Source of the DNA: Ascidia mentula
Taxonomy: Eukaryota; Chordata; Ascidiacea; Phlebobranchia; Ascidiidae
Direction of reading: 5' to 3'
Length of the DNA: 64,000 nucleotides
NCBI GenBank assembly: GCA_947561715.1
Contig: OX387197.1
Location: 21,044,266 to 21,108,265, forward strand
In this document: in pieces, positions 1 to 64,000 of the stretch
Layout of the letters: every line of letters begins with the position of its first letter
Position numbering within the stretch: the first letter of the stretch is position 1
Made by a program: the position numbers and the translations under genes
Notes under the pieces: model-generated
Told to the model about the DNA's origin: nothing
Database searches by the model: none
The model's input: the letters and a program-made list of their open reading frames with translations, nothing else

Positions 1-4
1 ACCA

Positions 5-19
5 CAGTTCTCGGAACTG
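5..19. other. Perfect hairpin, 6-bp stem
   Basis: CAGTTC, a TCG loop, then GAACTG. It recurs at the start of every unit. Its right arm is also part of an inverted match to a site about 1.06 kb upstream, on the far side of the nuclease ORF of the preceding unit. The function is unknown. Confidence 0.7.
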
Positions 20-129
20 CCCAAGGAGAATTGATCGTAATCACATAATGACAGTATCGTAGCTCACGCGGCGGCATTCTTACACTGTTTTGATTGTCTA
101 TAAATCTTTGGTTTCTGTGGCCCGAATTC

Positions 130-146
130 ATTCCACATCGTGGAAT
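130..146. other. Perfect hairpin, 7-bp stem
   Basis: ATTCCAC, loop ATC, GTGGAAT. It is present in all fifteen units. The region from 1 to 620 otherwise holds no ORF that stays open between unit types. Two short ORFs that appear there in some units exist only because of indels, so I treat it as non-coding. Confidence 0.65.
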
Positions 147-367
147 CGCTTCTCTGCGCTGGGCTTCTGCCTAGTGTAGTTTCACCATTCCATTCTATAT
201 TTTTGGTTCGCCTTTAGCGTAGAATCGCCGTCTGTTGCAGCCCACGATTGCATGCCTGCTGGGAACCAAAAAATGACAAATGTGTTTATACCCGTCCTGT
301 CATTTGTGGTGCTTGCCGAACACTTGCAAGGAGTACACTGCCTGTTGATGAAGCCTTAAAAGAAAGC

Positions 368-373
368 AATAAA
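368..373 (+). promoter_or_regulatory. Candidate polyadenylation signal AATAAA
   Basis: A canonical hexamer. In the array each copy lies about 460 bases downstream of the preceding unit's nuclease stop codon on the same strand, so it is a plausible 3' end signal for a nuclease transcript that crosses the unit boundary. In an AT-rich context this could be chance. Confidence 0.35.
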
Positions 374-394
374 TAGTAAAGGTGGTGCGCGAAC

Positions 395-433
395 ATATAT
401 ATATTAGTATATATATATATTTATTGTATATTA
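395..433. repeat. AT dinucleotide tract
   Basis: Interrupted (AT)n tract, broken once by TTAGT in type A units and by TTTTAGT in the others. This 2-bp difference is one of the haplotype markers. It separates the two AATAAA signals. Confidence 0.9.
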
Positions 434-445
434 TCTTGCCAGTGA

Positions 446-451
446 AATAAA
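446..451 (+). promoter_or_regulatory. Second candidate polyadenylation signal AATAAA
   Basis: A canonical hexamer just after the AT tract and followed within 30 bases by T- and G-containing sequence. It is the better placed of the two candidates for ending a transcript from the previous unit, before the transposase remnant starts at 621. Confidence 0.35.
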
Positions 452-620
452 GTGTTTACAACTGCAGGAGGTTCAATTACTTTTTTGGCCTTGAATAACA
501 GTACATGCAGGCAAGCAAGCACAAAATTATGTGTGCAGAAGTGTTGCCATGGCAATATGTGTTAAGATGCAAAGGAAAAAGCAGCAATTCTGGGAATATT
601 GGAAGTGCTAATAGCCATGA

Positions 621-2138
621 AAGGGTCAACGGCCTGCTGACCTGAAGCGGACAGAAAGAAAAACTTGTGCTGTTAATGCTCAACTGGGTCTAGCAATTCG
701 TGCCACTGGAATCAGTGTAATAACTACGCAAGTGTTTCTCAGCTACCTTGACCTGCCCTCACCCAGTGCCAGCGCAATTGTTGAATTGACCAGAAATGCC
801 TCTGTACACTTTGAGCTGGTGAATGAAAGCAATAGGCAAGCATTGCGCAATGATTGCATCCGAAGAAATGAACAATGTGGTCTTCCAGTTGAGCACCCAA
901 TCAATCTACAGTCTGACTGTCGCTACAATTTGCGCCAAGGCACAGGCAAGGCACACCTGGGTCAAGCAGCAAGCCAAATTGTGGGAATAACAGCAGAAAA
1001 TAGCAGTCCCGCCAAGGATGTTCTGGCTGTTTCAACCATGACAAGAAAGTCCAGGAACCCACGTTACATGAAGTCAAGGCAATTACTTTTTGATGAACAT
1101 TTGCCAATTGGCAACTTGGAATGGGACATCGGGCGTGAGTTGGGAGCCATTCTTTCCTGTCACAACTTGCAAGTTGGAGAAATTACCACTGATACCAACA
1201 GCAAGCTATTCGATGGGCTTTCTACATCACTCCACCAAAACCAAGACCCTGTTCAAAGGCACTGCATTGTACACAGGGCAAGATCTCTCTATCGTGCAGT
1301 TCGAAAAATCAATTTCAAACAGCTCTTCCCAGAGAAGGACCATCAACCCAAAGTGAAGAATCACCACACCAAGAAGCTGGCTGAGGAAAAACAAACTCAC
1401 CCAATGGCAGAATACGCTGGTTGTGTCAAGCAATATGACACAGACTATTCGGACATCAGCAGAAAGATGAAGGCGATTGTGAATGCTGCCATTAATTGCT
1501 TCCATGGAAATCACACAGGCTGCAAGGTCCACTCCTATGTTTGCAGAAGAAAAAAACCGCAAACATGGGTTTTCTGCAAGGCACATGGGATTGAAGATGA
1601 CCCAAGAAGATCAGCTAAGATGGAAAAAAGAAGTCAGCAAGTTTTTCACCACAGCAAATGTCTCCAGGATGAGGCCTGGACTTGACACGAGCAAATGTGA
1701 AAGTGTCAACTCAACCTTTAGCTATGTCAAGGGTAGGACATACTACTCCACCTGCAGTGTAGTACTTATCAGTAAACTAAACAGCTTTTCATTTACATTT
1801 TCTTCTATGTTTCACAGGGTTCTAGAGAAATTCAAGATAATTGGATATTGAACGTTGTTGGTTCTTAAACAACATATATACATTTTTTGACATTCTGTGG
1901 GAATCTAGCATTCTATGGAAAATCAGCTAGCATGCAACGACTTTATCTTCCACTGAACCTGTTTATGCAGCAATGCCATGCGAATGGTACTCATGGAACA
2001 CAGACAAAACGCAAGGAACTTTGTAATGGACATAAAGTAGCGGTGCTAACAGCATTTGACAGAACATACAACAATGTCAGAAGCGGTGTCCGACAGTCTT
2101 TGCCAAAAACATCAATTAAACCAGAATGCGGACTGTAA
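621..2138 (+). pseudogene. Mutator-like (MULE) transposase remnant, unit 1
   Basis: Related to the animal Mutator-like transposase domain family, cut-and-paste DNA transposases with a DDE catalytic core. The first frame is open from 621 to the stop at 1685; the part from 732 (a GTG codon) encodes 317 residues. It has no ATG before codon 103, so it looks like an internal exon or a truncated 5' end. Family features I recognise, from memory and not from a search: a helical block ending near residue 50; DCRYN at 62-66 (first Asp); GQAASQ at 77-82; a TTDTNS block with the second Asp at 154; and a Cys/His cluster C256, H261, C264, H267, C271. Similarity continues in the +1 frame after a seven-A run (1550-1556), reaching SKCESVN (1690-1710), where the third acidic residue of the family is expected. 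A C-terminal-like piece lies at 1887-2138. An intron-like segment (GT at 1733, AG at 1817) separates the last two, but joining across it soon meets a stop. The same layout is found in every unit. Most likely an inherited pseudogene; unusual splicing or frameshifting is possible. Confidence 0.65.
1733..1817 (+). other. Candidate spliceosomal intron in the transposase remnant
   Basis: 85 bp beginning GTAGGA and ending in a pyrimidine-rich run followed by TTTCACAG. It lies immediately after the conserved SKCESVN-type block, where similarity to the family ends abruptly. The conceptual join gives Gly-Phe then a stop in the arriving frame, so if it is a real intron the exon beyond is short or decayed. 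The equivalent segment is intact in all units. Confidence 0.35.
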
Positions 2139-2220
2139 AGCAATTTCCGCAAGCTAACCCCAAGAAGAGAAGAAAACATTACTACTACTAAACAACCATT
2201 TGTGGTGTAATGCAAGGTCA

Positions 2221-2252
<32 letters not shown>
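2221..2252. repeat. Compound microsatellite (CT)8(AT)8
   Basis: 32 bp. Counterparts in the other units have CT:AT counts of 11:5, 9:7, 10:6, 7:9 or 10:1(AC):5, always with a total of 16 dinucleotides. See the findings for the implication. Confidence 0.95.
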
Positions 2253-2639
2253 GACAGACCAGATTTCTTTGATATTGCAAACGTAGCATCACATTTTGTC
2301 ACAACATTTACACCTCTCAACTCCCATCGGGTTGCATTCATGAAACTGAGAATCTCGTATGGGTCATAATATCATGATGCAAGGGCGGACTGTCACAAAA
2401 CTAAACTATTAGAAAAGGTGAAAGCTAGAAACCCTTTCCACTTCGCTCAGCGAGCTATCTGACTTATCCACATTCCGTGGACGTGAATCGCAAGACATGT
2501 CATTTGTATAACTTTCCTAATATTTTACCGCGCCAAATCATTTCAACATGTTACCTGTTCCACCTCAGATTCCACTCTTTCACGATATTAGCAAAACACC
2601 ATTATTTTCCACGTAATCTTTCACCCTTGACAATCATTC

Positions 2640-2653
2640 TTTGGGATTTAATT
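2640..2653 (+). repeat. 14-bp direct repeat, copy 1
   Basis: TTTGGGATTTAATT, repeated exactly at 3268-3281, 628 bases away in the same unit. It lies in the 1.8 kb stretch (2139-3973) between the two gene modules, where I see no convincing coding frame. The short ORFs there are low-complexity or overlap on both strands. Confidence 0.5.
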
Positions 2654-3267
2654 TTGGTTTTACTTTTGTTTACAATTTTTTTTATTTCCAGTACACTATG
2701 TGACAAAATGTTTGAGGTTTCGAATTTTGTTGTAAATTTGTTTACTTTTTGTTGTAAACAAGCTTGACTAAAGCACGCCACAAACATGAGGTGTGAGGAA
2801 CAATTGTTGACAACGTGGATAATGCTTTTCACAAATACGTACATACATTGTTAGTTTACCTTGAGAATTCGGCTTACGAGAGGCGAGAGGGTCTCCACAT
2901 TGTTAGGAATTTCCCTTCTTGCACACCTCTTTAATGGTGAGCTGTTCTCATTGGCGTCGGGTATTTTCTTTATTGTTGGGGTGGGAAGCCACCAACCATC
3001 CTCTACACAATTCATGAAGAATTGGATGTCTTGTAATTGTCTTGGGGCCCCACCGGGGCTGTTTGTACACCCCCTAGGACTGACAATTTAGCAGTTAGCC
3101 TTTGCAAAACCCCCCAATGTGCTGTCTTAATGCAGCTGTAATCAATTTTTTTTCTGTTCAGCAATAGTAGTCCCCCTTCATGAGTCATCAGACCCGGCAA
3201 TTGTTTTTGGCAAACAAGAGAAACTGTAACCAGGTGCACAATAACAAATGACTTCTGAAACTCGATT

Positions 3268-3281
3268 TTTGGGATTTAATT
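3268..3281 (+). repeat. 14-bp direct repeat, copy 2
   Basis: Exact second copy of the motif at 2640-2653, a dozen bases before the CCTTAAGG palindrome and about 30 before the TATA box. Confidence 0.5.
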
Positions 3282-3292
3282 GAGAGATGCGG

Positions 3293-3307
3293 CCTTAAGG
3301 GCAGTTC
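3293..3307 (+). repeat. Left arm of inverted repeat flanking the nuclease module
   Basis: CCTTAAGGGCAGTTC, matched in inverted orientation by GAACTGCCCAAGG at 4340-4352 in the next unit (13 of 15 positions with a 2-base gap). The pair brackets the TATA box, the non-coding leader and the nuclease ORF in 1,060 bp. I found no convincing target-site duplication, so it could be chance. Confidence 0.35.
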
Positions 3308-3310
3308 TTG

Positions 3311-3318
3311 TATAAAAG
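3311..3318 (+). promoter_or_regulatory. TATA box, candidate promoter of the nuclease module
   Basis: TATAAAAG, a strong eukaryotic core promoter match, followed by a small hairpin (CGAGA/TCTCG with loop TGCATG). It lies 663 bases upstream of the nuclease ATG in every complete unit, except 657 in unit 14, which has a 6-bp deletion in between, and about 2.4 kb upstream in unit 13, which carries a transposon insertion. The long leader would need an intron or re-initiation for translation of the nuclease ORF. Confidence 0.4.
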
Positions 3319-3575
3319 CGAGATGCATGTCTCGGTTTGCAAAATACGCAATAGTCGCTACAACTTTTAATTTTCTTTTCCTAAGAAATTACCATAAATA
3401 ATTTTTTATTGCAACAGCAGTCCTGTTTAATGTTATGCTCGTGGTTACGTAAAATTTGCATGTACATTGCACCAACTTCTGCAAACTAGTAATGTACGAG
3501 GATTTTTGTAAATTTATTTGAGATTGCTGGGTGTTTGAACACCTTCCAACAACGTTACGGTTCCGTATTTTTTAA

Positions 3576-3596
3576 AATAAGGCGCCTTTCCTTATT
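3576..3596. other. Hairpin AATAAGG/CCTTATT containing palindrome AAGGCGCCTT
   Basis: A 7-bp perfect stem with a 7-base loop, overlapping a 10-bp perfect palindrome. The PIF/Harbinger-like insertion of unit 13 sits about 20 bases upstream of the equivalent hairpin. Confidence 0.5.
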
Positions 3597-3973
3597 AAAA
3601 TAAAACTGCTTTGTCGCGCCTCCTTCCAATGACTTCACATTCGCCTCAGCAAAAAGGGATGGCGATTTCTTGTCTTAGCTAGTTTTGCAATTTAAATATT
3701 AAGTAGAAGCTGAAAATATCATGAATATGTTTGTCGTAGGTGTACCTTATAGGCCTACAGACTAGTTAAAGAACAATGCGCCTTTTTTGTTAACTGTTGG
3801 CAGACATTATATTGTAGCAACAAATATATAGAAAAAATAAAATTAGGTGTGTTTTCCTAAAATACGTTTCAGTGTATGTTGTAAGTTATAATTAAGTAAA
3901 AAATGAATGATAAAATTAAGTTAGCAAAATCAAAGATTTTAAACCGCACCAAAACACATGGAAGTTGTAAGTC

Positions 3974-4237
3974 ATGGAAGGGGGCAAAACAGGTGCTGGA
4001 TATGGGGAAATACAATTTGCAGGAAAAAAGTTTGGCGTGCACCGTCTAGCTTACATGATTTTTGTTGAGGGAACTCTGAAACCTTTGCCAAAGTTCCTTG
4101 ACGTGAGCCACCGCTGCCACAAAAGCTTGTGCGTCAAACCAGGACGTCTAAGTCTTGAACCGAGGCGCATAAATATGTCTCGACGACGGTGCCGGATCCA
4201 CGGCACTTGCAGTGGGCATGGTAGCTACCATGTGTAA
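3974..4237 (+). CDS. His-Me finger (I-PpoI-like) zinc-binding nuclease domain protein, unit 1
   Basis: An 87-residue ORF starting at ATG, with an in-frame stop two codons upstream. It matches the zinc-binding His-Me finger endonuclease family typified by the homing enzyme I-PpoI, which cuts DNA using a His as general base and an Asn to hold the metal. Visible here: GYGEIQFAGKKFGVHRLAY at 9-27 (the first strands and the HR motif); SHRCHKSLC at 45-53; LSLEP at 59-63; N67; and a second Cys/His group C73, H76, C79, H82. The His46 to Asn67 spacing of 21 equals I-PpoI His98 to Asn119, and Cys48/Cys53/residue 58 keep the 5-residue spacing of Cys100/Cys105/His110. I-PpoI is 163 residues, so this is a compact version containing the core. 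In this unit residue 58 is Arg (CGT at 4145-4147) instead of the zinc-ligand His, so this copy may be impaired. Expression is unproven. Confidence 0.75.
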   Translation: MEGGKTGAGYGEIQFAGKKFGVHRLAYMIFVEGTLKPLPKFLDVSHRCHKSLCVKPGRLSLEPRRINMSRRRCRIHGTCSGHGSYHV

Positions 4238-4948
4238 CGTTTATGCTGTGACGTAGTGTTCACATTTACGTAATTTTCCATTAGGTAATGCAGAGTGACT
4301 TGCAGTTTTGTACCGCCCAGATAAATACCACAGTTCTCGGAACTGCCCAAGGAGAATTGATCGTAATCACATAATGACAGTATCGTAGCTCACGCGGCGG
4401 CATTCTTACACTGTTTTGATTGTCTATAAATCTTTGGTTTCTGTGGCCCGAATTCATTCCACATCGTGGAATCGCTACTCTGCGCTGGGCTTCTGCCTAG
4501 TGTAGTTTCACCATTCCATTCTATATTTTTGGTTCGCCTTTAGCGTAGAATCGCCGTCTGTTGCAGCCCACCATTGCATGCCTGCTGGGAACCAAAAAAT
4601 GACAAATGTGTTTATACCCGTCCTGTCATTTGTGGTGCTTGCCGAACACTTGCAAGGAGTACACTGCCTGTTGATGAAGCCTTAAAAGAAAGCAATAAAT
4701 AGTAAAGGTGGTGCGCGAACATATATATATTTTAGTATATATATATATTTATTGTATATTATCTTGCCAGTGAAATAAAGTGTTTACAACTGCAGGAGGT
4801 TCAATTACTTTTTTGGCCTTGAATAACAGTACATGCAGGCAAGCAAGCACAAAATTATGTGTGCAGAAGTGTTGCCATGGCAATATGTGTTAAGATGCAA
4901 AGGAAAAAGCAGCAATTCTGGGAATATTGGAAGTGCTAATAGCCATGA

Positions 4949-6466
4949 AAGGGTCAACGGCCTGCTGACCTGAAGCGGACAGAAAGAAAAACTTGTGCTG
5001 TTAATGCTCAACTGGGTCTAGCAATTCGTGCCACTGGAATCAGTGTAATAACTACGCAAGTGTTTCTCAGCTACCTTGACCTGCCCTCACCCAGTGCCAG
5101 CGCAATTGTTGAATTGACCAGAAATGCCTCTGTACACTTTGAGCTGGTGAATGAAAGCAATAGGCAAGCATTGCGCAATGATTGCATCCGAAGAAATGAA
5201 CAATGTGGTCTTCCAGTTGAGCACCCAATCAATCTACAGTCTGACTGTCGCTACAATTTGCGCCAAGGCACAGGCAAGGCACACCTGGGTCAAGCAGCAA
5301 GCCAAATTGTGGGAATAGCAGCAGAAAATAGCAGTCCCGCCAAGGATGTTCTGGCTGTTTCAACCATGACAAGAAAGTCCAGGAACCCACGTTACATGAA
5401 GTCAAGGCAATTACTTTTTGATGAACATTTGCCAATTGGCAACTTGGAATGGGACATCGGGCGTGAGTTGGGAGCCATTCTTTCCTGTCACAACTTGCAA
5501 GTTGGAGAAATTACCACTGATACCAACAGCAAGCTATTCGATGGGCTTTCTACATCACTCCACCAAAACCAAGACCCTGTTCAAAGGCACTGCATTGTAC
5601 ACAGGGCAAGATCTCTCTATCGTGCAGTTCGAAAAATCAATTTCAAACAGCTCTTCCCAGAGAAGGACCATCAACCCAAAGTGAAGAATCACCACACCAA
5701 GAAGCTGGCTGAGGAAAAACAAACTCACCCAATGGCAGAATACGCTGGTTGTGTCAAGCAATATGACACAGACTATTCGGACATCAGCAGAAAGATGAAG
5801 GCGATTGTGAATGCTGCCATTAATTGCTTCCATGGAAATCACACAGGCTGCAAGGTCCACTCCTATGTTTGCAGAAGAAAAAAACCGCAAACATGGGTTT
5901 TCTGCAAGGCACATGGGATTGAAGATGACCCAAGAAGATCAGCTAAGATGGAAAAAAGAAGTCAGCAAGTTTTTCACCACAGCAAATGTCTCCAGGATGA
6001 GGCCTGGACTTGACACGAGCAAATGTGAAAGTGTCAACTCAACCTTCAGCTATGTCAAGGGTAGGACATACTACTCCACCTGCAGTGTAGTACTTATCAG
6101 TAAACTAAACAGCTTTTCATTTACATTTTCTTCTATGTTTCACAGGGTTCTAGAGAAATTCAAGATAATTGGATATTGAACGTTGTTGGTTCTTAAACAA
6201 CATATATACATTTTTTGACATTCTGTGGGAATCTAGCATTCTATGGAAAATCAGCTAGCATGCAACGACTTTATCTTCCACTGAACCTGTTTATGCAGCA
6301 ATGCCATGCGAATGGTACTCATGGAACACAGACAAAACGCAAGGAACTTTGTAATGGACATAAAGTAGCGGTGCTAACAGCATTTGACAGAACATACAAC
6401 AATGTCAGAAGCGGTGTCCGACAGTCTTTGCCAAAAACATCAATTAAACCAGAATGCGGACTGTAA
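4949..6466 (+). pseudogene. Mutator-like transposase remnant, unit 2
   Basis: Same structure as the unit 1 copy: 317-residue frame 5060-6013 (no ATG start), continuation in another frame at 5811-6179, and C-terminal-like piece at 6215-6466. It differs from unit 1 by Ala for Thr at codon 87 and a silent-region T-to-C change near 6047. Confidence 0.65.
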
Positions 6467-6548
6467 AGCAATTTCCGCAAGCTAACCCCAAGAAGAGAAG
6501 AAAACATTACTACTACTAAACAACCATTTGTGGTGTAATGCAAGGTCA

Positions 6549-6580
<32 letters not shown>

Positions 6581-8301
6581 GACAGACCAGATTTCTTTGA
6601 TATTGCAAACGTAGCATCACATTTTGTCACAACATTTACACCTCTCAACTCCCATCGGGTTGCATTCATGAAACTGAGAATCTCGTATGGGTCATAATAT
6701 CATGATGCAAGGGCGGACTGTCACAAAACTAAACTATTAGAAAAGGTGAAAGCTAGAAACCCTTTCCACTTCGCTCAGCGAGCTATCTGACTTATCCACA
6801 TTCCGTGGACGTGAATCGCAAGACATGTCATTTGTATAACTTTCCTAATATTTTACCGCGCCAAATCATTTCAACATGTTACCTGTTCCACCTCAGATTC
6901 CACTCTTTCACGATATTAGCAAAACACCATTATTTTCCACGTAATCTTTCACCCTTGACAATCATTCTTTGGGATTTAATTTTGGTTTTACTTTTGTTTA
7001 CAATTTTTTTTATTTCCAGTACACTTTGTGACAAAATGTTTGAGGTTTCGAATTTTGTTGTAAATTTGTTTACTTTTTGTTGTAAACAAGCTTGACTAAA
7101 GCACGCCACAAACATGAGGTGTGAGGAACAATTGTTGACAACGTGGATAATGCTTTTCACAAATACGTACATACATTGTTAGTTTACCTTGAGAATTCGG
7201 CTTACGAGAGGCGAGAGGGTCTCCACATTGTTAGGAATTTCCCTTCTTGCACACCTCTTTAATGGTGAGCTGTTCTCATTGGCGTCGGGTATTTTCTTTA
7301 TTGTTGGGGTGGGAAGCCACCAACCATCCTCTACACAATTCATGAAGAATTGGATGTCTTGTAATTGTCTTGGGGCCCCACCGGGGCTGTTTGTACACCC
7401 CCTAGGACTGACAATTTAGCAGTTAGCCTTTGCAAAACCCCCCAATGTGCTGTCTTAATGCAGCTGTAATCAATTTTTTTTCTGTTCAGCAATAGTAGTC
7501 CCCCTTCATGAGTCATCAGACCCGGCAATTGTTTTTGGCAAACAAGAGAAACTGTAACCAGGTGCACAATAACAAATGACTTCTGAAACTCGATTTTTGG
7601 GATTTAATTGAGAGATGCGGCCTTAAGGGCAGTTCTTGTATAAAAGCGAGATGCATGTCTCGGTTTGCAAAATACGCAATAGTCGCTACAACTTTTAATT
7701 TTCTTTTCCTAAGAAATTACCATAAATAATTTTTTATTGCAACAGCAGTCCTGTTTAATGTTATGCTCGTGGTTACGTAAAATTTGCATGTACATTGCAC
7801 CAACTTCTGCAAACTAGTAATGTACGAGGATTTTTGTAAATTTATTTGAGATTGCTGGGTGTTTGAACACCTTCCAACAACGTTACGGTTCCGTATTTTT
7901 TAAAATAAGGCGCCTTTCCTTATTAAAATAAAACTGCTTTGTCGCGCCTCCTTCCAATGACTTCACATTCGCCTCAGCAAAAAGGGATGGCGATTTCTTG
8001 TCTTAGCTAGTTTTGCAATTTAAATATTAAGTAGAAGCTGAAAATATCATGAATATGTTTGTCGTAGGTGTACCTTATAGGCCTACAGACTAGTTAAAGA
8101 ACAATGCGCCTTTTTTGTTAACTGTTGGCAGACATTATATTGTAGCAACAAATATATAGAAAAAATAAAATTAGGTGTGTTTTCCTAAAATACGTTTCAG
8201 TGTATGTTGTAAGTTATAATTAAGTAAAAAATGAATGATAAAATTAAGTTAGCAAAATCAAAGATTTTAAACCGCACCAAAACACATGGAAGTTGTAAGT
8301 C

Positions 8302-8565
8302 ATGGAAGGGGGCAAAACAGGTGCTGGATATGGGGAAATACAATTTGCAGGAAAAAAGTTTGGCGTGCACCGTCTAGCTTACATGATTTTTGTTGAGGGA
8401 ACTCTGAAACCTTTGCCAAAGTTCCTTGACGTGAGCCACCGCTGCCACAAAAGCTTGTGCGTCAAACCAGGACATCTAAGTCTTGAACCGAGGCGCATAA
8501 ATATGTCTCGACGACGGTGCCGGATCCACGGCACTTGCAGTGGGCATGGTAGCTACCATGTGTAA
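8302..8565 (+). CDS. His-Me finger nuclease domain protein, unit 2
   Basis: 87 residues. It carries His58, so all expected zinc ligands (Cys48, Cys53, His58; Cys73, His76, Cys79, His82) and the catalytic pair His46/Asn67 are present. This is the majority sequence of the array. Confidence 0.78.
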   Translation: MEGGKTGAGYGEIQFAGKKFGVHRLAYMIFVEGTLKPLPKFLDVSHRCHKSLCVKPGHLSLEPRRINMSRRRCRIHGTCSGHGSYHV

Positions 8566-9267
8566 CGTTTATGCTGTGACGTAGTGTTCACATTTACGTA
8601 ATTTTCCATTAGGTAATGCAGAGTGACTTGCAGTTTTGTACCGCCCAGATAAATACCACAGTTCTCGGAACTGCCCAAGGAGAATTGATCGTAATCACAT
8701 AATGACAGTATCGTAGCTCACGCGGCGGCATTCTTACACTGTTTTGATTGTCTATAAATCTTTGGTTTCTGTGGCCCGAATTCATTCCACATCGTGGAAT
8801 CGCTACTCTGCGCTGGGCTTCTGCCTAGTGTGTAGTTTCACCATTCCATTCTATATTTTTAGCGTAGAATCGCCGTCTGTTGCAGCCCACCATTGCATGC
8901 CTGCTGGGAACCAAAAAATGACAAATGTGTTTATACCCGTCCTGTCATTTGTGGTGCTTGCCGAACACTTGCAAGGAGTACACTGCCTGTTGATGAAGCC
9001 TTAAAAGAAAGCAATAAATAGTAAAGGTGGTGCGCGAACATATATATATTTTAGTATATATATATATTTATTGTATATTATCTTGCCAGTGAAATAAAGT
9101 GTTTACAACTGCAGGAGGTTCAATTACTTTTTTGGCCTTGAATAACAGTACATGCAGGCAAGCAAGCACAAAATTATGTGTGCAGAAGTGTTGCCATGGC
9201 AATATGTGTTAAGATGCAAAGGAAAAAGCAGCAATTCTGGGAATATTGGAAGTGCTAATAGCCATGA

Positions 9268-10785
9268 AAGGGTCAACGGCCTGCTGACCTGAAGCGGACA
9301 GAAAGAAAAACTTGTGCTGTTAATGCTCAACTGGGTCTAGCAATTCGTGCCACTGGAATCAGTGTAATAACTACGCAAGTGTTTCTCAGCTACCTTGACC
9401 TGCCCTCACCCAGTGCCAGCGCAATTGTTGAATTGACCAGAAATGCCTCTGTACACTTTGAGCTGGTGAATGAAAGCAATAGGCAAGCATTGCGCAATGA
9501 TTGCATCCGAAGAAATGAACAATGTGGTCTTCCAGTTGAGCACCCAATCAATCTACAGTCTGACTGTCGCTACAATTTGCGCCAAGGCACAGGCAAGGCA
9601 CACCTGGGTCAAGCAGCAAGCCAAATTGTGGGAATAGCAGCAGAAAATAGCAGTCCCGCCAAGGATGTTCTGGCTGTTTCAACCATGACAAGAAAGTCCA
9701 GGAACCCACGTTACATGAAGTCAAGGCAATTACTTTTTGATGAACATTTGCCAATTGGCAACTTGGAATGGGACATCGGGCGTGAGTTGGGAGCCATTCT
9801 TTCCTGTCACAACTTGCAAGTTGGAGAAATTACCACTGATACCAACAGCAAGCTATTCGATGGGCTTTCTACATCACTCCACCAAAACCAAGACCCTGTT
9901 CAAAGGCACTGCATTGTACACAGGGCAAGATCTCTCTATCGTGCAGTTCGAAAAATCAATTTCAAACAGCTCTTCCCAGAGAAGGACCATCAACCCAAAG
10001 TGAAGAATCACCACACCAAGAAGCTGGCTGAGGAAAAACAAACTCACCCAATGGCAGAATACGCTGGTTGTGTCAAGCAATATGACACAGACTATTCGGA
10101 CATCAGCAGAAAGATGAAGGCGATTGTGAATGCTGCCATTAATTGCTTCCATGGAAATCACACAGGCTGCAAGGTCCACTCCTATGTTTGCAGAAGAAAA
10201 AAACCGCAAACATGGGTTTTCTGCAAGGCACATGGGATTGAAGATGACCCAAGAAGATCAGCTAAGATGGAAAAAAGAAGTCAGCAAGTTTTTCACCACA
10301 GCAAATGTCTCCAGGATGAGGCCTGGACTTGACACGAGCAAATGTGAAAGTGTCAACTCAACCTTCAGCTATGTCAAGGGTAGGACATACTACTCCACCT
10401 GCAGTGTAGTACTTATCAGTAAACTAAACAGCTTTTCATTTACATTTTCTTCTATGTTTCACAGGGTTCTAGAGAAATTCAAGATAATTGGATATTGAAC
10501 GTTGTTGGTTCTTAAACAACATATATACATTTTTTGACATTCTGTGGGAATCTAGCATTCTATGGAAAATCAGCTAGCATGCAACGACTTTATCTTCCAC
10601 TGAACCTGTTTATGCAGCAATGCCATGCGAATGGTACTCATGGAACACAGACAAAACGCAAGGAACTTTGTAATGGACATAAAGTAGCGGTGCTAACAGC
10701 ATTTGACAGAACATACAACAATGTCAGAAGCGGTGTCCGACAGTCTTTGCCAAAAACATCAATTAAACCAGAATGCGGACTGTAA
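9268..10785 (+). pseudogene. Mutator-like transposase remnant, unit 3
   Basis: 317-residue frame 9379-10332 with Ala87. Downstream pieces at 10130-10498 and 10534-10785. Same frame break as the other units. Confidence 0.65.
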
Positions 10786-10867
10786 AGCAATTTCCGCAAG
10801 CTAACCCCAAGAAGAGAAGAAAACATTACTACTACTAAACAACCATTTGTGGTGTAATGCAAGGTCA

Positions 10868-10899
<32 letters not shown>

Positions 10900-12620
10900 G
10901 ACAGACCAGATTTCTTTGATATTGCAAACGTAGCATCACATTTTGTCACAACATTTACACCTCTCAACTCCCATCGGGTTGCATTCATGAAACTGAGAAT
11001 CTCGTATGGGTCATAATATCATGATGCAAGGGCGGACTGTCACAAAACTAAACTATTAGAAAAGGTGAAAGCTAGAAACCCTTTCCACTTCGCTCAGCGA
11101 GCTATCTGACTTATCTACATTCCGTGGACGTGAATCGCAAGACATGTCATTTGTATAACTTTCCTAATATTTTACCGCGCCAAATCATTTCAACATGTTA
11201 CCTGTTCCACCTCAGATTCCACTCTTTCACGATATTAGCAAAACACCATTATTTTCCACGTAATCTTTCACCCTTGACAATCATTCTTTGGGATTTAATT
11301 TTGGTTTTACTTTTGTTTACAATTTTTTTTATTTCCAGTACACTATGTGACAAAATGTTTGAGGTTTCGAATTTTGTTGTAAATTTGTTTACTTTTTGTT
11401 GTAAACAAGCTTGACTAAAGCACGCCACAAACATGAGGTGTGAGGAACAATTGTTGACAACGTGGATAATGCTTTTCACAAATACGTACATACATTGTTA
11501 GTTTACCTTGAGAATTCGGCTTACGAGAGGCGAGAGGGTCTCCACATTGTTAGGAATTTCCCTTCTTGCACACCTCTTTAATGGTGAGCTGTTCTCATTG
11601 GCGTCGGGTATTTTCTTTATTGTTGGGGTGGGAAGCCACCAACCATCCTCTACACAATTCATGAAGAATTGGATGTCTTGTAATTGTCTTGGGGCCCCAC
11701 CGGGGCTGTTTGTACACCCCCTAGGACTGACAATTTAGCAGTTAGCCTTTGCAAAACCCCCCAATGTGCTGTCTTAATGCAGCTGTAATCAATTTTTTTT
11801 CTGTTCAGCAATAGTAGTCCCCCTTCATGAGTCATCAGACCCGGCAATTGTTTTTGGCAAACAAGAGAAACTGTAACCAGGTGCACAATAACAAATGACT
11901 TCTGAAACTCGATTTTTGGGATTTAATTGAGAGATGCGGCCTTAAGGGCAGTTCTTGTATAAAAGCGAGATGCATGTCTCGGTTTGCAAAATACGCAATA
12001 GTCGCTACAACTTTTAATTTTCTTTTCCTAAGAAATTACCATAAATAATTTTTTATTGCAACAGCAGTCCTGTTTAATGTTATGCTCGTGGTTACGTAAA
12101 ATTTGCATGTACATTGCACCAACTTCTGCAAACTAGTAATGTACGAGGATTTTTGTAAATTTATTTGAGATTGCTGGGTGTTTGAACACCTTCCAACAAC
12201 GTTACGGTTCCGTATTTTTTAAAATAAGGCGCCTTTCCTTATTAAAATAAAACTGCTTTGTCGCGCCTCCTTCCAATGACTTCACATTCGCCTCAGCAAA
12301 AAGGGATGGCGATTTCTTGTCTTAGCTAGTTTTGCAATTTAAATATTAAGTAGAAGCTGAAAATATCATGAATATGTTTGTCGTAGGTGTACCTTATAGG
12401 CCTACAGACTAGTTAAAGAACAATGCGCCTTTTTTGTTAACTGTTGGCAGACATTATATTGTAGCAACAAATATATAGAAAAAATAAAATTAGGTGTGTT
12501 TTCCTAAAATACGTTTCAGTGTATGTTGTAAGTTATAATTAAGTAAAAAATGAATGATAAAATTAAGTTAGCAAAATCAAAGATTTTAAACCGCACCAAA
12601 ACACATGGAAGTTGTAAGTC

Positions 12621-12884
12621 ATGGAAGGGGGCAAAACAGGTGCTGGATATGGGGAAATACAATTTGCAGGAAAAAAGTTTGGCGTGCACCGTCTAGCTTA
12701 CATGATTTTTGTTGAGGGAACTCTGAAACCTTTGCCAAAGTTCCTTGACGTGAGCCACCGCTGCCACAAAAGCTTGTGCGTCAAACCAGGACATCTAAGT
12801 CTTGAACCGAGGCGCATAAATATGTCTCGACGACGGTGCCGGATCCACGGCACTTGCAGTGGGCATGGTAGCTACCATGTGTAA
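12621..12884 (+). CDS. His-Me finger nuclease domain protein, unit 3
   Basis: Majority 87-residue sequence with His58; identical in protein sequence to the unit 2 copy. Confidence 0.78.
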   Translation: MEGGKTGAGYGEIQFAGKKFGVHRLAYMIFVEGTLKPLPKFLDVSHRCHKSLCVKPGHLSLEPRRINMSRRRCRIHGTCSGHGSYHV

Positions 12885-13586
12885 CGTTTATGCTGTGACG
12901 TAGTGTTCACATTTACGTAATTTTCCATTAGGTAATGCAGAGTGACTTGCAGTTTTGTACCGCCCAGATAAATACCACAGTTCTCGGAACTGCCCAAGGA
13001 GAATTGATCGTAATCACATAATGACAGTATCGTAGCTCACGCGGCGGCATTCTTACACTGTTTTGATTGTCTATAAATCTTTGGTTTCTGTGGCCCGAAT
13101 TCATTCCACATCGTGGAATCGCTACTCTGCGCTGGGCTTCTGCCTAGTGTGTAGTTTCACCATTCCATTCTATATTTTTAGCGTAGAATCGCCGTCTGTT
13201 GCAGCCCACCATTGCATGCCTGCTGGGAACCAAAAAATGACAAATGTGTTTATACCCGTCCTGTCATTTGTGGTGCTTGCCGAACACTTGCAAGGAGTAC
13301 ACTGCCTGTTGATGAAGCCTTAAAAGAAAGCAATAAATAGTAAAGGTGGTGCGCGAACATATATATATTTTAGTATATATATATATTTATTGTATATTAT
13401 CTTGCCAGTGAAATAAAGTGTTTACAACTGCAGGAGGTTCAATTACTTTTTTGGCCTTGAATAACAGTACATGCAGGCAAGCAAGCACAAAATTATGTGT
13501 GCAGAAGTGTTGCCATGGCAATATGTGTTAAGATGCAAAGGAAAAAGCAGCAATTCTGGGAATATTGGAAGTGCTAATAGCCATGA

Positions 13587-15104
13587 AAGGGTCAACGGCC
13601 TGCTGACCTGAAGCGGACAGAAAGAAAAACTTGTGCTGTTAATGCTCAACTGGGTCTAGCAATTCGTGCCACTGGAATCAGTGTAATAACTACGCAAGTG
13701 TTTCTCAGCTACCTTGACCTGCCCTCACCCAGTGCCAGCGCAATTGTTGAATTGACCAGAAATGCCTCTGTACACTTTGAGCTGGTGAATGAAAGCAATA
13801 GGCAAGCATTGCGCAATGATTGCATCCGAAGAAATGAACAATGTGGTCTTCCAGTTGAGCACCCAATCAATCTACAGTCTGACTGTCGCTACAATTTGCG
13901 CCAAGGCACAGGCAAGGCACACCTGGGTCAAGCAGCAAGCCAAATTGTGGGAATAGCAGCAGAAAATAGCAGTCCCGCCAAGGATGTTCTGGCTGTTTCA
14001 ACCATGACAAGAAAGTCCAGGAACCCACGTTACATGAAGTCAAGGCAATTACTTTTTGATGAACATTTGCCAATTGGCAACTTGGAATGGGACATCGGGC
14101 GTGAGTTGGGAGCCATTCTTTCCTGTCACAACTTGCAAGTTGGAGAAATTACCACTGATACCAACAGCAAGCTATTCGATGGGCTTTCTACATCACTCCA
14201 CCAAAACCAAGACCCTGTTCAAAGGCACTGCATTGTACACAGGGCAAGATCTCTCTATCGTGCAGTTCGAAAAATCAATTTCAAACAGCTCTTCCCAGAG
14301 AAGGACCATCAACCCAAAGTGAAGAATCACCACACCAAGAAGCTGGCTGAGGAAAAACAAACTCACCCAATGGCAGAATACGCTGGTTGTGTCAAGCAAT
14401 ATGACACAGACTATTCGGACATCAGCAGAAAGATGAAGGCGATTGTGAATGCTGCCATTAATTGCTTCCATGGAAATCACACAGGCTGCAAGGTCCACTC
14501 CTATGTTTGCAGAAGAAAAAAACCGCAAACATGGGTTTTCTGCAAGGCACATGGGATTGAAGATGACCCAAGAAGATCAGCTAAGATGGAAAAAAGAAGT
14601 CAGCAAGTTTTTCACCACAGCAAATGTCTCCAGGATGAGGCCTGGACTTGACACGAGCAAATGTGAAAGTGTCAACTCAACCTTCAGCTATGTCAAGGGT
14701 AGGACATACTACTCCACCTGCAGTGTAGTACTTATCAGTAAACTAAACAGCTTTTCATTTACATTTTCTTCTATGTTTCACAGGGTTCTAGAGAAATTCA
14801 AGATAATTGGATATTGAACGTTGTTGGTTCTTAAACAACATATATACATTTTTTGACATTCTGTGGGAATCTAGCATTCTATGGAAAATCAGCTAGCATG
14901 CAACGACTTTATCTTCCACTGAACCTGTTTATGCAGCAATGCCATGCGAATGGTACTCATGGAACACAGACAAAACGCAAGGAACTTTGTAATGGACATA
15001 AAGTAGCGGTGCTAACAGCATTTGACAGAACATACAACAATGTCAGAAGCGGTGTCCGACAGTCTTTGCCAAAAACATCAATTAAACCAGAATGCGGACT
15101 GTAA
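13587..15104 (+). pseudogene. Mutator-like transposase remnant, unit 4
   Basis: 317-residue frame 13698-14651 with Ala87. Other-frame pieces at 14449-14817 and 14853-15104. Confidence 0.65.
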
Positions 15105-15186
15105 AGCAATTTCCGCAAGCTAACCCCAAGAAGAGAAGAAAACATTACTACTACTAAACAACCATTTGTGGTGTAATGCAAGGTCA

Positions 15187-15219
<33 letters not shown>

Positions 15220-16939
15220 ACAGACCAGATTTCTTTGATATTGCAAACGTAGCATCACATTTTGTCACAACATTTACACCTCTCAACTCCCATCGGGTTG
15301 CATTCATGAAACTGAGAATCTCGTATGGGTCATAATATCATGATGCAAGGGCGGACTGTCACAAAACTAAACTATTAGAAAAGGTGAAAGCTAGAAACCC
15401 TTTCCACTTCGCTCAGCGAGCTATCTGACTTATCTACATTCCGTGGACGTGAATCGCAAGACATGTCATTTGTATAACTTTCCTAATATTTTACCGCGCC
15501 AAATCATTTCAACATGTTACCTGTTCCACCTCAGATTCCACTCTTTCACGATATTAGCAAAACACCATTATTTTCCACGTAATCTTTCACCCTTGACAAT
15601 CATTCTTTGGGATTTAATTTTGGTTTTACTTTTGTTTACAATTTTTTTTATTTCCAGTACACTATGTGACAAAATGTTTGAGGTTTCGAATTTTGTTGTA
15701 AATTTGTTTACTTTTTGTTGTAAACAAGCTTGACTAAAGCACGCCACAAACATGAGGTGTGAGGAACAATTGTTGACAACGTGGATAATGCTTTTCACAA
15801 ATACGTACATACATTGTTAGTTTACCTTGAGAATTCGGCTTACGAGAGGCGAGAGGGTCTCCACATTGTTAGGAATTTCCCTTCTTGCACACCTCTTTAA
15901 TGGTGAGCTGTTCTCATTGGCGTCGGGTATTTTCTTTATTGTTGGGGTGGGAAGCCACCAACCATCCTCTACACAATTCATGAAGAATTGGATGTCTTGT
16001 AATTGTCTTGGGGCCCCACCGGGGCTGTTTGTACACCCCCTAGGACTGACAATTTAGCAGTTAGCCTTTGCAAAACCCCCCAATGTGCTGTCTTAATGCA
16101 GCTGTAATCAATTTTTTTTCTGTTCAGCAATAGTAGTCCCCCTTCATGAGTCATCAGACCCGGCAATTGTTTTTGGCAAACAAGAGAAACTGTAACCAGG
16201 TGCACAATAACAAATGACTTCTGAAACTCGATTTTTGGGATTTAATTGAGAGATGCGGCCTTAAGGGCAGTTCTTGTATAAAAGCGAGATGCATGTCTCG
16301 GTTTGCAAAATACGCAATAGTCGCTACAACTTTTAATTTTCTTTTCCTAAGAAATTACCATAAATAATTTTTTATTGCAACAGCAGTCCTGTTTAATGTT
16401 ATGCTCGTGGTTACGTAAAATTTGCATGTACATTGCACCAACTTCTGCAAACTAGTAATGTACGAGGATTTTTGTAAATTTATTTGAGATTGCTGGGTGT
16501 TTGAACACCTTCCAACAACGTTACGGTTCCGTATTTTTTAAAATAAGGCGCCTTTCCTTATTAAAATAAAACTGCTTTGTCGCGCCTCCTTCCAATGACT
16601 TCACATTCGCCTCAGCAAAAAGGGATGGCGATTTCTTGTCTTAGCTAGTTTTGCAATTTAAATATTAAGTAGAAGCTGAAAATATCATGAATATGTTTGT
16701 CGTAGGTGTACCTTATAGGCCTACAGACTAGTTAAAGAACAATGCGCCTTTTTTGTTAACTGTTGGCAGACATTATATTGTAGCAACAAATATATAGAAA
16801 AAATAAAATTAGGTGTGTTTTCCTAAAATACGTTTCAGTGTATGTTGTAAGTTATAATTAAGTAAAAAATGAATGATAAAATTAAGTTAGCAAAATCAAA
16901 GATTTTAAACCGCACCAAAACACATGGAAGTTGTAAGTC

Positions 16940-17203
16940 ATGGAAGGGGGCAAAACAGGTGCTGGATATGGGGAAATACAATTTGCAGGAAAAAAGTTTG
17001 GCGTGCACCGTCTAGCTTACATGATTTTTGTTGAGGGAACTCTGAAACCTTTGCCAAAGTTCCTTGACGTGAGCCACCGCTGCCACAAAAGCTTGTGCGT
17101 CAAACCAGGACATCTAAGTCTTGAACCGAGGCGCATAAATATGTCTCGACGACGGTGCCGGATCCACGGCACTTGCAGTGGGCATGGTAGCTACCATGTG
17201 TAA
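16940..17203 (+). CDS. His-Me finger nuclease domain protein, unit 4
   Basis: Majority sequence, His58 present, full ligand set. Confidence 0.78.
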   Translation: MEGGKTGAGYGEIQFAGKKFGVHRLAYMIFVEGTLKPLPKFLDVSHRCHKSLCVKPGHLSLEPRRINMSRRRCRIHGTCSGHGSYHV

Positions 17204-17912
17204 CGTTTATGCTGTGACGTAGTGTTCACATTTACGTAATTTTCCATTAGGTAATGCAGAGTGACTTGCAGTTTTGTACCGCCCAGATAAATACCACAGT
17301 TCTCGGAACTGCCCAAGGAGAATTGATCGTAATCACATAATGACAGTATCGTAGCTCACGCGGCGGCATTCTTACACTGTTTTGATTGTCTATAAATCTT
17401 TGGTTTCTGTGGCCCGAATTCATTCCACATCGTGGAATCGCTTCTCTGCGCTGGGCTTCTGCCTAGTGTAGTTTCACCATTCCATTCTATATTTTTGGTT
17501 CGCCTTTAGCGTAGAATCGCCGTCTGTTGCAGCCCACGATTGCATGCCTGCTGGGAACCAAAAAATGACAAATGTGTTTATACCCGTCCTGTCATTTGTG
17601 GTGCTTGCCGAACACTTGCAAGGAGTACACTGCCTGTTGATGAAGCCTTAAAAGAAAGCAATAAATAGTAAAGGTGGTGCGCGAACATATATATATTAGT
17701 ATATATATATATTTATTGTATATTATCTTGCCAGTGAAATAAAGTGTTTACAACTGCAGGAGGTTCAATTACTTTTTTGGCCTTGAATAACAGTACATGC
17801 AGGCAAGCAAGCACAAAATTATGTGTGCAGAAGTGTTGCCATGGCAATATGTGTTAAGATGCAAAGGAAAAAGCAGCAATTCTGGGAATATTGGAAGTGC
17901 TAATAGCCATGA

Positions 17913-19430
17913 AAGGGTCAACGGCCTGCTGACCTGAAGCGGACAGAAAGAAAAACTTGTGCTGTTAATGCTCAACTGGGTCTAGCAATTCGTGCCACTG
18001 GAATCAGTGTAATAACTACGCAAGTGTTTCTCAGCTACCTTGACCTGCCCTCACCCAGTGCCAGCGCAATTGTTGAATTGACCAGAAATGCCTCTGTACA
18101 CTTTGAGCTGGTGAATGAAAGCAATAGGCAAGCATTGCGCAATGATTGCATCCGAAGAAATGAACAATGTGGTCTTCCAGTTGAGCACCCAATCAATCTA
18201 CAGTCTGACTGTCGCTACAATTTGCGCCAAGGCACAGGCAAGGCACACCTGGGTCAAGCAGCAAGCCAAATTGTGGGAATAACAGCAGAAAATAGCAGTC
18301 CCGCCAAGGATGTTCTGGCTGTTTCAACCATGACAAGAAAGTCCAGGAACCCACGTTACATGAAGTCAAGGCAATTACTTTTTGATGAACATTTGCCAAT
18401 TGGCAACTTGGAATGGGACATCGGGCGTGAGTTGGGAGCCATTCTTTCCTGTCACAACTTGCAAGTTGGAGAAATTACCACTGATACCAACAGCAAGCTA
18501 TTCGATGGGCTTTCTACATCACTCCACCAAAACCAAGACCCTGTTCAAAGGCACTGCATTGTACACAGGGCAAGATCTCTCTATCGTGCAGTTCGAAAAA
18601 TCAATTTCAAACAGCTCTTCCCAGAGAAGGACCATCAACCCAAAGTGAAGAATCACCACACCAAGAAGCTGGCTGAGGAAAAACAAACTCACCCAATGGC
18701 AGAATACGCTGGTTGTGTCAAGCAATATGACACAGACTATTCGGACATCAGCAGAAAGATGAAGGCGATTGTGAATGCTGCCATTAATTGCTTCCATGGA
18801 AATCACACAGGCTGCAAGGTCCACTCCTATGTTTGCAGAAGAAAAAAACCGCAAACATGGGTTTTCTGCAAGGCACATGGGATTGAAGATGACCCAAGAA
18901 GATCAGCTAAGATGGAAAAAAGAAGTCAGCAAGTTTTTCACCACAGCAAATGTCTCCAGGATGAGGCCTGGACTTGACACGAGCAAATGTGAAAGTGTCA
19001 ACTCAACCTTCAGCTATGTCAAGGGTAGGACATACTACTCCACCTGCAGTGTAGTACTTATCAGTAAACTAAACAGCTTTTCATTTACATTTTCTTCTAT
19101 GTTTCACAGGGTTCTAGAGAAATTCAAGATAATTGGATATTGAACGTTGTTGGTTCTTAAACAACATATATACATTTTTTGACATTCTGTGGGAATCTAG
19201 CATTCTATGGAAAATCAGCTAGCATGCAACGACTTTATCTTCCACTGAACCTGTTTATGCAGCAATGCCATGCGAATGGTACTCATGGAACACAGACAAA
19301 ACGCAAGGAACTTTGTAATGGACATAAAGTAGCGGTGCTAACAGCATTTGACAGAACATACAACAATGTCAGAAGCGGTGTCCGACAGTCTTTGCCAAAA
19401 ACATCAATTAAACCAGAATGCGGACTGTAA
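17913..19430 (+). pseudogene. Mutator-like transposase remnant, unit 5 (contains the A/B switch)
   Basis: 317-residue frame 18024-18977 with Thr87 (type A), but downstream of the frame it has the C at 19011 typical of non-A units. The recombination breakpoint is therefore inside the transposase region. Confidence 0.65.
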
Positions 19431-19512
19431 AGCAATTTCCGCAAGCTAACCCCAAGAAGAGAAGAAAACATTACTACTACTAAACAACCATTTGTGGTGT
19501 AATGCAAGGTCA

Positions 19513-19544
<32 letters not shown>

Positions 19545-21265
19545 GACAGACCAGATTTCTTTGATATTGCAAACGTAGCATCACATTTTGTCACAACATT
19601 TACACCTCTCAACTCCCATCGGGTTGCATTCATGAAACTGAGAATCTCGTATGGGTCATAATATCATGATGCAAGGGCGGACTGTCACAAAACTAAACTA
19701 TTAGAAAAGGTGAAAGCTAGAAACCCTTTCCACTTCGCTCAGCGAGCTATCTGACTTATCCACATTCCGTGGACGTGAATCGCAAGACATGTCATTTGTA
19801 TAACTTTCCTAATATTTTACCGCGCCAAATCATTTCAACATGTTACCTGTTCCACCTCAGATTCCACTCTTTCACGATATTAGCAAAACACCATTATTTT
19901 CCACGTAATCTTTCACCCTTGACAATCATTCTTTGGGATTTAATTTTGGTTTTACTTTTGTTTACAATTTTTTTTATTTCCAGTACACTTTGTGACAAAA
20001 TGTTTGAGGTTTCGAATTTTGTTGTAAATTTGTTTACTTTTTGTTGTAAACAAGCTTGACTAAAGCACGCCACAAACATGAGGTGTGAGGAACAATTGTT
20101 GACAACGTGGATAATGCTTTTCACAAATACGTACATACATTGTTAGTTTACCTTGAGAATTCGGCTTACGAGAGGCGAGAGGGTCTCCACATTGTTAGGA
20201 ATTTCCCTTCTTGCACACCTCTTTAATGGTGAGCTGTTCTCATTGGCGTCGGGTATTTTCTTTATTGTTGGGGTGGGAAGCCACCAACCATCCTCTACAC
20301 AATTCATGAAGAATTGGATGTCTTGTAATTGTCTTGGGGCCCCACCGGGGCTGTTTGTACACCCCCTAGGACTGACAATTTAGCAGTTAGCCTTTGCAAA
20401 ACCCCCCAATGTGCTGTCTTAATGCAGCTGTAATCAATTTTTTTTCTGTTCAGCAATAGTAGTCCCCCTTCATGAGTCATCAGACCCGGCAATTGTTTTT
20501 GGCAAACAAGAGAAACTGTAACCAGGTGCACAATAACAAATGACTTCTGAAACTCGATTTTTGGGATTTAATTGAGAGATGCGGCCTTAAGGGCAGTTCT
20601 TGTATAAAAGCGAGATGCATGTCTCGGTTTGCAAAATACGCAATAGTCGCTACAACTTTTAATTTTCTTTTCCTAAGAAATTACCATAAATAATTTTTTA
20701 TTGCAACAGCAGTCCTGTTTAATGTTATGCTCGTGGTTACGTAAAATTTGCATGTACATTGCACCAACTTCTGCAAACTAGTAATGTACGAGGATTTTTG
20801 TAAATTTATTTGAGATTGCTGGGTGTTTGAACACCTTCCAACAACGTTACGGTTCCGTATTTTTTAAAATAAGGCGCCTTTCCTTATTAAAATAAAACTG
20901 CTTTGTCGCGCCTCCTTCCAATGACTTCACATTCGCCTCAGCAAAAAGGGATGGCGATTTCTTGTCTTAGCTAGTTTTGCAATTTAAATATTAAGTAGAA
21001 GCTGAAAATATCATGAATATGTTTGTCGTAGGTGTACCTTATAGGCCTACAGACTAGTTAAAGAACAATGCGCCTTTTTTGTTAACTGTTGGCAGACATT
21101 ATATTGTAGCAACAAATATATAGAAAAAATAAAATTAGGTGTGTTTTCCTAAAATACGTTTCAGTGTATGTTGTAAGTTATAATTAAGTAAAAAATGAAT
21201 GATAAAATTAAGTTAGCAAAATCAAAGATTTTAAACCGCACCAAAACACATGGAAGTTGTAAGTC

Positions 21266-21529
21266 ATGGAAGGGGGCAAAACAGGTGCTGGATATGGGGA
21301 AATACAATTTGCAGGAAAAAAGTTTGGCGTGCACCGTCTAGCTTACATGATTTTTGTTGAGGGAACTCTGAAACCTTTGCCAAAGTTCCTTGACGTGAGC
21401 CACCGCTGCCACAAAAGCTTGTGCGTCAAACCAGGACATCTAAGTCTTGAACCGAGGCGCATAAATATGTCTCGACGACGGTGCCGGATCCACGGCACTT
21501 GCAGTGGGCATGGTAGCTACCATGTGTAA
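21266..21529 (+). CDS. His-Me finger nuclease domain protein, unit 5
   Basis: His58 present, unlike the type A units 1 and 14, which agrees with this unit's tail being type B. Confidence 0.78.
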   Translation: MEGGKTGAGYGEIQFAGKKFGVHRLAYMIFVEGTLKPLPKFLDVSHRCHKSLCVKPGHLSLEPRRINMSRRRCRIHGTCSGHGSYHV

Positions 21530-22231
21530 CGTTTATGCTGTGACGTAGTGTTCACATTTACGTAATTTTCCATTAGGTAATGCAGAGTGACTTGCAGTTT
21601 TGTACCGCCCAGATAAATACCACAGTTCTCGGAACTGCCCAAGGAGAATTGATCGTAATCACATAATGACAGTATCGTAGCTCACGCGGCGGCATTCTTA
21701 CACTGTTTTGATTGTCTATAAATCTTTGGTTTCTGTGGCCCGAATTCATTCCACATCGTGGAATCGCTACTCTGCGCTGGGCTTCTGCCTAGTGTGTAGT
21801 TTCACCATTCCATTCTATATTTTTAGCGTAGAATCGCCGTCTGTTGCAGCCCACCATTGCATGCCTGCTGGGAACCAAAAAATGACAAATGTGTTTATAC
21901 CCGTCCTGTCATTTGTGGTGCTTGCCGAACACTTGCAAGGAGTACACTGCCTGTTGATGAAGCCTTAAAAGAAAGCAATAAATAGTAAAGGTGGTGCGCG
22001 AACATATATATATTTTAGTATATATATATATTTATTGTATATTATCTTGCCAGTGAAATAAAGTGTTTACAACTGCAGGAGGTTCAATTACTTTTTTGGC
22101 CTTGAATAACAGTACATGCAGGCAAGCAAGCACAAAATTATGTGTGCAGAAGTGTTGCCATGGCAATATGTGTTAAGATGCAAAGGAAAAAGCAGCAATT
22201 CTGGGAATATTGGAAGTGCTAATAGCCATGA

Positions 22232-23749
22232 AAGGGTCAACGGCCTGCTGACCTGAAGCGGACAGAAAGAAAAACTTGTGCTGTTAATGCTCAACTGGGT
22301 CTAGCAATTCGTGCCACTGGAATCAGTGTAATAACTACGCAAGTGTTTCTCAGCTACCTTGACCTGCCCTCACCCAGTGCCAGCGCAATTGTTGAATTGA
22401 CCAGAAATGCCTCTGTACACTTTGAGCTGGTGAATGAAAGCAATAGGCAAGCATTGCGCAATGATTGCATCCGAAGAAATGAACAATGTGGTCTTCCAGT
22501 TGAGCACCCAATCAATCTACAGTCTGACTGTCGCTACAATTTGCGCCAAGGCACAGGCAAGGCACACCTGGGTCAAGCAGCAAGCCAAATTGTGGGAATA
22601 GCAGCAGAAAATAGCAGTCCCGCCAAGGATGTTCTGGCTGTTTCAACCATGACAAGAAAGTCCAGGAACCCACGTTACATGAAGTCAAGGCAATTACTTT
22701 TTGATGAACATTTGCCAATTGGCAACTTGGAATGGGACATCGGGCGTGAGTTGGGAGCCATTCTTTCCTGTCACAACTTGCAAGTTGGAGAAATTACCAC
22801 TGATACCAACAGCAAGCTATTCGATGGGCTTTCTACATCACTCCACCAAAACCAAGACCCTGTTCAAAGGCACTGCATTGTACACAGGGCAAGATCTCTC
22901 TATCGTGCAGTTCGAAAAATCAATTTCAAACAGCTCTTCCCAGAGAAGGACCATCAACCCAAAGTGAAGAATCACCACACCAAGAAGCTGGCTGAGGAAA
23001 AACAAACTCACCCAATGGCAGAATACGCTGGTTGTGTCAAGCAATATGACACAGACTATTCGGACATCAGCAGAAAGATGAAGGCGATTGTGAATGCTGC
23101 CATTAATTGCTTCCATGGAAATCACACAGGCTGCAAGGTCCACTCCTATGTTTGCAGAAGAAAAAAACCGCAAACATGGGTTTTCTGCAAGGCACATGGG
23201 ATTGAAGATGACCCAAGAAGATCAGCTAAGATGGAAAAAAGAAGTCAGCAAGTTTTTCACCACAGCAAATGTCTCCAGGATGAGGCCTGGACTTGACACG
23301 AGCAAATGTGAAAGTGTCAACTCAACCTTCAGCTATGTCAAGGGTAGGACATACTACTCCACCTGCAGTGTAGTACTTATCAGTAAACTAAACAGCTTTT
23401 CATTTACATTTTCTTCTATGTTTCACAGGGTTCTAGAGAAATTCAAGATAATTGGATATTGAACGTTGTTGGTTCTTAAACAACATATATACATTTTTTG
23501 ACATTCTGTGGGAATCTAGCATTCTATGGAAAATCAGCTAGCATGCAACGACTTTATCTTCCACTGAACCTGTTTATGCAGCAATGCCATGCGAATGGTA
23601 CTCATGGAACACAGACAAAACGCAAGGAACTTTGTAATGGACATAAAGTAGCGGTGCTAACAGCATTTGACAGAACATACAACAATGTCAGAAGCGGTGT
23701 CCGACAGTCTTTGCCAAAAACATCAATTAAACCAGAATGCGGACTGTAA
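22232..23749 (+). pseudogene. Mutator-like transposase remnant, unit 6
   Basis: 317-residue frame 22343-23296 with Ala87. Other-frame pieces at 23094-23462 and 23498-23749. Confidence 0.65.
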
Positions 23750-23831
23750 AGCAATTTCCGCAAGCTAACCCCAAGAAGAGAAGAAAACATTACTACTACT
23801 AAACAACCATTTGTGGTGTAATGCAAGGTCA

Positions 23832-23863
<32 letters not shown>

Positions 23864-25584
23864 GACAGACCAGATTTCTTTGATATTGCAAACGTAGCAT
23901 CACATTTTGTCACAACATTTACACCTCTCAACTCCCATCGGGTTGCATTCATGAAACTGAGAATCTCGTATGGGTCATAATATCATGATGCAAGGGCGGA
24001 CTGTCACAAAACTAAACTATTAGAAAAGGTGAAAGCTAGAAACCCTTTCCACTTCGCTCAGCGAGCTATCTGACTTATCTACATTCCGTGGACGTGAATC
24101 GCAAGACATGTCATTTGTATAACTTTCCTAATATTTTACCGCGCCAAATCATTTCAACATGTTACCTGTTCCACCTCAGATTCCACTCTTTCACGATATT
24201 AGCAAAACACCATTATTTTCCACGTAATCTTTCACCCTTGACAATCATTCTTTGGGATTTAATTTTGGTTTTACTTTTGTTTACAATTTTTTTTATTTCC
24301 AGTACACTATGTGACAAAATGTTTGAGGTTTCGAATTTTGTTGTAAATTTGTTTACTTTTTGTTGTAAACAAGCTTGACTAAAGCACGCCACAAACATGA
24401 GGTGTGAGGAACAATTGTTGACAACGTGGATAATGCTTTTCACAAATACGTACATACATTGTTAGTTTACCTTGAGAATTCGGCTTACGAGAGGCGAGAG
24501 GGTCTCCACATTGTTAGGAATTTCCCTTCTTGCACACCTCTTTAATGGTGAGCTGTTCTCATTGGCGTCGGGTATTTTCTTTATTGTTGGGGTGGGAAGC
24601 CACCAACCATCCTCTACACAATTCATGAAGAATTGGATGTCTTGTAATTGTCTTGGGGCCCCACCGGGGCTGTTTGTACACCCCCTAGGACTGACAATTT
24701 AGCAGTTAGCCTTTGCAAAACCCCCCAATGTGCTGTCTTAATGCAGCTGTAATCAATTTTTTTTCTGTTCAGCAATAGTAGTCCCCCTTCATGAGTCATC
24801 AGACCCGGCAATTGTTTTTGGCAAACAAGAGAAACTGTAACCAGGTGCACAATAACAAATGACTTCTGAAACTCGATTTTTGGGATTTAATTGAGAGATG
24901 CGGCCTTAAGGGCAGTTCTTGTATAAAAGCGAGATGCATGTCTCGGTTTGCAAAATACGCAATAGTCGCTACAACTTTTAATTTTCTTTTCCTAAGAAAT
25001 TACCATAAATAATTTTTTATTGCAACAGCAGTCCTGTTTAATGTTATGCTCGTGGTTACGTAAAATTTGCATGTACATTGCACCAACTTCTGCAAACTAG
25101 TAATGTACGAGGATTTTTGTAAATTTATTTGAGATTGCTGGGTGTTTGAACACCTTCCAACAACGTTACGGTTCCGTATTTTTTAAAATAAGGCGCCTTT
25201 CCTTATTAAAATAAAACTGCTTTGTCGCGCCTCCTTCCAATGACTTCACATTCGCCTCAGCAAAAAGGGATGGCGATTTCTTGTCTTAGCTAGTTTTGCA
25301 ATTTAAATATTAAGTAGAAGCTGAAAATATCATGAATATGTTTGTCGTAGGTGTACCTTATAGGCCTACAGACTAGTTAAAGAACAATGCGCCTTTTTTG
25401 TTAACTGTTGGCAGACATTATATTGTAGCAACAAATATATAGAAAAAATAAAATTAGGTGTGTTTTCCTAAAATACGTTTCAGTGTATGTTGTAAGTTAT
25501 AATTAAGTAAAAAATGAATGATAAAATTAAGTTAGCAAAATCAAAGATTTTAAACCGCACCAAAACACATGGAAGTTGTAAGTC

Positions 25585-25848
25585 ATGGAAGGGGGCAAAA
25601 CAGGTGCTGGATATGGGGAAATACAATTTGCAGGAAAAAAGTTTGGCGTGCACCGTCTAGCTTACATGATTTTTGTTGAGGGAACTCTGAAACCTTTGCC
25701 AAAGTTCCTTGACGTGAGCCACCGCTGCCACAAAAGCTTGTGCGTCAAACCAGGACATCTAAGTCTTGAACCGAGGCGCATAAATATGTCTCGACGACGG
25801 TGCCGGATCCACGGCACTTGCAGTGGGCATGGTAGCTACCATGTGTAA
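25585..25848 (+). CDS. His-Me finger nuclease domain protein, unit 6
   Basis: Majority sequence with His58. Confidence 0.78.
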   Translation: MEGGKTGAGYGEIQFAGKKFGVHRLAYMIFVEGTLKPLPKFLDVSHRCHKSLCVKPGHLSLEPRRINMSRRRCRIHGTCSGHGSYHV

Positions 25849-26550
25849 CGTTTATGCTGTGACGTAGTGTTCACATTTACGTAATTTTCCATTAGGTAAT
25901 GCAGAGTGACTTGCAGTTTTGTACCGCCCAGATAAATACCACAGTTCTCGGAACTGCCCAAGGAGAATTGATCGTAATCACATAATGACAGTATCGTAGC
26001 TCACGCGGCGGCATTCTTACACTGTTTTGATTGTCTATAAATCTTTGGTTTCTGTGGCCCGAATTCATTCCACATCGTGGAATCGCTACTCTGCGCTGGG
26101 CTTCTGCCTAGTGTGTAGTTTCACCATTCCATTCTATATTTTTAGCGTAGAATCGCCGTCTGTTGCAGCCCACCATTGCATGCCTGCTGGGAACCAAAAA
26201 ATGACAAATGTGTTTATACCCGTCCTGTCATTTGTGGTGCTTGCCGAACACTTGCAAGGAGTACACTGCCTGTTGATGAAGCCTTAAAAGAAAGCAATAA
26301 ATAGTAAAGGTGGTGCGCGAACATATATATATTTTAGTATATATATATATTTATTGTATATTATCTTGCCAGTGAAATAAAGTGTTTACAACTGCAGGAG
26401 GTTCAATTACTTTTTTGGCCTTGAATAACAGTACATGCAGGCAAGCAAGCACAAAATTATGTGTGCAGAAGTGTTGCCATGGCAATATGTGTTAAGATGC
26501 AAAGGAAAAAGCAGCAATTCTGGGAATATTGGAAGTGCTAATAGCCATGA

Positions 26551-28068
26551 AAGGGTCAACGGCCTGCTGACCTGAAGCGGACAGAAAGAAAAACTTGTGC
26601 TGTTAATGCTCAACTGGGTCTAGCAATTCGTGCCACTGGAATCAGTGTAATAACTACGCAAGTGTTTCTCAGCTACCTTGACCTGCCCTCACCCAGTGCC
26701 AGCGCAATTGTTGAATTGACCAGAAATGCCTCTGTACACTTTGAGCTGGTGAATGAAAGCAATAGGCAAGCATTGCGCAATGATTGCATCCGAAGAAATG
26801 AACAATGTGGTCTTCCAGTTGAGCACCCAATCAATCTACAGTCTGACTGTCGCTACAATTTGCGCCAAGGCACAGGCAAGGCACACCTGGGTCAAGCAGC
26901 AAGCCAAATTGTGGGAATAGCAGCAGAAAATAGCAGTCCCGCCAAGGATGTTCTGGCTGTTTCAACCATGACAAGAAAGTCCAGGAACCCACGTTACATG
27001 AAGTCAAGGCAATTACTTTTTGATGAACATTTGCCAATTGGCAACTTGGAATGGGACATCGGGCGTGAGTTGGGAGCCATTCTTTCCTGTCACAACTTGC
27101 AAGTTGGAGAAATTACCACTGATACCAACAGCAAGCTATTCGATGGGCTTTCTACATCACTCCACCAAAACCAAGACCCTGTTCAAAGGCACTGCATTGT
27201 ACACAGGGCAAGATCTCTCTATCGTGCAGTTCGAAAAATCAATTTCAAACAGCTCTTCCCAGAGAAGGACCATCAACCCAAAGTGAAGAATCACCACACC
27301 AAGAAGCTGGCTGAGGAAAAACAAACTCACCCAATGGCAGAATACGCTGGTTGTGTCAAGCAATATGACACAGACTATTCGGACATCAGCAGAAAGATGA
27401 AGGCGATTGTGAATGCTGCCATTAATTGCTTCCATGGAAATCACACAGGCTGCAAGGTCCACTCCTATGTTTGCAGAAGAAAAAAACCGCAAACATGGGT
27501 TTTCTGCAAGGCACATGGGATTGAAGATGACCCAAGAAGATCAGCTAAGATGGAAAAAAGAAGTCAGCAAGTTTTTCACCACAGCAAATGTCTCCAGGAT
27601 GAGGCCTGGACTTGACACGAGCAAATGTGAAAGTGTCAACTCAACCTTCAGCTATGTCAAGGGTAGGACATACTACTCCACCTGCAGTGTAGTACTTATC
27701 AGTAAACTAAACAGCTTTTCATTTACATTTTCTTCTATGTTTCACAGGGTTCTAGAGAAATTCAAGATAATTGGATATTGAACGTTGTTGGTTCTTAAAC
27801 AACATATATACATTTTTTGACATTCTGTGGGAATCTAGCATTCTATGGAAAATCAGCTAGCATGCAACGACTTTATCTTCCACTGAACCTGTTTATGCAG
27901 CAATGCCATGCGAATGGTACTCATGGAACACAGACAAAACGCAAGGAACTTTGTAATGGACATAAAGTAGCGGTGCTAACAGCATTTGACAGAACATACA
28001 ACAATGTCAGAAGCGGTGTCCGACAGTCTTTGCCAAAAACATCAATTAAACCAGAATGCGGACTGTAA
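26551..28068 (+). pseudogene. Mutator-like transposase remnant, unit 7
   Basis: 317-residue frame 26662-27615 with Ala87. Other-frame pieces at 27413-27781 and 27817-28068. Confidence 0.65.
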
Positions 28069-28150
28069 AGCAATTTCCGCAAGCTAACCCCAAGAAGAGA
28101 AGAAAACATTACTACTACTAAACAACCATTTGTGGTGTAATGCAAGGTCA

Positions 28151-28183
<33 letters not shown>

Positions 28184-29903
28184 ACAGACCAGATTTCTTT
28201 GATATTGCAAACGTAGCATCACATTTTGTCACAACATTTACACCTCTCAACTCCCATCGGGTTGCATTCATGAAACTGAGAATCTCGTATGGGTCATAAT
28301 ATCATGATGCAAGGGCGGACTGTCACAAAACTAAACTATTAGAAAAGGTGAAAGCTAGAAACCCTTTCCACTTCGCTCAGCGAGCTATCTGACTTATCTA
28401 CATTCCGTGGACGTGAATCGCAAGACATGTCATTTGTATAACTTTCCTAATATTTTACCGCGCCAAATCATTTCAACATGTTACCTGTTCCACCTCAGAT
28501 TCCACTCTTTCACGATATTAGCAAAACACCATTATTTTCCACGTAATCTTTCACCCTTGACAATCATTCTTTGGGATTTAATTTTGGTTTTACTTTTGTT
28601 TACAATTTTTTTTATTTCCAGTACACTATGTGACAAAATGTTTGAGGTTTCGAATTTTGTTGTAAATTTGTTTACTTTTTGTTGTAAACAAGCTTGACTA
28701 AAGCACGCCACAAACATGAGGTGTGAGGAACAATTGTTGACAACGTGGATAATGCTTTTCACAAATACGTACATACATTGTTAGTTTACCTTGAGAATTC
28801 GGCTTACGAGAGGCGAGAGGGTCTCCACATTGTTAGGAATTTCCCTTCTTGCACACCTCTTTAATGGTGAGCTGTTCTCATTGGCGTCGGGTATTTTCTT
28901 TATTGTTGGGGTGGGAAGCCACCAACCATCCTCTACACAATTCATGAAGAATTGGATGTCTTGTAATTGTCTTGGGGCCCCACCGGGGCTGTTTGTACAC
29001 CCCCTAGGACTGACAATTTAGCAGTTAGCCTTTGCAAAACCCCCCAATGTGCTGTCTTAATGCAGCTGTAATCAATTTTTTTTCTGTTCAGCAATAGTAG
29101 TCCCCCTTCATGAGTCATCAGACCCGGCAATTGTTTTTGGCAAACAAGAGAAACTGTAACCAGGTGCACAATAACAAATGACTTCTGAAACTCGATTTTT
29201 GGGATTTAATTGAGAGATGCGGCCTTAAGGGCAGTTCTTGTATAAAAGCGAGATGCATGTCTCGGTTTGCAAAATACGCAATAGTCGCTACAACTTTTAA
29301 TTTTCTTTTCCTAAGAAATTACCATAAATAATTTTTTATTGCAACAGCAGTCCTGTTTAATGTTATGCTCGTGGTTACGTAAAATTTGCATGTACATTGC
29401 ACCAACTTCTGCAAACTAGTAATGTACGAGGATTTTTGTAAATTTATTTGAGATTGCTGGGTGTTTGAACACCTTCCAACAACGTTACGGTTCCGTATTT
29501 TTTAAAATAAGGCGCCTTTCCTTATTAAAATAAAACTGCTTTGTCGCGCCTCCTTCCAATGACTTCACATTCGCCTCAGCAAAAAGGGATGGCGATTTCT
29601 TGTCTTAGCTAGTTTTGCAATTTAAATATTAAGTAGAAGCTGAAAATATCATGAATATGTTTGTCGTAGGTGTACCTTATAGGCCTACAGACTAGTTAAA
29701 GAACAATGCGCCTTTTTTGTTAACTGTTGGCAGACATTATATTGTAGCAACAAATATATAGAAAAAATAAAATTAGGTGTGTTTTCCTAAAATACGTTTC
29801 AGTGTATGTTGTAAGTTATAATTAAGTAAAAAATGAATGATAAAATTAAGTTAGCAAAATCAAAGATTTTAAACCGCACCAAAACACATGGAAGTTGTAA
29901 GTC

Positions 29904-30167
29904 ATGGAAGGGGGCAAAACAGGTGCTGGATATGGGGAAATACAATTTGCAGGAAAAAAGTTTGGCGTGCACCGTCTAGCTTACATGATTTTTGTTGAGG
30001 GAACTCTGAAACCTTTGCCAAAGTTCCTTGACGTGAGCCACCGCTGCCACAAAAGCTTGTGCGTCAAACCAGGACATCTAAGTCTTGAACCGAGGCGCAT
30101 AAATATGTCTCGACGACGGTGCCGGATCCACGGCACTTGCAGTGGGCATGGTAGCTACCATGTGTAA
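29904..30167 (+). CDS. His-Me finger nuclease domain protein, unit 7
   Basis: Majority sequence with His58. Confidence 0.78.
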   Translation: MEGGKTGAGYGEIQFAGKKFGVHRLAYMIFVEGTLKPLPKFLDVSHRCHKSLCVKPGHLSLEPRRINMSRRRCRIHGTCSGHGSYHV

Positions 30168-30869
30168 CGTTTATGCTGTGACGTAGTGTTCACATTTACG
30201 TAATTTTCCATTAGGTAATGCAGAGTGACTTGCAGTTTTGTACCGCCCAGATAAATACCACAGTTCTCGGAACTGCCCAAGGAGAATTGATCGTAATCAC
30301 ATAATGACAGTATCGTAGCTCACGCGGCGGCATTCTTACACTGTTTTGATTGTCTATAAATCTTTGGTTTCTGTGGCCCGAATTCATTCCACATCGTGGA
30401 ATCGCTACTCTGCGCTGGGCTTCTGCCTAGTGTGTAGTTTCACCATTCCATTCTATATTTTTAGCGTAGAATCGCCGTCTGTTGCAGCCCACCATTGCAT
30501 GCCTGCTGGGAACCAAAAAATGACAAATGTGTTTATACCCGTCCTGTCATTTGTGGTGCTTGCCGAACACTTGCAAGGAGTACACTGCCTGTTGATGAAG
30601 CCTTAAAAGAAAGCAATAAATAGTAAAGGTGGTGCGCGAACATATATATATTTTAGTATATATATATATTTATTGTATATTATCTTGCCAGTGAAATAAA
30701 GTGTTTACAACTGCAGGAGGTTCAATTACTTTTTTGGCCTTGAATAACAGTACATGCAGGCAAGCAAGCACAAAATTATGTGTGCAGAAGTGTTGCCATG
30801 GCAATATGTGTTAAGATGCAAAGGAAAAAGCAGCAATTCTGGGAATATTGGAAGTGCTAATAGCCATGA

Positions 30870-32387
30870 AAGGGTCAACGGCCTGCTGACCTGAAGCGGA
30901 CAGAAAGAAAAACTTGTGCTGTTAATGCTCAACTGGGTCTAGCAATTCGTGCCACTGGAATCAGTGTAATAACTACGCAAGTGTTTCTCAGCTACCTTGA
31001 CCTGCCCTCACCCAGTGCCAGCGCAATTGTTGAATTGACCAGAAATGCCTCTGTACACTTTGAGCTGGTGAATGAAAGCAATAGGCAAGCATTGCGCAAT
31101 GATTGCATCCGAAGAAATGAACAATGTGGTCTTCCAGTTGAGCACCCAATCAATCTACAGTCTGACTGTCGCTACAATTTGCGCCAAGGCACAGGCAAGG
31201 CACACCTGGGTCAAGCAGCAAGCCAAATTGTGGGAATAGCAGCAGAAAATAGCAGTCCCGCCAAGGATGTTCTGGCTGTTTCAACCATGACAAGAAAGTC
31301 CAGGAACCCACGTTACATGAAGTCAAGGCAATTACTTTTTGATGAACATTTGCCAATTGGCAACTTGGAATGGGACATCGGGCGTGAGTTGGGAGCCATT
31401 CTTTCCTGTCACAACTTGCAAGTTGGAGAAATTACCACTGATACCAACAGCAAGCTATTCGATGGGCTTTCTACATCACTCCACCAAAACCAAGACCCTG
31501 TTCAAAGGCACTGCATTGTACACAGGGCAAGATCTCTCTATCGTGCAGTTCGAAAAATCAATTTCAAACAGCTCTTCCCAGAGAAGGACCATCAACCCAA
31601 AGTGAAGAATCACCACACCAAGAAGCTGGCTGAGGAAAAACAAACTCACCCAATGGCAGAATACGCTGGTTGTGTCAAGCAATATGACACAGACTATTCG
31701 GACATCAGCAGAAAGATGAAGGCGATTGTGAATGCTGCCATTAATTGCTTCCATGGAAATCACACAGGCTGCAAGGTCCACTCCTATGTTTGCAGAAGAA
31801 AAAAACCGCAAACATGGGTTTTCTGCAAGGCACATGGGATTGAAGATGACCCAAGAAGATCAGCTAAGATGGAAAAAAGAAGTCAGCAAGTTTTTCACCA
31901 CAGCAAATGTCTCCAGGATGAGGCCTGGACTTGACACGAGCAAATGTGAAAGTGTCAACTCAACCTTCAGCTATGTCAAGGGTAGGACATACTACTCCAC
32001 CTGCAGTGTAGTACTTATCAGTAAACTAAACAGCTTTTCATTTACATTTTCTTCTATGTTTCACAGGGTTCTAGAGAAATTCAAGATAATTGGATATTGA
32101 ACGTTGTTGGTTCTTAAACAACACATATACATTTTTTGACATTCTGTGGGAATCTAGCATTCTATGGAAAATCAGCTAGCATGCAACGACTTTATCTTCC
32201 ACTGAACCTGTTTATGCAGCAATGCCATGCGAATGGTACTCATGGAACACAGACAAAACGCAAGGAACTTTGTAATGGACATAAAGTAGCGGTGCTAACA
32301 GCATTTGACAGAACATACAACAATGTCAGAAGCGGTGTCCGACAGTCTTTGCCAAAAACATCAATTAAACCAGAATGCGGACTGTAA
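30870..32387 (+). pseudogene. Mutator-like transposase remnant, unit 8
   Basis: 317-residue frame 30981-31934 with Ala87. Other-frame pieces at 31732-32100 and 32136-32387. Confidence 0.65.
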
Positions 32388-32469
32388 AGCAATTTCCGCA
32401 AGCTAACCCCAAGAAGAGAAGAAAACATTACTACTACTAAACAACCATTTGTGGTGTAATGCAAGGTCA

Positions 32470-32502
<33 letters not shown>

Positions 32503-34222
32503 ACAGACCAGATTTCTTTGATATTGCAAACGTAGCATCACATTTTGTCACAACATTTACACCTCTCAACTCCCATCGGGTTGCATTCATGAAACTGAGA
32601 ATCTCGTATGGGTCATAATATCATGATGCAAGGGCGGACTGTCACAAAACTAAACTATTAGAAAAGGTGAAAGCTAGAAACCCTTTCCACTTCGCTCAGC
32701 GAGCTATCTGACTTATCTACATTCCGTGGACGTGAATCGCAAGACATGTCATTTGTATAACTTTCCTAATATTTTACCGCGCCAAATCATTTCAACATGT
32801 TACCTGTTCCACCTCAGATTCCACTCTTTCACGATATTAGCAAAACACCATTATTTTCCACGTAATCTTTCACCCTTGACAATCATTCTTTGGGATTTAA
32901 TTTTGGTTTTACTTTTGTTTACAATTTTTTTTATTTCCAGTACACTATGTGACAAAATGTTTGAGGTTTCGAATTTTGTTGTAAATTTGTTTACTTTTTG
33001 TTGTAAACAAGCTTGACTAAAGCACGCCACAAACATGAGGTGTGAGGAACAATTGTTGACAACGTGGATAATGCTTTTCACAAATACGTACATACATTGT
33101 TAGTTTACCTTGAGAATTCGGCTTACGAGAGGCGAGAGGGTCTCCACATTGTTAGGAATTTCCCTTCTTGCACACCTCTTTAATGGTGAGCTGTTCTCAT
33201 TGGCGTCGGGTATTTTCTTTATTGTTGGGGTGGGAAGCCACCAACCATCCTCTACACAATTCATGAAGAATTGGATGTCTTGTAATTGTCTTGGGGCCCC
33301 ACCGGGGCTGTTTGTACACCCCCTAGGACTGACAATTTAGCAGTTAGCCTTTGCAAAACCCCCCAATGTGCTGTCTTAATGCAGCTGTAATCAATTTTTT
33401 TTCTGTTCAGCAATAGTAGTCCCCCTTCATGAGTCATCAGACCCGGCAATTGTTTTTGGCAAACAAGAGAAACTGTAACCAGGTGCACAATAACAAATGA
33501 CTTCTGAAACTCGATTTTTGGGATTTAATTGAGAGATGCGGCCTTAAGGGCAGTTCTTGTATAAAAGCGAGATGCATGTCTCGGTTTGCAAAATACGCAA
33601 TAGTCGCTACAACTTTTAATTTTCTTTTCCTAAGAAATTACCATAAATAATTTTTTATTGCAACAGCAGTCCTGTTTAATGTTATGCTCGTGGTTACGTA
33701 AAATTTGCATGTACATTGCACCAACTTCTGCAAACTAGTAATGTACGAGGATTTTTGTAAATTTATTTGAGATTGCTGGGTGTTTGAACACCTTCCAACA
33801 ACGTTACGGTTCCGTATTTTTTAAAATAAGGCGCCTTTCCTTATTAAAATAAAACTGCTTTGTCGCGCCTCCTTCCAATGACTTCACATTCGCCTCAGCA
33901 AAAAGGGATGGCGATTTCTTGTCTTAGCTAGTTTTGCAATTTAAATATTAAGTAGAAGCTGAAAATATCATGAATATGTTTGTCGTAGGTGTACCTTATA
34001 GGCCTACAGACTAGTTAAAGAACAATGCGCCTTTTTTGTTAACTGTTGGCAGACATTATATTGTAGCAACAAATATATAGAAAAAATAAAATTAGGTGTG
34101 TTTTCCTAAAATACGTTTCAGTGTATGTTGTAAGTTATAATTAAGTAAAAAATGAATGATAAAATTAAGTTAGCAAAATCAAAGATTTTAAACCGCACCA
34201 AAACACATGGAAGTTGTAAGTC

Positions 34223-34486
34223 ATGGAAGGGGGCAAAACAGGTGCTGGATATGGGGAAATACAATTTGCAGGAAAAAAGTTTGGCGTGCACCGTCTAGCT
34301 TACATGATTTTTGTTGAGGGAACTCTGAAACCTTTGCCAAAGTTCCTTGACGTGAGCCACCGCTGCCACAAAAGCTTGTGCGTCAAACCAGGACATCTAA
34401 GTCTTGAACCGAGGCGCATAAATATGTCTCGACGACGGTGCCGGATCCACGGCACTTGCAGTGGGCATGGTAGCTACCATGTGTAA
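34223..34486 (+). CDS. His-Me finger nuclease domain protein, unit 8
   Basis: Majority sequence with His58. Confidence 0.78.
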   Translation: MEGGKTGAGYGEIQFAGKKFGVHRLAYMIFVEGTLKPLPKFLDVSHRCHKSLCVKPGHLSLEPRRINMSRRRCRIHGTCSGHGSYHV

Positions 34487-35188
34487 CGTTTATGCTGTGA
34501 CGTAGTGTTCACATTTACGTAATTTTCCATTAGGTAATGCAGAGTGACTTGCAGTTTTGTACCGCCCAGATAAATACCACAGTTCTCGGAACTGCCCAAG
34601 GAGAATTGATCGTAATCACATAATGACAGTATCGTAGCTCACGCGGCGGCATTCTTACACTGTTTTGATTGTCTATAAATCTTTGGTTTCTGTGGCCCGA
34701 ATTCATTCCACATCGTGGAATCGCTACTCTGCGCTGGGCTTCTGCCTAGTGTGTAGTTTCACCATTCCATTCTATATTTTTAGCGTAGAATCGCCGTCTG
34801 TTGCAGCCCACCATTGCATGCCTGCTGGGAACCAAAAAATGACAAATGTGTTTATACCCGTCCTGTCATTTGTGGTGCTTGCCGAACACTTGCAAGGAGT
34901 ACACTGCCTGTTGATGAAGCCTTAAAAGAAAGCAATAAATAGTAAAGGTGGTGCGCGAACATATATATATTTTAGTATATATATATATTTATTGTATATT
35001 ATCTTGCCAGTGAAATAAAGTGTTTACAACTGCAGGAGGTTCAATTACTTTTTTGGCCTTGAATAACAGTACATGCAGGCAAGCAAGCACAAAATTATGT
35101 GTGCAGAAGTGTTGCCATGGCAATATGTGTTAAGATGCAAAGGAAAAAGCAGCAATTCTGGGAATATTGGAAGTGCTAATAGCCATGA

Positions 35189-36706
35189 AAGGGTCAACGG
35201 CCTGCTGACCTGAAGCGGACAGAAAGAAAAACTTGTGCTGTTAATGCTCAACTGGGTCTAGCAATTCGTGCCACTGGAATCAGTGTAATAACTACGCAAG
35301 TGTTTCTCAGCTACCTTGACCTGCCCTCACCCAGTGCCAGCGCAATTGTTGAATTGACCAGAAATGCCTCTGTACACTTTGAGCTGGTGAATGAAAGCAA
35401 TAGGCAAGCATTGCGCAATGATTGCATCCGAAGAAATGAACAATGTGGTCTTCCAGTTGAGCACCCAATCAATCTACAGTCTGACTGTCGCTACAATTTG
35501 CGCCAAGGCACAGGCAAGGCACACCTGGGTCAAGCAGCAAGCCAAATTGTGGGAATAGCAGCAGAAAATAGCAGTCCCGCCAAGGATGTTCTGGCTGTTT
35601 CAACCATGACAAGAAAGTCCAGGAACCCACGTTACATGAAGTCAAGGCAATTACTTTTTGATGAACATTTGCCAATTGGCAACTTGGAATGGGACATCGG
35701 GCGTGAGTTGGGAGCCATTCTTTCCTGTCACAACTTGCAAGTTGGAGAAATTACCACTGATACCAACAGCAAGCTATTCGATGGGCTTTCTACATCACTC
35801 CACCAAAACCAAGACCCTGTTCAAAGGCACTGCATTGTACACAGGGCAAGATCTCTCTATCGTGCAGTTCGAAAAATCAATTTCAAACAGCTCTTCCCAG
35901 AGAAGGACCATCAACCCAAAGTGAAGAATCACCACACCAAGAAGCTGGCTGAGGAAAAACAAACTCACCCAATGGCAGAATACGCTGGTTGTGTCAAGCA
36001 ATATGACACAGACTATTCGGACATCAGCAGAAAGATGAAGGCGATTGTGAATGCTGCCATTAATTGCTTCCATGGAAATCACACAGGCTGCAAGGTCCAC
36101 TCCTATGTTTGCAGAAGAAAAAAACCGCAAACATGGGTTTTCTGCAAGGCACATGGGATTGAAGATGACCCAAGAAGATCAGCTAAGATGGAAAAAAGAA
36201 GTCAGCAAGTTTTTCACCACAGCAAATGTCTCCAGGATGAGGCCTGGACTTGACACGAGCAAATGTGAAAGTGTCAACTCAACCTTCAGCTATGTCAAGG
36301 GTAGGACATACTACTCCACCTGCAGTGTAGTACTTATCAGTAAACTAAACAGCTTTTCATTTACATTTTCTTCTATGTTTCACAGGGTTCTAGAGAAATT
36401 CAAGATAATTGGATATTGAACGTTGTTGGTTCTTAAACAACATATATACATTTTTTGACATTCTGTGGGAATCTAGCATTCTATGGAAAATCAGCTAGCA
36501 TGCAACGACTTTATCTTCCACTGAACCTGTTTATGCAGCAATGCCATGCGAATGGTACTCATGGAACACAGACAAAACGCAAGGAACTTTGTAATGGACA
36601 TAAAGTAGCGGTGCTAACAGCATTTGACAGAACATACAACAATGTCAGAAGCGGTGTCCGACAGTCTTTGCCAAAAACATCAATTAAACCAGAATGCGGA
36701 CTGTAA
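35189..36706 (+). pseudogene. Mutator-like transposase remnant, unit 9
   Basis: 317-residue frame 35300-36253 with Ala87. Other-frame pieces at 36051-36419 and 36455-36706. Confidence 0.65.
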
Positions 36707-36788
36707 AGCAATTTCCGCAAGCTAACCCCAAGAAGAGAAGAAAACATTACTACTACTAAACAACCATTTGTGGTGTAATGCAAGGTCA

Positions 36789-36820
<32 letters not shown>

Positions 36821-38541
36821 GACAGACCAGATTTCTTTGATATTGCAAACGTAGCATCACATTTTGTCACAACATTTACACCTCTCAACTCCCATCGGGT
36901 TGCATTCATGAAACTGAGAATCTCGTATGGGTCATAATATCATGATGCAAGGGCGGACTGTCACAAAACTAAACTATTAGAAAAGGTGAAAGCTAGAAAC
37001 CCTTTCCACTTCGCTCAGCGAGCTATCTGACTTATCTACATTCCGTGGACGTGAATCGCAAGACATGTCATTTGTATAACTTTCCTAATATTTTACCGCG
37101 CCAAATCATTTCAACATGTTACCTGTTCCACCTCAGATTCCACTCTTTCACGATATTAGCAAAACACCATTATTTTCCACGTAATCTTTCACCCTTGACA
37201 ATCATTCTTTGGGATTTAATTTTGGTTTTACTTTTGTTTACAATTTTTTTTATTTCCAGTACACTATGTGACAAAATGTTTGAGGTTTCGAATTTTGTTG
37301 TAAATTTGTTTACTTTTTGTTGTAAACAAGCTTGACTAAAGCACGCCACAAACATGAGGTGTGAGGAACAATTGTTGACAACGTGGATAATGCTTTTCAC
37401 AAATACGTACATACATTGTTAGTTTACCTTGAGAATTCGGCTTACGAGAGGCGAGAGGGTCTCCACATTGTTAGGAATTTCCCTTCTTGCACACCTCTTT
37501 AATGGTGAGCTGTTCTCATTGGCGTCGGGTATTTTCTTTATTGTTGGGGTGGGAAGCCACCAACCATCCTCTACACAATTCATGAAGAATTGGATGTCTT
37601 GTAATTGTCTTGGGGCCCCACCGGGGCTGTTTGTACACCCCCTAGGACTGACAATTTAGCAGTTAGCCTTTGCAAAACCCCCCAATGTGCTGTCTTAATG
37701 CAGCTGTAATCAATTTTTTTTCTGTTCAGCAATAGTAGTCCCCCTTCATGAGTCATCAGACCCGGCAATTGTTTTTGGCAAACAAGAGAAACTGTAACCA
37801 GGTGCACAATAACAAATGACTTCTGAAACTCGATTTTTGGGATTTAATTGAGAGATGCGGCCTTAAGGGCAGTTCTTGTATAAAAGCGAGATGCATGTCT
37901 CGGTTTGCAAAATACGCAATAGTCGCTACAACTTTTAATTTTCTTTTCCTAAGAAATTACCATAAATAATTTTTTATTGCAACAGCAGTCCTGTTTAATG
38001 TTATGCTCGTGGTTACGTAAAATTTGCATGTACATTGCACCAACTTCTGCAAACTAGTAATGTACGAGGATTTTTGTAAATTTATTTGAGATTGCTGGGT
38101 GTTTGAACACCTTCCAACAACGTTACGGTTCCGTATTTTTTAAAATAAGGCGCCTTTCCTTATTAAAATAAAACTGCTTTGTCGCGCCTCCTTCCAATGA
38201 CTTCACATTCGCCTCAGCAAAAAGGGATGGCGATTTCTTGTCTTAGCTAGTTTTGCAATTTAAATATTAAGTAGAAGCTGAAAATATCATGAATATGTTT
38301 GTCGTAGGTGTACCTTATAGGCCTACAGACTAGTTAAAGAACAATGCGCCTTTTTTGTTAACTGTTGGCAGACATTATATTGTAGCAACAAATATATAGA
38401 AAAAATAAAATTAGGTGTGTTTTCCTAAAATACGTTTCAGTGTATGTTGTAAGTTATAATTAAGTAAAAAATGAATGATAAAATTAAGTTAGCAAAATCA
38501 AAGATTTTAAACCGCACCAAAACACATGGAAGTTGTAAGTC

Positions 38542-38805
38542 ATGGAAGGGGGCAAAACAGGTGCTGGATATGGGGAAATACAATTTGCAGGAAAAAAGTT
38601 TGGCGTGCACCGTCTAGCTTACATGATTTTTGTTGAGGGAACTCTGAAACCTTTGCCAAAGTTCCTTGACGTGAGCCACCGCTGCCACAAAAGCTTGTGC
38701 GTCAAACCAGGACATCTAAGTCTTGAACCGAGGCGCATAAATATGTCTCGACGACGGTGCCGGATCCACGGCACTTGCAGTGGGCATGGTAGCTACCATG
38801 TGTAA
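38542..38805 (+). CDS. His-Me finger nuclease domain protein, unit 9
   Basis: Majority sequence with His58. Confidence 0.78.
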   Translation: MEGGKTGAGYGEIQFAGKKFGVHRLAYMIFVEGTLKPLPKFLDVSHRCHKSLCVKPGHLSLEPRRINMSRRRCRIHGTCSGHGSYHV

Positions 38806-39507
38806 CGTTTATGCTGTGACGTAGTGTTCACATTTACGTAATTTTCCATTAGGTAATGCAGAGTGACTTGCAGTTTTGTACCGCCCAGATAAATACCACA
38901 GTTCTCGGAACTGCCCAAGGAGAATTGATCGTAATCACATAATGACAGTATCGTAGCTCACGCGGCGGCATTCTTACACTGTTTTGATTGTCTATAAATC
39001 TTTGGTTTCTGTGGCCCGAATTCATTCCACATCGTGGAATCGCTACTCTGCGCTGGGCTTCTGCCTAGTGTGTAGTTTCACCATTCCATTCTATATTTTT
39101 AGCGTAGAATCGCCGTCTGTTGCAGCCCACCATTGCATGCCTGCTGGGAACCAAAAAATGACAAATGTGTTTATACCCGTCCTGTCATTTGTGGTGCTTG
39201 CCGAACACTTGCAAGGAGTACACTGCCTGTTGATGAAGCCTTAAAAGAAAGCAATAAATAGTAAAGGTGGTGCGCGAACATATATATATTTTAGTATATA
39301 TATATATTTATTGTATATTATCTTGCCAGTGAAATAAAGTGTTTACAACTGCAGGAGGTTCAATTACTTTTTTGGCCTTGAATAACAGTACATGCAGGCA
39401 AGCAAGCACAAAATTATGTGTGCAGAAGTGTTGCCATGGCAATATGTGTTAAGATGCAAAGGAAAAAGCAGCAATTCTGGGAATATTGGAAGTGCTAATA
39501 GCCATGA

Positions 39508-41025
39508 AAGGGTCAACGGCCTGCTGACCTGAAGCGGACAGAAAGAAAAACTTGTGCTGTTAATGCTCAACTGGGTCTAGCAATTCGTGCCACTGGAATC
39601 AGTGTAATAACTACGCAAGTGTTTCTCAGCTACCTTGACCTGCCCTCACCCAGTGCCAGCGCAATTGTTGAATTGACCAGAAATGCCTCTGTACACTTTG
39701 AGCTGGTGAATGAAAGCAATAGGCAAGCATTGCGCAATGATTGCATCCGAAGAAATGAACAATGTGGTCTTCCAGTTGAGCACCCAATCAATCTACAGTC
39801 TGACTGTCGCTACAATTTGCGCCAAGGCACAGGCAAGGCACACCTGGGTCAAGCAGCAAGCCAAATTGTGGGAATAGCAGCAGAAAATAGCAGTCCCGCC
39901 AAGGATGTTCTGGCTGTTTCAACCATGACAAGAAAGTCCAGGAACCCACGTTACATGAAGTCAAGGCAATTACTTTTTGATGAACATTTGCCAATTGGCA
40001 ACTTGGAATGGGACATCGGGCGTGAGTTGGGAGCCATTCTTTCCTGTCACAACTTGCAAGTTGGAGAAATTACCACTGATACCAACAGCAAGCTATTCGA
40101 TGGGCTTTCTACATCACTCCACCAAAACCAAGACCCTGTTCAAAGGCACTGCATTGTACACAGGGCAAGATCTCTCTATCGTGCAGTTCGAAAAATCAAT
40201 TTCAAACAGCTCTTCCCAGAGAAGGACCATCAACCCAAAGTGAAGAATCACCACACCAAGAAGCTGGCTGAGGAAAAACAAACTCACCCAATGGCAGAAT
40301 ACGCTGGTTGTGTCAAGCAATATGACACAGACTATTCGGACATCAGCAGAAAGATGAAGGCGATTGTGAATGCTGCCATTAATTGCTTCCATGGAAATCA
40401 CACAGGCTGCAAGGTCCACTCCTATGTTTGCAGAAGAAAAAAACCGCAAACATGGGTTTTCTGCAAGGCACATGGGATTGAAGATGACCCAAGAAGATCA
40501 GCTAAGATGGAAAAAAGAAGTCAGCAAGTTTTTCACCACAGCAAATGTCTCCAGGATGAGGCCTGGACTTGACACGAGCAAATGTGAAAGTGTCAACTCA
40601 ACCTTCAGCTATGTCAAGGGTAGGACATACTACTCCACCTGCAGTGTAGTACTTATCAGTAAACTAAACAGCTTTTCATTTACATTTTCTTCTATGTTTC
40701 ACAGGGTTCTAGAGAAATTCAAGATAATTGGATATTGAACGTTGTTGGTTCTTAAACAACATATATACATTTTTTGACATTCTGTGGGAATCTAGCATTC
40801 TATGGAAAATCAGCTAGCATGCAACGACTTTATCTTCCACTGAACCTGTTTATGCAGCAATGCCATGCGAATGGTACTCATGGAACACAGACAAAACGCA
40901 AGGAACTTTGTAATGGACATAAAGTAGCGGTGCTAACAGCATTTGACAGAACATACAACAATGTCAGAAGCGGTGTCCGACAGTCTTTGCCAAAAACATC
41001 AATTAAACCAGAATGCGGACTGTAA
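39508..41025 (+). pseudogene. Mutator-like transposase remnant, unit 10
   Basis: 317-residue frame 39619-40572 with Ala87. Other-frame pieces at 40370-40738 and 40774-41025. Confidence 0.65.
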
Positions 41026-41107
41026 AGCAATTTCCGCAAGCTAACCCCAAGAAGAGAAGAAAACATTACTACTACTAAACAACCATTTGTGGTGTAATGC
41101 AAGGTCA

Positions 41108-41139
<32 letters not shown>

Positions 41140-42860
41140 GACAGACCAGATTTCTTTGATATTGCAAACGTAGCATCACATTTTGTCACAACATTTACAC
41201 CTCTCAACTCCCATCGGGTTGCATTCATGAAACTGAGAATCTCGTATGGGTCATAATATCATGATGCAAGGGCGGACTGTCACAAAACTAAACTATTAGA
41301 AAAGGTGAAAGCTAGAAACCCTTTCCACTTCGCTCAGCGAGCTATCTGACTTATCTACATTCCGTGGACGTGAATCGCAAGACATGTCATTTGTATAACT
41401 TTCCTAATATTTTACCGCGCCAAATCATTTCAACATGTTACCTGTTCCACCTCAGATTCCACTCTTTCACGATATTAGCAAAACACCATTATTTTCCACG
41501 TAATCTTTCACCCTTGACAATCATTCTTTGGGATTTAATTTTGGTTTTACTTTTGTTTACAATTTTTTTTATTTCCAGTACACTATGTGACAAAATGTTT
41601 GAGGTTTCGAATTTTGTTGTAAATTTGTTTACTTTTTGTTGTAAACAAGCTTGACTAAAGCACGCCACAAACATGAGGTGTGAGGAACAATTGTTGACAA
41701 CGTGGATAATGCTTTTCACAAATACGTACATACATTGTTAGTTTACCTTGAGAATTCGGCTTACGAGAGGCGAGAGGGTCTCCACATTGTTAGGAATTTC
41801 CCTTCTTGCACACCTCTTTAATGGTGAGCTGTTCTCATTGGCGTCGGGTATTTTCTTTATTGTTGGGGTGGGAAGCCACCAACCATCCTCTACACAATTC
41901 ATGAAGAATTGGATGTCTTGTAATTGTCTTGGGGCCCCACCGGGGCTGTTTGTACACCCCCTAGGACTGACAATTTAGCAGTTAGCCTTTGCAAAACCCC
42001 CCAATGTGCTGTCTTAATGCAGCTGTAATCAATTTTTTTTCTGTTCAGCAATAGTAGTCCCCCTTCATGAGTCATCAGACCCGGCAATTGTTTTTGGCAA
42101 ACAAGAGAAACTGTAACCAGGTGCACAATAACAAATGACTTCTGAAACTCGATTTTTGGGATTTAATTGAGAGATGCGGCCTTAAGGGCAGTTCTTGTAT
42201 AAAAGCGAGATGCATGTCTCGGTTTGCAAAATACGCAATAGTCGCTACAACTTTTAATTTTCTTTTCCTAAGAAATTACCATAAATAATTTTTTATTGCA
42301 ACAGCAGTCCTGTTTAATGTTATGCTCGTGGTTACGTAAAATTTGCATGTACATTGCACCAACTTCTGCAAACTAGTAATGTACGAGGATTTTTGTAAAT
42401 TTATTTGAGATTGCTGGGTGTTTGAACACCTTCCAACAACGTTACGGTTCCGTATTTTTTAAAATAAGGCGCCTTTCCTCATTAAAATAAAACTGCTTTG
42501 TCGCGCCTCCTTCCAATGACTTCACATTCGCCTCAGCAAAAAGGGATGGCGATTTCTTGTCTTAGCTAGTTTTGCAATTTAAATATTAAGTAGAAGCTGA
42601 AAATATCATGAATATGTTTGTCGTAGGTGTACCTTATAGGCCTACAGACTAGTTAAAGAACAATGCGCCTTTTTTGTTAACTGTTGGCAGACATTATATT
42701 GTAGCAACAAATATATAGAAAAAATAAAATTAGGTGTGTTTTCCTAAAATACGTTTCAGTGTATGTTGTAAGTTATAATTAAGTAAAAAATGAATGATAA
42801 AATTAAGTTAGCAAAATCAAAGATTTTAAACCGCACCAAAACACATGGAAGTTGTAAGTC

Positions 42861-43124
42861 ATGGAAGGGGGCAAAACAGGTGCTGGATATGGGGAAATAC
42901 AATTTGCAGGAAAAAAGTTTGGCGTGCACCGTCTAGCTTACATGATTTTTGTTGAGGGAACTCTGAAACCTTTGCCAAAGTTCCTTGACGTGAGCCACCG
43001 CTGCCACAAAAGCTTGTGCGTCAAACCAGGACATCTAAGTCTTGAACCGAGGCGCATAAATATGTCTCGACGACGGTGCCGGATCCACGGCACTTGCAGT
43101 GGGCATGGTAGCTACCATGTGTAA
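42861..43124 (+). CDS. His-Me finger nuclease domain protein, unit 10
   Basis: Majority sequence with His58. Confidence 0.78.
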   Translation: MEGGKTGAGYGEIQFAGKKFGVHRLAYMIFVEGTLKPLPKFLDVSHRCHKSLCVKPGHLSLEPRRINMSRRRCRIHGTCSGHGSYHV

Positions 43125-43824
43125 CGTTTATGCTGTGACGTAGTGTTCACATTTACGTAATTTTCCATTAGGTAATGCAGAGTGACTTGCAGTTTTGTAC
43201 CGCCCAGATAAATACCACAGTTCTCGGAACTGCCCAAGGAGAATTGATCGTAATCACATAATGACAGTATCGTAGCTCACGCGGCGGCATTCTTACACTG
43301 TTTTGATTGTCTATAAATCTTTGGTTTCTGTGGCCCGAATTCATTCCACATCGTGGAATCGCTACTCTGCGCTGGGCTTCTGCCTAGTGTAGTTTCACCA
43401 TTCCATTCTATATTTTTAGCGTAGAATCGCCGTCTGTTGCAGCCCACCATTGCATGCCTGCTGGGAACCAAAAAATGACAAATGTGTTTATACCCGTCCT
43501 GTCATTTGTGGTGCTTGCCGAACACTTGCAAGGAGTACACTGCCTGTTGATGAAGCCTTAAAAGAAAGCAATAAATAGTAAAGGTGGTGCGCGAACATAT
43601 ATATATTTTAGTATATATATATATTTATTGTATATTATCTTGCCAGTGAAATAAAGTGTTTACAACTGCAGGAGGTTCAATTACTTTTTTGGCCTTGAAT
43701 AACAGTACATGCAGGCAAGCAAGCACAAAATTATGTGTGCAGAAGTGTTGCCATGGCAATATGTGTTAAGATGCAAAGGAAAAAGCAGCAATTCTGGGAA
43801 TATTGGAAGTGCTAATAGCCATGA

Positions 43825-45342
43825 AAGGGTCAACGGCCTGCTGACCTGAAGCGGACAGAAAGAAAAACTTGTGCTGTTAATGCTCAACTGGGTCTAGCAA
43901 TTCGTGCCACTGGAATCAGTGTAATAACTACGCAAGTGTTTCTCAGCTACCTTGACCTGCCCTCACCCAGTGCCAGCGCAATTGTTGAATTGACCAGAAA
44001 TGCCTCTGTACACTTTGAGCTGGTGAATGAAAGCAATAGGCAAGCATTGCGCAATGATTGCATCCGAAGAAATGAACAATGTGGTCTTCCAGTTGAGCAC
44101 CCAATCAATCTACAGTCTGACTGTCGCTACAATTTGCGCCAAGGCACAGGCAAGGCACACCTGGGTCAAGCAGCAAGCCAAATTGTGGGAATAGCAGCAG
44201 AAAATAGCAGTCCCGCCAAGGATGTTCTGGCTGTTTCAACCATGACAAGAAAGTCCAGGAACCCACGTTACATGAAGTCAAGGCAATTACTTTTTGATGA
44301 ACATTTGCCAATTGGCAACTTGGAATGGGACATCGGGCGTGAGTTGGGAGCCATTCTTTCCTGTCACAACTTGCAAGTTGGAGAAATTACCACTGATACC
44401 AACAGCAAGCTATTCGATGGGCTTTCTACATCACTCCACCAAAACCAAGACCCTGTTCAAAGGCACTGCATTGTACACAGGGCAAGATCTCTCTATCGTG
44501 CAGTTCGAAAAATCAATTTCAAACAGCTCTTCCCAGAGAAGGACCATCAACCCAAAGTGAAGAATCACCACACCAAGAAGCTGGCTGAGGAAAAACAAAC
44601 TCACCCAATGGCAGAATACGCTGGTTGTGTCAAGCAATATGACACAGACTATTCGGACATCAGCAGAAAGATGAAGGCGATTGTGAATGCTGCCATTAAT
44701 TGCTTCCATGGAAATCACACAGGCTGCAAGGTCCACTCCTATGTTTGCAGAAGAAAAAAACCGCAAACATGGGTTTTCTGCAAGGCACATGGGATTGAAG
44801 ATGACCCAAGAAGATCAGCTAAGATGGAAAAAAGAAGTCAGCAAGTTTTTCACCACAGCAAATGTCTCCAGGATGAGGCCTGGACTTGACACGAGCAAAT
44901 GTGAAAGTGTCAACTCAACCTTCAGCTATGTCAAGGGTAGGACATACTACTCCACCTGCAGTGTAGTACTTATCAGTAAACTAAACAGCTTTTCATTTAC
45001 ATTTTCTTCTATGTTTCACAGGGTTCTAGAGAAATTCAAGATAATTGGATATTGAACGTTGTTGGTTCTTAAACAACATATATACATTTTTTGACATTCT
45101 GTGGGAATCTAGCATTCTATGGAAAATCAGCTAGCATGCAACGACTTTATCTTCCACTGAACCTGTTTATGCAGCAATGCCATGCGAATGGTACTCATGG
45201 AACACAGACAAAACGCAAGGAACTTTGTAATGGACATAAAGTAGCGGTGCTAACAGCATTTGACAGAACATACAACAATGTCAGAAGCGGTGTCCGACAG
45301 TCTTTGCCAAAAACATCAATTAAACCAGAATGCGGACTGTAA
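43825..45342 (+). pseudogene. Mutator-like transposase remnant, unit 11
   Basis: 317-residue frame 43936-44889 with Ala87. Other-frame pieces at 44687-45055 and 45091-45342. Confidence 0.65.
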
Positions 45343-45424
45343 AGCAATTTCCGCAAGCTAACCCCAAGAAGAGAAGAAAACATTACTACTACTAAACAAC
45401 CATTTGTGGTGTAATGCAAGGTCA

Positions 45425-45457
<33 letters not shown>

Positions 45458-47177
45458 ACAGACCAGATTTCTTTGATATTGCAAACGTAGCATCACATTT
45501 TGTCACAACATTTACACCTCTCAACTCCCATCGGGTTGCATTCATGAAACTGAGAATCTCGTATGGGTCATAATATCATGATGCAAGGGCGGACTGTCAC
45601 AAAACTAAACTATTAGAAAAGGTGAAAGCTAGAAACCCTTTCCACTTCGCTCAGCGAGCTATCTGACTTATCTACATTCCGTGGACGTGAATCGCAAGAC
45701 ATGTCATTTGTATAACTTTCCTAATATTTTACCGCGCCAAATCATTTCAACATGTTACCTGTTCCACCTCAGATTCCACTCTTTCACGATATTAGCAAAA
45801 CACCATTATTTTCCACGTAATCTTTCACCCTTGACAATCATTCTTTGGGATTTAATTTTGGTTTTACTTTTGTTTGCAATTTTTTTTATTTCCAGTACAC
45901 TATGTGACAAAATGTTTGAGGTTTCGAATTTTGTTGTAAATTTGTTTACTTTTTGTTGTAAACAAGCTTGACTAAAGCACGCCACAAACATGAGGTGTGA
46001 GGAACAATTGTTGACAACGTGGATAATGCTTTTCACAAATACGTACATACATTGTTAGTTTACCTTGAGAATTCGGCTTACGAGAGGCGAGAGGGTCTCC
46101 ACATTGTTAGGAATTTCCCTTCTTGCACACCTCTTTAATGGTGAGCTGTTCTCATTGGCGTCGGGTATTTTCTTTATTGTTGGGGTGGGAAGCCACCAAC
46201 CATCCTCTACACAATTCATGAAGAATTGGATGTCTTGTAATTGTCTTGGGGCCCCACCGGGGCTGTTTGTACACCCCCTAGGACTGACAATTTAGCAGTT
46301 AGCCTTTGCAAAACCCCCCAATGTGCTGTCTTAATGCAGCTGTAATCAATTTTTTTTCTGTTCAGCAATAGTAGTCCCCCTTCATGAGTCATCAGACCCG
46401 GCAATTGTTTTTGGCAAACAAGAGAAACTGTAACCAGGTGCACAATAACAAATGACTTCTGAAACTCGATTTTTGGGATTTAATTGAGAGATGCGGCCTT
46501 AAGGGCAGTTCTTGTATAAAAGCGAGATGCATGTCTCGGTTTGCAAAATACGCAATAGTCGCTACAACTTTTAATTTTCTTTTCCTAAGAAATTACCATA
46601 AATAATTTTTTATTGCAACAGCAGTCCTGTTTAATGTTATGCTCGTGGTTACGTAAAATTTGCATGTACATTGCACCAACTTCTGCAAACTAGTAATGTA
46701 CGAGGATTTTTGTAAATTTATTTGAGATTGCTGGGTGTTTGAACACCTTCCAACAACGTTACGGTTCCGTATTTTTTAAAATAAGGCGCCTTTCCTTATT
46801 AAAATAAAACTGCTTTGTCGCGCCTCCTTCCAATGACTTCACATTCGCCTCAGCAAAAAGGGATGGCGATTTCTTGTCTTAGCTAGTTTTGCAATTTAAA
46901 TATTAAGTAGAAGCTGAAAATATCATGAATATGTTTGTCGTAGGTGTACCTTATAGGCCTACAGACTAGTTAAAGAACAATGCGCCTTTTTTGTTAACTG
47001 TTGGCAGACATTATATTGTAGCAACAAATATATAGAAAAAATAAAATTAGGTGTGTTTTCCTAAAATACGTTTCAGTGTATGTTGTAAGTTATAATTAAG
47101 TAAAAAATGAATGATAAAATTAAGTTAGCAAAATCAAAGATTTTAAACCGCACCAAAACACATGGAAGTTGTAAGTC

Positions 47178-47441
47178 ATGGAAGGGGGCAAAACAGGTGC
47201 TGGATATGGGGAAATACAATTTGCAGGAAAAAAGTTTGGCGTGCACCGTCTAGCTTACATGATTTTTGTTGAGGGAACTCTGAAACCTTTGCCAAAGTTC
47301 CTTGACGTGAGCCACCGCTGCCACAAAAGCTTGTGCGTCAAACCAGGACATCTAAGTCTTGAACCGAGGCGCATAAATATGTCTCGACGACGGTGCCGGA
47401 TCCACGGCACTTGCAGTGGGCATGGTAGCTACCATGTGTAA
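47178..47441 (+). CDS. His-Me finger nuclease domain protein, unit 11
   Basis: Majority sequence with His58. Confidence 0.78.
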   Translation: MEGGKTGAGYGEIQFAGKKFGVHRLAYMIFVEGTLKPLPKFLDVSHRCHKSLCVKPGHLSLEPRRINMSRRRCRIHGTCSGHGSYHV

Positions 47442-48141
47442 CGTTTATGCTGTGACGTAGTGTTCACATTTACGTAATTTTCCATTAGGTAATGCAGAGT
47501 GACTTGCAGTTTTGTACCGCCCAGATAAATACCACAGTTCTCGGAACTGCCCAAGGAGAATTGATCGTAATCACATAATGACAGTATCGTAGCTCACGCG
47601 GCGGCATTCTTACACTGTTTTGATTGTCTATAAATCTTTGGTTTCTGTGGCCCGAATTCATTCCACATCGTGGAATCGCTACTCTGCGCTGGGCTTCTGC
47701 CTAGTGTAGTTTCACCATTCCATTCTATATTTTTAGCGTAGAATCGCCGTCTGTTGCAGCCCACCATTGCATGCCTGCTGGGAACCAAAAAATGACAAAT
47801 GTGTTTATACCCGTCCTGTCATTTGTGGTGCTTGCCGAACACTTGCAAGGAGTACACTGCCTGTTGATGAAGCCTTAAAAGAAAGCAATAAATAGTAAAG
47901 GTGGTGCGCGAACATATATATATTTTAGTATATATATATATTTATTGTATATTATCTTGCCAGTGAAATAAAGTGTTTACAACTGCAGGAGGTTCAATTA
48001 CTTTTTTGGCCTTGAATAACAGTACATGCAGGCAAGCAAGCACAAAATTATGTGTGCAGAAGTGTTGCCATGGCAATATGTGTTAAGATGCAAAGGAAAA
48101 AGCAGCAATTCTGGGAATATTGGAAGTGCTAATAGCCATGA

Positions 48142-49659
48142 AAGGGTCAACGGCCTGCTGACCTGAAGCGGACAGAAAGAAAAACTTGTGCTGTTAATGC
48201 TCAACTGGGTCTAGCAATTCGTGCCACTGGAATCAGTGTAATAACTACGCAAGTGTTTCTCAGCTACCTTGACCTGCCCTCACCCAGTGCCAGCGCAATT
48301 GTTGAATTGACCAGAAATGCCTCTGTACACTTTGAGCTGGTGAATGAAAGCAATAGGCAAGCATTGCGCAATGATTGCATCCGAAGAAATGAACAATGTG
48401 GTCTTCCAGTTGAGCACCCAATCAATCTACAGTCTGACTGTCGCTACAATTTGCGCCAAGGCACAGGCAAGGCACACCTGGGTCAAGCAGCAAGCCAAAT
48501 TGTGGGAATAGCAGCAGAAAATAGCAGTCCCGCCAAGGATGTTCTGGCTGTTTCAACCATGACAAGAAAGTCCAGGAACCCACGTTACATGAAGTCAAGG
48601 CAATTACTTTTTGATGAACATTTGCCAATTGGCAACTTGGAATGGGACATCGGGCGTGAGTTGGGAGCCATTCTTTCCTGTCACAACTTGCAAGTTGGAG
48701 AAATTACCACTGATACCAACAGCAAGCTATTCGATGGGCTTTCTACATCACTCCACCAAAACCAAGACCCTGTTCAAAGGCACTGCATTGTACACAGGGC
48801 AAGATCTCTCTATCGTGCAGTTCGAAAAATCAATTTCAAACAGCTCTTCCCAGAGAAGGACCATCAACCCAAAGTGAAGAATCACCACACCAAGAAGCTG
48901 GCTGAGGAAAAACAAACTCACCCAATGGCAGAATACGCTGGTTGTGTCAAGCAATATGACACAGACTATTCGGACATCAGCAGAAAGATGAAGGCGATTG
49001 TGAATGCTGCCATTAATTGCTTCCATGGAAATCACACAGGCTGCAAGGTCCACTCCTATGTTTGCAGAAGAAAAAAACCGCAAACATGGGTTTTCTGCAA
49101 GGCACATGGGATTGAAGATGACCCAAGAAGATCAGCTAAGATGGAAAAAAGAAGTCAGCAAGTTTTTCACCACAGCAAATGTCTCCAGGATGAGGCCTGG
49201 ACTTGACACGAGCAAATGTGAAAGTGTCAACTCAACCTTCAGCTATGTCAAGGGTAGGACATACTACTCCACCTGCAGTGTAGTACTTATCAGTAAACTA
49301 AACAGCTTTTCATTTACATTTTCTTCTATGTTTCACAGGGTTCTAGAGAAATTCAAGATAATTGGATATTGAACGTTGTTGGTTCTTAAACAACATATAT
49401 ACATTTTTTGACATTCTGTGGGAATCTAGCATTCTATGGAAAATCAGCTAGCATGCAACGACTTTATCTTCCACTGAACCTGTTTATGCAGCAATGCCAT
49501 GCGAATGGTACTCATGGAACACAGACAAAACGCAAGGAACTTTGTAATGGACATAAAGTAGCGGTGCTAACAGCATTTGACAGAACATACAACAATGTCA
49601 GAAGCGGTGTCCGACAGTCTTTGCCAAAAACATCAATTAAACCAGAATGCGGACTGTAA
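48142..49659 (+). pseudogene. Mutator-like transposase remnant, unit 12
   Basis: 317-residue frame 48253-49206 with Ala87. Other-frame pieces at 49004-49372 and 49408-49659. Confidence 0.65.
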
Positions 49660-51495
49660 AGCAATTTCCGCAAGCTAACCCCAAGAAGAGAAGAAAACAT
49701 TACTACTACTAAACAACCATTTGTGGTGTAATGCAAGGTCACTCTCTCTCTCTCTCTCTCTACATATATATATGACAGACCAGATTTCTTTGATATTGCA
49801 AACGTAGCATCACATTTTGTCACAACATTTACACCTCTCAACTCCCATCGGGTTGCATTCATGAAACTGAGAATCTCGTATGGGTCATAATATCATGATG
49901 CAAGGGCGGACTGTCACAAAACTAAACTATTAGAAAAGGTGAAAGCTAGAAACCCTTTCCACTTCGCTCAGCGAGCTATCTGACTTATCCACATTCCGTG
50001 GACGTGAATCGCAAGACATGTCATTTGTATAACTTTCCTAATATTTTACCGCGCCAAATCATTTCAACATGTTACCTGTTCCACCTCAGATTCCACTCTT
50101 TCACGATATTAGCAAAACACCATTATTTTCCACGTAATCTTTCACCCTTGACAATCATTCTTTGGGATTTAATTTTGGTTTTACTTTTGTTTACAATTTT
50201 TTTTATTTCCAGTACACTATGTGACAAAATGTTTGAGGTTTCGAATTTTGTTGTAAATTTGTTTACTTTTTGTTGTAAACAAGCTTGACTAAAGCACGCC
50301 ACAAACATGAGGTGTGAGGAACAATTGTTGACAACGTGGATAATGCTTTTCACAAATACGTACATACATTGTTAGTTTACCTTGAGAATTCGGCTTACGA
50401 GAGGCGAGAGGGTCTCCACATTGTTAGGAATTTCCCTTCTTGCACACCTCTTTAATGGTGAGCTGTTCTCATTGGCGTCGGGTATTTTCTTTATTGTTGG
50501 GGTGGGAAGCCACCAACCATCCTCTACACAATTCATGAAGAATTGGATGTCTTGTAATTGTCTTGGGGCCCCACCGGGGCTGTTTGTACACCCCCTAGGA
50601 CTGACAATTTAGCAGTTAGCCTTTGCAAAACCCCCCAATGTGCTGTCTTAATGCAGCTGTAATCAATTTTTTTTCTGTTCAGCAATAGTAGTCCCCCTTC
50701 ATGAGTCATCAGACCCGGCAAAGTGTTTTTGGCAAACAAGAGAAACTGTAACCAGGTGCACAATAACAAATGACTTCTGAAACTCGATTTTTGGGATTTA
50801 ATTGAGAGATGCGGCCTTAAGGGCAGTTCTTGTATAAAAGCGAGATGCATGTCTCGGTTTGCAAAATACGCAATAGTCGCTACAACTTTTAATTTTCTTT
50901 TCCTAAGAAATTACCATAAATAATTTTTTATTGCAACAGCAGTCCTGTTTAATGTTATGCTCGTGGTTACGTAAAATTTGCATGTACATTGCACCAACTT
51001 CTGCAAACTAGTAATGTACGAGGATTTTTGTAAATTTATTTGAGATTGCTGGGTGTTTGAACACCTTCCAACAACGTTACGGTTCCGTATTTTTTAAAAT
51101 AAGGCGCCTTTCCTTATTAAAATAAAACTGCTTTGTCGCGCCTCCTTCCAATGACTTCACATTCGCCTCAGCAAAAAGGGATGGCGATTTCTTGTCTTAG
51201 CTAGTTTTGCAATTTAAATATTAAGTAGAAGCTGAAAATATCATGAATATGTTTGTCGTAGGTGTACCTTATAGGCCTACAGACTAGTTAAAGAACAATG
51301 CGCCTTTTTTGTTAACTGTTGGCAGACATTATATTGTAGCAACAAATATATAGAAAAAATAAAATTAGGTGTGTTTTCCTAAAATACGTTTCAGTGTATG
51401 TTGTAAGTTATAATTAAGTAAAAAATGAATGATAAAATTAAGTTAGCAAAATCAAAGATTTTAAACCGCACCAAAACACATGGAAGTTGTAAGTC

Positions 51496-51759
51496 ATGGA
51501 AGGGGGCAAAACAGGTGCTGGATATGGGGAAATACAATTTGCAGGAAAAAAGTTTGGCGTGCACCGTCTAGCTTACATGATTTTTGTTGAGGGAACTCTG
51601 AAACCTTTGCCAAAGTTCCTTGACGTGAGCCACCGCTGCCACAAAAGCTTGTGCGTCAAACCAGGACATCTAAGTCTTGAACCGAGGCGCATAAATATGT
51701 CTCGACGACGGTGCCGGATCCACGGCACTTGCAGTGGGCATGGTAGCTACCATGTGTAA
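51496..51759 (+). CDS. His-Me finger nuclease domain protein, unit 12
   Basis: Majority sequence with His58. Confidence 0.78.
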   Translation: MEGGKTGAGYGEIQFAGKKFGVHRLAYMIFVEGTLKPLPKFLDVSHRCHKSLCVKPGHLSLEPRRINMSRRRCRIHGTCSGHGSYHV

Positions 51760-52459
51760 CGTTTATGCTGTGACGTAGTGTTCACATTTACGTAATTTTC
51801 CATTAGGTAATGCAGAGTGACTTGCAGTTTTGTACCGCCCAGATAAATACCACAGTTCTCGGAACTGCCCAAGGAGAATTGATCGTAATCACATAATGAC
51901 AGTATCGTAGCTCACGCGGCGGCATTCTTACACTGTTTTGATTGTCTATAAATCTTTGGTTTCTGTGGCCCGAATTCATTCCACATCGTGGAATCGCTAC
52001 TCTGCGCTGGGCTTCTGCCTAGTGTAGTTTCACCATTCCATTCTATATTTTTAGCGTAGAATCGCCGTCTGTTGCAGCCCACCATTGCATGCCTGCTGGG
52101 AACCAAAAAATGACAAATGTGTTTATACCCGTCCTGTCATTTGTGGTGCTTGCCGAACACTTGCAAGGAGTACACTGCCTGTTGATGAAGCCTTAAAAGA
52201 AAGCAATAAATAGTAAAGGTGGTGCGCGAACATATATATATTTTAGTATATATATATATTTATTGTATATTATCTTGCCAGTGAAATAAAGTGTTTACAA
52301 CTGCAGGAGGTTCAATTACTTTTTTGGCCTTGAATAACAGTACATGCAGGCAAGCAAGCACAAAATTATGTGTGCAGAAGTGTTGCCATGGCAATATGTG
52401 TTAAGATGCAAAGGAAAAAGCAGCAATTCTGGGAATATTGGAAGTGCTAATAGCCATGA

Positions 52460-53977
52460 AAGGGTCAACGGCCTGCTGACCTGAAGCGGACAGAAAGAAA
52501 AACTTGTGCTGTTAATGCTCAACTGGGTCTAGCAATTCGTGCCACTGGAATCAGTGTAATAACTACGCAAGTGTTTCTCAGCTACCTTGACCTGCCCTCA
52601 CCCAGTGCCAGCGCAATTGTTGAATTGACCAGAAATGCCTCTGTACACTTTGAGCTGGTGAATGAAAGCAATAGGCAAGCATTGCGCAATGATTGCATCC
52701 GAAGAAATGAACAATGTGGTCTTCCAGTTGAGCACCCAATCAATCTACAGTCTGACTGTCGCTACAATTTGCGCCAAGGCACAGGCAAGGCACACCTGGG
52801 TCAAGCAGCAAGCCAAATTGTGGGAATAGCAGCAGAAAATAGCAGTCCCGCCAAGGATGTTCTGGCTGTTTCAACCATGACAAGAAAGTCCAGGAACCCA
52901 CGTTACATGAAGTCAAGGCAATTACTTTTTGATGAACATTTGCCAATTGGCAACTTGGAATGGGACATCGGGCGTGAGTTGGGAGCCATTCTTTCCTGTC
53001 ACAACTTGCAAGTTGGAGAAATTACCACTGATACCAACAGCAAGCTATTCGATGGGCTTTCTACATCACTCCACCAAAACCAAGACCCTGTTCAAAGGCA
53101 CTGCATTGTACACAGGGCAAGATCTCTCTATCGTGCAGTTCGAAAAATCAATTTCAAACAGCTCTTCCCAGAGAAGGACCATCAACCCAAAGTGAAGAAT
53201 CACCACACCAAGAAGCTGGCTGAGGAAAAACAAACTCACCCAATGGCAGAATACGCTGGTTGTGTCAAGCAATATGACACAGACTATTCGGACATCAGCA
53301 GAAAGATGAAGGCGATTGTGAATGCTGCCATTAATTGCTTCCATGGAAATCACACAGGCTGCAAGGTCCACTCCTATGTTTGCAGAAGAAAAAAACCGCA
53401 AACATGGGTTTTCTGCAAGGCACATGGGATTGAAGATGACCCAAGAAGATCAGCTAAGATGGAAAAAAGAAGTCAGCAAGTTTTTCACCACAGCAAATGT
53501 CTCCAGGATGAGGCCTGGACTTGACACGAGCAAATGTGAAAGTGTCAACTCAACCTTCAGCTATGTCAAGGGTAGGACATACTACTCCACCTGCAGTGTA
53601 GTACTTATCAGTAAACTAAACAGCTTTTCATTTACATTTTCTTCTATGTTTCACAGGGTTCTAGAGAAATTCAAGATAATTGGATATTGAACGTTGTTGG
53701 TTCTTAAACAACATATATACATTTTTTGACATTCTGTGGGAATCTAGCATTCTATGGAAAATCAGCTAGCATGCAACGACTTTATCTTCCACTGAACCTG
53801 TTTATGCAGCAATGCCATGCGAATGGTACTCATGGAACACAGACAAAACGCAAGGAACTTTGTAATGGACATAAAGTAGCGGTGCTAACAGCATTTGACA
53901 GAACATACAACAATGTCAGAAGCGGTGTCCGACAGTCTTTGCCAAAAACATCAATTAAACCAGAATGCGGACTGTAA
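52460..53977 (+). pseudogene. Mutator-like transposase remnant, unit 13
   Basis: 317-residue frame 52571-53524 with Ala87. Other-frame pieces at 53322-53690 and 53726-53977. The insertion lies well downstream and does not touch it. Confidence 0.65.
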
Positions 53978-55394
53978 AGCAATTTCCGCAAGCTAACCCC
54001 AAGAAGAGAAGAAAACATTACTACTACTAAACAACCATTTGTGGTGTAATGCAAGGTCACTCTCTCTCTCTCTCTCTCTACATATATATATGACAGACCA
54101 GATTTCTTTGATATTGCAAACGTAGCATCACATTTTGTCACAACATTTACACCTCTCAACTCCCATCGGGTTGCATTCATGAAACTGAGAATCTCGTATG
54201 GGTCATAATATCATGATGCAAGGGCGGACTGTCACAAAACTAAACTATTAGAAAAGGTGAAAGCTAGAAACCCTTTCCACTTCGCTCAGCGAGCTATCTG
54301 ACTTATCCACATTCCGTGGACGTGAATCGCAAGACATGTCATTTGTATAACTTTCCTAATATTTTACCGCGCCAAATCATTTCAACATGTTACCTGTTCC
54401 ACCTCAGATTCCACTCTTTCACGATATTAGCAAAACACCATTATTTTCCACGTAATCTTTCACCCTTGACAATCATTCTTTGGGATTTAATTTTGGTTTT
54501 ACTTTTGTTTACAATTTTTTTTATTTCCAGTACACTATGTGACAAAATGTTTGAGGTTTCGAATTTTGTTGTAAATTTGTTTACTTTTTGTTGTAAACAA
54601 GCTTGACTAAAGCACGCCACAAACATGAGGTGTGAGGAACAATTGTTGACAACGTGGATAATGCTTTTCACAAATACGTACATACATTGTTAGTTTACCT
54701 TGAGAATTCGGCTTACGAGAGGCGAGAGGGTCTCCACATTGTTAGGAATTTCCCTTCTTGCACACCTCTTTAATGGTGAGCTGTTCTCATTGGCGTCGGG
54801 TATTTTCTTTATTGTTGGGGTGGGAAGCCACCAACCATCCTCTACACAATTCATGAAGAATTGGATGTCTTGTAATTGTCTTGGGGCCCCACCGGGGCTG
54901 TTTGTACACCCCCTAGGACTGACAATTTAGCAGTTAGCCTTTGCAAAACCCCCCAATGTGCTGTCTTAATGCAGCTGTAATCAATTTTTTTTCTGTTCAG
55001 CAATAGTAGTCCCCCTTCATGAGTCATCAGACCCGGCAAAGTGTTTTTGGCAAACAAGAGAAACTGTAACCAGGTGCACAATAACAAATGACTTCTGAAA
55101 CTCGATTTTTGGGATTTAATTGAGAGATGCGGCCTTAAGGGCAGTTCTTGTATAAAAGCGAGATGCATGTCTCGGTTTGCAAAATACGCAATAGTCGCTA
55201 CAACTTTTAATTTTCTTTTCCTAAGAAATTACCATAAATAATTTTTTATTGCAACAGCAGTCCTGTTTAATGTTATGCTCGTGGTTACGTAAAATTTGCA
55301 TGTACATTGCACCAACTTCTGCAAACTAGTAATGTACGAGGATTTTTGTAAATTTATTTGAGATTGCTGGGTGTTTGAACACCTTCCAACAACG

Positions 55395-55397
55395 TTA
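55395..55397. repeat. Target-site duplication TTA (left)
   Basis: Left copy of the 3-bp duplication flanking the Harbinger-like element. The empty site in other units reads AACGTTACGG. Confidence 0.85.
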
Positions 55398-57124
55398 GGC
55401 CGGGTCCACACAGAAACTGTCGCGAGCGTAGCGTACGCCCGCGCGCTCACGCGCTGGCGCATTGGCTTCCACACAGAGAGAGAAACTTTGGGCTGGCGAG
55501 CTCGCGCGCTGGCGGAAAGAAAAAAATTGGCGTCCTCACTCACGCTCGGCGTATTTTCGCTGCCAGTTATCACACTTGGTCCTTTGTTTTGTATGGCGTT
55601 CAAAAACGTGAGAAATGTGCTGTTTATTACCGAAGACATTACGGCTGTGGTGAATGCTGGTGTTAATGATGAGAAAGTGCTAAAAGGCAAAAAGTATTGC
55701 ATTAGTCACAACCATTACCAAGAACAACTGAAGTATGTTTGGCTGGTTTTGCACAACTCATGCAATTACCACATTCACAAGGCCCTGTTTAAAAACTTTT
55801 GCCTGCATCTACAATGGAACAATAACACCAAATGAAACCTTTTTATTTTGTGGAATTGACTAAAACACAAATGAACAAGTAATACGAGAAATGAAATAAG
55901 AAGTTACTGGTTTGAAATCAATGGTGGATATTATGATCATTATGTTTATTAGTACTTTAATCACTGGAGTAGTTGTCATGGTGAACTGGTATTCTTTCAT
56001 GTTATTGAATTTATTGGGTTCCTTTTTAAATTTTTCTGAACAATGCTGCTGAGTTTTGGCAACGAGTGCTGAATAAACACAGAAAAATGTATAGGCAACA
56101 TTGAAGAAAACCTCGCAAAGAAATAAGAGCACATATTTTAGACAAATATACAGTATCATGAAACCATACAATGTATCACTTAATTAAAGCATCACATCAC
56201 ATGCAATTTTTAAAGCTATACAGTAGATGATGCAAAAGATAACTATACCAAATATAACAATTCAACATTTTGAAAACATGAGCAACCTTTATTATGGTAT
56301 GATCAAAACCAGCAACATTTTCTTAAACATGTTGATTGTTAGTGGATGCATGTTCATATTCCAATGAAAGATACTTCACTTTAAAATAGAAAGGAGGCTT
56401 GCTCAAAGCATTTCAAATAAAACCACATGAAACACTGCTCCAAAAGATATTGAAATCATGTCTAAATATCCATTAGTTTATTGTACAACAAAAAGCTGTT
56501 TGGTTTTTAGGTGAATTGGCCAGCAAGAGCACAATTTACATTTTCTATTTAAACAGCTTTTTCACTAGCTAAATGGAAATACCTAAACTATGCAAAAGCT
56601 GGAACCTGGAAGATATAAACATGCCATGGTATAATCAACGTGTAAATTATCTTGATAAGTTGATTTTGCCCTTCTACATTTAATTCAACTAAAACTGTTC
56701 TTACAACTTTATAAAGCTAACATGATTTAACAAATTTCTATTTTGGTTTCAAAGGTAAAATGTCTTGTTAATTAAAGTTTTTTAAAAAAAAACAGTTTGT
56801 GATTAATTTTCGAAAGTAATTAAACTCAAAAAATACTCTAGACCACATCAAACTTCCACTTACAACAGCTATACCTTCGACCCACAACCTAATTCCAAAG
56901 CTTGCGGGCGTGAGCTAAATCAAAATGATTTCGCCGGCGTATACGCTCAGCGGCAAGTCGCGGGCGTAATACGCCGAGCGCTCGCAAGCCCGCGACCTCT
57001 TGTGGGCGAAAACTCACGCTTCCAAGCTTTGTCCTGAGCGTACGCCCGCACGCCGGCGTATACGCCCGCGGCAATGAAACAAACAAAGAATCCGCCGGCG
57101 CAAAGCGTGAGTGTGGACCCGGCC
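55398..57124. mobile_element. Non-autonomous PIF/Harbinger-like DNA transposon
   Basis: 1,727 bp, present only in unit 13. The ends are perfect 14-bp terminal inverted repeats (GGCCGGGTCCACAC and its complement). A 3-bp duplication, TTA at 55395-55397 and 57125-57127, replaces the single TTA of the empty site in all other units, so both boundaries are exact. A TTA/TAA target duplication and GG-starting termini are typical of PIF/Harbinger elements. The terminal 150-250 bases are GC- and CG-rich with repeated GCGTACGCCCGC motifs (55431-55442, 57038-57049), while the interior (about 55850-56880) is very AT-rich. I see no Harbinger transposase or Myb-like protein. The longest internal ORF from an ATG (55593-55835, 80 residues) resembles nothing I know, so the element needs a helper copy elsewhere. 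It separates the unit's TATA box from its nuclease ORF. Confidence 0.82.
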
Positions 57125-57127
57125 TTA
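57125..57127. repeat. Target-site duplication TTA (right)
   Basis: Right copy of the 3-bp duplication, directly followed by the resumed unit sequence CGGTTCCG. Confidence 0.85.
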
Positions 57128-57542
57128 CGGTTCCGTATTTTTAAAATAAGGCGCCTTTCCTTATTAAAATAAAACTGCTTTGTCGCGCCTCCTTCCAATG
57201 ACTTCACATTCGCCTCAGCAAAAAGGGATGGCGATTTCTTGTCTTAGCTAGTTTTGCAATTTAAATATTAAGTAGAAGCTGAAAATATCATGAATATGTT
57301 TGTCGTAGGTGTACCTTATAGGCCTACAGACTAGTTAAAGAACAATGCGCCTTTTTTGTTAACTGTTGGCAGACATTATATTGTAGCAACAAATATATAG
57401 AAAAAATAAAATTAGGTGTGTTTTCCTAAAATACGTTTCAGTGTATGTTGTAAGTTATAATTAAGTAAAAAATGAATGATAAAATTAAGTTAGCAAAATC
57501 AAAGATTTTAAACCGCACCAAAACACATGGAAGTTGTAAGTC

Positions 57543-57806
57543 ATGGAAGGGGGCAAAACAGGTGCTGGATATGGGGAAATACAATTTGCAGGAAAAAAGT
57601 TTGGCGTGCACCGTCTAGCTTACATGATTTTTGTTGAGGGAACTCTGAAACCTTTGCCAAAGTTCCTTGACGTGAGCCACCGCTGCCACAAAAGCTTGTG
57701 CGTCAAACCAGGACATCTAAGTCTTGAACCGAGGCGCATAAATATGTCTCGACGACGGTGCCGGATCCACGGCACTTGCAGTGGGCATGGTAGCTACCAT
57801 GTGTAA
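57543..57806 (+). CDS. His-Me finger nuclease domain protein, unit 13
   Basis: Majority sequence with His58. The ORF is intact, but the upstream TATA box is about 1.7 kb farther away than usual because of the Harbinger-like insertion, so its expression is more doubtful than in other units. Confidence 0.77.
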   Translation: MEGGKTGAGYGEIQFAGKKFGVHRLAYMIFVEGTLKPLPKFLDVSHRCHKSLCVKPGHLSLEPRRINMSRRRCRIHGTCSGHGSYHV

Positions 57807-58515
57807 CGTTTATGCTGTGACGTAGTGTTCACATTTACGTAATTTTCCATTAGGTAATGCAGAGTGACTTGCAGTTTTGTACCGCCCAGATAAATACCAC
57901 AGTTCTCGGAACTGCCCAAGGAGAATTGATCGTAATCACATAATGACAGTATCGTAGCTCACGCGGCGGCATTCTTACACTGTTTTGATTGTCTATAAAT
58001 CTTTGGTTTCTGTGGCCCGAATTCATTCCACATCGTGGAATCGCTTCTCTGCGCTGGGCTTCTGCCTAGTGTAGTTTCACCATTCCATTCTATATTTTTG
58101 GTTCGCCTTTAGCGTAGAATCGCCGTCTGTTGCAGCCCACGATTGCATGCCTGCTGGGAACCAAAAAATGACAAATGTGTTTATACCCGTCCTGTCATTT
58201 GTGGTGCTTGCCGAACACTTGCAAGGAGTACACTGCCTGTTGATGAAGCCTTAAAAGAAAGCAATAAATAGTAAAGGTGGTGCGCGAACATATATATATT
58301 AGTATATATATATATTTATTGTATATTATCTTGCCAGTGAAATAAAGTGTTTACAACTGCAGGAGGTTCAATTACTTTTTTGGCCTTGAATAACAGTACA
58401 TGCAGGCAAGCAAGCACAAAATTATGTGTGCAGAAGTGTTGCCATGGCAATATGTGTTAAGATGCAAAGGAAAAAGCAGCAATTCTGGGAATATTGGAAG
58501 TGCTAATAGCCATGA

Positions 58516-60033
58516 AAGGGTCAACGGCCTGCTGACCTGAAGCGGACAGAAAGAAAAACTTGTGCTGTTAATGCTCAACTGGGTCTAGCAATTCGTGCCA
58601 CTGGAATCAGTGTAATAACTACGCAAGTGTTTCTCAGCTACCTTGACCTGCCCTCACCCAGTGCCAGCGCAATTGTTGAATTGACCAGAAATGCCTCTGT
58701 ACACTTTGAGCTGGTGAATGAAAGCAATAGGCAAGCATTGCGCAATGATTGCATCCGAAGAAATGAACAATGTGGTCTTCCAGTTGAGCACCCAATCAAT
58801 CTACAGTCTGACTGTCGCTACAATTTGCGCCAAGGCACAGGCAAGGCACACCTGGGTCAAGCAGCAAGCCAAATTGTGGGAATAACAGCAGAAAATAGCA
58901 GTCCCGCCAAGGATGTTCTGGCTGTTTCAACCATGACAAGAAAGTCCAGGAACCCACGTTACATGAAGTCAAGGCAATTACTTTTTGATGAACATTTGCC
59001 AATTGGCAACTTGGAATGGGACATCGGGCGTGAGTTGGGAGCCATTCTTTCCTGTCACAACTTGCAAGTTGGAGAAATTACCACTGATACCAACAGCAAG
59101 CTATTCGATGGGCTTTCTACATCACTCCACCAAAACCAAGACCCTGTTCAAAGGCACTGCATTGTACACAGGGCAAGATCTCTCTATCGTGCAGTTCGAA
59201 AAATCAATTTCAAACAGCTCTTCCCAGAGAAGGACCATCAACCCAAAGTGAAGAATCACCACACCAAGAAGCTGGCTGAGGAAAAACAAACTCACCCAAT
59301 GGCAGAATACGCTGGTTGTGTCAAGCAATATGACACAGACTATTCGGACATCAGCAGAAAGATGAAGGCGATTGTGAATGCTGCCATTAATTGCTTCCAT
59401 GGAAATCACACAGGCTGCAAGGTCCACTCCTATGTTTGCAGAAGAAAAAAACCGCAAACATGGGTTTTCTGCAAGGCACATGGGATTGAAGATGACCCAA
59501 GAAGATCAGCTAAGATGGAAAAAAGAAGTCAGCAAGTTTTTCACCACAGCAAATGTCTCCAGGATGAGGCCTGGACTTGACACGAGCAAATGTGAAAGTG
59601 TCAACTCAACCTTTAGCTATGTCAAGGGTAGGACATACTACTCCACCTGCAGTGTAGTACTTATCAGTAAACTAAACAGCTTTTCATTTACATTTTCTTC
59701 TATGTTTCACAGGGTTCTAGAGAAATTCAAGATAATTGGATATTGAACGTTGTTGGTTCTTAAACAACATATATACATTTTTTGACATTCTGTGGGAATC
59801 TAGCATTCTATGGAAAATCAGCTAGCATGCAACGACTTTATCTTCCACTGAACCTGTTTATGCAGCAATGCCATGCGAATGGTACTCATGGAACACAGAC
59901 AAAACGCAAGGAACTTTGTAATGGACATAAAGTAGCGGTGCTAACAGCATTTGACAGAACATACAACAATGTCAGAAGCGGTGTCCGACAGTCTTTGCCA
60001 AAAACATCAATTAAACCAGAATGCGGACTGTAA
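58516..60033 (+). pseudogene. Mutator-like transposase remnant, unit 14
   Basis: 317-residue frame 58627-59580 with Thr87 as in unit 1. Other-frame pieces at 59378-59746 and 59782-60033. Confidence 0.65.
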
Positions 60034-60115
60034 AGCAATTTCCGCAAGCTAACCCCAAGAAGAGAAGAAAACATTACTACTACTAAACAACCATTTGTGG
60101 TGTAATGCAAGGTCA

Positions 60116-60147
<32 letters not shown>

Positions 60148-61862
60148 GACAGACCAGATTTCTTTGATATTGCAAACGTAGCATCACATTTTGTCACAAC
60201 ATTTACACCTCTCAACTCCCATCGGGTTGCATTCATGAAACTGAGAATCTCGTATGGGTCATAATATCATGATGCAAGGGCGGACTGTCACAAAACTAAA
60301 CTATTAGAAAAGGTGAAAGCTAGAAACCCTTTCCACTTCGCTCAGCGAGCTATCTGACTTATCCACATTCCGTGGACGTGAATCGCAAGACATGTCATTT
60401 GTATAACTTTCCTAATATTTTACCGCGCCAAATCATTTCAACATGTTACCTGTTCCACCTCAGATTCCACTCTTTCACGATATTAGCAAAACACCATTAT
60501 TTTCCACGTAATCTTTCACCCTTGACAATCATTCTTTGGGATTTAATTTTGGTTTTACTTTTGTTTACAATTTTTTTTATTTCCAGTACACTATGTGACA
60601 AAATGTTTGAGGTTTCGAATTTTGTTGTAAATTTGTTTACTTTTTGTTGTAAACAAGCTTGACTAAAGCACGCCACAAACATGAGGTGTGAGGAACAATT
60701 GTTGACAACGTGGATAATGCTTTTCACAAATACGTACATACATTGTTAGTTTACCTTGAGAATTCGGCTTACGAGAGGCGAGAGGGTCTCCACATTGTTA
60801 GGAATTTCCCTTCTTGCACACCTCTTTAATGGTGAGCTGTTCTCATTGGCGTCGGGTATTTTCTTTATTGTTGGGGTGGGAAGCCACCAACCATCCTCTA
60901 CACAATTCATGAAGAATTGGATGTCTTGTAATTGTCTTGGGGCCCCACCGGGGCTGTTTGTACACCCCCTAGGACTGACAATTTAGCAGTTAGCCTTTGC
61001 AAAACCCCCCAATGTGCTGTCTTAATGCAGCTGTAATCAATTTTTTTTCTGTTCAGCAATAGTAGTCCCCCTTCATGAGTCATCAGACCCGGCAATTGTT
61101 TTTGGCAAACAAGAGAAACTGTAACCAGGTGCACAATAACAAATGACTTCTGAAACTCGATTTTTGGGATTTAATTGAGAGATGCGGCCTTAAGGGCAGT
61201 TCTTGTATAAAAGCGAGATGCATGTCTCGGTTTGCAAAATACGCAATAGTCGCTACAACTTTTCTTTTCCTAAGAAATTACCATAAATAATTTTTTATTG
61301 CAACAGCAGTCCTGTTTAATGTTATGCTCGTGGTTACGTAAAATTTGCATGTACATTGCACCAACTTCTGCAAACTAGTAATGTACGAGGATTTTTGTAA
61401 ATTTATTTGAGATTGCTGGGTGTTTGAACACCTTCCAACAACGTTACGGTTCCGTATTTTTTAAAATAAGGCGCCTTTCCTTATTAAAATAAAACTGCTT
61501 TGTCGCGCCTCCTTCCAATGACTTCACATTCGCCTCAGCAAAAAGGGATGGCGATTTCTTGTCTTAGCTAGTTTTGCAATTTAAATATTAAGTAGAAGCT
61601 GAAAATATCATGAATATGTTTGTCGTAGGTGTACCTTATAGGCCTACAGACTAGTTAAAGAACAATGCGCCTTTTTTGTTAACTGTTGGCAGACATTATA
61701 TTGTAGCAACAAATATATAGAAAAAATAAAATTAGGTGTGTTTTCCTAAAATACGTTTCAGTGTATGTTGTAAGTTATAATTAAGTAAAAAATGAATGAT
61801 AAAATTAAGTTAGCAAAATCAAAGATTTTAAACCGCACCAAAACACATGGAAGTTGTAAGTC

Positions 61863-62126
61863 ATGGAAGGGGGCAAAACAGGTGCTGGATATGGGGAAAT
61901 ACAATTTGCAGGAAAAAAGTTTGGCGTGCACCGTCTAGCTTACATGATTTTTGTTGAGGGAACTCTGAAACCTTTGCCAAAGTTCCTTGACGTGAGCCAC
62001 CGCTGCCACAAAAGCTTGTGCGTCAAACCAGGACGTCTAAGTCTTGAACCGAGGCGCATAAATATGTCTCGACGACGGTGCCGGATCCACGGCACTTGCA
62101 GTGGGCATGGTAGCTACCATGTGTAA
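61863..62126 (+). CDS. His-Me finger nuclease domain protein, unit 14 (Arg58 variant)
   Basis: The second of only two copies with Arg in place of the zinc-ligand His58 (codon CGT at 62034-62036); otherwise the majority sequence. By analogy with I-PpoI His110 the first zinc site would lose a ligand, so this copy is predicted to be weakened or inactive. Confidence 0.72.
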   Translation: MEGGKTGAGYGEIQFAGKKFGVHRLAYMIFVEGTLKPLPKFLDVSHRCHKSLCVKPGRLSLEPRRINMSRRRCRIHGTCSGHGSYHV

Positions 62127-62215
62127 CGTTTATGCTGTGACGTAGTGTTCACATTTACGTAATTTTCCATTAGGTAATGCAGAGTGACTTGCAGTTTTGT
62201 ACCGCCCAGATAAAT

Positions 62216-64000
62216 ACCACAGTTCTCGGAACTGCCCAAGGAGAATTGATCGTAATCACATAATGACAGTATCGTAGCTCACGCGGCGGCATTCTTACAC
62301 TGTTTTGATTGTCTATAAATCTTTGGTTTCTGTGGCCCGAATTCATTCCACATCGTGGAATCGCTACTCTGCGCTGGGCTTCTGCCTAGTGTAGTTTCAC
62401 CATTCCATTCTATATTTTTGGTTCGCCTTTAGCGTAGAATCGCCGTCTGTTGCAGCCCACGATTGCATGCCTGCTGGGAACCAAAAAATGACAAATGTGT
62501 TTATACCCGTCCTGTCATTTGTGGTGCTTGCCGAACACTTGCAAGGAGTACACTGCCTGTTGATGAAGCCTTAAAAGAAAGCAATAAATAGTAAAGGTGG
62601 TGCGCGAACATATATATATTAGTATATATATATATTTATTGTATATTATCTTGCCAGTGAAATAAAGTGTTTACAACTGCAGGAGGTTCAATTACTTTTT
62701 TGGCCTTGAATAACAGTACATGCAGGCAAGCAAGCACAAAATTATGTGTGCAGAAGTGTTGCCATGGCAATATGTGTTAAGATGCAAAGGAAAAAGCAGC
62801 AATTCTGGGAATATTGGAAGTGCTAATAGCCATGAAAGGGTCAACGGCCTGCTGACCTGAAGCGGACAGAAAGAAAAACTTGTGCTGTTAATGCTCAACT
62901 GGGTCTAGCAATTCGTGCCACTGGAATCAGTGTAATAACTACGCAAGTGTTTCTCAGCTACCTTGACCTGCCCTCACCCAGTGCCAGCGCAATTGTTGAA
63001 TTGACCAGAAATGCCTCTGTACACTTTGAGCTGGTGAATGAAAGCAATAGGCAAGCATTGCGCAATGATTGCATCCGAAGAAATGAACAATGTGGTCTTC
63101 CAGTTGAGCACCCAATCAATCTACAGTCTGACTGTCGCTACAATTTGCGCCAAGGCACAGGCAAGGCACACCTGGGTCAAGCAGCAAGCCAAATTGTGGG
63201 AATAACAGCAGAAAATAGCAGTCCCGCCAAGGATGTTCTGGCTGTTTCAACCATGACAAGAAAGTCCAGGAACCCACGTTACATGAAGTCAAGGCAATTA
63301 CTTTTTGATGAACATTTGCCAATTGGCAACTTGGAATGGGACATCGGGCGTGAGTTGGGAGCCATTCTTTCCTGTCACAACTTGCAAGTTGGAGAAATTA
63401 CCACTGATACCAACAGCAAGCTATTCGATGGGCTTTCTACATCACTCCACCAAAACCAAGACCCTGTTCAAAGGCACTGCATTGTACACAGGGCAAGATC
63501 TCTCTATCGTGCAGTTCGAAAAATCAATTTCAAACAGCTCTTCCCAGAGAAGGACCATCAACCCAAAGTGAAGAATCACCACACCAAGAAGCTGGCTGAG
63601 GAAAAACAAACTCACCCAATGGCAGAATACGCTGGTTGTGTCAAGCAATATGACACAGACTATTCGGACATCAGCAGAAAGATGAAGGCGATTGTGAATG
63701 CTGCCATTAATTGCTTCCATGGAAATCACACAGGCTGCAAGGTCCACTCCTATGTTTGCAGAAGAAAAAAACCGCAAACATGGGTTTTCTGCAAGGCACA
63801 TGGGATTGAAGATGACCCAAGAAGATCAGCTAAGATGGAAAAAAGAAGTCAGCAAGTTTTTCACCACAGCAAATGTCTCCAGGATGAGGCCTGGACTTGA
63901 CACGAGCAAATGTGAAAGTGTCAACTCAACCTTTAGCTATGTCAAGGGTAGGACATACTACTCCACCTGCAGTGTAGTACTTATCAGTAAACTAAACAGC
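62216..64000 (+). repeat. Megasatellite unit 15 (partial, mostly type A)
   Basis: The first 1,785 bp of a further unit, cut by the window end; the array continues to the right. It has TACTC (the non-A state) at 62366 but the type A state at all later markers, so its left edge may be a short conversion tract. Confidence 0.95.
62836..64000 (+). pseudogene. Mutator-like transposase remnant, unit 15 (cut by window end)
   Basis: 317-residue frame 62947-63900 complete, with Thr87. The sequence after it runs off the window before the third piece. Confidence 0.62.

Follow-up and report, generated by a model that had tools for sequence, protein, structure and literature searches.

Structure of the array in the window

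The window analysed here, a stretch of 64 kb of the Ascidia mentula genome, is occupied throughout by one tandem array of a unit of ~4.32 kb, with all copies on the same strand (Table 1). The window units are 99.4-99.9% identical to unit 1 and are spaced at 4317-4328 bp, except for one unit that reaches 6047 bp because of an insertion within it. In the genome the array extends over at least C1:20.985-21.206 Mb, and a genome search revealed at least 42 full-length transposase copies in the array at ≥99% identity, and, for the nuclease, at least 41 copies whose frame is 88 aa long and at least two more with one of 112 aa, all of these counts being lower bounds. An Rfam scan of window positions 1-9000 gave nothing apart from two SCARNA7 matches, which scored 20.1 bits (E 0.13), short of the gathering score of 65, and were discarded.

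Table 1. Coordinates of the array and of the features of its first two units in the window
Feature	Positions	Strand	Remarks
Tandem array, ~4.32-kb unit	1..64000	+	14 complete units and one partial
Transposase remnant, unit 1	621..1685	+	354-aa frame, PF20700; presumed first two catalytic D, assigned by motif
Deletion junction, unit 1	625..632	.	Placed by shifting unit-2 coordinates 627-634
Second transposase frame, unit 1, past frameshift	1483..1851	+	Presumed catalytic E in KCESVNS
Truncated LTDR, unit 1	2985..3295	-	Initial ~310 bp of ~833; placed by shifting unit-2 coordinates by 2
Internal-region end, nuclease side, other subfamily	3296..4237	+	95.5% identical to L021
His-Me (I-PpoI-like) nuclease frame, unit 1	3971..4237	+	88 aa, PF05551
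Transposase remnant, unit 2	4949..6013	+	-
Nuclease frame, unit 2	8299..8565	+	Zinc-ligand His present

The initial annotation had placed a transposase remnant and an I-PpoI-like nuclease frame in each unit, and Pfam HMM searches bear this out: every complete unit has PF20700 and PF05551. In unit 1, both matches exceed the curated cut-off: PF20700 "Mutator" with E 7.4e-22 for the ORF at 621-1685, and PF05551 zf-His_Me_endon with E 2.4e-9 for the ORF at 3971-4237. The two genes do lie on the same strand, but the gap from the transposase frame to the nuclease frame is ~2.3 kb in unit 1 and not the 1.8 kb first given; only ~0.7 kb separates the end of the nuclease frame from the transposase frame of the next unit downstream.

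As suggested by the reading frames, neither the transposase nor the nuclease looks intact in the window, and both appear to be disabled. By comparison with the copy at locus L009, the window transposase is without its 5' part: the deletion junction skips 655 bp that L009 has at 3168-3822, among them the initial part of the transposase gene. The motif of the presumed catalytic E lies in a different frame from the rest of the gene, the D and E residues having been assigned with a catalytic pattern that we take to apply here. In all 14 complete units the nuclease frame starts past a shortened G-run and stops short of the Cys that comes last in its relatives. Of the zinc-ligand Cys, the window copies have neither the first nor the last, and in units 1 and 14 an Arg replaces a zinc-ligand His.

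Dispersed two-gene elements

At 12 of the 15 dispersed transposase loci fetched (L011-L013 among the 15 being duplicates of one insertion), nuclease sequence was present in convergent orientation within 3 kb. The nuclease was not found in the fetched stretch at L030 and L032, and seven fetched loci carry the nuclease without the transposase. Both domains match their Pfam families, PF20700 and PF05551.

The intact-looking copy L010 (C2:1.281-1.287 Mb) consists of a long direct terminal repeat (LTDR), the transposase gene, the His-Me nuclease gene converging on it and a second LTDR; its direct repeats are 843-bp and 99.4% identical to each other. Its transposase contains, as assigned by motif and not by structure, D216, D308, HCIVH between the second D and E, and E477. 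In the nuclease, alignment identified C35, H83, C85, C90, H95, N104, C110, C116, H119 and C125, so placed that the catalytic His and Asn and eight zinc-binding His/Cys are all present, with residue roles that we presume to be those of I-PpoI. Nuclease dN/dS was 0.30-0.45 in the eight pairs with dS >0.4 among L010, L011, L012, L015 and L016.

Two transposase scans of viral contigs found no relative of the transposase. The nuclease scan of viral contigs gave six relatives, 35-42% identical, and a search for the transposase at those six loci produced only chance-level matches (E >1). A PDB search with the transposase likewise found no relative. The same genome also contains a cellulose-synthase gene with a GH6 domain behind it, which points to a tunicate host.

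Terminal repeats and target duplications

The LTDR-internal-LTDR plan of L010 was also found at L011, L012 and L015, with shorter matches at L013, L016 and L017. The LTDR measures 829-834 bp in all 18 solo copies fetched whole and 832 bp in L010, and each LTDR has short inverted ends of its own, solo copies reading AGGCCGCATCTCT...AGAGATGCGGCCT with AG...CT termini. The direct repeats were also considered as retrotransposon LTRs; this was rejected by eye, as the L010 frames listed include none that resembles a reverse transcriptase, and the sole such frame, in L011, sits inside an interrupted LTDR.

Target duplications of 2 bp lie outside four of five composite insertions: GT/GT (L010), GA/GA (L011-L013), TA/TA (L015) and TT/TT (L017); the outer flanks of L016 are TC/TA, with no matching duplication. 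Only those at L010 and L011-L013 are clear-cut, since the inner flanks of L015 also fit TA and the duplication at L017 requires a changed first base. At both clear-cut sites the inner flanks do not match, the duplication being outside the repeat pair. Solo LTDRs showed a 2-bp duplication in 17 of 25 cases against 2.4 expected, and a 3-bp duplication in none of the 25. The remaining eight carry TCA after the 3' end, which the composite model does not explain. Short-element arrays, of the form (LTDR-internal)n, carry the same internal-region ends, and in the one multimer array concerned (C2:2.99-3.03 Mb) the flanks are TT/TT.

It is improbable that the ~833-bp repeats constitute a non-autonomous transposon in its own right, abundant and only by chance flanking a nuclease-carrying Mutator-like element, the composite being incidental. 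Solo copies do far outnumber two-gene copies (for two types a first look gave 1483 and 1382 candidates, of which only 39 and 40 were scored), one repeat at L033 is placed at the very end of another, and repeat and internal types are not always paired, the LTDR of the window unit being 96% identical to that of L012 and their nucleases only 46%. However, the clear-cut duplications enclose the whole repeat pair, L010, L015 and the L051 array can be aligned straight across the border between LTDR and internal region, and the identity of paired repeats within a copy (L010 99.4%, L012 96.8%, L011 95%, L015 80%) is much higher than the 61-64% between these copies.

Comparison with known systems

An element pairing a transposase with a His-Me nuclease has been described, contrary to the initial annotation, which knew of none: KolobokP (Kojima & Bao 2022, Mob DNA 13:24, PMC9587614). 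KolobokP has an LTDR-internal-LTDR plan, LTDRs of ~450 or ~660 bp with inverted ends of 11-18 bp and 5'-RR and YY-3' termini, and target duplications of 3-4 or 4-5 bp; it also occurs as solo LTDRs and as (LTDR-INT)n-LTDR multimers whose outermost ends bear the duplications (PMC9587614). Its DDD/E transposase contains C/DxxH between the second D and E and a CCHC zinc finger after the first D, and its nuclease, downstream on the complementary strand, has the catalytic His/Asn and eight zinc-binding His/Cys (PMC9587614).

The dispersed copies described here share with KolobokP the LTDR-internal-LTDR plan, the short inverted LTDR ends, the purine-purine and pyrimidine-pyrimidine termini, a transposase and an I-PpoI-like nuclease on opposite strands, solo LTDRs and multimers. 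They differ in LTDR length (829-834 bp vs ~450 or ~660), in target duplication (2 bp vs 3-4 or 4-5) and in the absence of the CCHC finger, only one Cys (C217) lying between D216 and D308 of L010 if these D residues are correctly assigned. Because of these three departures, we name the family a KolobokP-like variant. The pairing has been published in seven animal phyla, within Chordata only in Branchiostoma (PMC9587614), whereas the present host is a tunicate; in the open-licence literature, tunicate KolobokP was not found in print.

The proposed assignment to MULEs is doubtful, although the PF20700 match stands and a CxxH motif past the second D is a further likeness. PF20700 presumably also covers Kolobok-type transposases. 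The genome-wide search did find dispersed pairs, but their long terminal repeats are direct, not inverted, and their duplications are of 2 bp instead of the expected 8-11 bp; neither trait is a MULE feature. MULE target duplications are 8-11 bp, and accessory ORFs are common in these elements (Dupeyron et al. 2019, PMC6446971); Table 1 of that survey lists no nuclease ORF and its text contains no word starting with "nuclease" (PMC6446971).

The nuclease resembles I-PpoI and other His-Cys box homing endonucleases in its SHxC...C...H...N core and its PF05551 match, and an eight-sequence nuclease profile aligns to I-PpoI 94-125, as a weak match (E 0.25-0.4). In contrast to the group I intron-encoded I-PpoI, it is transposon-encoded, and the window copies are without zinc ligands.

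Origin of the unit and of the array

Taken together, the sequence comparisons indicate that the unit is very probably what remains of a DNA transposon family of composite, KolobokP-like build. In such a family the transposase would act on LTDR ends, moving lone LTDRs or whole LTDR-internal-LTDR units, and exchange between LTDRs, possibly provoked by nuclease cuts, would generate multimers and keep paired LTDRs alike. The earlier suggestion of a two-gene transposon turned into an array is close to right for the family, whose dispersed pairs lie between LTDRs; it fits the array less well, where the genes are on the same strand ~2.3 kb apart, as opposed to convergent in dispersed copies, and where the unit is chimeric.

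As judged from its parts, the window unit is a secondary chimera, with its transposase and its nuclease from two different subfamilies. The transposase part is 95.4% and 94.5% identical to L015 and the nuclease part 95.5% identical to L021, whereas L015's own nuclease is only 50% identical to the array type; the truncated LTDR is 96.1% identical to the L012 LTDR. The same-strand gene order, unlike the convergent order at dispersed elements, recurs at L009. The joint is visible in the sequence, where the transposase end of one subfamily adjoins the nuclease end of a second subfamily and the LTDR is truncated.

That an accident in the array brought together two unrelated genes, transposase and nuclease, is hardly credible. 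The mixed ancestry of the unit and its orientation might be read in this way, but the two subfamilies are members of one two-gene family, and the nuclease lies near 12 of the 15 fetched transposase loci in a pairing that has been published from seven animal phyla. The dispersed convergent pairs contradict such a reading, leaving accident only for the array's own spacing.

The LTDR model fails to explain the amplification of the array itself, because a complete LTDR is absent from it. Instead, the chimeric joint, with both genes disabled, may have been amplified to at least 42 copies through ordinary unequal exchange. Growth of the window array via cuts by its own nuclease, provoking unequal exchange, is very improbable. 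The unit does contain a nuclease domain, open for 88 aa, and a like mechanism, "induced unequal crossover" by the nuclease, has been proposed by Kojima & Bao for multimers of intact elements (PMC9587614); however, the window frames have lost two zinc-ligand Cys, the first and the last, and in two units also a His, and the unit has no complete LTDR; any cut site would be hypothetical.

Beyond the KolobokP-like reading itself, a bolder proposal, which we consider rather unlikely, is that of a separate composite Kolobok-type lineage without the CCHC finger, with a 2-bp duplication and ~833-bp LTDRs. Its normal donor state would be tandem (LTDR-INT)n arrays that nuclease cuts enlarge and keep uniform, from which the transposase would take single LTDRs or LTDR-INT-LTDR from any pair of LTDR ends, and large satellites of the window type would be by-products of such amplification.

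The KolobokP-like family described here extends composite nuclease-bearing animal DNA transposons to a tunicate and makes LTDR length and target duplication more variable than reported. An intact-looking composite, solo LTDRs, arrays of the short version and a large derived satellite all occur in one chromosome-scale assembly, and therefore whether a homing-type nuclease is linked to array growth, as proposed, is testable in one animal.

Structure and extent of the array in the window

The window consists of a single same-strand tandem array of a 4.32-kb unit, represented by 14 complete units and one partial unit that share 99.4-99.9% identity with unit 1. Pfam profile matches confirmed the initial annotation in assigning a transposase (PF20700, E 7.4e-22) and a His-Me nuclease domain (PF05551, E 2.4e-9) to the unit. 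Across the whole array, which lies in a 195.8-Mb genome of 79 contigs (nine large ones of 15-28 Mb each total about 192 of 196 Mb), the full-length transposase remnant is present at ≥99% identity in at least 42 copies, and the nuclease in at least 41 copies with an 88-aa frame and at least 2 with a 112-aa frame, all lower bounds to which broken copies are additional. One unit is interrupted by a 1.73-kb insertion whose inverted ends are imperfect and 19 bp long (GGCCGGGTCCACAC...) and which shows a TTA duplication; from its ends we take it to be Harbinger-like. The same insertion end is found in L001, the unit immediately left of the window, and was thus copied along with the array.

Both genes of the unit are damaged. 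Compared to the neighbouring locus L009, 655 bp are missing, among them the beginning of the transposase gene. The presumed catalytic E sits in a motif of a different frame, and the A-run at the frame change is identical in 15/15 units. A shortened G-run precedes the start of the nuclease frame in all 14 complete units and leaves the N-terminal Cys out of frame; at its other end the frame stops at SYHV, short of the final Cys seen in L031 and other relatives. A zinc-ligand His is replaced by Arg in units 1 and 14.

Transposase-nuclease pairs elsewhere in the genome

Pfam searches of the genome yielded 50 matches for PF20700 and 58 for PF05551, at places coinciding with the loci found by the window proteins; no further family of either kind was detected in this genome. 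The fetched dispersed loci comprised 15 with transposase sequence (L009-L017, L026-L030, L032) and seven with nuclease only (L020-L025, L031), further transposase fragments listed on C71 being left out. At 12 of the 15 transposase loci there is nuclease sequence within 3 kb, in convergent orientation and not in the same-strand order of the array. That order recurs at L009, while the fetched stretches of L030 and L032 showed no nuclease sequence. In L013 and L014 the nuclease is fragmentary; L011-L013 all derive from a single insertion by duplication. In the intact-looking composite L010 both frames are open, the transposase with 587 aa (PF20700, E 3.4e-32) and the nuclease with a PF05551 match of E 7.9e-13.

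Terminal repeats and mobility of the composite

L010 is flanked by direct repeats (843 bp aligned, 99.4% identical), its long terminal direct repeat (LTDR) measuring 832 bp between AGGACC and GTCCT. The two repeats of one copy are 96.8% identical over 555 bp in L012, 95% over 402 bp in L011 and 80% over 689 bp in L015, compared to 61-64% over the longest matches between L010, L012 and L015. Both ends were located for five composite insertions, L011-L013 taken as one. Outermost flanks are GT/GT at L010, GA/GA at L011-L013, TA/TA at L015, where the inner flanks fit as well, and TT/TT at L017, provided that the first base has changed; L016 (TC/TA) has no matching duplication. The inner flanks of L010 and L011-L013 differ from the outer ones, which, read from the flanking bases, shows that the composite moved there as a whole unit. 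L020-L023 represent ends of the internal region (the part between the LTDRs); in their fetched stretches neither transposase nor recognised LTDR was found, and in L020, L021 and L031 the homology ends near the LTDR boundary.

First-look searches with two repeat types gave 1483 and 1382 candidates; 39 of the former and 40 of the latter were scored. Among 25 solo repeats, a non-random set picked from the best-scoring matches, 17 carry an exact 2-bp duplication, where cross-paired flanks give an expectation of 2.4, and none carries one of 3 bp. The two ends of solo copies form an inverted pair (AGGCCGCATCTCT...AGAGATGCGGCCT), and all 18 copies fetched whole measure 829-834 bp. L069/L070 were left out of this set as sharing the flanks of L067/L068, and so was L063/L064, where internal-region sequence lies on both sides of an LTDR, as a multimer or an integrated circle would give. 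TCA follows the 3' end of all eight solo LTDRs without duplication and also begins the L010 internal region past the left LTDR; in five of the eight, TTA or CTTA precedes the 5' end, resembling inner flanks of a composite. According to Kojima & Bao (PMC9587614), excision removes 1-5 bp of flank, and the TCA may be tied to such a loss.

Origin of the window unit and related arrays

Over two stretches the transposase part of the unit shares 95.4% and 94.5% identity with L015, and over 945 bp its nuclease part shares 95.5% with L021. Since the L015 nuclease has only 50% identity with the array type, the unit joins two subfamilies. Its truncated LTDR resembles that of L012 (96.1%), whose nuclease is only 46% identical to the array type, which suggests either that repeats were swapped between lineages or that a solo LTDR landed at the junction of the unit; at L033, a solo LTDR is inserted at the end of another LTDR. 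With no complete LTDR in the unit, its amplification must be explained in some other way, the simplest of which would be unequal exchange between units.

In one array on C52 the repeat alternates with a spacer of 1058 bp. The first ~137 bp of this spacer and its last ~160 bp correspond at 60-70% to the two ends of the internal region of two-gene copies, so that the array is one of a short version of the composite. Further arrays of ~1890-bp period with the same internal end occur on C1, C2 and C52 (40 of 133 candidates scored), one of them with TT/TT at its outermost ends; in composition they are satellites of non-autonomous composites. The spacers of two other LTDR-bearing arrays do not resemble the internal region: that of L052, where a ~6.0-kb segment containing a complete LTDR seems to be the repeating entity, and that at C52:10.60 Mb, judged by eye at one junction.

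Loci and arrays of the Ascidia mentula genome
Feature	Location	Content
Window array	~C1:20.985-21.206 Mb	4.32-kb units
1.73-kb insertion	window 55398-57124	Harbinger-like, presumably
L010	C2:1.28 Mb	intact-looking composite
L020-L023	C71:13.86-14.01 Mb	clustered internal ends of the array type, with nuclease
Alternating array	C52:10.73 Mb	repeat with 1058-bp spacer
~1890-bp-period arrays	L051 C52:10.744-10.750 Mb; C52:0.61; C52:21.41; C2:2.99-3.03 (TT/TT ends); C1:25.08 Mb	LTDR (or internal neighbour) and short internal region
L052	C2:2.063-2.071 Mb	~6.0-kb repeated segment
L063/L064	C70:3.809 Mb	internal-LTDR-internal junction
L038, L041, L043, L048, L049, L053, L061, L065		solo LTDRs without 2-bp duplication
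L093 and L091	C71:8.037-8.049 Mb	cellulose synthase then GH6 sequence, same strand

Selection on the nuclease

Nei-Gojobori estimates for non-independent pairs of L010, L011, L012, L015 and L016 gave nuclease dN/dS of 0.30-0.45 in the eight pairs with dS > 0.4, and 0.26-0.50 with the partial L024, L025 and L026 included. The ratio reaches 1.08 in the recent pair L011-L012 and 0.76 for L010-L026; the full table ranges from 0 to 4.07, its extremes being pairs with very few differences, and silent sites are saturated in pairs with the array-type nuclease. These ratios fit a nuclease needed during the spread of the element and free to decay later.

Cellulose synthase-GH6 locus

Among the hallmarks of tunicates is a cellulose synthase carrying a GH6 domain. 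Two GH6 (PF01341) matches occur in the genome, and an ORF ~2 kb upstream of one of them on the same strand matches cellulose synthase (PF03552, E 5e-7; PF13632, E 2.7e-17), a pairing that points to a tunicate as host.

Comparison with known elements

The initial annotation knew of no described element with both genes; the combination is already known from KolobokP, which carries a transposase and an I-PpoI-like nuclease (PMC9587614). The ends lend no support to a MULE-type assignment when set against MULEs (PMC6446971). LTDR length and the 2-bp target duplication differ from the KolobokP values, and the CCHC finger is absent here from the stretch bounded by the first two D residues of the presumed catalytic set; for these reasons the Ascidia mentula family is kept apart from KolobokP proper. 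Its way of working is that of KolobokP, of which it is probably a divergent relative.
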